Shown here: piece by piece, positions 1-64,000 of the stretch
Numbering within the stretch: position 1 is the stretch's first letter
Layout: each line of letters begins with the position of its first letter
Source of the DNA: Branchiostoma lanceolatum
Lineage: Eukaryota > Chordata > Leptocardii > Amphioxiformes > Branchiostomatidae
Assembly: GCF_035083965.1 (NCBI RefSeq)
Contig: NC_089723.1
Span: 29,639,193-29,703,192 of the forward strand
Direction: 5' to 3'
DNA length: 64,000 nt
Translations under genes and position numbers: made by a program
Notes under the pieces: generated by a model
What the model was told of the DNA's origin: nothing
Database searches by the model: none
The model's input: only the letters and a program-made list of their open reading frames with translations

Positions 1-10
1 CTGTACCTAC

Positions 11-3000
11 AGCCTCAAAAAGGCCATGCATACTCTCCAAGAAGAAGTTTGGCTCCAGCTTGTTTTTGACCTCTTTTATGTGTATTTATTATAAGCGATA
101 AAGAAAAACTTGGCTGGCAGACAAGAAGAAAACCTGACAAAACAGAAAGTCCCACAAAAGTGCCTCTAATCTAAAAACAAGCCAGAGCCAGAAGTAGCTA
201 ATGGGATCTTAACTAATACCATTTTTCACCTACTAGTATCAATTGAACACAAAGGCAATTGACCTGTCTAGTCTCTATCCTAAGTCAATACGTTGTTAAC
301 ATGCAAAATTGGCATATGCAAAATAAGGCAAAACAAAAAAACATACAAACGAACAAACAAACAACTAAGACTTACCTCCTTGACATGGCAGGTCTTACAC
401 TTGGGTTTAGCGACTGGAGTCAGCTGGATGTGTTCTTGCCGAGGGCTCTGTTAGAAACAGCATTTGAAAATGATTTTTAAGCAGTCAGTCTCTACATGAT
501 TAGTAGATTGCAAATTACTGCAAATTTTTGACCACATGTATTCATATTTCAGTATAAAGAGAGTTTTTAGAGACCAGCGTCTGGTTTTGAAGTACATGTA
601 CCAGATAGCCAATACATGTATATTTTTTTTCTTCAAATTTTTGCCTGTCAAACTTTGCCTATAAAAATTGTATATTCATGTAACGTTGGGTAACATAAAT
701 TCGCGGGGTACTTAAATTCGGGATTTTTCGAAAACGGTGTATTTAGGGATATGTGCTAGATGCAACATCAGTAATACCGTTAGAAATGCAAACTTGACAG
801 ACTAACGTATTCAGAACACTGTCTGAAAAGCTTCGATAACCATGCATTAGAAGTTGGCTACGTCAAAAACTCTCCGTCCCTTATTGTCACAGTCTGAGGG
901 CTTCGTGGGAGAATTATACTACATAGTTGTTCACTGTTCACAGACAAATGTCACATCCGCTTCCTGCTCAACACAATATTTACAATACAACTAATTAGAA
1001 TCTCTTTTGGTAACCTACAACTGGACTCTAAGTGTGATTAATCATCAAAACGCCTCTTTGTTGCTACAACCAATGGTTACGGCATTACGGTGAATTTTCC
1101 CGCCGCCATATTCGTTACCCAGAATCCTGCTATTCGGCAGACGACAAACGTTTGCGAGGAACACTTTTTGTCTAAATGTTGTGTGTGATAGTGGACTGAT
1201 GGCGATATTTTCCTCAAAGTTTGCTCTTAGCACAAGCAGAAACACATGGACATAGTAGTATTACCATCATGCCCGTAGCCAGGATTTTGAGTGGGGGGGT
1301 TCGTTTTAATATTTGAGGGACCATCGAGCGCCGCAGGCGCAAGACGAGCGCCGCAGGCGCGAGCTTCCTAGGGGGGTCCGGGGGTATGCCCCCCCGGTAA
1401 ATTTTAAAAATTGAACCTTCTGATATGGCATTTCCAATGTTTTTGAGACGATTTCAACGAATAAAATCAGAGCCAAATTTAGCAGTTTTTCTAGGATTCC
1501 AGCCCCGCTGGTGATACAAATAAGTCCGCCCTGAAAAAAAACAAACTTGGACGTTACAAAGTGGACCCTGGAGCGTTTCAAATTCTAAGAATTGAACCTT
1601 CTGAAAGGTCATTTCCTGTGTTTTTGACAGAATTTGAGAGGAAAAATCAGAGACAAAGTCAAAGTGAGCTCGAGCAGGTTTTTTCTAGGATTCTAACCTC
1701 TGTGGCCTTGCTGGTGATGCAAATACAAATTAAGTCCGCCTTGAAAAAAATATTGAACATTGAAAAGTGGACCTTCAAGCCTGTGAAAGTGGACCTTCAA
1801 GCCTGTGGGGGGGTTCGTCCGAACCCCCCGAACCCCCCCTGGCTACGGGCATGACCATTTCTACGGCATCCAGCTAACGCCCCGATGAATAATGTACAAA
1901 TTTCCATGACGGTGGGGGTGAACTTTGAGTGACGTTCTACCGACTCAACACACGGGTTGTTCCCGGAGGCCTGATGCGTGCGGTACGGCCGTTTTTTCGT
2001 GTTTTTTTATTACTTGGACACATCTATATCCATAGCACTCTCCTCAAGCCAAGGATGGAACGAATAGCTGTTGTATAAAATGTAATTAGCGGTAAGATAT
2101 TCAAGACGAATCTTCTCTCCCGAATTAATGTTCACCCCTGTCCGACAACACCGCCATTGTGCGTGCGGCGGACGGTAGTTTCAAGTTGAAATATTAACAG
2201 TTATGGTATCAGCACGACTAGAGACAAAATCTACCATATATATGATTAGTGCAAAGATAGTACATGATACTGACAGAATAATAGAAAAAAAGGATGGTTT
2301 ATTGTTCTGCTAGATTGATTTCAGTCAACCATTATCGGAAAAATCCCGAATTTTTGTTACCCAACGTTACATGTATTAGGCAACATCAAATTAATTTGTA
2401 TTTGAATGCTAACACCTGATGCACCTGTACCTACCCTGGCAGGTGACCTGGGTGCAGCTGGCTGCGGCTGTGGCACCTGCATGGAGAATCGTGGGTCAGT
2501 CCAGCTTGTCTTCTTGTTGATGTGGTCAATGAAAAAGCTAGAGGAGAAGATATGATGTTGTTGTTATGAAACTTGAAGTATAAAAAAACTATAATATCAG
2601 GGTAACATAATCATATTTATAACAGATGAAAGACAAATAATGCCAGGGAAACAGAGAAATTCTGCTCTGGGCCTGCAAAATATCATGTTACATTTATCAA
2701 TTTGTTGTTTGGAAGGAAAATAATTCATCAGACGTGCCTTCCGACTTCAGGACTCCAAAACTACTACCTTACAGAAATAGCGACCGAGAGGTCATCAACA
2801 ACACAAGTTGTATGCAGACGACAGGCTGTCATGAGAAACGGGGTGTGGCAAACAACCATGTTTCTACCCCAAACACAGCTACAGAAATGCTGCTATACGC
2901 ACCACTAGGTACTACAACATCTTCACGAAGTCTTACTATCTATATTTAGCCTAAAGGTGACTTACTATCGTCCTGTTCCGGCGTCATATTTGGCCTCCCA

Positions 3001-3027
3001 GCCATGAGGTAAGGGTTGGGCCGCCAT
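11..3027 (-). CDS. WW-domain protein, N-terminal part (four exons, continues off the left edge)
   Basis: Four exons on the minus strand join in phase: 3027-2966 (ATG with A at -3 and G at +4), 2537-2435, 447-376 and 70-11, each with AG/GT borders (the acceptor of the last is weak). The first 36 residues form a WW domain: LPHGWEAKYD carries the first Trp, and the Tyr-Phe-Phe core followed by IDHINKKTSWTDPR carries the second Trp and the Pro. WW domains bind proline-rich ligands such as PPxY, so an adaptor or ligase-targeting role is likely. A Pro-rich linker follows, then a CxxC knuckle (KCKTCHVKE) that may be half of a zinc site. The first 99 residues are visible. I do not recognise the family; WWC and BAG3 proteins have similar N-terminal WW domains, but their downstream sequence differs. 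Intron 2 hosts a nested transposon. Confidence 0.72.
681..2369. mobile_element. 1.1 kb non-autonomous inverted-repeat DNA transposon, copy 1 (interrupted)
   Basis: The ends are inverted repeats (TAACGTTGGGTAACA at the left, its complement at the right), flanked by CATG on both sides, a possible 4-bp target duplication; a TA duplication with shorter termini is equally possible. Without its 591-bp insertion (586-bp element plus duplicated target) it is about 1,098 bp, matching the copy at 25977-27071 closely over its whole length. A third copy enters at 63724. No long ORF is present, so it needs a transposase supplied elsewhere. It sits in intron 2 of the WW gene. I cannot assign the superfamily. 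Confidence 0.85.
1268..1853. mobile_element. 586-bp inverted-repeat element nested inside the 1.1 kb transposon
   Basis: Termini are perfect inverted repeats, CATGCCCGTAGCCAGG and its complement, flanked by direct repeats ACCAT at 1263-1267 and 1854-1858. The paralogous copy of the host element has a single ACCAT at 26562-26566 with matching flanks, an empty site that confirms the borders and the 5-bp target duplication. Inside, two roughly 180-bp units (about 1403-1583 and 1584-1790) are diverged tandem copies sharing TTGAACCTTCTGA and AAGTCCGCC. Two GAGCGCCGCAGGCGC repeats and runs of G and C near the ends add subterminal structure. There is no credible coding sequence. Confidence 0.9.
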
Positions 3028-5139
3028 GATGTTGTTATGTGCAGAATGCCACAGAGGAATTCCGATGGAAAGTGAGCAGACGATTTGTCGGCAGACGATT
3101 CTGTTTCCTTCGAGATAGAAACTAGCTACATATTTCGCACGCCCTGTCGTTTGCGTAGCCTGACAGATTTGGTATGGTCTGTAGAACGTGTATGGTTCAA
3201 TAAAATGCGGATGAATTTTTATGATAGTCAGAATTTGGCTAGGTCTTGACCGATCGAAAAAAAAATCTAGAGCGTAGGTTTCCTAGCGACTTTCCTTGAT
3301 ATTGCAACGGAACTTCCAGTATCGGTTTTTGTTGTTCTGAACTGGCCATGGGCCCATGGTCATGTTTTTTTTTTTGTCATAACATAACAAAACAGATAGC
3401 AGTTGTGCTCGGGAAGGAGTGAGAGAAAGCTGGGTCTCATAGCGTTTTTTTCAAAGGGGTGTTTTTGCTAGAGACTTTGCAAGAAACGGGAAAGGTACTC
3501 GGATGTTTTGTTTGTACATAACTTTGGGCTGGCAGAAAGTAATATTTGTATGTAACGTTACAGATAATGCAAATTGCGGAATGGAAAGTATGTCTGTGTT
3601 GGTGGCAACTGATGCCATCTTGCTTGTTCTGAGTAGTGCATTCCCACTGAGCTCTGTTATAATGAAATAAAATAAACTAACGTTACATGGGCATAAATAG
3701 ACAAATAACAGTTACTCAAGCAAGTGGGTATGATTTTAGAAACGGTCAGACGTTTCAAGTAGCATCCACTTCTTTTCGTCAGTGACTCTGAGCAACTTTT
3801 AGTTACTGTTATTTGGCGTATCATATTACCTGGATGTCTAACGTTAACCTTCATCGACGTATAACTAGAAACAGGTTCATCTTCTGATCATTGTGGCCGA
3901 TCCTTTTAGAAAATGCAAGACAGTGTTTGTTGTTCCCTTTCCCCGCTACAAACAGACTATTAAAGGACATTATAGGGCACACGCGTCCATGTACTTCATT
4001 AATTCAGTTTATTTTATGGTAGCAATGTTTTAGCGCCCTCTATCTGTTAATTTGCTTACTGTGGCATTACGAACGTCAACCGCATCGATGCAAGGAGTGC
4101 CACAGACACACCAAGCAGGTTCTGTAGAGCCTTCTTTGGTAAACCAAATAAAACGGAAAGGGTATACACAGTACATAAAGGTTAGATGGTGGGTAAAGAA
4201 TTTCCCGTGACAGTCACATGCAACACACAGTTACAAATGTATCATAGAGGCTCATTGGCCAACACCCATGTGTAGTTGGAGGGTTGTCAGCGTTATTTTG
4301 ACACTTCCAAAAGATCTGGAAGCAACAGCACCACACGTTTGCCAAGTTATAACACTATAAGACACTATAAGGTTTGTTAAAGACCGCGTTTATCGTGTCT
4401 GTTATTCATTGCAAGTCGCTTCTTGAATTCCCCGCGGTACAAGGACACCGAGCTGAAGTTAGCAGCCAGTTTAGCAGCGGTTACAAGGACGTCACTGTTA
4501 TTTGGCGGAATAAAGTAGAACTGCAACAAAGTCGTCAACTTTGTTATGTCGATGCTGATTGGTCCACAAAAAATACTGACCAATCGGTGTAGATTAATTT
4601 TTGGTCTGCGGGAAGTAACCCGTATGTATCCCTGCAATAAGTATTGGACGTCAAAATCTATGTAACGTTACTGCTTTCATTTCCGATATGACCAAGCAAA
4701 TTTATAATCACACTGTTCGACGTTACTTAACTACTAAATTTGACCAAGAACATTATATAGAAGCCTTTTTCGCATGTGTGCAGTTGCGCCCCCTAGCAGA
4801 ACTCCAACCGACTGTTGATTAAAAGTCGGTCTGTACATTCCAGCTAGTACAACGCAAAGGTCAATGGCCGGGACAAAGTGAATTTCTAGAATGTGTGAAG
4901 AATATATCTACTTTCAACACATCATTACAAGCCAAAGTTTGACGTACATACCACAAGCGTTACAGGACGCACAAACGTGTTCATACTACATGGAGCAGTC
5001 TGTCCCAAATACAACACTGACATCAGAAATATAACCCTCTGGACGAAGGTAACGAATCAGATATTGTGTGGAGTGGAAATACCGCGGGTGTACGTGTGCC
5101 CTCCAACTCCGCTCAAAGTTACGTATACTCGGGATACGC
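3028..5139. other. Intergenic sequence with no gene recognised
   Basis: This stretch separates the WW gene start from the duplicated kinase block. Only short ORFs without family features occur. One copy of a dispersed motif lies at 3710-3786. The promoter of the WW gene should lie just above 3027, but no TATA box or other clear signal stands out. Confidence 0.5.
3710..3786 (+). repeat. Dispersed ~75-bp motif, copy 1
   Basis: Contains GTTACTCAAGCAAGTGG, then AAACGGTCAGACGTTTCA, AGCATCCACT and TTTTCGTCAGTGAC in that order. The same string of blocks recurs at 33278-33356 and, in reverse orientation, at 20773-20850, 21005-21095 and 58252-58340. Confidence 0.7.
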
Positions 5140-6340
5140 TGGTGTTTTGTCACCAGGCTCGTTCCGATAAGGGAAAAAGAACACTAGTTCACAATGCACT
5201 TTGGTTTCGGTGGCTAGCTGTTATCATTAAAATCGCTTAGCAACAGCAGGTCCCAACGGAAAAAAACACACAGCTCGGTGTTCAGTTATTGTCTGCAAAG
5301 ATAGAAAGAAGGTAAAAATTCGAACCCTTTAAAAGCGGCAGTAGATTTTTACATAGAATGTGATATCAAGACCTACCTTTTTCAGGTGCATCAAGTAATT
5401 ATAAAGCTAAAGCGTCGTCGTTTGGTCACGTACACTTAACTGGTGCATAAGTTCATTAAATACGCAACAGCACGTGCTTCGGGTGGAAATAACTGTGTTG
5501 ATGACAAGTGCACTATTACGTCCCTGTCTATTGAACTAACAGTCTACCGTGTCTCTGGTAATAAAAGTTAGGGTAAAATGTTTGTGAACAGGCAGTGACT
5601 TCCTTAAAATGGCGGCTTGAACACGAGAAGTTGAATATTGACATAAGGCGGTCCCTCTAAACAATGGAAACCATGGAAAACGCATCGAAAACCTTTAGAA
5701 ACATCCTAAATACGATGCCATTTCAATAGATATGGGTTGAAGCTGAATAACTTTGTAAGAACTGGGGTCAATTACCAAGTTTGGAGCAAATTTTGATGGT
5801 TGTTTTTCGGCTCTAGAGTATGACGTCATGGCGTCAAAATTCATGTACTGCTTTCACTTTCGCCTAGGGCTAGATGTGGCACAAATGTGAAATCACACTG
5901 TCCGGCGTTTCTGTGTTAGAAACAGATTTTGTTGACTATCAGATGCGACCTTTGCAATTGATAAGGTAAAAACGAAGTCCCATAGCCTGTTAGAGGCTAT
6001 AGGGGCAGTGGGTTGTTACCCTCTCTGTGGTGCGGTATTTAAAGGCTCCTTCCACGGCCTGTTACCTCACCAACCGAAGTCAAGTACCCATGCATTTGTA
6101 CACCTGGGTGGAGTGGGGAAAGTCGTGTACGTTTAATTTGGAACTGCAGACATGTTCGTGACCTCTATCGTAAAATTTATCCCCATTAAACTGGTTGGGT
6201 ATCGGACAAGAATTACATAAAATCGGATATCCCTTTTATAATCTAGAACTCTCGAGTTATGCTGTCCACAAACAGACACGCAGGGAAACAAACAAATGTA
6301 CTAACAATCGGCACCAAAACATAATCTTTTTGTCTTATAG

Positions 6341-7336
6341 TACCATCCAAGATGAGAGTGGGGCAGTATGAATTTGGAAAGAAGCTTGGAGAAGGAGCGT
6401 TTGGCAAGGTCTACAAAGGCACGGACGTCACTACTGGCGGCGTTGTGGCCATCAAGCAATTGAAAATTGAGAACCTCAGTCAGCTAGAATGTGCTAAAAA
6501 AGAAGTGGAGCCATTGATTGCACTGCAAGATAAGCCTCATAAGCACATTGTTAAATACTTTCAGGGCAAAGTGGTGCATGGCAGTCTGTGGCTGGTGTTA
6601 GAATATTGTTCAGTGGGAACCCTGAATGATGTTGTAGTGGGACAGCCTGGCTTGTCAGGCTCAGTAAAACTGCGTCTAATGACAGAGATTGCAGACGCAG
6701 TCAGCTTTTTGCAGGTTCCCTGTCAAAGTACTTGATAGTATTTACAGCATGGGGCTACAAAATGTATTGTGACGTATGGGAGGCTCCTCCGAGCGTCGGT
6801 CTAGTAGGCCTAAAAGTGCCCAAAGGAACAAACAGCTTGCCAGCCCAAAGCCTGTGGCGGGTGGTGCTGCTGCAGTTGTTGGCGCATTGAGGGCTATGGG
6901 GATGGTTGGTGGGCCTATTGGGGGTATGGGGATGGTTGGTGGGCCAATTGGGGGTATGGGGATGGTTGGTGGGCAAGTTGGGGGTATGGGGATGGTTGGA
7001 GGGCCTGTTGGGGGTATGGGTGTGGTTGGAGGGCCTGTTGGGGGCATGGGGATGGTTGGAGGGCATGTTGGGGGCATGGGGATGGTTGGAGGGCCTGTTG
7101 GGGGTATGGGTGTGATTGGGGTGCCAGTTGGGGGTATGGAGATGGTTGGAGGGTCTGTTGGGGATATGGGTGTGGTTGGAGGGCCTGTTGGGGGTATGGG
7201 TATGGTTGGAGGGCCTGTTGGGGGTATGGGTGTGGTTGGGGTACCTGTTGGAGCTGTGGTAAATGGGGGTATGGTTGGGGGGCCTGTTGGGGCTGTGGTA
7301 AATGGGGGTTGGGTTGGGATGGGGATGTGGCCTTGA
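6341..7336 (+). pseudogene. Broken STK35/PDIK1L-like kinase with expanded glycine-rich tail
   Basis: This is the left copy of the tandem kinase pair. After an acceptor ending at 6340 and an ATG at 6352, the N-lobe is intact: the P-loop GEGAFGKV and the VAIK lysine, through to a SFLQ corresponding to NFLH in the intact copy. Then most of the C-lobe is missing. Comparison with 10226-11224 shows at least three internal deletions that remove the HRD catalytic loop, DFG and APE; only short islands remain, such as the bases for YKMYCDV near 6755. The tail (RNKQLAS onward, frame of 6776-7336) is out of frame with the N-lobe. A repair by splicing looks unlikely because the only candidate intron is 33 nt and gives the wrong frame. 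If translated, the product would be a 127-residue N-lobe fragment. I call it a pseudogene; an N-lobe decoy cannot be excluded. Confidence 0.78.
6901..7250 (+). repeat. 30-bp minisatellite grown from the glycine-zipper region
   Basis: About eleven and a half units of exactly 30 bp, consensus beginning GATGGTTGGAGGGCCTGTTG, run head to tail; later units vary to TGTGGTTGG. In the tail frame each unit encodes a decapeptide of the type GMVGGPVGGM. The intact paralogue has only a short, unrepeated GALIGGPIGALVGGSVG at the equivalent place. Because the unit is a multiple of three, several frames on both strands stay open, producing long spurious Pro/Thr-rich and His/Pro-rich ORFs on the minus strand. 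Confidence 0.93.
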
Positions 7337-10225
7337 AATGGGTTTTTGGGTGAGGGGCCGAGGTGGACCTGTGGGTGGAGCATTTGCTGGCCTTTTTTCT
7401 ATTACGTAATTGCTATACAGCGTCGATTTGTAATTTCGCTGCATGGGCGTGTGGATAGCAAATTTGTAAAGTATCGTTGGTATTAATGAGCGGATCGGTG
7501 TCTATTATGCTCGTGATCTTTATTGCCCATAGTTTTGTTGTTGTTTAGTGGGTTAATATTGGTTTGATATGTGTTGATCTAATCCTTGGAAACCCAGACT
7601 TCGGGGCTATGCTTGCATAGTGGTGAAGATCACACATGGCAAGCCACTAGAGATCACAGAAAAGTTAGCTTAAAGTGTATGATGTTTAGTTATGGGAATA
7701 CTGTTTTGTCTTTGTTATTGCCCTTCTTTTACTGGTAATGCAAACAAACCGTTGCGTTGTAGTCAAACTACTAATACTGCATTCCGTAATCAGATTGCAC
7801 TAAGAACATGTATGTCTTAAGCTCTGGGGTTGGACCTGATAGTGTCCAAAGATTATTTGATGCTTGATGACATGGATGACAAAGGCCGTTTTGGACACTG
7901 TCAACTTTGAACAAATAGAATATCAAAATGTTTGTAGCTTTCAGATGTAGCAAAATTTCGAATGCAAACTTTGCTAAGTATGAGGTAACGTCAACTGTCA
8001 TAGCTCCATAAGGTAACCTGAGACTGCCACATTAAAACACAGTTTTATCGAGGCCTTCTTAAAGAATGTCATAAACACCTAGATATCTGAAGTGTGCATA
8101 CCTCGGGCATATTAAACTGATACTGTATTAACAAATATCCTTAGATTTGCTTTTTCATTTTGGTGGTCTTAGGATACCCGGTGGAATTATGAAAGTTGAC
8201 ATTACGTGTATTGTATATATGTTTTGTCCTGGAATATATTTTGGTTCTCTCATATAAATTCTAACATAATTCTTATTTGAGAAGTGACACGATCTGTTCG
8301 ATGAAAGATGTTTTGTAGGATTCTAAGTTTATGATTGAAAAAACAATAGAATCAGTCTTAGTATTAGTATAAGTATAAGTATAAGTATATTAATCGTGTA
8401 ATGTTCTAATAAGAACCCCTCAAAATGTATGGAGCTAAGTTAGATTTGCAGTCAACGTTGTAAATATTCACTTTGGCCGAAACAGAAATATTACATTATG
8501 TTAATAGTGATCTCATCAATGATGGATGCAATTTCAAATCTACACACCCTATTTCCTTTTGGTATTATCTATAGCAGTATTTCCATTTGCCTCTAGGTAT
8601 GTTATAAACTTATACCATTCATTGTTCTTACCAATCATGCAATGCGACTGAAGAATAAAATTTTGCTGTGTTAGAATTCACTCGTATTCCTCGTCTATTA
8701 ATTATGTCTTATTAAGTTTTTGACTATTATTTAGTATGACTCACATGAATAACTGCTTGTTTTGGTACCTAGATGTTCATCAAAAGCCTTAAGATGAAAA
8801 ACACTCCAAAGCAAAAATTTTCTAACTTGCTTATGACGTAGAAATAGTCTGTTTATCTTAAATATTTATACAAACATACTTTATGAAAAACAAATATATT
8901 TCTCGAAAGGCCACAAATAGTCTCTGTCAATAAGCAAACGATGCTTAGTAGTCTTGGGGTGTCAGCAGGGTAATCAGAAGAGTAACGACCCCCCCCCCCC
9001 CCACGTCTGCTTGGACATCAAATTTGTTTTGCCAGGCTCGTTCCCGACCAGGAAGGAAGTCCACAATGCACTTTGGTTTCGGGGAGGGACCACTAACGGA
9101 CTGTTCATTGGTAGATATACATGTATAGTGAATCCATGAAAATAATCATCAAACACATTTACCTGTATTTCAAACCTAAAGGTCTTACCCCCACTGCAAA
9201 GCTGGATTTGTCAGGTTTGTTCACGTAAAAAAAGGGAGGTCGACTCAGACAGAAGTCACAAATTACGGTGGACTTTACTTTACTGCGCAACTCGGCTCAG
9301 TGACTGGTCCCTCTCCTTTCCTTGGATGAGCTCAAAAGCCAAAGTTCCCTTTACATGCCGCCGACGGCGACAACAAGTACGGACCGGACAAAACACAGAG
9401 CTCAGTGTGAAGTTATTATCTGGAAAGATAAAGAGAAGGTAAGCATTTGCCCCCTTACTTAGATTTGTACTATATTTTCACATAGAACGTGAGAATCAAG
9501 ACCTGCCCTTTTAAGGTGCATCAAGTAAAGCCACGTCGTTTGGTCACGTACACCTTAACTGGTGCATAATTTCATTGATTAATTACGCACCAGTTAACTG
9601 AGACACATGTTTATGAAAAGTATACTATCAGGTCCTTGTCTAACTGTCTGTGTCTACTGTGTCTCTAGTAATAAGTAAAATTGTGAATCTGTTTGTGAAC
9701 AGGTTGTGACTTCCTGGTGGCGGCTAATGAACATGAGAAGTTGAATATTGACATAAGGCGGTCCACCGAAACAATGGAAACCATGGGAAACACATCGAAA
9801 ACCTTTAGAAATGTCCAAAATACGATGCCATTTGAATAGATATGGGTTGAAGCTTTAACTTTGTAACAACTGGAGCAAATTTGAATGTTGTTTTTTCGGC
9901 TCTAGAGTATGACGTCATGGCGTCAAAATTTATGTACTGCTTTCACTTTCACCAAGTGCTAGATATGGAAAAATTTGATATCACACTGTTCGGCGTTTCT
10001 GTGGTGGAAACTGATTTTGTTAAGTACTAAATGTGACTAAGAGTTTACGTTTGGTAAGGTAAAAACGTATAGTCCCATAGCCATTTTGTGGCCGAAGGGG
10101 CGGGGTTGTTATCCACTGTGTCTAGGGCACGGTATTCGAAGGCGGAGCCCACCCCTCTCCTTCCACCGCCAAAAAATTAATATTGGTAACGACTGGGCGT
10201 TGTTCTCTTTACAGTGCCAACCAAG

Positions 10226-11224
10226 ATGAGAGCTCGAGTGGGGCAGTATGAAGTCGGAGATTTGCTTGGAGAAGGAGCGTTTGGCAAGGTCTACAAAGGC
10301 ACGCACGTCACTACCGGGGGCGTTGTGGCCATGAAACGGTTGAAACTTGAGAATGACAGACAGGTAGAAAGTGCTCAAAACGAACTTAGCCCACTGTTGG
10401 CACTGAAAGATACACCCAATAAGCACATTGTTAAATTCTTTCAGGCTCAACTGATGCATGGTAGCCTGTGGTTGATGTTAGAATATTGTTCAGTGGGAAC
10501 GCTGAATGATTTTCTGCTGGGACATGTGCAGCCTGGCATGTCAGGCTCAGTGAAACTGCGTCTAATGATAGAGATTGCAGACGCAGTCAACTTTCTGCAC
10601 TTTAACAACATCGTCCACAGAGATCTCAAGCCAGATAACATACTGCTTAGTGGCAGCCGTGATAACCCGGTTGTAAAGGTAGCTGATTTTGGATTGGCTA
10701 AAGTTTGTGGTGTCGGAGACGGTTCCCTGTCAGAGTACTACATGTACACTCAGTTTGGTACGCCGTTCTTTCTGGCACCTGAAGTATTTCAAGGGCAAGA
10801 ATACAAAATGTATTGTGACGTGTTCTCAATGGGCGTGATTTTTGTGGCCATGATTGACATGGGCCGGGAGGGAAATACTGTAGTTGCATTCATTAAGGAT
10901 AGAATGGCCGGTGTCAAAGTCCCCATCGGTAGGGCCCTGCTGAACAATCCTCCTCCCAATCTCTCTGCCCACCTTCTAACCAGACAGAAAGGTGGGCCGC
11001 TGAAAAGGCTGTGTCTGTCTATGCTAAGTTTGAACGATCGCGACAGACCTAAGGCTGCCGATGTACTTGGAAGCTTGAGAAGTGTGCAAAGGAACAAACG
11101 GTTAGCGACCGCAGGGACCACAGTGATTGGCGCAGGTGTTGGAGCTTTGATTGGGGGACCTATTGGGGCTTTGGTTGGAGGAAGTGTCGGCTATCTTCTG
11201 AACAAAAAGCTGCTGTCAGGTTGA
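10226..11224 (+). CDS. STK35/PDIK1L-like protein kinase with C-terminal glycine-zipper-like tail
   Basis: A 332-residue protein encoded in one exon. Catalytic landmarks are complete: P-loop GEGAFGKV (residues 15-22), lysine 37 in VAMK, HRDLKPDN (131-138), DFG (154-156) and an LAPE activation-segment end (183-186). The YMYTQFGTPFF segment and the VPIGRALLNNP region resemble the STK35/PDIK1L (CLIK1-like) group as I recall it. Residues 297-332 form a hydrophobic Gly-rich tail (GAGVGALIGGPIGALVGG) ending in a basic NKKLL, a pattern able to insert into or pack on membranes; this tail is not part of the vertebrate family as I know it. A 5' non-coding exon ends at 9438 (donor GTAAGC), and the coding exon starts at 10215, 11 bases before the ATG. 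A GTG four codons upstream is not used as a start here. AATAAA lies at 12256. Confidence 0.88.
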   Translation: MRARVGQYEVGDLLGEGAFGKVYKGTHVTTGGVVAMKRLKLENDRQVESAQNELSPLLALKDTPNKHIVKFFQAQLMHGSLWLMLEYCSVGTLNDFLLGHVQPGMSGSVKLRLMIEIADAVNFLHFNNIVHRDLKPDNILLSGSRDNPVVKVADFGLAKVCGVGDGSLSEYYMYTQFGTPFFLAPEVFQGQEYKMYCDVFSMGVIFVAMIDMGREGNTVVAFIKDRMAGVKVPIGRALLNNPPPNLSAHLLTRQKGGPLKRLCLSMLSLNDRDRPKAADVLGSLRSVQRNKRLATAGTTVIGAGVGALIGGPIGALVGGSVGYLLNKKLLSG

Positions 11225-11320
11225 TGCACGTAAAGCTCAAGCTTTTAAAAAAAGCTTTTAAATCTCATTTTTCAAACTAAATTTACATTGAAGTTGTCAT
11301 CTTGCAGTTTCATTTTTTTC

Positions 11321-11377
11321 CAGACAGACAGACAGACAGACAGACAGGCAGGCAGACAGACAGACAGACAGGCAGGC

Positions 11378-11422
<45 letters not shown>

Positions 11423-11423
11423 G
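11321..11423. repeat. (CAGA)n microsatellite
   Basis: About 100 bp of CAGA repeats with a few CAGG units, in the 3' untranslated region of the intact kinase copy and absent from the left copy. Confidence 0.95.
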
Positions 11424-12255
11424 TGAGTTGCCTTGATCTGTGTTGATCCAATCCTTGGAAACCCAGACTTCGGGGCTATGCTTGCATAGGGGTGAAGATC
11501 ACACAGGGTAAGTCACTGGAGAAGGTAGCTCTTACCCGCTGATTATGTCTTTTTTAAATAGATTATAGATACCATGACAGAGAGCATGGGTGGAACGTAT
11601 GATTTGTTTGGCAAGATAGATTACTTTGGTTGCTTCATTTGATTGATAAGTGTACAGGGCCTCCATCTGAACTTCTGATTTACCACATCAAAAACACGGT
11701 GTTATCAATGCCTTTCAAAGAATGTCTTCAACACCTGGATATCTCTTTGACTTCGCCGTTTGGGTTTTATGTGGGGGTCTTAGGGTACAGTACTAGTACC
11801 CAGTGGAACTTTGTGTTGACGTTACCTGCATTGTATGATATAATTTTGTACTATGATGTTTCTTGGTTCTCTCGCGTAAACGCTGTCGGATATTAATCTT
11901 TACTTGAAAGGGACATGACCAGTTTGGTTCCAGATGTAGGACTCTAAGATTACGATCAAAATACCAACAGTCTTAGTATTGATTTCTTTTTATTGTGTAA
12001 CGTTCTAAGCACCAATCAGAATGTATTTGCAGTCAACGTTGTAAATATTCAATGAGGTTGAAACAGAAAGTTTATAATATACATGAGCACTAATTAACAC
12101 AAATGTGAGCATTTATCTCATGAATGATATGCAAAGTTAGATTTACACAGATTATTTTCTTTTGCTGTTCTCTATTGTCCTATTTCTTTTGCCTCTATAT
12201 AAATAGTGAACTTATACAATTTACTGCTTTTACCAATGCTGTAATGAGGTTGCAA

Positions 12256-12261
12256 AATAAA
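12256..12261 (+). other. Polyadenylation signal of the intact kinase gene
   Basis: AATAAA about 1.03 kb after the stop. The aligned site in the left duplicate (near 8655) also reads AATAAA, so the signal predates the duplication. Confidence 0.6.
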
Positions 12262-12322
12262 CTTTGCTGGGTTGAAAATCCACTTGTATTCCTCGTCTAT
12301 TATGCCTGATTTAGTTTGTGAA

Positions 12323-12399
12323 TATGTATGTATGTATGTTCGATGTGTGTGTGTGTATGTATGTGTGCATGTATGTGTGCATGTATGTATGTATGTATG
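12323..12399. repeat. (TATG/TGTG)n microsatellite
   Basis: Degenerate ATGT and GTGT tetranucleotide repeats just downstream of the kinase polyadenylation signal. Confidence 0.85.
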
Positions 12400-13459
12400 A
12401 ATGGTTTAGCATAACGACCTACTTCAATCATCTTGTTTTGGTACCTAAATGTTTAACAAAAGCTTTGAGAAAACTGACTTTCAATTAAATTATTTTCTGA
12501 CTTATACTCTGATCAAGTATAAATGTTAATTTGTTTATTGTACACATTTATACAAAAAAATGGCATATTTCTGGACTGAGACCAGTCAAAGTCCCTGTCA
12601 ACAAGCGAAACAGTATTCCCCGGATAAAATTTGAGTTTGTTTTGCACTATACGATGTTGCAATTGGTCAGATACAGCCACAATCACAGCCGCAATAGTCT
12701 CAGTTTCCAAAATATGTACATGTAGTAGTCCTACTCGCCAAATACATTATACACGCTTAGGTTTTATTGGTGGTTCCATCGTGATAGTCAAGAAAAGAAG
12801 GACTTCGAAACGTCACTGTAGATAGTTTTATTCCTCTTTGCCACATATCTAAGATTAACAATTCAGGCTTCAGAGCCCCTTAATATCTGTAAACATCGGG
12901 CAGAAAGCTCGACTGCCTTTGATGGGGACCTCTTGCGCATGCGGCGATACACAGTCAGTATTGCATATAAAGAAGGAACAGGTTGACACGCACTATTGCA
13001 ATGGCATGGGCGAAGCAACGGTGCACTGATATAGTATACGATTTGACGTGAGGAAAAGAAAAGTATGAATACAGGTCGGAAGCGTCAATGTCTTCTTCCC
13101 TTACGCCATTTTAAATGGCAAAGTGTTGGTACCAAATATAATTTTGGAGGAACATCATTTTATTCAACGTTATTGTCACATCACTGTCGCACCAAGCGAA
13201 ATTTCCCATTGAAAGTGCATTGAAATATAATCTCCTCAATGCACCGTTAACTATGATTTAACTAATATCATACTACTAAGTAATAACTATCGTATGTTCT
13301 ATATAACATAAGGAAACTATTGTTTACACAACCAGCATTTTCTGAAGAGGGTTGTAAGAAACATTGTCTAGAGACAAGCCCTCTCCAGTCGATGTATCAG
13401 ACTTTCAGTCTATGATAAAACAATGGCTATGATCTGTACTGCTGAACAAAGAAGTCAGT

Positions 13460-16400
13460 CTATGTATCATTTTTGACGGAGTTGAACGCGATGTTCTGCC
13501 GTGCTGTGTGTTGCTTTCTCTCGTGTAAGGAACGGGCGATCTGCTGGAAATATTTCTGATGCTGTTCTGTGGTTCGGTAAGGTCTCCCGTTTATACCAGT
13601 AGAAAAGCCAGTCCCTTTTTTCTGCACAGAGTCACCCGTGAATTTACCCTTATTAGAAGTCAGAGCGCCAAAATTTGGCTTCCTTCTGAACATCCTTTGC
13701 ATGACCAGGGACTTGGCGGGGTCTCTTCTATCCGCGTGCCAAATGACGTTGCCTCGACCGTCGATGCCGAACGTTTCGTGGGTGACCTCGGGGCCTTTGG
13801 TGTACCTCAGGCGGGGAAAGTTGACGGAGTTACCGTCCAAGTCCGTCGTCCCGCCGCCGCTGCTGCCCGAGCTCGGGCTGAATGAAGGCGAGCTTCCCAG
13901 GTCCCAGGAAGACCAAGAGAAGGGGTGGGGGACAAACCGGCCCGTGGGGATCTTTCTAGTCCTCACGACGTCCGAAAGGTCGTACCGCAGAATCTTCTTG
14001 CCCGCGCCGGTGTATTCTTGGACGACTTTGAACGGGTACGGCATACCGTTTGTGAGAATGGGGAGGGGTTCAACCTCGTGGAAGTGAGGGAAGCCACAGC
14101 GAGTCGGCTGCATGGAGTGTCTCGTTGTCACACCGGCCTTTCTACTTGTTAACTTCGGTAGATTTATACATGTATTTTCTTCTACTGAACCGTGAACCTC
14201 GGGTGCTAGGAGGAAGTCGGCCTCTGGCCTGTGATTGTGGTCGCCATGGTCACTATAGTCACCGTGGTCGCTGTCTTTCGATGGATGAAACGTTCTGAAA
14301 ATAAAAATTAAACAAGTTTAAGTGTCTATATCATGTTCACGTGTGTGTGTAAGCCTGGGTGCCATCCCATTTCTAATGGGGCTCCTACACTCGCTACCCT
14401 AAAGAAAATAAATATTTTTAGGGTAGCGAGTGTAGGAGCCCCGGTAGAAATAGGATGGCATCCAGGCTATATGTGTGTGTCTAGCCCACATAATTCAAGA
14501 ATCTATGGATATCGATGGATTGTAGCGATATGTAATACATAGAAAGACAAAGGTCAAGGTCGATTTTGGATCTCCTGGCGGCTTCCCTAAATTCTGCAAC
14601 CAAATTTCGTATTTTCGTAACGATATCGTCTATTAATATTTCTGGACATGCTACGGTCTTGTTACCTTGGATGCGTGGTTAATGGTCTTGATAGCATACA
14701 TATTTGAATTTTTCACAACAAAAAGTCATATTACAGCTTTGGATTCACCTTGCACCTCTTAGCAATTCAGTATAATGTCCGAAACATGACAATCAATGGT
14801 ACGTTTGCGTATTTTCGACAACAAATACTTTCTTACATTTGACACTTAACCAAGCGAATCCTTCCCCACTTGTACACAATGGCCATGGCCTTCGCGCCGG
14901 AATTTCTTTTGACCAACACTTTGTTCAAACGACATAACAGTGCTGCTTGCTTATTTGTTTTCTGTAGTATATTTTTCTTTTCTCTACAGAAACAAAATCC
15001 ACCAAACATGTAAACTCAATATCCGCCACGGCTAAGTTCACTGCGTATGTTAGACGTTGTTTACACTAACATGTAATCCCTAGTAACGTTGCCTAGGCTC
15101 ACAAATGTTTCCATGTAATGATCACTACAAACAAAGTTCCCGTGAGAAACTCAGCATAATCTAATTCTAGACTCGGCGTTGCACATTGTTAGCATACTGA
15201 AGTTTAGCAGACCAATACTTGGTTATTACTTCCCACCACACTTAAGTTTTGTAAACTAGACGACATAACTTTAAGTCTTTATGTTTTCAAGTTCGCCCGC
15301 CGGCCTTTTGAGTAGTCATGGACGTGACACACTTCGTTGAAAACGTGAAAAGCGTTTAAGAAGTCTGAATGAAGTTCTTAAGGACCCTGAACGAAGGGGT
15401 TCAAATTACTCACTCCCTCGCGGCGTGGTATTCCAGCTTTGTTCACTTTGTAAGGCTATTTTGTACCTCATCGTTAAGTCATCCGAATGATTTAGTGAAA
15501 CGCATAGTTTTAGAGCGTGAAGCCTGCGTATAACCCACTTTAGGGCCCTATCACACTTGTGTGTATATTCAAGTACACATGAATTGCGTATTAACACTTT
15601 TTTGGTTTAAGTAAAAGTAAGTTGCTTTCTACTTTGACCCACCGTTGTGCAGCCTTGTTATTGAACCAAAGAAATGACTTCTTCGGCTGCAAACTTAACC
15701 TAAACCAAAATCATGTTACCTTGCCGCAGTAGAGAGGGCTTCAATAAATTCACAAGTCTATAGAGTTATAGTCATATAGTACAGAGGTTGCTTGTTCGTC
15801 TCAAGTTAGAAACAATGTAGCCTTACGAGGTAGGGGGTAAGAAAAGGTCACAACCGACTCCCTAAAATTTCCCCCCGACGCTCACTTCTGCAGCCAGACG
15901 GGGTGAATGGTACATTCATGTGCGGCCGTGCGAGACAGGGTACAGGGTTACAGTTAGCGGTGTTGCCTTCCGCAGAAAGCGATATCATGCCTCGCCGTGT
16001 ACTGTAAACATGGGGTAAACAATTCACCTTTGGTAAGGCCGTTGTTGACACGACATGTAAATGTCCTACTTCTGGACCCTCCCAGTTTTGTACGTAAATA
16101 CGCCTATTAACCAGTAGCTCTCTACGACCTATCTGGACAGTTATCATCCTCCTTTGCAAGTTTGTAAACATATGTCAAGTGGAATAAACTACTAAAATGT
16201 GGACATTAACTTGTAAAGACGCTGCTTGCTTAGTATGGAATTCGTAAGCTTGTTCAGTCTTAAATTAAAAACGTCTCCACCCCCAACAACTATCTCAAAT
16301 AATCTCAGAGTTTGTCTTAAATGATCTCTCTAACAATTGGAAGACGAAGAAGGATCCCCCAAAAGATAGAATGTTATTCAAGGATTTGTCGTGCAACGTA

Positions 16401-17996
16401 TCACTTTTCGCGTGGTTATAACTGTTTTCTTTACCCAAACTCTTGCAAGCTAGTTCCCATGACTAACGACCCAATAGACTGTCGACAAACAGTGCTCTAT
16501 GCATTTACAGCGGTTGACAAATTTGTTTAGAATTGGTACACACTAAGAATGTTATGGTACGATCTATCAAACTGGGCGTATTGTATGTTAGGTGTGGCAT
16601 TTCTGACAAGACACAATTTGACTTGCACGAAGCTTGTTTATCATGTGTCGTGCTATACATTTATTGTACTGGGAGATTCAATAGTTGGGTACACTTTTGG
16701 AATGCTGTGACAGATATATTAAATGGTTCTGTGTGTTTTAGTGCATGTCCATGATAAGGCCGGACTCGGGTAGTACTATATGCTATGGCGAAGTGAATTC
16801 GGCATGTGTCAATATGGCGGACCTTCATATTCATTTGCACCTGCTTACAATACACTTGGCAGTTGCTATTTGCAGAATCACAGCCTCACAAAAATCATAC
16901 CGACAATATTTTGTGTACAGATTCTGTGAACTTCTAGTAGACCAGTTTTAGGGTACCCAATGTTATTATGGCTTGTCCGTAACAAGAATTTAGTCCATTG
17001 TGTGCTTTCTCAACAACAAGCCATTAAAATGTCAGACGATGCAATCACCCTAGGCAGACTGACGGCCTTTTTGTAGTAGTTCCATACCAGACATTTCCTT
17101 TTATATGAATAGCCCTTAAGTAACGTTCTGTTGTTGACAAGCCGTTAACTGCTCTGTTTATTTCAAGATATTGAAACCAATTCGACGTGACACTGAAAAT
17201 TCGAATTTGAGTACATTTTTCGACTGCTGCGATAGCAAATGATGGTGATGTACTAAGATGGCAGACGATTTTATCACAAGATTACAAAACTATAAACACA
17301 CGAGCTGAGGAAAAGGTCTCTTCACAAAACAGGAAATTGTGTTACGTTGTATGTGCTAAGATAATTCATAATTCTTAAGGGACGAAAACGTGTCATTCTC
17401 ACAGCAAGTCTAAGTGCGTATTAAGATCAGATAAGATTGAGTTTTCACCTGTATTTGTTGTTAGTAGACGGGGCTTCGCTCTGTTCCTGTGCTTGTTTGG
17501 CTTTAATCATGGCCTTATGGAGACATGACACCAGCTGTTCGTTCCTACGTTTCTTGTTGTTCCCCCTGTCTCGATAATCCTCGATGTATTTCCGTATGTC
17601 CGAGTGGTGCCGAAATTCGTATAGGTCCGTGGAATCGTGATCGGGTCTTCGGGGAATCCTCGGCGGACGGCGGTTCACGTTCAGCGACAGGTTGGCGGTG
17701 TCTCCCGAGTGCACGCCGCCGGGATTTGACTGGTGACTGCAGGAACCCGGTTGGAACCAGCCCGTTAGCCTCTCCTGATCCGCCGCGCAGAAACACACCG
17801 CGGCGGCGGCGTCTTCGACCTCCCAGACCGCCACGATGTTAGCCACGGCCTCCTCCCCTACCGTCGGCGCTGTCTTGCACCGAGCCAGCATTTCTTCTGA
17901 CTCCGTCGAGCACCAGGCTTCTTGTCCGCACGACGCACACCTTACAGAGTCAGGCTCCTCCTCCTCACAGTAATAGGATTGCGGCCTGCTTTGCAT
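13460..17996 (-). CDS. Unrecognised two-exon gene, 460 residues
   Basis: Exon 1 runs 17996-17449 from ATG to a GTGAAA donor; exon 2 runs 14294-13460 after a TTTTATTTTCAG acceptor. The phases match (AG|A, Arg) and give 460 residues. The N-terminal third is acidic and Cys-rich, with CASC and CFC pairs that could bind metal or form disulfides. A basic helical stretch follows (RKYIEDYRDRGNNKKRR), then a His/Asp-rich segment (SDHGDYSDHGDHNH), a compact region with FPHFHEVEPLPILTNG and YPFKVVQEYTGAGKKI, a Ser/Gly-rich linker, and a basic C-terminus. There is no signal peptide or transmembrane segment, so it is probably intracellular. I do not recognise the family. A TTTATT at 13158 is AATAAA on this strand. 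A palindromic CRE-like site lies about 135 bp upstream. Confidence 0.75.
14352..14468. mobile_element. 117-bp hairpin MITE (AGCCTGG family), copy 1
   Basis: Two arms of about 50 bp are near-perfect inverted repeats: AGCCTGGGTGCCATCC at the left, GGATGGCATCCAGGCT at the right, with GGGGCTCCTACACTCGCTAC shared by the arms. The loop is about 12 AT-rich bases. It lies in the intron of the minus-strand gene at 13460-17996. Related hairpins are at 39944-40082 and probably 32572-32722. Confidence 0.88.
14469..17448. other. Remainder of the intron of the unrecognised gene
   Basis: About 3 kb of AT-rich sequence between the two coding exons. Apart from the hairpin at its left end I see no further element or exon with coding features. 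Confidence 0.45.
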
Positions 17997-18130
17997 AATT
18001 TTCTCTCAACAGCCACCTGGCTTCATAACGTTAACACACTCAACAACATAACGTCTGCCATCGCGCACACACACAACAACAATAGTAATACAACCAAGGG
18101 AACCGCGGGGTTATATGACCCGTTATTTCG

Positions 18131-18138
18131 TGACGTCA
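18131..18138. promoter_or_regulatory. CRE-like palindrome TGACGTCA
   Basis: A perfect 8-bp CREB/ATF consensus about 135 bp upstream of the ATG of the minus-strand gene at 13460-17996, a typical promoter position. Known of the motif: CREB/ATF dimers bind it. Use here is inferred only. Confidence 0.4.
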
Positions 18139-18689
18139 CGTACGAAGTTAAACAGCCGGCTAGATTTAATTACATTGACCCCATTTGTGTCCAATGGACG
18201 GAGTCTCTTTAACTAAGACTATCTTAGCCCACTGCTTATGCGGGGCTTTAGGTAGTAAGCGCATGTAGAGGACGAAACACTTTGTATTGTACACAATGCC
18301 AGATGTGGTGTACCCGCCATTGCTTGAGAAAGGATCACAGGAAGGATAAGTATCCAGGGTATCGGCGAAAACACGCTTTGGTATTTTGTAATACGTTATT
18401 CGAAGCTGCAATGGCTTTGTTCATCCGGCAAACGCGGAAAATACCGCCTGCAAATACAATTCCTTGATACGACCTAAATACTTTCTAAACTCCGCAAGAA
18501 TAATTCAAAGTAGTTTCGAGATTTCTTTTAGTGAAAGCCGTGCTAGATGTAATTTACAACGCAAGTAATATCAATTCTATAACTACAGTTTGGCCATCTC
18601 ATACGTCCATGACATGTCTAGAGCATTTGTAAATTCTTTGCAAATGACGTACATAATCTATGCATGGTTATGTTAATCTCCAACTAACT

Positions 18690-19975
18690 TACACATGTCA
18701 CAAATATAAAATTTCCATCATTTTTCACTAAGAGGTTTTGCCGTTTTTGTATCATGTATGCAAATCAGTTTCTTATTTGCACGTTTACGTTCCAGTGCCA
18801 TAAAGTACATGCGTTGTATTGAAGCCCAGTTATGGAAAACAATGGAATGATAGAATTCCGTCATTAATCATACAAATTACATTCTTATTTGCATAACTTG
18901 TATGTAATTGTGTACATCTCTACCTAAGATGCCTAACTTGTATGCCTAACGTGATGGATATCCGCCTTTCCGTTCTTCAGTCATCTTCTTTGGAATATTT
19001 TCAAAAATGCCCTTGCAGTTTCAAAATAAAATGTTAGGGGGCCCAAACCTGACGTCAAAAGCTACTAGCATCTGCCACCCAAACGTCAAGAGACCATAGC
19101 ATATCCTGGGCAAAAGATACATTGAACAAAATTCTATCATTGATTATGCAAATGTGTCCCTATTTTGCATGATTTGCATTTCATTGTGTACATTTCTGTC
19201 TAAGCTATAAACATAACCAAAATTATGAAAATCCATTGTTCCTTTCTTCAGTTTATTATCCTCTTTGGCAAGTTTGGACAAAATCGCCCTGCCGTTCCAA
19301 ACCGCTAGGGGGGCTCATGTCACTTCTTTCCGAGCACAGGAGGGCATAAGAAGCACTAAAACAACACCTTGTGAAAGTACTTACCCTAAGTTCAATCTCA
19401 AAAATTATTCTGCACCACATAGCCACAAGGGTATACTTGATAACTATGCAAAGAAAACAGGCTGTTATCCAGCTCGAACGACGAGTACAGATCCCGGAAG
19501 TAAACAAACCTTACATTTGATCCAGATTTCGGCTGTATTCATCCGCTCAGGGCAGGCCTGACCAAACTACGCATATGTTCTTACGCCAACTAATCTGGTG
19601 AACACAACAAATTCTGACCAAAATAGGAAAGCTTAGACCCTACCAGTTCTTTCTAAACAAAGAGGTCTCCAGATTGGGCCAAAAGTTTCAAGGAAAATGA
19701 AGGTTTTCAAGGATTTTAAGTTGGCACTACAAAGCTGCCGCCGTGCATGTTCCACTGTAACGTCTACCCAGGAGCAATCTGCTACCACCCAAAAATTCGT
19801 GACCATAGCATGTCCAGAACACGTGATATCAAAACCGGACGTTCCACTGCAGTACCATGGAAAGCCTCTATGAGGCCAAACTCTAATCAATTCTACTTTT
19901 TGTCACAACCTACCAACACACCAGATATGAAAATAATGCATCCAGCCGCCCTTGAGTTATCTTGTTGACCAACAG
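18690..19975. repeat. Diverged tandem-type repeat region
   Basis: Several loosely repeated units share blocks such as CTTGCAGTTTCAAA or CTGCCGTTCCAAA, followed by AGGGGGCCCAAA or AGGGGGGCTCA, TTATGCAAAT and GTGTACAT. The same block order occurs in the better preserved elements at 45397-46570 and 53084-53976. The final part (ACCAGATATGAAAATAATGC onward) belongs to the same series. No gene is seen here. Confidence 0.55.
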
Positions 19976-20105
19976 ATACACAAAAATGTCCCCCCAAAAA
20001 TCACAGAATGGAATCGCCCTTACTTCAATAAAGTTACACCAGGTTAACTACCTAATAGTAACGTTATATGTATACCGTGTCTGAATTTGAAGAGAACCCC
20101 TCATC

Positions 20106-20318
20106 ATGTCAAAAATTGATCATACAACTCCCCCTTTCACTCGAGTGCGTCAAGGTTGGTTAGACGAAAACTCCAGCACCGGAGGCAAAGAACTAGAAGG
20201 TGAAAGTACCATAGGTTATAAACCGTCGTTGTCGGGGCGAGCTCTCGGCGCTCTTCGGTTGAGGAGGCCCGTATTCCGGGCGGCGTTGGCGGAGCTGCTC
20301 GGCACATTTCTCCTTGTG
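20106..20318 (+). CDS. Aquaglyceroporin candidate first exon 1a (long N-terminus)
   Basis: ATG at 20106 opens 71 codons ending at a GTGAGT donor in phase 0. The last 30 or so residues ([19 protein letters not shown]) are the start of the first membrane helix of an aquaporin and parallel exon 1b at 30918-31022 ([19 protein letters not shown]). The first 36 residues are an extra hydrophilic N-terminus. Upstream non-coding sequence is also shared with exon 1b (CACAGAATGGAATCG versus CACAAAATGGAATCG; CAGGTTAACTA in both). It would splice in phase to exon 2 at 34000 over a 13.7 kb intron, giving 343 residues. It could also be the remnant of a separate duplicated gene that lost its other exons. Confidence 0.75.
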
Positions 20319-20772
20319 GTGAGTTCGTTTTTGTTTTTTTTAATTAGAGGAAATTTAATTTTAAGTTGTTACCAGTGCTAAGAGTTTTGTGGTGAAAGGG
20401 TGTTGTTTTGGAGGAGCATCAACAATTTGGTATTTGGCATTTATATATATGACTAGTTTTGTCGGGCTTCATTAATGTTGGTTGTACGAGGGCAGTTCAA
20501 TTAAGATTTTCCCTGACCGAATAGTTACTGTAGGAAGCTGAGACTGCTCGTGTACAATGATGTATACCTCCATAGGTCTCATTGTCATTTTCATCCCTAA
20601 ACTCCAAACAGTTTCTTTTTTACGGGTGCTAAGGTGAAGTAATAAGGTGTAATAAAGGAATCTGTTGGGTACATAGTGGTCATCAGGGTCCTGTAGACGT
20701 GGGCTGTTTTCTTAGACTCGCTCCCCATGGACTTTGCACAGTTTTCGGATAAGAACTAATACGGTGCCAATA

Positions 20773-20850
20773 CTGACTGGCGAAAGATAGTGGATCCTAG
20801 CTGAAACGTCTGAGCGTTTACATAATCTAAGCTTGAGCAAATTTTATATT
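20773..20850 (-). repeat. Dispersed ~75-bp motif, copy 2
   Basis: Reverse orientation: CTGACTGGCGAAAGATAGTG, then GCTGAAACGTCTGAGCGTTT and a diverged GCTTGAGCAA end. Confidence 0.6.
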
Positions 20851-21004
20851 GTGTATCGTATTATCTAGATTTCTAATCTTCATGGACGAAACTTGTCTTG
20901 AATTTGTTTTGACAGTTGTCCCCCGTTGAACTATCTAATAAGTGTCTTCATCTCATTCACATATCAATTCAAACGTTTTGATTGAATACCTGCAAAATTT
21001 TCAC

Positions 21005-21095
21005 CGGTCAATGACGAAAGATACTAGTAGTCAGGTACATGCAATCTGAAACGTCTGGCCGTTTACAAAATCTATCCAGTTGATAGAGTAACTTG
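21005..21095 (-). repeat. Dispersed ~75-bp motif, copy 3
   Basis: Reverse orientation: AATGACGAAAGATACTAG, then CTGAAACGTCTGGCCGTTTA, CAAAATCTATCCAGTTGATA and GAGTAACTTG. Confidence 0.65.
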
Positions 21096-21149
21096 TGTAT
21101 GGAGTGCCAAGTTTTGTTTCTCCTATACATTTCAAATTCCAACGTATCC

Positions 21150-21854
21150 TAGAGTCAATTCCATGTCACCGAGAGGGTCTTCAGATAATATTGCTAATAA
21201 GTTTGAACAATTCTAGATAAAACACTATTTCAGTCAAAATAGTTCCAACAATTAAAAATGAAAGTTTGAACATGTTTGAACTCATCTATATATTTTGGAA
21301 ATATTTTGAAAGCAATTGCACAAGTATCTCTTTATTTAGAACAATTTTCAAAGATCTATATGATTGTTTCACTGTTAGAACATGTTCCAACATTTTGCAT
21401 CATTTTGCAAATGGTAGATTTGGGTTATTGCCCCCATAAATGTAGGTGCTAATCACACTATATTGTCTGCCTCTGTATATCTTTAGATTTCACGTCTAGA
21501 CACTGCTAAGTCTTTTGTGTTGAAGTGTCTATGCATGGCACCCAGGCCTAATCCCCTATACTTTGTAGGATGTGTGAATTGCCCTCTTCCCAGTCCACTG
21601 ACCCAGTTACACAATGTTGGAACAAATGATGAATCTATCATGTTGCAACAGTTTAGAAACTAGTACAAATAATGTGTTCCATGTTGGAAATCTGTTTAAC
21701 ATGTTGGAACACAGAAGAAAATGTTTAGAACATCAAGTAACTGTTGGAACTTGTTCTAAACAGTTACTTATCTCACTTAGATGGTAAGAAAGGTTTTGAA
21801 AATGTTAGAACAAAAGGCAACAAACACCCACACGGTTATGTGAAATTGACTCTA
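21150..21854. mobile_element. 705-bp inverted-repeat element with GTTGGAAC-type internal palindromes
   Basis: Ends are imperfect inverted repeats beginning TAGAGTCAATT at both termini, matching at roughly 17 of 22 positions. The interior repeatedly carries GTTGGAAC, GTTCCAAC, GTTAGAAC and TTAGAACAT in both orientations, so the whole element can fold back on itself. No ORF is credible. It lies between aquaporin exon 1a and the nested EGF gene. Confidence 0.6.
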
Positions 21855-23698
21855 CAGTAATGAGAAGTGAGTCAGGGGCAATCTCCATTGAACTGCCCTC
21901 ACCCAACCAACAGGACTGTCCATAGATAACATGCTCCGGAATTAATATGTGAGGCACGTAGAAAACTTATAACAAGTGCCCACATATGGTCGTCTTGTAA
22001 GTCAAGGTTAGGTAAAGCTGTACATGTGGTAAATAAATGAATAAAAACGGTGGAAGGAGAGTGGCATGGCAGGCAGATCCTTATGTCTATTGTTGGTACG
22101 CTTCAGTTTACTACACGCATTGTTTCCTGTCTGTATACAGTCTACACGAATTAACAGGACTCTTCCATGCCAGGGTTACAAACGGATATTCTAGGCCACT
22201 GTAAGCTTCTCCTAAGTACAAGCAGATGGAGAAGTGGAACAGAAAAAAAATGCATCTCTACAGAGAGACATAGCAACGCAGAAAAGACTACAAAACAAGC
22301 CCGACTGATACATCTGCTTGCCTGGAAATTAAGCTTCTAACGCCGACGGCAGTATTGTTTCCCATAAAGACAAAATCTCCGGAAGGGCTTAGGAGGCTGT
22401 ATTTCGAGCTTACAGTGTCACCAGCCTACAGCCCAAGGAAAGGCTGGTAACCAAGTTACAGTAGCTGGAGAGATAACTCGACATTTTTCTCCCGGAAACC
22501 ATACATCCGCTACACATAGTAACTGTCATACAACAAACCAAACCGAAAGGTAATGCTGCCTCTGCTTGCATCTTCGACAGGTCCATCGGTAACGGTGACA
22601 TATATGTAACGTTAAATTCACTTGACTAGTCAAACCTGCTTCCTCATGAAGTGAAATGAACTGACTCAGAGACTGTAGTGGTCAGGTGGTGTTGTCTCTA
22701 CTCCTGCGTTATAGACGTGGTCCTAAAAGTGTGCATTAGACTTGGCAGAGGTGAAACAAGCTACCTTGTCTCTTGGAAGACTTTAGAAAGCTCCGCTGAG
22801 GGCTCGAAATACATATTGTGCATGGAGGAGTAAATGTACGACAATTCTTAATGTTTTACGATAGGAAAAGAAGCATTGCGTGACATTAGTATTCGTTTTC
22901 CAATATTTTTGCAACTTATGGCATTTATTTTTCCATTTCGCAGCTTCTTTGTTCAATGTACAGTATGATCGCAAACTTTGTTTTTGGCAACGGACGAAAA
23001 TTGATGCGTGCACGGATGTCAAATAAAGTCAGGTAAACAATATCACAGCCTTGGTAGGTTGTTCGTTTTGCATTGTTTTTAAGACTTCGTGTTAATTAAC
23101 CACATGTTATATTACATATCGAGTTTTAAAAAAAAATTACATTTGCCCCATGTCAAATCTGAGAGGTAGCCTCCCAGCTTAGAGGTGCCCAAAGCACGTT
23201 TGGGTGTTGAAAGCCATATATTCAAAATCAATTTTGTCCATAGTAAGTTTGAATAACGCACTATCCCATTGTATATCAATATCATCAAGGAGCAAAGATG
23301 CGATGTTGTTATGTGGTGGGAACTCATTGAAAATCTGAGGCCAGCCATTATTTCAAATCTTCCGAACATGCGCGATTCTGAACAATGAGTCCCGAACGCT
23401 TCCGGAGGATTAATCACGTGGTCATGGTTCAATCTGCTTGGACATTGTAAGGCTGCGGGAAGTTAATTGTCGAAAATTGCCGACAGAAAACTGTTACGGC
23501 TGGATTATGGGCTGATTATTAGGTGGTACCAAAAATAAAATACTCATTTTTTTCGCCTTGTTTCTGCGCTCGTTTTAAATGCTCAAAGTATGAAATAATG
23601 ATGCAAATGTGCTGATATATGGACGTAAATGTCAATTTCATACAGATTGCCTTATTCAGAATACTTCCAGATTCACCCATTGAAATCGCTTAGGGCAC

Positions 23699-26600
23699 CT
23701 AAGGTGACGTCTCATTGACAGGCCAAGCATGCCCCGCAGTCGCCACAGACCCGCTCTTCTTACAGCAACAGCAGTAGAAAACAACTGCGGTAATGAGCAC
23801 AGCGGCAGCAGCCCCAAGTGAGATGCCAACTATCGCTCCAATGGACAGTCCTGGAAAACAATAAGTAGTAAAGGATAAGCCATCTCACATTTCAAGCACC
23901 GCAGAGGGTTGTGGGTAGGGTCAGAGGTTACGGCCCCTCAGAAGTAAAGAAAGGTCCATGCATGGAGAAGCGCTCCAAACACGCGCATTTGGAACTTTGA
24001 GGGGATATATTGAAACATGCTTGCAAGAGCTTAGTAATACGCAATTTCGTTTGCAAATGTACCAATTCATCATATCATCTTACTTTTCTGAAAAGTTTGA
24101 ATCATACCAAATCCAGATCTGCCAAATGCCATCTCATCACCCAAAATATCTTGCAAATGAGTGTGATTTAAAAAAAGAACAATCTAAACGTAGAAGTCCT
24201 ATGAGCGTTATACAGCAATTGGTTGGTGGATCATTGTTATTTCACCTTTATATATCTCCGCGGGGTGTCCCTGTGGTGTAGTGGTCTGCGCCTTTGCTAC
24301 TCTGCCACATCTGGTTCAAATTACTTGGACCAAAAGGACTGGGGTTCTAGTCCCAGGTAGGGCACCTCTGGACAAGAGGCGCATTGAGTCATACCAAAGA
24401 CTTTATAAAAATGGTACATACTTATGAAACAGTATGGAAGTTAAACACACTCCACTGCCAGTGGACTAGCCCCCTGCTGCAGTGATTGCACCACAGGGTG
24501 GCCCCAGGGCTATGAAACGGAGATGGGCACCGCCCTATACATCAATTATGGTGTGGGAGGATTTTAACTATATCTCCGCAACAATTGTTTAACTCAGCCT
24601 TAATTACATCTCACCTTCGCACTTCTGTGTGGTCGGGTTCATCCTGTAACCACTGTTGCAGGTACAGGTGTAATTCCCTGGTGCATTGGTGCACCTGCCG
24701 TTCATACGCACGCACGTATTGTCATCTGTACACTCGTCGATATCTGCAAACGTGACAAGGAGCGAGGACAATCTCCATGATCAATTAATCTAATTCAGAT
24801 ATCATATCTATATACTCCTTGTCGGGAGTCCAGGCACAAACTAAGCACTGACATTCTATAAACGTTATACACCCTATATGACTGATTTTGACAAGATATT
24901 ATAACTTTTAATCAGAAAGTCTATTCCTGGTGATTTCTTAAAAGTGCCCCAAAGCGTTAACGACATTGTTTTAAACGAGCAAACTTGTGCTATGATTTTC
25001 TTGATTACTACGATTGCTAAGGGCAGTTTATGTCCAGAAAAATGGATAGTTTGGTATCCCTCTTCCTTGGACGAGGCTATTTTTCTTAACCATCGTGATG
25101 ACTGTGATGGTTTTCTTTCAGGGGAGTTAAAAAAATAGATTACAGAAAAGAATTTGAAAAATAATAAACATTACACGAAAGAAGGATTCATTGTAGGAGT
25201 CATCGGGACGTTGAATCGGGGAAAAAACTTGAATTTTATCACTTTATCTATGTCTCTATTCATTTCTCTATCGGATATGCATGGAAAATCATTTCACCGG
25301 CACAGTTCCGTGTCGTGGCGTTCTTCCAGTAACCACTGTTGCAGGTACAGTTGTAGCTCCCGATGGAGTTTGTACACGCGCCGTTCACACATGTGCTGTT
25401 ATCTGCGCATTCGTCAATATCTATAAAAGTATGAAGACACTTTAGAGTCAGAATGAAAATACAGGAACTGCACAAGTAAAGAAAGAAAGCTTGACAGATA
25501 AATGCGCAATGGCAAAGGATAAGAATTGCCCAATCTGTTGGCCATGGCTTGCATCTATATTTCACTGACATTCAAATAAAGCCAACACTGGGTGTATCAA
25601 TTCTTCCTTTGTCTGGTCTGGCGACGTTTTTGTGTCATATATCAGATTTAATTCCAGCATATGCTATACAGATGACCTTGGCAAGTCCTCCCATCTGCCT
25701 GTATGTTGTACCCATCGTCACACTCGCAGTGGAACGATCCCTGCGTATTCACACACGAGCCGTTGTCAAGGTCGCAGTTGTTGAGCGTATCGTCCAAACA
25801 CTCGTTAATATCTGCAAACCGAGAATTCCATTGATATTTAGTACTTCTATAGATGCATTATCTTTATCTGGCAACTGCATATAGCAATATACGTGATGGT
25901 CAAGTAGCAAATGTCTTTCAATTAAACCACGGGGTAAGTTATCCATTTGCATGTACCACTTTTAAAGTCTTTGGTGTAACGTTGGGTAACATAGATTCGC
26001 GGGGTACTTAAATCGCGATTTTTCGAAAACGGGGTATTTAGGGATATGTGCTAGATGCAACATCAGTAATACCGCTAGAAATGCAAACTTGACAGACTAA
26101 CGTATTCAGAACACTGTCTGAAAAGCTTCGATAACCATGCATTAGAAGTTGGCTACGTCAAAAACTATCCGTCCCTTATTGTCACAGTCTGAGGGCTTCG
26201 TGGGAGAATTATACTACATAGTTGTTCGCTGGTTTATAAGACAAATGTCACATCCGCTTCCTGCTCAACACAATTATTTACAATACAACTTATTAGAATC
26301 TCTTTTGGTAACCTACAACTGGACTCTAAGTGTGATTAATCATCAAAACGCCTCCTTGTTGCTACAACCAATGGCTACGGCACTACGGTGAATTTTCCCG
26401 CCGCCATATTCGTTACCCAGAATCCTACTATTCTGCAGACGACAAACGTTTGCGAGGAACACTTTTTTGTCTAAATGTTGTGTGTGATAGTGGACTGATG
26501 GCGATATTTTCCTCAAAGTTTGCTCTTAGCACAAGCAGAAACACATGGACATAGTAGTATTACCATTTCTACGGCATCCAGCTAACGCCCCGGTGAATAA

Positions 26601-29420
26601 TGTACGAATTTCCATGACGGTGGGGGTCGACTTTGAGTGACGTTCTACCGACTCAACACACGGGTTGTTCCCGAAGGCCCGATGTGTGCGGTACGGCCGT
26701 TTTTTCGTGTATTTTTTTTTTTACTTGGACACGTCTATATCCATAGCACTCTCCTCAAGATAAGGATGGAACGAATAGCTGCTGTATAAAATGTAATTAG
26801 CGGTAAGATATTCAAGACGAATCTTCTCTCCCGAAATAATGTTCACACCTGTCCGACAACACCGTCATTGTGCGTGCGGCGGACGGTAGTTTCAAGTTGA
26901 AATATTATGGTGTCAGCACGACTAGAGACAAAATCTACCATATATATGATTAGTGCAAAGATAGTACATGATACTGACAGAATAATAGAAAAAAAGGATG
27001 GTTTATTGTTCTGCTAGATTGATTTCAGTCAACCATTATCGGAAAAATCCCGAATTTATGTTACCCAACGTGTTAGCCGGACTGGGATTTGAACGCACGA
27101 CCGTGCGAATGCAAAGAGAGCACTTCTGTTTGGAAAAGCGTGATGATCATTTGATCTCTTTCTCTATCAATTCGTTTATCTAACAGTCTATAATGATGCC
27201 TCTCACCCCGGCAGTCACAATCCCGCGTACTCGAGGAGCTCCCTGCGCAGTTGGAACCGCCGTTTCGAGGAGGCGGAGTGATACACTGGCGTCTTCGAGT
27301 GGTGGTGTCCAGCACGCAGGTGCTGTTGCCACAGATGCAGTACCACTGACATGAAGACCAACTACTCCAGTAGGACCACTGCCCGTTGACTCTTCTATAC
27401 GGATCTGGAAAATAAAGACGGAGAGTGTATAGGTGAATGGCCAACGCACTAGTTGACCGCCGCACAAAAATAGAACCTGACAAAACAGAAAGCCCGACAA
27501 AACGTATATAGACACATCAAACAAAAACCGAGTCGGAGCCTAACGTCTACTTGGACTAGGAGAGTACCGCTCGCTGCCTCAACTCACTACCTCTGCACAC
27601 CATTAGGGCTTTCGTTCGTTTTGTGGCTCTTGGAACAAAGGGTATAAGTGGTGTAGGTTTGGGCATCTATCGGCTTTATCGGGACTTCGGTGGCTTTTTT
27701 TTGCGATTTTGAAACAGAATAACTCCGAAGAAGGAGTTCACGGATTGTCCTGATTGTCGCTACGTAGATGAGGGATGATTTGCATGATCAGAGACTAATC
27801 ATGCAAATCAATGTCTGAAGTCAATGTGCATAATTGATGAGGAAAATTTATACGATCGCTACATCCCATGATAGGAGTTTCAAACATGTGACAAAATACT
27901 ATAATTCAGTAGTGGTTCACTGTGGTTGAAAATAAAGGGAATTTCATACTTGTGGCAGTATAAAGCTAACCATAGACGAACATTCTTAGACATAGATAAT
28001 GGAAATGAGGGCCCCATGTACATGTATAAGACTTTCATACTTTCAACAACTTGTTAACATATTTGGGTAGAGCTGATCAACTAGTATGATTTATGCATTA
28101 TTTGCATAATAAATAAACATTTTGATACGTCCCTTGAAAACATCATTAGGCGAAGGTATGATGTCGTCAAACAATGAAACGTGATACTTACCGTCGCAAC
28201 TGGCTGTTATGTAACTGTCTGGCCTATGACCAGGGAGGTAAGTGTTGGAAATATACCACGTCCCGGATGTGCTGTCTGCGTACATGCTGGAGTCTACTAC
28301 GTACAGTGCCACCAGTGGACTCCCCACAGTGTCGCCAACACTCCAAGAGCTGTATGTTCGGTCGTAGATCAGATAGTCGCGATACGAAGATCTGTACACT
28401 GGGCGATCATCGTGAAGCTGTCTTGTCATGGTGTAGGTTGTAAACTGTACGTAGTTGCTATGTCCAGAAATTCGGACAGTCGGGCAACCTTTGAATACAC
28501 AATAACAACTTTGTTCACTAAGACATTCCAAATAACAGCTCTATTCACTGGCTAATTCTGTTCACCAGATTGACTAAAAATGGATCATCTGAATCAAACT
28601 TGGCAAATAAACAGCTGTAATAGATATCAAAATATTCCATCCTATGCCCCAATCTGTAGCGGTCGCCAAACAGAACAGTCCCTGCCAAATGTCAAGCACT
28701 GCGCTGGAATGGGAATTTGGACACTTCCATAATCAGTTCTCACGTCCTTGCCTCACATGTATGAACATAACAAATAACGTTTCGTTGTGAATGGTAATAA
28801 ACACAATTTCCAAAGCTTAGAAAAAAGCTATAGTCTCCGTAATATTTGATAAGTTTGTGAAGAAAGCTCCACCCCTGAGGCGTCACCAAAAAGTTACATG
28901 GCACCCATAGCTCAAGTTTATGTTAAGGTAATATGTTTGGAATAATTGTGTGTATGAGATAAATAGAATAACAGACCCTGATATTTCTCAATGGATTAGG
29001 TTGTCAAAGTCAAAGGATCCTTCTAAAACATTGTCTGATATCGATATTTGTTTAATCTTAATTAAGACCTCACAATGAATCGGTCACAGTCCAAACATTA
29101 CTCTCAAACTGAGAAAAACAAGAAAACATCCTGAGATATAGGCTGGTCTTTATCTTACCAAGCTTACTACACAAAACAATCATTTGCTGCAAATTCATAG
29201 ACATAACTCCAAGAATATCATTCCTGAGAGAATTTTCAGACAACGTCTTTAATAAAATGTAGTCAAATGTACAGATATAGCAGTGCGAGGAAGCGAGTTG
29301 TCAACAAGCATGTTATCTAATAACGGTTCAGCTTATATGTCATCATACTGCTAACATACCTCCTTGGAAGGAACTGTTGAACATATTCGCCAACAAAAGC
29401 AGATACAGCAATCGAGCCAT
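23699..29420 (-). CDS. Single-pass membrane protein: signal peptide, unassigned domain, TSP1, three EGF, transmembrane
   Basis: Seven exons join in the same phase (each junction falls after the first base of a codon): 29420-29360, 28488-28192, 27404-27207, 25811-25677, 25420-25298, 24743-24615 and 23850-23699, giving 364 residues. Residues 1-20 are a signal peptide (MARLLYLLLLANMF). Residues 21-119 form a one-exon domain with two terminal cysteines and an aromatic core (RPVYRSS, YLIYD, SSWSVGDTVG, SGTWYISN) that I cannot assign. Residues 120-185 are a thrombospondin type 1 repeat (WSYWSSWSSC). Residues 186-314 are three EGF modules starting DINEC, DIDEC and DIDEC, the calcium-binding consensus. 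The last exon is a transmembrane helix (VGISLGAAAAVLITAVVF), a CCCCKK palmitoylation-like stop-transfer and a short tail. The donor after EGF 1 (GTCATC) is unusual. A cell-surface adhesion or receptor role is inferred. Transposon copy 2 and a SINE sit in its introns. Confidence 0.85.
24262..24568 (+). mobile_element. tRNA-derived SINE with perfect 11-bp target duplication
   Basis: Flanked by TATATCTCCGC at 24251-24261 and 24569-24579. The 5' part is tRNA-like, with an A box (TGGTGTAGTGG) and a perfect B box, GGTTCTAGTCC, at 24342-24352; the 3' part is the non-tRNA body (CCACTGCCAGTGGACTAGCC, AAACGGAGATGGGC). The intact target repeats suggest a fairly young insertion. It lies in the last intron of the EGF/TSP1 gene, in antisense orientation to it. 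A piece of the same SINE is at 52819-52930. Confidence 0.88.
25977..27071. mobile_element. 1.1 kb inverted-repeat transposon, copy 2 (uninterrupted)
   Basis: About 1,095 bp, collinear with the copy at 681-2369 apart from the latter's insertion. The left terminus is TAACGTTGGGTAACA; the right terminus is the complement, with its last bases altered. It has the undisturbed ACCAT target (26562-26566) occupied in copy 1. It lies in the intron between the EGF 1 and TSP1 exons of the minus-strand gene. Confidence 0.88.
27072..27115 (-). repeat. tRNA-like fragment next to the transposon end
   Basis: Read on the minus strand, GGTCGTGCGTTCAAATCCC and the following CAGTCCGGC look like the T-arm and acceptor 3' half of a tRNA or tRNA-derived SINE (B box of the GTTCAAATCC type). 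No 5' half with an A box is evident, so it is a fragment at most. Confidence 0.35.
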
Positions 29421-30917
29421 ATCAACGTCGCGTTGCTTCAGTGTGGGTCAACTCCTTCTTTCCTTGTGAATATCGTGTGAAAGTGGTTGAGAAAGTCTAA
29501 AGTACTAAGAGTAAACTAACATATTTGTTTGGTCGTCGCCGCGTGGGGTAAATCCAAGCAAAGTACCATTCAACTGCAACACTGACAATGCGCATGCCTA
29601 CATCCTACATATCATAAACTGTTGTAATCGGTTGTTATTACGTGCCCGATGGTTCGACGCTGGACTTCGACTTGAAATCGGTAGTTGTTTGTTTGTATTG
29701 CACACCCAGTAAACCGTTTCATGGCGCAACACACCAGGTTTGTAATGAAGAGTACAAGCTGCATATCCGGATTGATTTATCTTATCCACTCACACCGGGA
29801 AGGACCCCTACTCTTTTCGATAGGTGTGTGGTCGGTTCTTTTACATGCTCGGAGATGTGACTCTCCTCAAACACGAGACCTCTAGCCTCTACCAGGCTCC
29901 GCGGGATGGCTGGAAAAATAGTAGAAATTGGCCGAATAGAGTGAATAGTGTGCCAGGGGAGTTAGCTACGGAGAGAGGGTCCAATCTGCCATCCACGTCC
30001 ATCGAAATTGAACCTTACTGTATAGCGGACCTACCCTGTATAGCGAAGTACCGCGGCTGATTTCTACTATTTTCCCAACGATAGGACGGAGCCTGGTAGA
30101 GGCTACGAGACCTCCACGTAACGTCCTTTCTGAGGGACGTCTCTAACCGAGGCTAGCTAGGTGCTAATTTTGACATGAGTGAAGTGGGGAAACGCTCTCA
30201 TGCAAACAACATTCAACAAAGTCGAAATATCACATAACACCACACACTTGGAACAATGTATGGTAAATGTATGTCTAAAGCTTATTAGACCCTCGTTCCC
30301 CTGTAGCTCTCCAAAGGATGGAGGTTTGAACCGAGCTTAGGCACGGTGTGAGGGTTGTATCAGCCCCTTCGGATGGGGACATGCATGTAAAGCAGGTGAC
30401 CCGTGTATGGGGGAGCTTCAGGCGTCAAATCGCTGCATTAATAAGAACCCAACACACTTATCGAGAAGAGTAGGGGTCAGCCGGTACACGGTGTACTGGC
30501 TGAAAACTAGCCCTAGCCACAACGAGGCTTGAAAAAAAGTACTATTTAAGTAGAGGTTATAATAAGGCTCCGTCTAGATTTGGACGTTTTTTTAAGCCAT
30601 GAGCCCAACCTCTACTTGGACTTTGGAGGGTACGAAAAAGCATCACGAGGATGACTGCTTTACCTTTACCCCTAAAATCACAAAATGGAATCGTCTCACC
30701 AACTCACATCAGGTTAACTAATCACAACCTTATGTTTGAGTTTGAAGGAAACCCCTTGACATTACGTTAAACATTAACCAGACAACTCCCCCTTTCTGCC
30801 CTTTAACCGCTGGCTGCGTGTCAGAGCTGTGACAGGGAAAAACTACCAACTGTTAGAGTTGGACCCAAACATTAGCAAACTCAACGTGAACTGTAGAAGG
30901 TATATAGAGAGAACACC
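29421..30917. other. Intergenic sequence between the EGF gene start and aquaporin exon 1b
   Basis: Contains the promoter of the minus-strand EGF gene (no clear TATA box), a short MITE at 29883-30105, and from about 30660 the region homologous to that upstream of aquaporin exon 1a. No other gene is seen. Confidence 0.45.
29883..30105. mobile_element. 223-bp MITE with long inverted repeats
   Basis: Perfect terminal inverted repeats TAGCCTCTACCAGGCTCCG, continuing imperfectly inward through GGAAAAATAGTAGAAATTGG and its partner near 30060-30075, so each arm is about 65 bp. No coding potential. Confidence 0.8.
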
Positions 30918-33900
30918 ATGGGTAAACCTTCCTGGACGGAGCGAGTTGTGAGAGCTCTTCGGGTGAGGAGATTTGTAATCCGGGCGACGTTGGCAGAGCT
31001 ACTCGGCACATTTCTCCTGGTGGTGAGTTGTTTTCAAATTTTGACTTGATTGAAGTTTAACTAGCACCGGTGCTAGCGCGAAAGTTCTGTGGCGAAACTG
31101 CGAGGGGAAACTGGCAGGCTTCTGGTTTTGGAGGAGCGTCAATAATTTTGGTTGGTCTACAACTCAACTGACATAAACGTCCTCATTTTCACAGATATCT
31201 GCTCTAAAATGCGTGACAAGAAGAAAACTTGAAAGAGACGTCTACGTCAATCTCATGGCATGTATGTTTGTCCCATGGTCAAGGTTTAAGTAAGCTGTCG
31301 AAGCAAAGTGGCATGGCTGGTCTCGCCTAGCTGTCGTCAGCGGACTTATTGTCGGTACACATCTGATCTAAGTTTGATGGGTAGCTGTGGACTGTGACTA
31401 AATAAGTGAATTAGGACTGTCAACACACGCAAGCAAAGCAGGAGCATAGCAACATACAATGATTTACAATTCCACGGTACCAGATTGACTACACGTATTG
31501 TTTTGTAGTCTTGACCGTATTAGCCAATATTTCTTGATGCCTGAGTTTTTAAAAAGAGACCGGCGTCACCATATTTCCAACATAGGGTAACTACTAATGC
31601 TTGGGTCACATTTCCAACCCGGGGCCCGGCCGGGCAGCTTCTGGTAAAGAAAACTAAAAGACAACAGAACACACAAAACTTTTAAAAATCATTCCTCACT
31701 ATATGTTATGTATATTCTTTGTATGCATATTTCATTCTTTGTTTTCTCACACAGCCCGGTCGGGCACCGGCTTGTAAATATGACCCAAGCATCACGTGGC
31801 CTAATTTTCTCAAGGTGCTGTGTCCGTGGGAAAGAATACCATACTGACTGTTCCAGTGTTCCCCTTGTTGCATTATTGACAGTCAGTACTGTAGGTACCC
31901 ATCTGAGAAATGAGGCTGTTGTATAAACGTGCTCGAGGCACCTCCTCGAACACTGGACCCACTGCAGCTCCAACAAGGATACCGGAAGAAATTTGGCCTT
32001 TAATAGTCCACTGACCCTGAGCCAAATTTTATTTGCCGACCCAGGAAGAACGTCATATGTAGTGACTACAATCTCTACAAGCTGGGTAGTATGTGTAAAT
32101 AGCAAATCCACGTGACAGCGGTATTCGTGTTGATTGAAGAATACCTTTATCGCCCATATTTGCCCCATTAGCTAAGTATAGGTCACAGCGGAACAAACAT
32201 ATACTATTCAACCTGAGCCACAAGGTAGAACGGGTAACGTTACAGCTAGGAATGTAAATCAAGGATTCACCAGATGGGTGTGGTTATGGTTTATCTAAAC
32301 GTTTGAGTTGGGTTGAGTCGAGTTGAATTGGCTCTTAGTCCATGTAGATTTCCAGTGCAGTTTGGGCCGCTGTTCAATTTGGTGTAAAATATTTCTGGTT
32401 CAGATTTTTCCAGCCTTGTACTTGTACATCACCAATGTCTTTCCATAAACTTGTCTAATATGAATTTGTCAGTATTACATGAATAGGGGGAATATAGTTT
32501 GTATGCACTTGAGTGTTTACATTGTTGACGTATTCGTTTGATGAGAGAAACCCTTCTCAGCTACGAAGTGCTAGCCTGGTATCCATTCCTACTTCCTCCT
32601 ACTTAAGTTTTGAAATTCTAGCATACCCATTTACCTTTGCTGAAATTCGTTGCCTGGAAGCCAGCCAGGTAGCCGAGGGGCTGGCCTGTGTGCGCCCCAG
32701 AAAAAGGCTGGGTTCCAGGCTAGACATTGGGAACTAGCTGCCGAAGCCTGCTCAACATTACGGTCCTGTCGGTAACCTGGAAGTTAGCCAGATGTTCCAG
32801 ATTCTCCCGCACGGTGAGGTAAAGAGTTCACCAGCGATACCATCAGCTCACTCTGCCGTACTCACGTCCCAGCATCACACGATACCGCGGAGTCACGCGA
32901 GAAAAAAAATGTCTTAGACATCTGGTTTCTAGATGATGCCAAATCTTCCCGTTGTTTACCAAGTCATAAAGCAATCACTTTACATCGTATCCCACTTGTA
33001 TACCTTGCTGTCCCGTTGCGACTTGAGATATCATTCATGATTTTCAACATCTGAAAATGTACATATATCTTGATACAGGCATTTTAGTGAATAAAACCAA
33101 ACGTACATGCCTGGGTGCTGGATCTAGTAGTAAAACCTATGGTAGCACACCTGAAACCAGAGTCAATTGCTGACATGACTTCTGATCGACAGACCTAGAT
33201 ACGCAGCCCTATGGATGGTGATGATGATAAGTACCTACCATCAGCCTTGAAAATAGAGTACTTGATTCGCCAAAAATAGTTACTCAAGCAACTGGATGAA
33301 AATTTGAAACAGTCAGACGTTTCAGACAGCATCCGCTGTCTTTCGGTGCGTGACTAAGAGTACTTGATTGTTCAGAAATGCATAATATGGCTAACGGTAT
33401 AATTCCCTTGAAATCATCCCCAATATATTATACAATTGGTTTTTGTGACAGCTGCTGAGATCGTGAACTTGTGTCAAGATCATCATTAGCGCAGATGGAA
33501 CAGGTCCAAACAAATTCCAACTTAGGATGTCGTGTGAAAACGTCCTGTTACAGACTGTATTTCCAGCTGAGTCCTAACAGCTGTTATGGGTTTACGGAAA
33601 AAGCTGGACTGTTTTACATGGCCAGATTATCTGACCAGGCTATGAGGATAACCCTTTCTGGACCCCAAGCATGGAGGGGTTTGCCCTCTGCCTTATCTTG
33701 ACTCAAAATCTCTCCTTTCGTTTTGGATGGCGTTTACGTACCTTATATAGAATACCCTTAGAACATCCGTGCTCTACTGGTTAGACTGTTGTGTACTCGC
33801 AGATGAAGAAGCGGCTGTCCAAACGACATTCTACGATAAAAGTATAAGATTGACAGATTGTATTAGATTGACAGAGAGAAAGTGCGAACGTTAACATTTG

Positions 33901-36559
33901 AATAATTGCGCAGGTGATCGTGAATAAGAAAAAGTATCTATATTTCTCTACTCCATTTTTGTATGCAATATTCAAAACAATTCTTTTCGTCTATTTCAGA
34001 CTTTTGGAAACGGGTCGGTGGCGCAGGTGGTGCTGAGTCGTGAGGACAAGGGAACGTTCTTATCCATCAACTGGGCGTACGGTATCGGGGTGGTCATCGG
34101 CGTGTACGCCTCCTGGGGTGTCTCAGGTGAATGAACTGCAGCTTCAGCCGAGTCCAGCTATAGTCTTGGATATATGACTTCTAACGTAGCAGGATTTGAC
34201 ATGTCTTTTGTTTTCCTAAGTTGATCATTTATTTATGTACAGTAACACTCACTGATTCTTTAAACTAGCGGAACGTTCCCATGGATATTCATTAGAATAG
34301 CCCTAAGGTTTCTTTCATATTTTGTCTTTTGCAGAATTGTCTACAGTTCCAGAAGGTCTAAGGATCCTTACATATAATTGCAAAGGAAAATAAGTAAATC
34401 AAAGTATAGATATGCTAGATGTTTCTTGTGTTTTCAGGAGCCCATCTAAACCCTGCGGTATCCCTGACCATGGCAGTCCTGGGGAAGTTACGCTGGGTGT
34501 ACCTGCCGTGTTACGTCATGGCTCAGATGATAGGCGCCTTCTTGTCAGCAGTTTGTGTATACATTGTGTACTATGGTAAGAACGTCATAGTTTTGTATAT
34601 AGATCGTCTGTTGTGGCATTACAAACGTAAAAAAATTGTGTGTACATCGGGTTTTTGTTTCTTGCACAATGTCGACAATGGACTGCGCCGAAATTGTCAG
34701 AACACACAATACTTTTATTACAAATCTTAGTAGTACATGTAATTCTATTACGAGAATCATGTAAACAAGGATTTTAGTGGTCATTCTATTACGAGAAATA
34801 TGTAAACAAAATATCTAGAGATCTTTAACAATGTCAATTCTTTAATGCCAAATAGATGTTCTGGACGATGTTTACTACTAAAAGTATCATAAATAAAATC
34901 CATAATGCAAATGAATAGAAAGAATATGACTTCCCAAAGATATTTATTTATTGTTTAATTCAATATTAATGATGTATTGAGATTTGTTGAAGGTAATACA
35001 ATGTACTACTAAACGTCTTGTACAGATGCATTAGTGAACTTTGACGGCGGGACCCGGGCAGTGCTGGGTGTGAACGGGACCGGAGGAATCTTCTGTACGT
35101 ACCCGCAAGACTACCTGTCCATCGGCAGTGGAGTCCTGGACCAGGTAAGGTGTTAGGGAGGGGGGGGGGGGCTTACCATTACGACTTTGATAATCTTTAG
35201 CCTTTTGATCGGCCTTACGTTTTTTCTGTCACTTGAATTTCCGTTCTATCCCCAAAGAATAAGATAGCTTGGCCCATGCATTTGCTTGTACTTGTAGTGT
35301 CTTGACATAGTACTGATCCTAAGCTCCAAGCAGATGGTTGAAAGGAAGATCGGAACATTTTCTCAGTAAGGACCTTGTGACTTTCGTCGTACGAAGAGCT
35401 TGTGACAATAAATCATATTCGGGACATTGACTTTGCCTTAACTGTTGACGGTTAGAAATCCGGGTAATATAAGATACGCAAGATAAAAGTTACTCAAGCA
35501 ACTGGATGGATCTTGGAAACGGTCAGACAATCTATGTTAATCATTTCTGCTAAAAATTAAATGATCCCGTTTTCGCTTCCCCTGGCAGGTAGTGGGCACT
35601 GCCCTGTTACTCTGCGGTGTCCTGGCTCTGACTGACGCTAAGAACAACAAGGTAACGGCGGGGATGGAGCCGTTACTTGTCGGCCTGCTGGTGTTCGCCA
35701 TCGGGACGTCCTTCGGGTTCAACTGCGGGTACGCCATCAACCCTGCCCGAGACCTGGGCCCGAGGATCTTCACGGCGATGGCAGGCTGGGGCCTGGAGGT
35801 CTTCAGGTAAATTAAACGGGGAAGGGGTAATAAAGGAGGAAACATGGATAGCGCTAGCAATCCGATTTGAGGTAAACTTTAGATTGACATGGATTATACA
35901 GTTGTTTGTTCCACAACCACTTGGCTCGCTCCTGAGGTGTGACAAAAAAGATCATCTGTCAGTGTTTTGGTCGTCCTTCTGCTGCCTTCCTTGGGGATGT
36001 AAAGACTGATTCTATTTTCCACAGCTAGGTGGCGCTGCAGTGACAAGATTGTGGTCCTAAATGTAACTAACCTTGTATTTTCCCCATCCCTCACCATTGT
36101 TCATGACTAGAGTAGATTTTCTGAGTCGTATAGAAGGTCTAGATTAATGTGATTTGTGTTGCAATTTGTATTCATAACTGTGCGCGAGCAACACCAAGTA
36201 TTGCGCAGATTAGTTGAAATACAAGCACACAGGATAAAAGACCGAATTTGTGCATTTTTTATAAAACCACCTGCGCAGACAGAGAGGCGTATTGTGAATG
36301 AACAGCTGGTCATGGGTCTAATGATAATCTTATCAATTCCAGGGCGGGAAACCATTGGTGGTGGGTGCCGATAGTCGGACCGTTGATCGGCGGGCTGGTC
36401 GGGGGTTTGATCTACACGCTGATGGTGGCGCTGCATCATCCAGAGGAAGAAGATAACGAGTCAGTACACGGGTCCCCGGAGCTGCAGGACGTAAAGGTTC
36501 CAGAAGGTGGCGTTGCTAACGCTGCCATGGAGGACTTACATAGCAATACTATAGTGTAA
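30918..36559 (+). CDS. Aquaglyceroporin (AQP3/7/9/10 group)
   Basis: Six exons in phase: 30918-31022 (exon 1b), 34000-34126, 34438-34575, 35026-35144, 35589-35806 and 36343-36559, giving 307 residues; with exon 1a (20106-20318) the product has 343. It is a six-helix MIP channel. Diagnostic features are the first NPA box in GAHLNPAV, the second in GYAINPARD with the Asp typical of glycerol-conducting members, [12 protein letters not shown] after helix 1, and the terminal [14 protein letters not shown]. The extracellular loop has a possible N-glycosylation site (NGT). The cytoplasmic tail is acidic ([14 protein letters not shown]). It should conduct glycerol and water across the plasma membrane. 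Exon 1b has an ATG in an ACCATGG context. Closest vertebrate type by memory is AQP3/AQP9; orthology to one member is not claimed. Confidence 0.92.
31597..31792. mobile_element. 196-bp MITE with GC-rich inverted arms
   Basis: Left arm starts ATGCTTGGGTCACATTTC and runs into CCCGGGGCCCGGCCGGGC; the right arm is the complement with a few mismatches (GCCCGGTCGGGCACCGG, ending TATGACCCAAGCAT). The loop is about 110 bp and AT-rich. No coding potential. Confidence 0.8.
32572..32722. mobile_element. Hairpin MITE (AGCCTGG family), copy 2, diverged
   Basis: Termini TAGCCTGGTATCC and GGTTCCAGGCTA are inverted repeats resembling those of the hairpins at 14352 and 39944. The interior is less palindromic, so family membership is tentative. 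Confidence 0.5.
33278..33356 (+). repeat. Dispersed ~75-bp motif, copy 4
   Basis: AGTTACTCAAGCAACTGGAT, then TTTGAAACAGTCAGACGTTT, CAGACAGCATCCGCTGTCTT and TCGGTGCGTGAC; the best preserved copy. Confidence 0.75.
35488..35532 (+). repeat. Dispersed ~75-bp motif, copy 5, truncated
   Basis: GTTACTCAAGCAACTGGATG followed by GGAAACGGTCAGACAA; the second half is missing. It lies in the aquaporin intron between exons 4 and 5. Confidence 0.65.
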
Positions 36560-38849
36560 ACTTGAGGGTGATGCACAATTGCACATACAAACATGCAAGC
36601 GTTGGTGATGGCTTTAAAACGTTCAGGATCTTAAGCAAATTTCACCAGAACAACAGGCCTGGTCTTCATAATCTATAGATGCAGATAAACCGTGGGGCCA
36701 AGGAAAAAAACTTCTCCATACATCTGCTTGGAGACTAAGATGCAAATGTTGCTTTTGCTCATATGGTCATCTTTTTATCGTTCTTGTCTCTATAGATGCG
36801 ATAGAGTTATCCAGACATAGGGTCTGTATGGTTTATGTAGTGTATAAGTTATGTATAGATAGATATAAGTTATAGATATATGCGACTTAGATGCTAAGTT
36901 CAGACCGTAGGTTGTATACTAATATAATACTGACAGTGAGCTAGGACTGACTAATCCGCAGCATTCGTAGCTATATAAATATATATATAGCAATTACATA
37001 TGTCTTACTGTCATGGAATTCTTTGTGGTCGGTCAGAAGCGATACATTTTCTCTTGGAATGTTGAGCATTGAGCCGTTTCTCCTCCGAAACGCACACGTA
37101 CCACACTTGTGCACATAGTAGAACAGACGCGTCACTACAACGGCAGCCGAGCAGGTATCTCAATGGACTGCGCCATATTGCGAAAGGTATTCGCAAAGTG
37201 GTGCAAAACGGCGAAAATCGGCGCTAGTTTGTCGCCTGAAACTGCGATTTTTTTTCAAATTCAAATTGGCGTTATCTCTGCAAATCCTGTTAATGAATTT
37301 CAATCACTGTAAAGTTACATTGGTTTTTAATTCAGTTGCAACACTGCGATTGCCAATTAAGTAATCCTGTATCTGATTTGGGGCCGTATGTAACATTCCG
37401 GGCGTGGCCATTTTGTTTGTAAAGGTCGCGTATTTTACCCGTGCGTCACACATCAGTGTGACCACAATTGCAAGGGAAAGTTGGCACAAGCTAAATTCGC
37501 AATTTCGCAAAGTTTGCGCAATATCCTAGCGCAATTATGTGCAGTCCAGTGGAATACTCGCTTAAGTTACGTTTAACATACGATTCAAACATCTACCTCC
37601 TATTTTCTGCATTAATAGCTAGTAAGAGCCCACGTAAGGAAATCCCACGTAACAATTTTCTCGCTATATTCGTTCCTAATATGCATATTACTAATAAGCG
37701 ATTAATAATGATAAAGAACTATTTCGCAAGATTTTACATAGTGTTAAACGTTGAAGATACTCATCAATTGTCTGTGCAGATTTATACTTTTGGTGGAATT
37801 TTGAATATTTACATTTTAAGACGATACATATCTTTTCATCAAGATAATTAGAAAATCACTCCCAAATCCTGCACTGCACTATTATAACATCACTTCCTTT
37901 TCTGGAGCTGGTAAAGTGGACCAAATTTGTGTTATCATTTCTTTCATTTAAAAAAAAATAATTTGTACATAGACGTTAGTATATTGTTAGATATCAGTAG
38001 GATCCAAGAAACTGTATTAAAGACATTGAAGTTTCCAATACTTCAGGCAGCGTTGTTTTCAATCCGTGTGTTTGTTCTTAATTTACATTAAAACATATCT
38101 ATAAAACAAGGCAAAGATATCGTAAGTGGGCACTTATATCATATTGTACTGTCTTGTGTACTCAAAACCCCAAAGTAAACCAACAAGTATTGTACGACAA
38201 TGGTAAAACGTTGTACGACGCACAAAGAATTACCCATCGTCTTTTTTTTAATGTCGTAGTGGGTTTGTAAAATGATCGCACGCGCAAAACTGTAGTCTGG
38301 GTTTTATCAGTGTCAAAAGGTCTAGAATTCTTGAAGGCTAGGTTTCCTGACGCAAAATTCTATTTTTACATGCCAATGTCATACATTAATGAATGCCACA
38401 AAACAGCGTTTATTTTGCATAGATAGATGAATCAGTGGTCTAACTTTCTTCCTAGATGTAAGGGAACAAACAAAAAATACTTTCGCCAGGAAACAAAGTG
38501 CCAAATAAACTTTGTATTTAACCACTTGAAACTAATTAATTAAACACTTTATCACTTTGTCTTTGGATTATGTGATGAATGATGCTATCGTTAATCTTTT
38601 CAGATGACTCTTTCAGTGGAACTCCGTGAGGAAAAGACATCGTTTGACAGACAGAAAAATAATCCAACGACCATCGCATAAACTGATGCAATCAGATGAG
38701 GACGTAGCTGATTGGACGACAGGTTGAACCATTACATATCAAAGGTCGTGTATGGATTGAAACACTTTCCGAGTCCATGCAGATGCGGCACGCGGACACA
38801 GTTGGTTGCCGCTGACCTTGGTCTGAAAAGAGACGGTGAAAGTCAGAAA
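36560..38849. other. Intergenic sequence between aquaporin and RPC7
   Basis: AT-rich, with only short featureless ORFs and no inverted-repeat element seen. The aquaporin 3' untranslated region should occupy the left part, though no clear AATAAA is close to the stop. Confidence 0.5.
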
Positions 38850-41800
38850 ATGGGGGGTCGAGGGAGAGGGAGAGGCCGGGGGAAGCCTATGTCGTTTGAC
38901 ATTGAGTCTTTGGGGTTCCAAAATAAAAAGGAGCTACCGAAAAGCAAGGAAGAACCTCCGCCCCTGTATCCCGTGAGTATTAAAGAAAGTTTTTTAGTCA
39001 CAATTTCTGTTGTGACCTTTACGTTGTTAAGTCTTTCGGCAATGTTTAAAGATGTACTTGACAGAATTGTACAAGTTTCTTGTTCAAAACAGGTAATAAA
39101 AGATTGTTATTACGCGTGAATTTCTGATGCATGTATTTTGTACCCTAAAACGAAATGGACTATTCCATTCCCATCATTCTTGATTCAAAATGGCGGCGCC
39201 CAGTGGCAAAATACGGACTACCCAATGTTTACAAACTTTGTTGGGCTGTACCTTGTAATCGCAGACTTTGTACAATCAGATTTTAACTAGGAGAGCTTTT
39301 AGACGAGATGGCGGGACGAGGTCGGGGCAGAGGGGGCCACCGCGGACTGTCGTTCGACCCCGGCGCGTTAGGGTTTGGCAGAGGAGAGGGTCTCCCCCCT
39401 CCCACTCTACAGCCACCGCCGATCTATCCCGTATGTTGACAACACTGTTAGAGTTTACTTTTGTATTGTGTGTTTGCCGTGTTTATTTTCTGTATCAGAG
39501 ATTAACCAAAACATTGAGTTAAACAGTGATTACAATCCTGAGCAAGGAAATATGTGTAAGGTGCCTTTCCCATGGTCAAGGGCACAACAAAATTTGGGAC
39601 CTGCTAGGGACCCTAACCTCGAGACCACCTTGCCACCTGTGCAAAGCACATGTCTTGCATCTATTGTAACCGGAGTATCAAACTGGATTACAGTATTAAA
39701 GTTTTCAGGAAATGTTGTCTGTATTTCCCAGCCCCTGGAGTTCAAGCCTGTCTCCCTACAGGAAGGGGAGGAGGCTGACTACCTGCTGGCTCTCAAACAG
39801 GAGTTCCGTGGATCCATGAGGGAGTCTCCCTACTTCATCAAACCACAGAGTACCAAGAGGGGTACATCATTCAAATCTATTCATAAACAAATTTGTGTCA
39901 CATAACCAGTGCATTACCTCAAGGCACTATTCCACCAGCTTTGTATCCTGGGTGCCATCCGATTACTACCAGGGCCCCTACGACTTGCTACCCTGGAAAA
40001 ATGGCCATGATAAATAATAATAATAAGTAAAGTAAAGTAAGAGTGTAGGAGCCCCGGTAGTAATTGAATGGCACCCAGGCTACTAGTTTTGTACTTTGGT
40101 AAGTATAAGCTGCATAAGACCAGACCCACACCAGATTAGGTAGACTAAGGATTCAGATCTTATTTATGTATATCTTTGTTTGATAACAGGTACACCACCT
40201 TGAGGTGTAACTCACAAGTTTTATGTAGTCTAGTAAGTACAAGCTGCATGAGACTGGTTCAATCCACTTACACCAGGCCGTACCTATTATCAATAACTAT
40301 GGTGGATTCTTAAATGTGCTGAAGATGTGGCTATCCACAAACACAGCACCTCCATCTTAATGTGCGATCAATGGGAGTGACATTCTTTCCAGAAGCATGC
40401 AGGTCAGCTAGCTACAACGGTTGGTATTCAAACTCCAGAGGAAGTATTACTCACCCGTATATCAACCATTATGATTTGTCTCCCGTATTTAAAAGAATTA
40501 ATGATACTTTCAAGATTGTAAGACTTGGCAGTGTTGTATCATAGTGAAAAGCATCAATAGATTCTCTACCTGCATTGCAGATATTGAACGGTACTCAGAC
40601 AAGTATCAGCTGAATGGACAGAACAAAGGCCAGGGCCTTGGCTGGACACCAAGTTAGTAACTGATTATGCTATCTAGCTTGCTACCAGAAACTTTTGATC
40701 TCCAAGATGATTGTGTTTGATGTATAACAATTTAACATAGCATAAAAATGGTTGATGATAACATTACATGTGCAGTCAAAATATGGCAGGAACAAATATC
40801 AGCAACTCTTCATTTTGGCAGGCTGAAGGAATTATAAGTTATGATATTGTGAAAAAATTATGGGTAATGCTGGAGGAAACAAGTTCATTACCATGGTAAC
40901 ATAGGCCTGGCACAGTCACTGTAGTGTTGTTGTTTCCCCCCTGCATTGCCCCTAGTTCCCTGTTTTTCCCAGGCCCACATGCAATGGGATCTGTGAAAAG
41001 GACTATGTTCATTGCTTCATCTTGACTTTAAATTAGAAGTACTTAAGTGCCTTTTGTCTTTTGAACCATTATGCAGATTGGAACACTTTTCCCAAAGAGC
41101 TGAGAATTAGAGAAAAGAAACCCAAGAGATTAAGTAAGTGGCACAGAATATGTTTGTCATAATCTTATATAAAATTATAATCCACATATGTAACTGTCTC
41201 CTAACACTAGGGTCTATACTAGTCAACAGTTACCTTTTGTATTGTACCTATACAAAGTAGCACTATGCAGTAACTTTACAGTCATACAGTAATGCATGCA
41301 GTATTACAACTCATTGTAGAGCCTGTCCAATTTAGTACATATCCTCCTCATATGGAGCATCTACCATGATATCATAATCACAATTATAAACTATAACACA
41401 GTATGTACATTTCTTTGTTTCAGACATAACATCATATGATCCTAAAAATCATTAGTACATTTTTTGTAATTGCTTCTGTGATTCTCATTTCAGAGGTTTC
41501 TGTAAAACCTTCATTGTCAGTGACCAAAGTCAAGGCTAAAGGACAAAAAAGTGATTCAAAAGAGGCAGAGAACAAATTAAAGGTACTTGAAATACTCCCT
41601 ATACAAACATGTATGGTCACACTGTTGCTTCTACAAATGGTTTGATTTCCAGACAGAAGTGCATAGTGGCATATAGTGCCGCAAGTTTCCTTGCTGTTTC
41701 CGTAGCAGTGTATATTTTCATAGGGATGAGTTGCTAGCTCTAAACCTTTAATATGGCCTCCTCGAACACGGGACCCCCATTTTACGTCCCTTTCGAAAGA

Positions 41801-42664
41801 TGATGCAGCCCCAACCAAGATGTCCTGACCCTGGGACTTGAACCAGGGTCTCCTAGTTACGAACAAAATGGAAACAGGATCACAACTGTGAAGCTGCTAC
41901 CAGTTTAGCAACAGGGATGTCCTTCTTTGGACATTGATGTACCTCATTTTCCACAGCAAATCCTGCAGACTGAGGAGGATGGGGATGATGATGAGGATGA
42001 AGATGAGGAGGAGAAGAAGAAGAAGGAGGCTGAGGGGGAGGAGGAGGAAGAGGAGGAGTTCTATGATGACGAGGACATAGAGGAGGTATGGAGATGTCTT
42101 ACTGATGTGCTTTTACTTCTTTCAACTGGGTTTTATACTGTTTAATATAATGATCTGAAAGCATATTTACCCCATCTGTACAGACTTTGTGATGAAGGCC
42201 GACTTCTTGTAAGGAGTTGAAGTGGATGTACAGGGATGAGTCAAAAAGTCATGCAAGTGGTTTTATAACATTTTTTTCATCAAATGAGTTGAAATTTGGC
42301 ACAAAGAGGCACAACAAATTGATATATTTCAGTCTCATATATGTAAGATGTATTCAGATATGTGCCTTTACCTTTGTGACAATTTTTGATACATTCAATA
42401 GAAAAAAATGAGCCTGTTATAAAATCACATGCATTACTTTTTGACTTACCCTTGTATGTGACACATATATGGTAATTTTGTTAATGGTAATTCATAAAGG
42501 GATGTAGTGACTGAATGGTATGAACTTGAATAAACCCATAATTGTGTGACGGTATCCTGGTTTTGTACTTACAGGGGACCGACTATGCCTTGTCATACTT
42601 TGACAATGGAGAGGACTACCTGGATGCTGACGATGATGCTCTGGAAGATGGGCCAGTGTATTAA
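38850..42664 (+). CDS. POLR3GL: DNA-directed RNA polymerase III subunit RPC7 (POLR3G/POLR3GL type)
   Basis: Seven exons in phase with exon 1a: 38850-38972, 39732-39861, 40581-40652, 41077-41133, 41494-41582, 41957-42085 and 42575-42664, giving 229 residues, close to the vertebrate proteins. Family landmarks are an Arg/Gly-rich start, PLEFKPV, the conserved YLLALKQEFRGSMRESPYFI, DIERYSDKYQ, DWNTFPKELRIREKK-like basic stretch, a long Glu/Asp tail with DDDEDEDEEEKKKK, and DYALSYFDNGEDY near the C-terminus. RPC7 bridges the RPC3/RPC6 subcomplex to the polymerase III core in the nucleus. The exon 1b alternative is at 39308. AATAAA lies at 43268. Vertebrates have two paralogues, POLR3G and POLR3GL; the body here looks closer to POLR3GL, so the symbol marks similarity rather than proven orthology. 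Confidence 0.93.
39308..39430 (+). CDS. POLR3GL: RPC7 alternative first exon 1b
   Basis: ATG at 39308 opens 41 codons to a phase-0 GTATGT donor, the same length and phase as exon 1a. Both begin with an Arg/Gly-rich run, then a Phe-Asp motif (SFDPGALGFGRGEGLPP here, SFDIESLGFQNKKELPK in 1a), and end in PPPIYP or PPPLYP before the shared exon 2. Each can replace the other without changing the frame. Spliced together they would not make sense, because exon 1b has no upstream acceptor at its start. Confidence 0.82.
39944..40082. mobile_element. Hairpin MITE (AGCCTGG family), copy 3
   Basis: Arms TATCCTGGGTGCCATCC and GAATGGCACCCAGGCTA, sharing GGGGCTCCTAC-type inner sequence with the hairpin at 14352; an AT-rich insertion in the loop (AATAATAATAAGTAAAG) makes it longer. 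It lies in an RPC7 intron. Confidence 0.8.
41757..41845 (-). repeat. Repeat fragment with B-box-like sequence
   Basis: CCTCCTCGAACACGGGACC recurs, slightly changed, at about 31944-31964. The downstream part on the minus strand reads GACCCTGGTTCAAGTCCC, resembling a polymerase III B box. Possibly a SINE relic; no A box was identified. Confidence 0.3.
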
Positions 42665-44673
42665 AAACTGTCCCACCCCCATTTGAGGCAATAGAACAGC
42701 CCATCCAGGACTAGGATAAGACTGTACCATGTGATTGGACGGTACCATCCTGGGTCATAGGGTTGTCTCAGGGATGAAATGTGTTGTTACCGTTCTCCTA
42801 GAATAACACCTTCTACTTCTGTCCCATCAACAGTACATGTACATTGCAGAATGAGACATAGGTGTTAGATTTGGGCATATGGTCTTGATATGCATTATGA
42901 GACATAGAAATGATTTTGAGTTTGTATTTACTGTAACTTATAAGAGTGCGGATTAAGGTACTGAGTGGAATTGTCAGAATTTTATGCCCAGATATGAACG
43001 GGAGAAAAAGATCAGTGAAGTCTTAAGAACAGTTCTAATACATGAACCAACCTGATGCCTAAAGCAGTGTTTGTCATGTTAGAGATGTTAAACTTTGGAC
43101 TTGTGTATACAACATGCACATGTATGTCAGAACAGCATGAAGGAATCCAAGGGACTGCACTTTGCAAATGAAGTCAATTTGCTTGTCTCTACTTCGTAAC
43201 CCCACATAAAGTATTTTCGCAATCCCGCAGGGGCAGACCCTATTGTATTGTTTTGAATTTTTTTTTAAATAAAAGTATTTCAGGAGGAAAATTTAAGGGC
43301 TCTTTCGTACGGCTGTTACAGATTTTGTGGCAACATATCAAAGAAGAAGGGGCAAACTTCTGAACTCTGCTGTGACTTTTCTTTATTCAGTAAGAACATG
43401 AGCATTCTTTGCCTGAGCCTCAGTTTTATCTCCGAGTTAAATAGGACTACCACAATCACTTGCCAACACATAATGCATGTATTGTTTTGAAATAATGATA
43501 ATCCCAATGTTTTCATATGGATGTCAAAAGAAAGTACTAGTATACAGAAATGCAAGACTTCTTGGAGAGCTTATATCCCAAACACACACATTCACAAACT
43601 TTATGATGCCAGGCGAAAATCAATGTGCACGTGGATGTCATCCATAGAATTAAGATCGGTGTGGCCTAATAACAATTGGAGTGGGCTTTCAGTACTAAGG
43701 ACAGCCTCTTTGCAGAGCAGTAGTTGTGCGATTCGGGTTTGACATCACTGCCACAGAGGCAGAGATATCAAATGTAAGAATCGACTCTCAGTACCAAGGA
43801 TGGCACTAATATTAAATTGAAGTTTATGAGAGTCAGGGACAGACCTTCAGGAACGTGGCTTTTCGGACCAAGGACAGCACTGGTGACGGTACTGAAGCGC
43901 CGCCCAGAGACGGGTAACGGTACTTCAGTTAGGCGAAGACTAAATTGAACAGTGGCCATGGTGGTACAAAAGCGCCGCCCAGTGACGGGTGACGGTAGCC
44001 CAGTCAGGCAAATTCTAATGTTAGCAATGACCTTCACCAAACTATATGTGTGTAACGTTATATATAGTATACACAGCTACTTTTCACATCTTAAATCTTC
44101 TTCCACACAAATTTGCTCAAGTTGTACAAAAATAAAGGACACTGACACCATTGTTTGCCGTTCAACTAGACATTTGACCCCAAGGCCTGATGACGCAGTC
44201 ATGCATATTTAACACCCGGATATTCAAGTTTTCAACCTTTGTTTTGTGTGCTCAGGGGAATTTCCAAACAGTTCCTATTTCTGCTATATTCAACGGTGTT
44301 CTAATGCCCTCTGGAATATTTGTGTAAGCTACCAGTATCGTTCGGGATACGTCTATGCTCAAGGTATTTCTGTGTTGTTGTTTTTTCTGATGGACAGGTG
44401 AACATGAGGGTACGCTGAACAATATGTATGGAAAGCTTTAAAGGGAGGGGGGCGGTAATTTCTGCTCTTCAGCCAGCAGCATCTGTATTCAATACCTGCC
44501 AGTGTCAGTGTACTGTAGACTACTGTACTGTATACATGTAGTGACTATGCAATAAGGCGACAGTCAACGCCATATGACATCAAATTTGATATGGGGTGAC
44601 GGTCAGCTTTCGGACGAGAGGTTGGGGGGAGAGGTATTTTGCAAGAATCCACTAGTACTAGCACTTGGGGACA
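42665..44673. other. RPC7 3' untranslated region and intergenic sequence
   Basis: After the stop comes about 600 bp of likely 3' untranslated sequence ending at the AATAAA. Between 43745 and 44005 a short imperfect tandem repeat shares GAAGCGCCGCCCAGAGACGG / AAAGCGCCGCCCAGTGACGG. No gene is seen. Confidence 0.5.
43268..43273 (+). other. Polyadenylation signal of RPC7
   Basis: AATAAA about 600 bp past the stop codon, in an A/T-rich setting. Confidence 0.6.
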
Positions 44674-44777
44674 GGCTTTTTAGCGAATGCCCACAAACGC
44701 CCACTCTGGCGAAGTCCGCGCTGCACGAATCTAATTTGTATTGCTCGGAATATATTCAGGTTCTGCTCCCATTAATC

Positions 44778-45398
44778 AATCCTGAGTTTCAAGTCAATCC
44801 ATCGATCCAAAGTTAAATAAAACGAACTTGAAGATTCTTACCTGGCTTTTTAGCGAATGCCCAGCAAAAAATGCCTTCTTAGCGAATGCCCAATATATCA
44901 GCCAAAATATCGGCCATCGTGACACGGGCGCTAAATCTAACACCATAAACATGTTCAACAAGTTGTCCCCTGGATGTGTACTCAGTTTCCGTGCTGTACA
45001 CGTCTGTAAAGTCACTTTATTTTACGAAATGCCCGCGGCACGTATACGGGGTAGAGGCCGCTGGTAATCTGTCCCAAATATGCAAATAGCCGCCATATTG
45101 GATTTTTACGTCCGGGGCCGTGGATTCCCACGCCGTGTATTTCGTAAAATAAAGTGACTTTACAGGCGTGTAAAGCACGGAAACTGAGTACACATTCAAG
45201 GGACAACTTGTTGAACATGTTTATGGTGTTAGATTTAGCGCCCGTGTCACAATGGCCGATATTTTGGCTGATATATTGGGCATTCGCTAACAGTAACAAG
45301 CCTTTTTTTGCTGGGCATTCGCTAAAAAGCCAGGTAAGAATCTTCAAGTTCGCTTTATTTAACTTCGGATCGATGGATTGACTTGAAACTCAGGATTA
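44778..45398. repeat. Large palindrome with ~260-bp arms
   Basis: Arms start AATCCTGAGTTTCAAG at both ends and continue through ACCTGGCTTTTTAGCGAATG, GCCAAAATATCGGCCAT, TAAACATGTTCAACAAGTTG and GTAAAGTCACTTTATTTTAC to a roughly 105-bp loop (about 45032-45136). The arms differ only at scattered positions, which implies a fairly recent origin or ongoing gene conversion. Mirror ORFs on opposite strands arise from the symmetry and are not genes. Confidence 0.9.
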
Positions 45399-46570
45399 AC
45401 AAGAGTCTTGGGACCCAAAATCTCCATGAAACCTTTTCTTTTATTAAACCTGTTCCCCCCATTCTATATCGCTTAATGGTATGACCCCCGGCCACATGTT
45501 GGGGGCTCAGGTTCCACAGTGACCCACTTTCGTAACAGCTGTTAGTAGTGCTACAATGGCCAAAACTGCAAATATAGATTTCCGCATTACTTAGGCAAAT
45601 TAAGTCCAATTTGCATAATTTGCACTTCATTGTATACAACCCTCTCTAAGCTACTTGCCAAGTAAATAACATGAAAATCTGTTGCTCCTTTCTTCAGTTA
45701 TTCTCCTTTGAAAATATTTACAAACACGCCATTGCAGTTCCAGTGACACATACCAGGGGGCCCAAAATCGACCTTGACCTTTCTCCTCCCAGCACCTACC
45801 CACATACCAAATATCATTTCAATCCATCCACACGTTCTTCAGTTATGCTGATTTTAAGCGTCCGGTGACACATACATACATACACTGTGACACAAACATA
45901 CACACACGCGCACACGCACGCAAACACAATAACTTCGCATGATTTGCACTTCAGTGTGTACATCTCCGTCCAACCTACCTGCGTACCAAATAACATGAAA
46001 ATCTGTTGTTCCTCTCTTCAGTTAAACCCCTTTAGAACATTTTTACAAATAGGCCATTGCAGTTCCAGGGACACAAACCAGGGGGCCCAAAATCGACCTT
46101 GACCATTCTCCTCTCAGCGCATACCCACATACCAAATATCATTACAAACCATCTACACGTTCTACAGTTATGCTGACTTTAAGTATCCGACGACACACAT
46201 GCAAACGATTTATCTCCTTACTTATGCAAATTCGGTCTCATTTGCATAGTTTGCACTTAAGTGTGTACAACTTGGTCTAACCTACCTGTGTACCAAAGAA
46301 CATGACGATCTGTCGATCCACTCTTCAGTTCTTCTACATTTAAGATTTTAACAAATACGCCATTGCAGTTCCAGTCACACATGCCAGGAAGCCCAAAATC
46401 GACCTTGACCTTCCTCCACCTAACACCCACCCACATACCAAAAATCATTTCAATCCATGTACAGGTTCTACAGTTATGGCGACTTTAAGCGTCCGGTGAC
46501 ACAAACATACACACAGACACCAAACGCAAGCAAAACAGTATCTCATGAAAAAGCCTTTTTTCATGGAGAT
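45397..46570. mobile_element. Inverted-repeat element with internal tandem units, copy 1
   Basis: Starts AACAAGAGTCTTGGGACCCA and AAATCTCCATGAAA, and ends TTTTTTCATGGAGAT, giving short terminal inverted repeats. The interior contains three diverged units of roughly 280-330 bp, each carrying a GCCATTGCAGTTCCAG block, then AGG(G/A)(G/A)GCCCAAAATCGACC, CACATACCAAATATCATT, and TACAGTTATG(C/G)(T/C)GA, followed by GGTGACACA. No ORF is credible. It is inserted in the fold-back cluster. Confidence 0.72.
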
Positions 46571-46948
46571 AATTAATGGGAGCAGAACCTGAACATATTC
46601 TGAGCAAAAAAAAAATTAAATTCGTACAGCGAGGACTTCGCCAGAGTGGGCGTTTGTGGGCATTTGCTAAAAAGCCGATGCGCTAGCATGGGAGCGCCAT
46701 TAAAAGAGTTCAAAGAGGTCAAATTCCATTTTGAACCGGCGGAGCGATTTTGGAATGTTCTGTTTTGAATGAGGTTTCCTTTGGAAGAGTCCCTATTGGA
46801 TTCGGGACCCGGGTGAAAGTGGGAAAAGTCCATTTTGTATGGCCTCAGATGACCAATGAAACCTGTATTTGTTTCAGGGCTGATTGCACACTCTGCACTA
46901 GCTCCATGAGCGGAAAACAAGAACTATCCGTACAGCTGAGTGAGCACA

Positions 46949-49900
46949 ATGGAGCAACAGGGCAGTGATACAGGTAGGACTGTTAACAGGGCCGAACCAT
47001 TATGAAACATTTTATGTTTGAACATAGTGATTGCAACATACATAAATTATAATGTGTTTTGTCTGGATCGACTGTTCAGTTGTTCCAAAGAATGGGCATT
47101 GACATATATCAAACATTAATCGCGATAGAATTGATCCGATCGCCGAGTGGATTAATTAAAAGTACGCCGTGATTCGAGTCCGATTGAAGCACGCTGCGTT
47201 TCACAGAAGTATACTATGTAACGCTCGTTAAAGGTCATAGGTTGAGGTCAAAGCTTCGGCATCGCCTCGCTACAACAACTACAAAATGGCGGGAGTCCAC
47301 CAATTTTTGATGATTTTGTAGCTCTGGAGAAGTCTGTAGCCGTGGAAGGGAACGCAATCGGCGGGCTATGATCGCAAGAAGGCGCCGTGAACGACAAAGG
47401 TTTTTGTATATTGACCTAGCTGTAGAACGATCCCCTGGAAAATGTCCTGATTTCGGTGACATTTTCTGAGTTTTGCCTGGACCTCCACCTTGCCCCAGAT
47501 TCCGAATAGGACCTTCGTCTCATCGTGGCCCCACCTGCCTGAAGTTGAAGTGGCTGTATCCGTCTTGCGGGGCATTGTTGACGTTGACAAAACCGTGAGA
47601 ATTGTTGACGTTGACAAAACCGTGAGACTGAGCGATCTGACGTGTGGCGTTTGTTTTCCCGCGCGATGCGAACTATGATCACAGTATACCCGGATGCATG
47701 ACCTCACACCCCCGGAACCAGCCGAAATCCCCGGCAATTAATCGTGGTTTAATCGTGTTTAGCGTTCACACTCGATTTTCGATAGGATTGGATTGGATTG
47801 AATTGAATTGGATTAATCCTCCCCAAACTACCTCCGGAGATGGATAGAAAATAATCCAATCCGAACAATCCGATCGCGATTGGGAGCGTTCACACTGCAA
47901 AAAATCAATCGTGATCGGATCGTTTCTATCGCGATAATACGTTTAATCCGATTAAACTTTTGTGACAGTTTGTTGTCCAGTGCACTATATAGGTTTATAT
48001 TAAACTTCGTATTTTGGAAGGTCAATCACATTTGCAGGCTTTGTAACCAGAAGGAATGTGGTAGCCTGCAGCTCAGACATTTTAGAAGGCGATCGTGATA
48101 TATATATTTATCATCAATGGCATTTTGCAGGAGTTCGTAAGTACTTCTTTTTCATCAAAGAGAAGATCAGCTCAGATTGGAAGGACCTAGCCTTCCATCT
48201 TGGATTTGAGAAACCAGACTCCGATAACATTGACGGCAGAAACCGAGATGACAAGTCTCGCTGTATGGACCTGTTGGAGGGATGGCTCAAGCGCAACGGA
48301 GAGAGAGCCACCATAGAGGTCCTGATGGAGGCTCTGTCTGAAGCAAAGTTACAAAGTACTGTGGACGGACTAAAGAATAAATATGCTGGTAATAATATGG
48401 ACCTCTTACTTATCTGTTATCTGTAATTTACTATCCAAAAGGTTTCTTCCTCTGATATGTAGTATCAATCAAATTTAGCTTTCGCTAGATCTTTATAAGT
48501 CATCAGTGCCTAGGCCTTTAAATTTGAAACCTCAAAAATGCGAGAAAATTTGTAAAAAGAAATGTTAGATACATGTACAAGGTACAAATCCCCAGTCTGT
48601 AGATAAGCCTTGAACACCTGATTGTTTTTAACTGGATTAGTTTTGGACACCAATATACATATATATCTATATATCAAAAACTGACACATCACTGTGCCAT
48701 CTACTCTCTAGAGTTGGGTAAGCTGCAAACCTCAACTAGTCAGCAGAAGAGAAAGGAGAAAAAAGAAGGAAGAACAGAACGTGCAGAGGATTCTTTACTA
48801 GGTAAAAAATAATGTTTATTTTTTAGGACTTACAAACAATATTGTTTCTGTGTCTGATTATTTGAAGGTGTTTTAAGCCTATTCTCACACTGATGAAACT
48901 TTTTTTAATTGAAAGGTAATACGTTTAAACTTAAATGTTTCTTTTCAATTGCAGATACATTCCGTGAATCGGTAAAGAAGTACTATGAGTTGAGGCTGAC
49001 AACATTTAAGCCTCTGATCTGGAATGACGACTTCACACTTACACTTTCCGACATTTTCACGGAGTTAGAGTTGATCCGCGGAAACCGACGTACTTCCCCA
49101 AAAGAAAGTTTCAGTTCAGTAAAAGAAAAGGGAGTAAAGAAACTCAATTCCTCCGACGACTTGTTCAACCGATCAGTCACAGGACGATCCACGGAACCAA
49201 GGTGCATTCTGATTGAGGGGGAAGCAGGAGGGGGGAAGACAACGTTTCTGTCCAAAGAAGCCCTAGATGCCGTCTCGCAGAAAACAGAGCTGGGCAGACG
49301 GCACGACATTGTCCTGTTGATCCGACTCAAGGAGGTGAGAGAAGGGGAGACCATCGAGGAGATGGTGTGCGACCAGTGCGTTCCCGAAACAATTGAAGGT
49401 GTTGGTCAGAGCAAACCCACAGAGTTCATCAGAGCAATCCTACTGAGGAACGAGCCTCGTGTACTCTTCCTCCTAGACGGGTATGATGAGCTGCGGCCTG
49501 AGGCCAGGGCAGCCACACAAGCCATTCCCAAACTGCTGTCTGGCAGGATGTACCCCAACAGCACGACCGTGATCACCTCCCGACCCTCAGCAGGAGTGCA
49601 GCAGTACGCCCGGCCAGACTGTCGTGTGAACATTGTTGGCTTCTCGCCTAGACATGTGAAGAAATACGTGCATCAGTATTTCACAATCACAGAACAAACC
49701 GAGCTAGCATCGGAGCTCATCAGAACTATTGACGGAAATCAGCTTGTTACAGATTTGATGCATACACCGATTTTCCTGACGTTGGTCTGTCTGACGTGGG
49801 AGGAAGACCCAGGTATGGTCTTCCCAGGCACGATGACGGGGCTGTATGACGACCTTCTGAAGTGTCTGACGGAAAAGTATTTTAAGCGGGAAGGAGCGAA

Positions 49901-52157
49901 CATGCCAACAGAAGGAATAACTCAAGACGTTGCTGATTCAATACTGCAGCTAGGCAAGCTTGCGCTAGAGGCACTGCTAAGAAACGAGACTCTGCTTGAC
50001 CTTACTGAAGTAGAGAGAGAAAACGTGAATTGGGATCTGCTTTCAAAGCTTGGTGTGGTATCCTTGGAAATGTCTGCCTCTAAACGGCACCCTAGAAAAC
50101 AGCTGAACTTTTCACACAAGACGATGCAAGAGTTCCTGGCTGGGCGATATGTCGCTCATGCTCTGAAGAGCCAAGACATTGTTAAGCTGCTGCAGCTTAC
50201 CTCCATAAGCAAGGCGCTTGAACACAGTAACTTGCTTCAGTTCACGTGTGGCTGTGACTCAGGGGCGGCACAAGCTGTGATGAAAGAACTGTGCAAGCTC
50301 AGCTACAAGGAGTTGAAAGACTTACAAGCCGATCAACTTGATGAGCTTGACTGGAAATCACCAGTACCAGTAACACCAGAGGTGAAGAAGTCAGCCGAAA
50401 CTTACAGAAGGTTTGTTCTGCTCTGCCTGGGAATCCTGAATGAACGAAAAGAGCCGAATGTGCTACATGCTGTCAGTAGAGCCCTGCGAGTTATGATCAT
50501 CAATCTCAAAAGACATAGTAGACAACATGCTGCCCTTAAGTATTACTTAGAACGCATACAGTCAGAAGACCTTCCAGACAGAATGATACTTTGCATAAGC
50601 TATGGTTATGTTCATGATGAGGTTATTCAACTCCTGGAAAGCACGTTTGTCCGCTCTATTCCAGGTCTGCGGTTAGACTTAAAGATAAGAGATGCGCCGT
50701 TCAGTTCACCAGATCAGACAGCCAGGTTAGTTTCTGTTCTGAAAAATATCCCTGGTCTGAGGGCGCTGGGCCTATTACAGACAGGACTAACACCGTCATC
50801 ACTGCAGTCACTCGTGCAGGGGTACTGCCACATGTCTCTGTTGGAGGAGCTGGGTCTTAGTCATAATCCTGCCCTTGGTGATGCTGGGATGGAAGTTCTT
50901 CAGGTTGGGCTGTCCAGGGTTCCACATCTGGCTGTGCTCCGACTTGGGGAAGTCGGCATGACGGATGTGGGCATGTCATCCCTGGCCCCCAACATAATGC
51001 ACCTGTCGGGACTGAGAGAACTGAATATACGTGTAAATAAGATCGGTTACACCAGGCCGGAATCTCTCACCACCGTTCTCTCCAAGTTCACCGCCATGCA
51101 GGTGTTGGACTTGTGTGACACCTGTATCAGCGCAACAGGAATGCACAAACTGGTCGAAGCATTGCGTCAGTTGACAAGATTGATCAATCTCAGCATCAGA
51201 GATAATAACATAGGAGACCCTGGACTGGAATGCCTGGCCGAAATCCTTCCCAACCTCACAGCCATGAAGGTTTTGATTCTTATGAACACGGCTATCAGTG
51301 ACAGGGGCACATCAGGCCTGGTCAAAGCGCTTCCTCACCTGGTGGAATTACAGGTGCTTGACGTGAGCGGCAATAGAATAGGAGACTCAGGGATTGTCTC
51401 AGTGGTCCAAACACTCTGCCAGCCCAACAGTTTGGACATGGAACAAAACCCATCAAGTGAAAAGAGTCCGACCCCACCTCCTAACTGTAACACCACACTA
51501 CGCGTGCTGCGGATCGGCTTCAACAAGGGAGTAACAGGAGCCGGACTAGAGAGGGTTGCACAGCTCATCGGCGCACTGCCGGCACTTACTGGGCTGGGCA
51601 TGTCTGGTTCCTTGGTCAAACCTGCACATCTGTCTGGCACTGCAGCCATGGCTCTGGCCGAGGCTTTACCCAGACTGCCCGTCCTGGAATGGCTGTACCT
51701 GCAAGGCATCTCCATGAAGACTGCCGGGTTCCAGGCTGTGGCACAGGCTGCCGCGAAGCATCCAACACTGGAGAGGCTGGTGTGAGTACATGCTTCATAC
51801 AACAGTTTCAATTCTGATCATGCAAGTCTACCTGCTAGCTATTTCTATCAGTCTGTTGGTTTCCTTCTCGCGACAAGAAGTTTTGAATGAGAAAAAAGAA
51901 ATAGAATAAAAATTTGGCTCGCCCCTGAGGCGTCGCCAAAAATGTAGAGCTACAAGAATAATTTCGGGTAAATAAGAATATTGTGCAATTTTATCCATCA
52001 GACAGACACGAAAAATATTTTTTTCCGGTGACACCAAGTCTTAAAGATCTGAGTTCATACTGCCTTTGTACATCTTCACTCTTCGATCTGCAGGTACAGC
52101 AGGAGGGGAGTTCCTCAGGGAGCGGACACCAGTGCCAGCTGCTTGAAGTTGTTCTGA
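46949..52157 (+). CDS. DEATH-NACHT-LRR receptor (NLR-like)
   Basis: Five exons in phase: 46949-46973 (MEQQGSDT), 48131-48388, 48712-48801, 48955-51781 and 52094-52157, giving 1,087 residues. Residues 9-90 are a death domain (SDWKDLAFHLGF, LLEGWLKRNGE). A Lys-rich linker leads to a NACHT NTPase with Walker A GEAGGGKTT (about 213-221) and Walker B VLFLLDGYDEL (about 294-304). After the helical region, leucine-rich repeats of the ribonuclease-inhibitor type run from about residue 727 (LEELGLSHNPALGDAGMEVL). NLRs are cytosolic sensors that oligomerise on ligand; a death domain would recruit apoptotic or inflammatory adaptors. The last LRR exon could stop at 51785 without splicing, but the GTGAGT there joins in phase to a short terminal exon. 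AATAAA lies near 52980. Intron 1 holds a transposon. Confidence 0.88.
47111..47944. mobile_element. 834-bp inverted-repeat element, probably PIF/Harbinger-related
   Basis: The left end AAACATTAATCGCGATAGAA and the right end (complement of TTCTATCGCGATAATACGTTT) are inverted repeats, extended by GATCCGATC on both sides. Inside, a minus-strand ORF (47366-47575) encodes a Myb/SANT-like domain; PIF/Harbinger transposons are known to carry such a gene beside their transposase. No transposase ORF is present. GCGTTCACACT occurs twice (47762 and 47886). It lies in intron 1 of the NLR gene. Confidence 0.55.
47366..47575 (-). CDS. Myb/SANT-like domain ORF of a transposon
   Basis: A 69-residue ORF from an ATG at 47575. 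The sequence GRWGHDETKVLFGIWGKVEV followed by the LRKCHRNQDIFQ motif matches the start of the Myb/SANT-like (trihelix) DNA-binding fold, with the first two conserved Trp residues and the helix-2 pattern. The third helix, where a Cys-Arg and Lys-rich run is normal, is replaced by VVHGAFLRS, so the domain is probably truncated or disrupted. It would bind transposon ends in an intact element; here it is most likely a relic. Confidence 0.5.
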   Translation of the reverse strand: MPRKTDTATSTSGRWGHDETKVLFGIWGKVEVQAKLRKCHRNQDIFQGIVLQLGQYTKTFVVHGAFLRS

Positions 52158-53083
52158 ATCAAGTTGTAGCTATTCACTACGGCTCGTTGTGTAAGGGGCT
52201 GTGTAGATCCACTTCAATACAGTCAGTATTGTTTGCTACCTGTAATTTTATCCTATATGCCCCATGCATTACCGGTGCAAATTTGATTTTACGTATAAAC
52301 GTCTCTCTATCATAGCTACATTTTGATCAGCGTTAAGCCTTAAAGACCAAATGTCATCATGCATTTTTGTTAAGTTTAAGCCAATGTTGATTTGATTACA
52401 TGGATAACATCCACACCCTTTCAAACAAATAAGTTTTTGGTCATACTGTAAATCGTAAAAAGCAGCTGCAAAAAGAGAACATACATGCTGTAAATTGCAC
52501 AAAAAGATTTCGGAAAACGATATATTTCGGATACTAATGTCGTAGAATGCCAAAGTCAATTTCAAATTCTTCTTTTTGGTCACTGTTGGCAACGAACCAC
52601 GTGCCTGTAGATGAGAAATACATAGTACTTGTATATATGTATATATTCAAGCATTTAAGCTAAAATTGACACAACTGTGGCATGTTCGGCCTGATTTCAT
52701 CTAGTTAAAGGCACAGTAACTATGATTCTATGGGCACTTTGTAAAAAGTAGTCAAAATGCCCACTTCCAGAAGCAGTCATTTTTATGCAATATTCTATAT
52801 ATATAGATCGTTGCAATGTACCACTACAAGTGGACCAGCCCCTGCTGTAGGGCTTGCACAGCTGTGTGGCTCAAGGGCTATAGAAACGGAGAAGGGCGCC
52901 GCTCTATATACACCATATGGTGTGGAAAGGTCGTTACCTTTTAATTTGTCTGTACCAATATGATGTTATTGGGAAAATGTAATAAACTCCGCCTGCCATG
53001 TGTAGAAATTGGCCATTCATTATTTGTGTCTGAAGTTGTACATGTATGCATATAGATGCTAAAGCTAAATGTCTAAAAAGAAG
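52158..53083. other. NLR 3' untranslated region and intergenic sequence
   Basis: Contains the SINE fragment at 52819-52930 and an AATAAA near 52980 that fits the NLR transcript end. No further gene is seen. Confidence 0.5.
52819..52930 (+). mobile_element. SINE fragment (3' body only)
   Basis: ACCACTACAAGTGGACCAGC, then CCCCTGCTGTAGGGCTTGCA and TAGAAACGGAGAAGGGCGCC match the 3' body of the SINE at 24262-24568, with several changes. The tRNA-like 5' half is absent. It falls within the probable 3' untranslated region of the NLR gene. Confidence 0.75.
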
Positions 53084-53976
53084 AAACAAGAGTCTTAGGA
53101 CCCAAAATCTCCATGAAACTTACTTTTTTTATTAAACTAGTTCCCCCCCCATTCTATATCGCTCAATGGTATGACCCACACTGTCTGGCAAGGGGGGAAG
53201 TGACCCACTTTCGCTATAAATAGCTACTGACAGGCGGGGCGCCACAATATACAATGGACAACACTGTAAATATAGATTTTCCTCATTACCTATGCAAATT
53301 AAGTCCAATTTACATAATTTGCAGTTCATTGTATACATCTCTGTCTAAGCTACCTGCATAGTAAATAACACGAAAATCTGTCGCTCCTTTGTACGGTTAT
53401 TCTCCTTAAAAGATTTTGACAAATACGCCACTGCAGTTCCAGTGACATATACCAGGGGGCCCAAAATCGACCTTGACCTTTCTCCTCCCGACACCTACCC
53501 ACATACCAAATATCATTACAATCCATCTACACGTTCTACAGTTATGCTGACTTTACGCATCCGGTGACACAAACATACACACACGGTGACACAAACATAC
53601 ACACACGCGCACACACACGCAAACACACTAACTTTGCATGATTTGCACTTCAGTGTGTATATCTCTGTCCAACCTACCTGCGTACCAAATAACATGAAAA
53701 TCTATTGTTCCTTTTTTCAGTTATTCTCCTTTAGAACATTTTTACAAATACGCCATTGCAGTTCCACTGACACATACCAGGGGGCCCAACATCGACCTTG
53801 ACCTTCCTCCTCCTAACACCTACACACATACCAAATATGATTACAATCCATGTACATGTTCTACAGTTATGCTGACTTTAAGCATCCGGTGACACAAACA
53901 AACACACAAACACCAAACGCACGCAAAACAGTATCTCCATGAAAAAGCCTTTTTTCATGGAGATAAAAAGGGTCCA
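53084..53976. mobile_element. Inverted-repeat element with internal tandem units, copy 2
   Basis: Same order as 45397-46570: AACAAGAGTCTTAGGACCCA start, two internal units with AGGGGGCCCAA and ATCGACCTTGACC, (CACA)-rich linkers, and a CTCCATGAAAAAAGCC-type end that folds on TTTTTTCATGGAGAT. Here it stands alone, which shows that the palindromes around copy 1 are not part of this element. Confidence 0.75.
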
Positions 53977-54654
53977 AACTTACATGTAGTTTCAATTTGC
54001 ACAATTGTCACCTTATTACGTCCAGTTCTTCCAAATCTAGCTATACCACAAACTCATGACATTAAATGTGCGTCTCCGGGATGACAAGACCACACCCACA
54101 TATCAAAATATCAACCAATCCCACGCACAGCTGCAGCCATGTAAATTACAAGCCCATTGGTAGGTATTCGAGTACGCATGTGCGGTGTGAAAGAGAATGC
54201 TTGTAAACAGTTGTCGCAGTTGTTGTCTCGATCATTGTCTCGATTTGCATAACAACGTCCAGGCGTTTTTTTTTTAATGTCTCAGGACCCTTCACATTTG
54301 ACACTGCACATGCGTACTCGACTGTACGAATGAGCTTAAAAAGCGTTGCAACGTTAACCTTATTCGAATGTTCGGCGGCACACACGTGACATCCTACCGA
54401 AGCCTCGTACTTTGCGGTTCGCAAACCCACATTGGGAGCTATCTATTTCGGCTCCTGTCTCACAAAAAGATTTCTATTTGCTCTCACCACCACGTGACCC
54501 CTGCACCCGCTTTTTATGTACCCAGAGGGTTGATGATTTACAGGGCTCTCGCGAAACCTGTTTGGCTTGAATGAGCACTTAGAAAGACAACTTACGCATC
54601 GCTGTGTTTTCAGCTAACGTTAAACGTTTTCAGTTTGAACCTCGTGTTGCGGAG
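53977..54654. other. Sequence upstream of the ASMT-like gene
   Basis: No gene is seen. Two TTTTCAG acceptor-like sequences (near 54612 and 54633) precede the ATG, so a 5' non-coding exon is possible. Confidence 0.45.
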
Positions 54655-57600
54655 ATGGATGTAGAAAACGAGGGACGTCGTATTCTTGACATTGCCGAGG
54701 GTTTCATGAAGTCACAGGTGAGTTTGTTGCACAGTTGCGAGGGGCGGGCCAAAAGTCGGGGACCTCACCCGGTCACAACGGGCGTTAACTCAAAGTTTGG
54801 GACATAGCTATAAACCATAAAGCCTTTCATCTACGTCCATTAAAACTCAAATTATATTATAATCATTTCATAAGCTTTGCTGACAGCGCTCTTTTGAAAA
54901 TCAGTAGGTCACTGAGGGCAATAAGAGGTAGAGCTGTGATTAGAGCTGTATGAGTCATTTCTAATGCTCCCCATGCCATGGAATCTAATGACAAAGACAG
55001 TGTTTGATTAGGACTGTACCTGAAAGAAGTGTGTAGCTAACTTTGAGCACAGAGAGTTGACCTGCATACCTCTAGCTCTGGTTGCAGCCCAACTATCCAA
55101 TGCCCATGCTTTTTTCTCTCTCTCACCCAACGATTCTGATTGACGTGAGGTATGGTGAACATTGTGTACCCAAGAAAATTTGAGTTATGGTCCTCGTTGA
55201 TTGGACTTTATGAACAACCCTCACCCGCTGTGAGCACTTGGTACAATGCACATTGTAACTTATTTTCTATTCTTCGGGAACAGGTTTTGTTTAGCAGCCT
55301 GAAACTGGGCATCTTTAGCCTTTTGGAAACATCTGGTGCTCCTATGACTGCTGGAGGGATATCTGAAGCCATCGGAACCGATACCGATGCTACCAGAAGG
55401 CTGCTTGATGCGTGCGCAGGACAAGGTCTGTTGGAGAAGGTAAACGTGGACAAGGAAACAGGTAAGGCTAGAGTTGTACGTTCCCGTTAATTTGTGACTG
55501 TAATTATTGGTGGTAGACAAACACAAATGGTTTGTAGATATAGGGATTCAAATTACATTGCTATACGATCCAACAGAAATGTTTTTTTTTTTCGAAAGGC
55601 CTGCTTGCCTTCCTCTGTCGTACTCTTTAGTGTTCAAATGGTGTTGTTTAGGGTTTTACTTAGTGCATAATGCATACAAATGCATTCATTCACAGTGAAA
55701 TACTACCTGGATCATACCAAATGTAACCTAAAAACCTATTGAAATGCTCATTGTCAACAGGTGTGGCACGTAGCCCTGCCGATGTTTTATTTGCCAGCAA
55801 CGGTTGATGATCTATTTGCATAATTATCTAACATTTGTCAGGAAAAGGTGACACGCTCTTCTTGTTCTGTATATGTGAACACACCATGTTTACAATCGCA
55901 ACCATATTTGTAGTCCACAAACAATACAAAAGGTTTCTTTCGGACAACGCAAATGCGGTAGTTTGTAGTGGTATGATGCAAATCAGGTCTTATGTAGAGC
56001 ACCGGTACCGCAAGGTGATCTGTGCATTGAAAACAATCTGTCAATCACAGACGGTAAATTTCCCCCCTGGGCACCGAGATCGTGAAATATGGTCACCGGT
56101 AAAATTCCTTGAATATCAACTTTAACTTAGGGTCAATCTAGTAAGTTCCTTGTTTCATGTGACTTCATATATATACTCACCGATTTCTATCTGTATATAC
56201 ACGGTGGAAGAAAAAAACAAGACAAAAACTTTGAGCTATCGTCATATGAAATAATTCACAGTTTGTTAACGGTGACAAATTGTCAAAGATGTACCTTCTA
56301 TGACTATGAATCTGTACGACCTATCAGCTTTCACTACGTATACTTGCACTGAATTTAGACCAATGCTCAGGCCAGTCACATTGGTAACTACCTATCTGTA
56401 TCCATCTATCTGTCTATCTATAGATTAATTGATCGATCATCTAAATAGACAGGTTATTACGTCACATAGCTGATCAAAGAGGCACGATCTGCCCTTCAAA
56501 CCTAGAGCTCTGAATCTGTTCAATAAGAGCTAACCTAATACTATGCAATTGTAATAAACTTCAAATCTACCCAGCCTGTTTTGGAGCGACATAGCGATGA
56601 TCCGTTTTAACTGCTTTTGATATGTTTGTTCGGTTCTGATATGTGCGATTGTGATTTTGATATGTAATGTAACGATTTCAATTATTGTAACTATCAATAT
56701 ATTTCATGTTGAATTTTATGTTAAACATGCAAATGTACATAATAGTTGAATGTAATAAATCTGCATCTGAATCTACACATTGAGCAACACACTTTGGTTA
56801 TAACTTATTTTGATGCAGGTGACGGAGAGTACCAGTTATCAGCAGGCAGCAGGGCGTTCCTGATGTCATCAAGCCCGACAAACATGACGGGCTTTGTGAG
56901 TCTCCTGGCAGACCACTACACGTCTCCATGGCAAGACCTGACACAGGCCGTGAAGGAAGGAGCCGCTTTCTCCACTCGCCACGGACTGGAACTGGACAAA
57001 CCATTCGAAGATGTTTACAGGTAAGATTGATAGTTGTATACAGTAGACCGAATTGTTTGAAATTAAGTCCCAAACTGCTTGTTGAGATTTTCCCGTGATT
57101 TTCTCAGATTGACTTCGGATGGGAGACAGTGGACACATATTTCGGGGTTGAGCCTAGGATTGGGTTGTGGCAGCCGAGCTTTAAAGCCCGGGGGGGGGGG
57201 GTGCACCGACTTTCACTGCCACGTTTGAGATCGCAGTCTTCACATCAGCGACACCTACAGTAGCTGCAATGCGAAGTAGAACCATTCAGTACGGAACCTA
57301 AGGAAGATGAGGCTACTAGGCAACAACGGTTTGTTTACATTTCTATGTACAAAGAACTTATCCAGTGATTTACCAGCCTTATCTAACCTACGGATTGTGT
57401 AAACCAGCAATGAAATAGACTTCACCGGAGCCATGGCAGGAGTACCAGCCGTTTTTGGAGCGAAGACTGCTTCAGCTTTCGACCTTTCGGAGTTCAACAG
57501 TATCTGTGATGTTGGAGGTGATGATTTCTTCATCTAGAATATTACGTAATCACAATTTTACGATTCCTAGACCTCTACGTATGCGTAGATCTTTTTTTAG

Positions 57601-59235
57601 ATGTCAACTTTCTTGCTTATAACAGTTATCCAGTTACGATTGTTTACAAATGGTAGGACGCACTAGTACTGAAAACATTGGGCCCCTTGAGGAATCTATT
57701 CGTTGGTAGAATGGAGCTATTTCACCGCCATGTTGGTGTCGTTGTTTGCATTTCACTGAATCGTACCTCAAACAGAAACAACATTTTTATGTATTCTCCG
57801 TGTTCTTCCAGTGTTCTCTTCTACAACCTAGACATTCAAATCATTCAACAGTGGTTATCTATAATGGTCAGAAGATCTTTGAACATTCAAAAACCCCGGA
57901 ATTTCGATTCATTGACATTCTAGTAGGGACGCCAACGTGGCGGCGGACACAGCGATGACGTCACTTGCAAACGATCTACAGAAATGAACCCTGGTTGTAT
58001 CCATTGCTTTACAGGCTGCACCGGACCTCTTGCCTACCGCCTTGCTGCTGCCTATCCAGAGGCATCTGTCTCGGTATTTGATCTGCCTTTCGTGATCAAG
58101 CTTGCCGAGGACAAACGCCCAGCCGGTGACCACATCGAGCGGGTATCTTTTATCCCAGGTAGGCCCAAATTTGAAGGAATTTGTTGCAATTTGAGTCTTA
58201 CTTTCCCTCTCCACATTTAAATTCGTCAGTGACATCTATGGCGACACGCTCAAATTTGTCACTGACTGACGAAAGGCAGTGGATGCTACCTGAAGCGGCT
58301 GACCGTTTACAAATCTATACGGTTGTCTGAGTAACTGTTATAATGTGTATGTAACAATCAAATAGTATCATCTTGTACCTGGATGTCCAACCTTAAACGT
58401 TTTAGTACTCAACAAATTTTCGCTCGCTAGATAATGCTAACCTGTAGTTCAACCCAGTCAAATAGATGAAGCTGAGACCGTCTCTCCTACAGCCTTTTTC
58501 ATGTTTGAATGACCAATCACTTATAGGACACGTGACCTCATCAACATTCTTACCGCCGTTACGTGTGTTTTGGTTTTGTAACATCTTTTTAATATTTCAA
58601 AGGATTAATCTAGAAAAAAAAGTTGTAGTCCTCTTTCAATCTTCATAAAGCAACGTTTCCGTTCTAAATAGGCGACTTTTTCGGAGATGATCCTCTCCCT
58701 GCAGCAGATCTGTACGTGTTGTGCCGCATACTCCACGACTGGACTGATGATAAGGCTCTCAAAATACTGACCAAGATTCACCAAAGTCTCCCTCCAGGTA
58801 CGTAGAGTTGATTATCTGGTGTGGTCTGGACCTTGGCAACTAAAACTGTATCATCATATAGCTAGAAACAGTCATCCAATCAGATGCCCGCATTTTAAAT
58901 TTGATTTGGAGATCGAGATACTATTGGCCAGCCAACATCCGTGGGTCGCTACGCTCAGCGGTTTATTAGGTGGTTGTAGGAAGTGAGTAGTAACCCTTTA
59001 ATCACTTCCTTCAGGGGGAGGGGTGTTGATCGCTGATACATTGCTGGAAGACGACAAGACTGGACCGGAGGTGAGCCACAAGTACGACCTGCACATGATG
59101 CTGGTTGCGGGGAGCGGGGAGCGATCCGGACAAGAGCTCAAACGGATGCTGAATACGGCTGGATTCACCGAGGTGGTCATCAGGAACAACAGCTATCCAT
59201 TTGGTCACATTCTCGCACGTAAACAACGTGTGTAG
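54655..59235 (+). CDS. Acetylserotonin O-methyltransferase-like enzyme
   Basis: Seven exons in phase: 54655-54717, 55284-55461, 56819-57020, 57408-57517, 58015-58158, 58672-58797 and 59015-59235, giving 347 residues (human ASMT has 345). The N-terminal part is the winged-helix dimerisation region (SSLKLGIFSLLE, TDATRRLLDACAGQGLLEK). The SAM-binding loop is DVGGCTGPLAYRLA near residues 180-192, with Cys in place of a usual Gly or Ser. VFDLP is the acidic ribose-binding strand. The catalytic pair lies in LCRILHDWTDD (His254, Asp255), matching the ASMT/COMT-type active site. In vertebrates ASMT makes melatonin from N-acetylserotonin; the substrate here is unproven, since invertebrate relatives can methylate other hydroxyindoles or phenols. 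Acts in the cytosol. AATAAA-type signals follow at about 59338 and 59398. Confidence 0.9.
58252..58340 (-). repeat. Dispersed ~75-bp motif, copy 6
   Basis: Reverse orientation: GTCACTGACTGACGAAAGGC, AGTGGATGCTACCTGAAGCG, GCTGACCGTTTACAAATC, then TGAGTAACTG. It lies in an intron of the ASMT-like gene. Confidence 0.7.
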
Positions 59236-62089
59236 GACCAGGGAGTCTGTACCTAATTACAGCGTGTTCAAAAAAACAACAACAAAACTAAACTGGCTGG
59301 GTGCAAATCTATCTGTAAGGAAATAAGGATGTCTGAAAATAAAACTAAAACTCTTAAGAGACTCTCTAAGTCAGTCTTAAGATCGTATGAGCTATACCAA
59401 TAAATCGTGTAATGACTGAAATGTATACTGATGGTAATACGTGTAATAACATCGATATCTGAGATTCTCTACATTTCAATGGACGGCTGCTAGGGGGGTG
59501 ATTTTCAGTCAGGCTATGCTATCAGACTATCTAATACTTCACTCTTTACAGAGCTGGGACGAAGACAAAGTTCGGTCTACAGTAAATCTTGACATGCCAT
59601 ACAGTGTATCTTTCCGGTCCTTTCCGCATAATCATGTTTCAGTTTCAATACGGCTGCTTACGAATCTGTCAATGTTCACAACAATCGACCCACCCATGTC
59701 TACTGCTGTACAATACAGGGTAACACGATTGTCATTTGTAGGCTCATAACTCAGAGAGTTGACCATTTCCCTGCTGCCCAATTCTGTAACCAATACTCGG
59801 AGAACGAGGGGCCAAACGGCTACTTCAGTGTTTAAGATGATGCAGTTAATTCGGAAACTTTTAGCTAGCCCAGGGGGAGAATGTGATACCTTTGTTTGGA
59901 TAAGTTGTCCTACAACATTATCACTCAAGTAAGTGACAGTTTAATTGATCATGTTGTCGACTAATTACCCACTGCAGGTCAGCAGACTATCTGAGAATAA
60001 CAATAGAATATTTACAAACTTCTGTCACTGCAACAAGTCTTCGGAAATGATGTTTAGATGAATGTAGGTGACGCTTCTACGCGCGGTCACGATGTTACAT
60101 GGTCTCCTCTCGCGGTGTCTAGAAGTTGATCCTTTTTATGTCATCTAGTGTTTTTGCACAAAGTCTTAAAGGCCTTCCTAAATGTACGTGAAAACGTCTG
60201 AAACTGTTTGGGAAAGTATTCACTGGTTTTAAGACAAAAATCCTGTATATTATATGTTCGTATTTTTACATGCCGGGAGTATATACCCTATCAGAGCCTA
60301 ATCTGCAGTACCGCTCCTGACTTGTTCAGCACATCTATACGTAAAGGATGTACAACGATCGTGGTTGTGGTTGTGGTAGGGAGGGTGTTTACTGATGTAT
60401 TGACTTTCTTTGCCTTATTCAAAAGATGGCTGTGATTACTTGTAACCAGATGAGGAGAAAGTGACACTGTCTCAAGTATAAATTTTGATTAATTGGCTTG
60501 CAGTAACGTAGCGCTACCAGTTATCGCACGCTATCAATTATCATCCACTTTGGGTCATGCAAACATGTCGAGGTATACTGTGTAAAAGCCAGTCCCCATG
60601 AGCAATAAAGAACGACATAAGTATGTTCCATAGCAATGGCTCTCCTGTATGCAAAGCAACGAAATGTGTTTACATCCAGCGACACGACAGAATAAACTCC
60701 TGAAGTCATAACAACAAGTTACCTGGACACCGCGCACTTCAACAGTTTTTATAACTAATACAATAGCTAATATGTTTTAAAAGTAGCTGACATTAAGCCT
60801 TTCTTCGTTATTCAAAGTATCTGGTGTTCGCGGTTTGAAACTCTTATATTTTATATAGCTTATACTGTTGACGACATCGTTGGGATGAAAACAAATGAAA
60901 AAGATATTCTGACTATCCATGTGATCTTGATTTAAACCGCTTGTTTTTTTAATATCTTATTTTCTTGAACATTGGATGTAAGGTACATGAAAATAGCATG
61001 ATGTCATAACTATTGAATCTGATGTGTTTTCATATTTAACTTACCAATGAGGAGGTAAGGGTGTCGATTTGTATTCGATTGATAGACAAGGGGTGGTGTG
61101 TGGTGGTGTGAAAAAAGTCATGCAAACCCTTCGTGCGGAGGGGGTGGGTTTAGGAGTGTTGATTTGAACCCTTGTTTGGATTATTATAATCTCCGTAGCT
61201 GGCATGTTGGCTGATAACGTGCTATTTTCTGATTGTATATTACAAATAAGCCTGCTATGGTCTCTAGGCTTATAACACCTTAACACCACGGTATCAACTG
61301 GGCATAGCTCATTTGGCCGACGTTCGCATGAATTGTGACGCCGGCTTAAAGGGTTAGGAAAATTTTCGGGACCGAGAAAAAGCGGTCGCCATGGCCAGGT
61401 GGTCGCGTTGAAGAGGTGGTCATCTAGGGAAGTTTGACTGTAACACCACTCATAAAGACAAACAATCAGTTGTATAGTTATATATATTTTTTAATCAGAA
61501 GATAAGTAACATGATAGCATACGTTCTTGTACCCTGTTTCTGACTGCATGTCAAAGTAACGGGAGGCTTTTCCTCATTCAGTGTTACAGAAATGATTACA
61601 TCAGCCCTTTTGTACTATCAAGTGGAAAGTCAGTGTAAATCTAAATTTTTCATAAAAGCAGCTGTGCGTCATATCACAAAATGGCTTTGTCTTCACACAC
61701 ATTTCTTGATGTGCTAGATTTTACAGCTGTCGGGCTACATACACATGGAACTGGTTCAGACCTATGCGTACTGGTTATATTAATCAACACAATATACGAA
61801 TGTTGGCCGTTGGGTATCACAAAAATGGCTAGTATAGCATCTAGCCATGCTATTTGTTACACTATCTTGTTCTATCCGCAGTATAAACGTCAAACATACC
61901 AAACCTTTCAATGTTGTCATTGTTAGTTACATACATGATGGTGGGTTATCATATTCATTTCCTTCTTAATTTGCTGCATGTTTTTTTTAGCAGTTCCAAC
62001 ATTTTTCAATTAGCGGCACTTCATGATTCAGGGGAGAACCCATTTGACATTACTACTGCATGCTGCTCTACTGTCACGGTACTGTAATG
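59236..62089. other. Intergenic sequence with no gene recognised
   Basis: Contains the ASMT-like 3' untranslated region and otherwise AT-rich sequence. ORFs of 60-98 codons occur on both strands, but none shows a domain, motif or plausible splice partner. Confidence 0.5.
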
Positions 62090-62338
62090 TTACTGTATGC
62101 TAATTTCTGACTTGTGTGTTGTGACGATCATTAATTGAAAATGGACAAACACCAAAAACAACTTCGGTTTCAGTGCCTCAACAGCTTTGTACTTCAGGAC
62201 CACAGCTGCATTTGCAACCTGGCACTCTCTCAGCCCCACCAGAATGATGTCTGATGCCCTTTGACACAAGCGTTTCTGCCCATCAAAGCACATAGCCTCC
62301 AGCCTGCCATTCCTAACATCTCTGTACTTGTTGCAAAA
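62090..62338 (-). CDS. Possible exon of unknown gene
   Basis: Open for 82 codons on the minus strand after an AG acceptor at 62339. The peptide ([20 protein letters not shown], then [20 protein letters not shown]) has a balanced composition and Cys residues suggestive of real coding sequence, perhaps from an old transposon or gene. It ends in a stop at 62090. I know of no match, and it could be chance. Confidence 0.22.
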
Positions 62339-62610
62339 CTGGGGCAGTCACGGGCTAATTCTTTTCTCCATACGATTCTGAGGTCTTTTTTATCATTCTT
62401 TTTTTTTGGGGGGGGGGGGACTCGTCTTTTGACGAAATGGATAATTGAAATGGGACCATATGGGAACTTAAATAACAGAGAGGAGGAAAACGTAGACGGA
62501 TGGCCAAAATGTAGGAGCTGGATAAAAAGGGTCGCGGCTGATCATGAGTTACATCTTAAACAGAACAGGGACAGATGGGTTGGAGTGGGAAGGGACGGTG
62601 TGGGAGGGGC

Positions 62611-63052
62611 TTAAGTCTGTGGTGACCAGGGCGTATAGTCGGGGAGGGGGGCGTACGGCAGGGGAGGATTGGTGTTGTCGAGGAACTGTGAGATGGGCTG
62701 GGAAGGGGCGGTGTCTGAGGCGGGATAATAAGGGGCGGCGGTGGGGTTCAGTGCAGAAGGGGTGGAGACGGGAACAGAGGGGGTGGACTGGGAAGGGGCG
62801 GTGTATGAGCTGGGGTAAAAAGGGAGGGCGGTGGGGTCTAGTTCACTAGGGGTGGAGACTGGGACAGAGGGGATGGATTGGGACGGGACGTCGAGCGTCC
62901 AGGGGGGGTAATCAGGCAGGGGGACATATGGCAGAGGGGGGTTGGTGTTGTCGAGGAATAGGGAGGTACATCCGGGTGGCAGAGGGGGGTGGATATGAAC
63001 ATAGGGGCAGACGGAAGCGGTGGGGTGCTCGGTGTCAGGATGGGTGCGGGAT
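62611..63052 (-). CDS. Proline-rich C-terminal exon of an unidentified gene
   Basis: On the minus strand an acceptor (TTGCTTTCACAG, ending at 63053) opens 442 bases with no stop until TAA at 62611-62613: one base completing a codon, then 146 codons. It lacks an ATG in the right place, so it must be a terminal exon. The peptide is rich in Pro, Ser, Thr and Tyr and internally repeated: FLDNTNPPLPYVPLPDYPPW near the start recurs as FLDNTNPPLPYAPLPDYTPW near the end, and two middle units share PSVPVSTPS followed by an L(D/N)PTA block. LPxY-type motifs could bind WW domains or be tyrosine-phosphorylated. It could be the cytoplasmic tail of a membrane protein. Upstream exons should lie beyond 63053 or outside the window; I could not place them. 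On the plus strand this is a G-rich tract. Confidence 0.55.
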
Positions 63053-63723
63053 CTGTGAAAGCAAGAATCTCATCATGAATCAGCTGTGAAAAAAAAGAAA
63101 ATCAATATAAAAATGTAGAGTCTTCAGCAAACTCACTGACATTGCACTATGTTACTTTTGCTTTTCAGTCTAGTATGCAATTGATTTTTATGAGATTACT
63201 TGCAAAGCAAAACAATATGGATTACAAGAAGAATGAAAGACATAGATAAATTCGGAATGATTACTATTCTTGATCTAAATCTACCTAAGACATCTAAAGG
63301 GCTTGACTTCCTTTCTGTATGCAATACTAGGAGTTGAATTGTCCAACGTTTTGGTAGATGAACGGATTGGACGACTCAAGAAAGAAGATGATTTTGTTGT
63401 TTGGTGAGATGTGAGAAGCTTGCGGCAATGTTGGAGTCGTCTATGACTAATTTACCAATTTTAAGGTATTTTGGACATATTGACACAAAAAATGTACGGT
63501 ATTTAACGCTACTTCACCGAAGTCCGATAAAACCGAGTTCCTTCCGATAAAATCTAATTGAAACCAATCTGGCAACACAATAAACAATAATTTTCTGTTA
63601 GATGCCAATATCATACATTACCTTTGTCACGCTGTATGACCCTATACATGTTATATTTGCTGCTGATACCATCATGTTATTGATGCTGCATCTATCATAT
63701 ATCACGTTTTTAGAAATCCCGTA
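63053..63723. other. Probable intron of the Pro-rich gene
   Basis: AT-rich sequence with no clear exon. It borders the third transposon copy. Confidence 0.35.
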
Positions 63724-64000
63724 TAACGTTTGGTAACATAAATTCGCGGGGTACTTAAATTCGCGATTTTTTGAAAACGGGGTATTTAGGGATATGTGCT
63801 AGATGCAAAATCAGTTATAACGCCAGCAATGTAAACCGGATAGACAAACGTATTCAGAACACTGGCTGAAAAGCTTCGATAACCATGCATTAGAAGTTGG
63901 CGACGTCAAAAACTCTCCGTCCCTTATTGACAGAGTCTGGGGGCTTCGTGGGAGAATCACACTGCACGGTTGTTCGCTGGTTTATAAGACAAATGTCACA
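63724..64000. mobile_element. 1.1 kb inverted-repeat transposon, copy 3 (cut by window end)
   Basis: Begins TAACGTTTGGTAACATAAAT and follows the first 277 bp of copies 1 and 2 in order (GCTAGATGCAA, AAAAGCTTCGATAACC, TTCGTGGGAGAAT), with somewhat more differences. Like copy 2 it reads TTCGCTGGTTTATAAGACAA where copy 1 differs, so copy 1 is the derived one at that point. Confidence 0.88.

Follow-up and report, generated by a model that had tools for sequence, protein, structure and literature searches.

Two alternative first coding exons predicted for a single RPC7 gene in the lancelet Branchiostoma lanceolatum

A stretch of 64,000 nucleotides of Branchiostoma lanceolatum DNA (NCBI RefSeq assembly GCF_035083965.1, contig NC_089723.1, positions 29,639,193 to 29,703,192; called here the window) contains on its forward strand a complete gene for the RNA polymerase III (Pol III) subunit RPC7, with exons between positions 38850 and 42664. 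Two first coding exons, 1a and 1b, of equal length and phase precede one gene body. The two exons are homologous and strongly diverged. Judged from the sequence, it is probable that the pair of alternative first coding exons arose when exon 1 of this single RPC7 gene was duplicated in tandem long ago, an event which was most likely lineage-specific and independent of the vertebrate POLR3G/POLR3GL duplication.

Structure of the gene

The features of the locus are given in Table 1. Exons 1a and 1b (translations MGGRGRGRGRGKPMSFDIESLGFQNKKELPKSKEEPPPLYP and MAGRGRGRGGHRGLSFDPGALGFGRGEGLPPPTLQPPPIYP, respectively) both end with a complete codon (CCC) and are in frame with exons 2-7. The introns of the six-exon shared body (39732-42664) are of the GT..AG type, and the stop codon is at 42662-42664. 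With either first exon the predicted RPC7 product is 229 amino acids long, and the two products differ only at residues 1-41. The RG tail, the SFD..LGF stretch and PPPLYP are retained as frame marks in exon 1a, which has, however, a charged linker, KKELPKSKEE.

The start codons of both exons are in a strong context, with A at -3 and G at +4 in exon 1a, and G at both positions in exon 1b, which is preceded by an in-frame stop at 39284-39286. On a scale of approximate weights the donor of exon 1a scores 5.5, which is equalled or beaten at 21 of the 438 GT sites between 37 and 44 kb, and the donor of exon 1b scores 2.8, equalled or beaten at 67 of them. A preliminary description of this DNA had proposed paired first exons of 41 codons, and their coordinates, length, phase, donors and shared body were all borne out, as were the RG-rich run, the SFD motif and the PPP(I/L)YP end in both exons. 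The interchangeability of the two coding first exons before a single RPC7 body, which had also been claimed, agrees with what was found: a start codon, a compatible donor phase and one common acceptor.

Table 1. Features of the lancelet RPC7 locus, in window positions
Feature	Position	Strand	Remarks
Presumed promoter / 5' UTR of exon 1a	38600-38849	+	Inverted CCAAT (ATTGG) at 38711; weak, pentamer alone
Exon 1a	38850-38972	+	41 codons, 123 nt, phase 0, donor GTGAGT
YY1-like motif AAAATGGCGGC	39187-39197	+	111 nt 5' of the 1b ATG; CCAAT nearby at 39222
Exon 1b	39308-39430	+	41 codons, 123 nt, phase 0, donor GTATGT
Onset of gene-body CpG depletion	39379-39565	.	Change-point fit over 37500-42664; best point 39490; lnL gain 31.6
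Shared exon 2	39732-39861	+	PLEFKPV...; acceptor common to 1a and 1b; in PF11705 match
Shared exon 3	40581-40652	+	IERYSDKYQ, conserved stalk-bridge stretch; aligned to human RPC7
Shared exon 4	41077-41133	+	
Shared exon 5	41494-41582	+	
Shared exon 6	41957-42085	+	Acidic run
Shared exon 7	42575-42664	+	Acidic tail YALSYFDNGEDY..., stop; aligned to human RPC7 C-terminal part

Membership in the RPC7/Rpc31 family

The Pfam family PF11705 is matched with 116.3 bits by the 1a form of the protein, with 119.3 bits by the 1b form and with 102.4 bits by the body without a first exon, all of which lie above the gathering score of 30.2 bits. The family model covers only the residues from 26 (1a form) or 28 (1b form) onward, and neither first exon alone matches a Pfam family. 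When a shuffled exon 1a was joined to the body (n=5), the score was 101.2-106.0 bits, as against 116.3 bits for the real exon; the corresponding values for exon 1b (n=5) are 102.1-111.8 and 119.3 bits.

Human RPC7 (POLR3G, 7a6h chain Q) could be aligned by its residues 4-219 with the 1a form (E 2e-33) and by its residues 5-219 with the 1b form (E 5e-35). The alignment is nearly full-length, and takes in the stalk bridge (IERYS.KY), an element of RPC7 named in PMC8837262, and the acidic C-terminal tail. The yeast chains align from residue 63 or 76 only, and exon 1 is therefore not tested by yeast.

Relationship between exons 1a and 1b

Exons 1a and 1b are identical at 21 of 41 residues and at 67 of 123 bases. 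The identical bases are distributed over the codon positions as 25/41 (first), 27/41 (second) and 15/41 (third), an excess of change at the third position (Fisher p 0.004). The third-position identity is to be compared with the 10.5/41 expected for unrelated letters of the same composition (P 0.08). None of 5000 shuffles matched the alignment score of the two exons, and in tblastn searches of the window they find each other with an E value of 5e-11. The next-best match in the window has an E value of only 0.064 for 1a and 0.018 for 1b, the latter being to an RG run at 17862. A third copy of exon 1 is therefore not seen in the window and was rejected. A chance open reading frame is ruled out by the shuffles and the tblastn searches; alleles, a recent tandem copy and an assembly duplicate are ruled out by the third positions. 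No direct repeat was detected in 38300-39900, and blastn of 38100-39732 against the window returned the self-match only; both searches are too blunt to detect the exon pair itself, and a diverged likeness of the flanks is possible.

As the third positions look nearly saturated while the first and second positions are retained, the duplication appears to be old and the protein to have been under selection. The estimates of the divergence depend on the method: dN is 0.52 and dS 1.91 by NG86, and dN is 0.84 and dS 0.57 by YN00 (Biopython). Decay was simulated with substitutions and no indels, one copy decaying freely and the other being perfectly constrained. At least 21 identical residues were left in 272-312 of 400 runs at a dS of 0.57, in 272-355 of 400 over the range 0.5-0.57, and in 16-126 of 400 at 0.8-1.0. 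None of 400 runs left 21 identical residues at a dS of 1.5 or 1.9, in any of four settings. Since the YN00 dS of 0.57 allows free decay, the argument that both copies were under selection depends largely on the older date. Of ten core positions that do not vary among 1b, human POLR3G and human POLR3GL (with provisional letters for the last), exon 1a has kept seven. Taken together, the comparison of the two sequences suggests that exon 1 was duplicated in tandem long ago and that the protein has been maintained. No relative encoding RPC7 turned up in collections of viral, bacterial and archaeal contigs, a result that has no bearing on conservation among animals.

Comparison with vertebrate POLR3G and POLR3GL

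The comparison involves four sequences, namely 1a, 1b, human POLR3G and human POLR3GL, in 27 ungapped core columns and, for the full exon, in up to 42 columns, which include the low-complexity RG run aligned by hand. A solved POLR3GL chain was sought among the structures, and only a POLR3G chain matched. The POLR3GL letters used are provisional; R4 and R8 of this protein are in print (PMC6549136).

The preliminary description likened exon 1b to POLR3GL and exon 1a to POLR3G. The likeness of 1b is supported, on the provisional POLR3GL letters: R4, R8 and the LPPPTLQP linker are present, and 15 of the 27 core residues are identical. Residues G10, P17, P18, T19 and Q21 are common to 1b and POLR3GL and absent from POLR3G. 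The likeness of 1a did not survive the same alignment with the human N-termini, in which 1a is not specifically POLR3G-like. It shares 12 of 27 core residues with POLR3G and 9 of 27 with POLR3GL, while 1b shares 13 of 27 with POLR3G (BLOSUM62 77, versus 70 for 1a). Three residues of 1a, I4, F9 and P23, are found in POLR3G and not in POLR3GL, and two of the three are also found in 1b. Core column 9, for example, is F in 1a, 1b and POLR3G, and I in POLR3GL; I4 is shared by exon 1a with POLR3G only. All informative columns in which the sequences divide two against two pair 1a with 1b (4/4 in the core and 5/5 in the full exon), and none pairs 1a with POLR3G in either alignment.

According to PMC9877311, citing Renaud et al. 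2014, the two vertebrate paralogues were separated by gene duplication in a vertebrate ancestor, and RPC7beta (POLR3GL) is nearer than RPC7alpha (POLR3G) to non-vertebrate RPC7. On our reading of the four sequences, 1b looks ancestral and 1a would be a faster copy of the same lineage, with its likeness to POLR3G being mostly due to shared ancestry, a matter that four such short sequences cannot settle.

The N-terminal tail encoded by exon 1

Through its N-terminus RPC7 makes contact with the clamp of Pol III. The contact overlaps the docking site of MAF1, and RPC7alpha is predicted to make it more strongly than RPC7beta (PMC9877311). PMC8837262 and PMC6549136 state that PRMT1 methylates RPC7beta, and not RPC7alpha, at R4 and R8, and that in yeast the methylation of Rpc31 (R5, R9) promotes its interaction with Maf1 and aids Maf1 repression under stress. 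Because of this clamp and Maf1 site and of the arginine methylation, exon 1 is the piece suspected of setting the identity of Pol III.

R4 and R8 are present in both lancelet exons. The PRMT1 switch is therefore not split between them, and both are beta-like on that switch. In terms of these arginines, exon 1a thus does not qualify as an RPC7alpha type, a form that is without them. The exons differ in the linker that follows LGF, which is QNKKELPKSKEE in 1a versus GRGEGLPPPTLQ in 1b, and in the charged residues of the whole exon (1a, 9 basic and 5 acidic; 1b, 5 basic and 2 acidic).

CpG content and putative promoters

The CpG content falls at or just after exon 1b (Table 1), with 74 of 372 C sites being in CpG before the change point and 24 of 604 after it. 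The observed/expected ratio is 0.92-1.00 in the non-coding stretches of 38100-39307, including 1.00 in the presumed promoter region of 1a and 0.92 in the interval between 1a and 1b. It is 0.59 in exon 1a (5 CpG), 0.82 in exon 1b (12 CpG), and then drops to 0.25 for the remainder of intron 1 and 0.19 across the span of exons 2-7. In most invertebrates, gene-body methylation is reported to be a mark of genes with constant and high transcription (PMC11292947). For an animal with gene-body methylation, the pattern fits a gene that is transcribed in the germline and has an unmethylated 5' part ending at or just after exon 1b. The use of 1b as a constitutive start agrees with this pattern, by which 1a is neither required nor excluded.

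Beyond the stop codon, CpG is still depleted in 42665-43300 (ratio 0.29), and the depletion eases after 43300 (0.59). A 3' UTR extending to about 43.3 kb is consistent with these values, and an AATAAA is seen by eye at 43268-43273.

A motif scan of 38300-39500 gave no match to TATA or CACGTG. The YY1-like motif upstream of 1b occurs five times in the window, with 0.07 expected, and two of the occurrences (1102 and 26400) belong by eye to one repeat. For these reasons the motif is weak as evidence for a promoter, and it was rejected as firm evidence. The sites at 1102 and 26400, on the reverse strand, lie in near-identical contexts of 92 bases with AATATGGCGGC, which are apparently, by eye, copies of an interspersed repeat.

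Proposed use of the two exons and alternative explanations

The following use of the two exons can be proposed. Each exon would have its own start site, and either donor would be spliced to the acceptor of exon 2. Exon 1b, which has the POLR3GL-like and presumably ancestral sequence, would probably serve as the constitutive start. Exon 1a would yield a second RPC7, perhaps one that is specific to a stage or tissue. The products would swap residues 1-41, that is, the RG-rich tail with its methylation sites and the stretch whose human counterpart extends to the Pol III clamp close to the site of MAF1. It is conceivable, though rather doubtful, that an invertebrate makes two forms of Pol III by the choice of a first exon that exchanges the tail facing the clamp and MAF1, a one-gene switch of Pol III identity and an independent counterpart of POLR3G/POLR3GL. 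A functional equivalence to the vertebrate pair by means of two promoters is no more than possible.

The AG sites upstream of 1b were judged by eye, and only those 3' of 39100. No good acceptor for splicing of 1a to 1b is seen among them, and transcripts initiated at 1a would therefore be joined directly to exon 2, passing over 1b. The reading frame of 1b is preserved by the AGs at 39296 and 39308, whose tracts are by eye short and purine-rich; a tandem 1a-1b-body protein made by way of these two sites is formally possible. Use of the AGs at 39291, 39294 and 39303 leads to a stop after 3, 2 and 22 codons, respectively. The AGs at 39265 and 39280 are open and out of frame, with the tract of the former being the least poor by eye. 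These sites bear on an explanation in which there is one regulated leader, with 1a transcripts that include or read through 1b, thereby tuning translation or decay. The in-frame and open AGs and the stops which some sites would introduce are compatible with such a leader; the poor tracts before the in-frame AGs, as well as the resemblance of 1b to a true first exon with an in-frame stop upstream, oppose it and leave it very improbable. A different fate of exon 1a, unlikely in our judgment, is that it is a relic, left unused or trivially used after an old partial duplication, with all RPC7 protein made from 1b. The CpG depletion begins after 1b, and the undepleted interval between 1a and 1b, which nothing marks as a germline gene body, agrees with a relic, although DNA that lies only a few hundred bases from a start may remain free of gene-body methylation anyway. 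The greater divergence of 1a, as seen in its fewer matches to POLR3GL, and a dN/dS above 1 by YN00 are also in its favor. However, exon 1a is open, has kept its length and its strong start context, has a better donor than 1b and retains most of the invariant residues; its third positions look nearly saturated, and simulated free decay at a dS of 1.5 or 1.9 does not leave the observed identity.

The duplication might also be older than supposed here. If the exon pair predates the vertebrates and was present in the RPC7 gene of the ancestral chordate, then after genome duplication the 1a type could have been left in POLR3G and the 1b type in POLR3GL. The summed core BLOSUM62 scores point this way, as the pairs 1a-POLR3G and 1b-POLR3GL give 70+95=165 versus 67+94=161 for 1a-1b and POLR3G-POLR3GL, and so does the I4 residue of 1a. 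The core likelihoods are close, with -206.72 for the grouping of 1a with 1b versus -206.82 for that of 1a with POLR3G under LG, and the former grouping is ahead by 1.2 under JTT and by 0.6 under WAG; the core RELL support under LG is a near tie (0.50 versus 0.46). Over the full exon, in contrast, RELL support is 0.82 for 1a with 1b and 0.08 for 1a with POLR3G. In addition, the informative columns all oppose such a partition, 1b is as close to POLR3G as 1a is, or closer, and the published origin of the paralogues lies in a gene duplication, with RPC7beta nearer to the non-vertebrate protein (PMC9877311). A partition of ancient exons between the vertebrate paralogues is accordingly very improbable.

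Related systems and significance

Alternative first exons that arise from exon duplication are of a known kind, and tandemly duplicated alternative first coding exons are present in UGT1A and in the clustered protocadherins. As in those genes, the first exons of lancelet RPC7 are related to each other and would be spliced, each from its own start, to one shared body. Unlike in those genes, there are only two copies of the first exon in the lancelet, the gene is that of a core polymerase subunit, and it is at this stage a candidate for such use. The fish mitfa/mitfb paralogues have reportedly split the alternative (first) exons of one ancestral gene between them (Altschmied et al. 2002). The likeness to the lancelet case is that alternative exons in one genome are set against paralogues in another; the difference is that the correspondence of exon and paralogue fails for lancelet 1a, both in its shared residues and in the informative columns. 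Neither the 1a/1b pair nor alternative first exons of any Pol III subunit were found described in a literature search that was largely confined to papers outside subscription.

The vertebrate pair POLR3G (RPC7alpha) and POLR3GL (RPC7beta) resembles the lancelet arrangement in that there are two forms of RPC7 whose differences include the tail facing the clamp and MAF1, and in that 1b resembles POLR3GL. The vertebrate forms, however, are encoded by two genes and differ along the whole protein, whereas in the lancelet there is one gene and the difference between its two possible products is confined to residues 1-41. Furthermore, RPC7alpha is without R4 and R8 (PMC8837262 and PMC6549136), and both lancelet exons have them.

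If both exons are used, the lancelet gene would provide, all else being equal, a natural swap of the part of RPC7 that is suspected to govern how far Pol III escapes MAF1. It could then be asked whether the N-terminal tail alone gives Pol III two identities, an effect that the vertebrate paralogues cannot show cleanly, as they differ all along the protein. The use of both exons would also represent a second, independent route to the diversity of RPC7 in animals, by duplication of an exon instead of a gene.

Neighborhood of the gene

In a rough check of synteny, no known neighbor gene of POLR3G or POLR3GL was seen among the Pfam hits, which were obtained for 10 of the 313 stop-to-stop open reading frames of at least 60 amino acids in the window. 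An aquaporin/MIP exon lies upstream of RPC7 on the same strand (34419-34727). Downstream, also on the forward strand, a single open stretch of 958 codons (48909-51782) encodes a NACHT domain and leucine-rich repeats and is NLR-like. Two open frames for protein kinases on the forward strand (6325-6732 and 10190-11221) have similar starts and look like a tandem kinase duplication; the end stretch of the latter frame is weakly similar to glycine zippers. The region at 6.7-7.5 kb is of low complexity and open in several frames. The segment 44860-45390 resembles an inverted repeat, in which phrases such as GGGCATTCGCTAA are seen by eye on opposite strands, and is probably a foldback element or the remnant of a DNA transposon.
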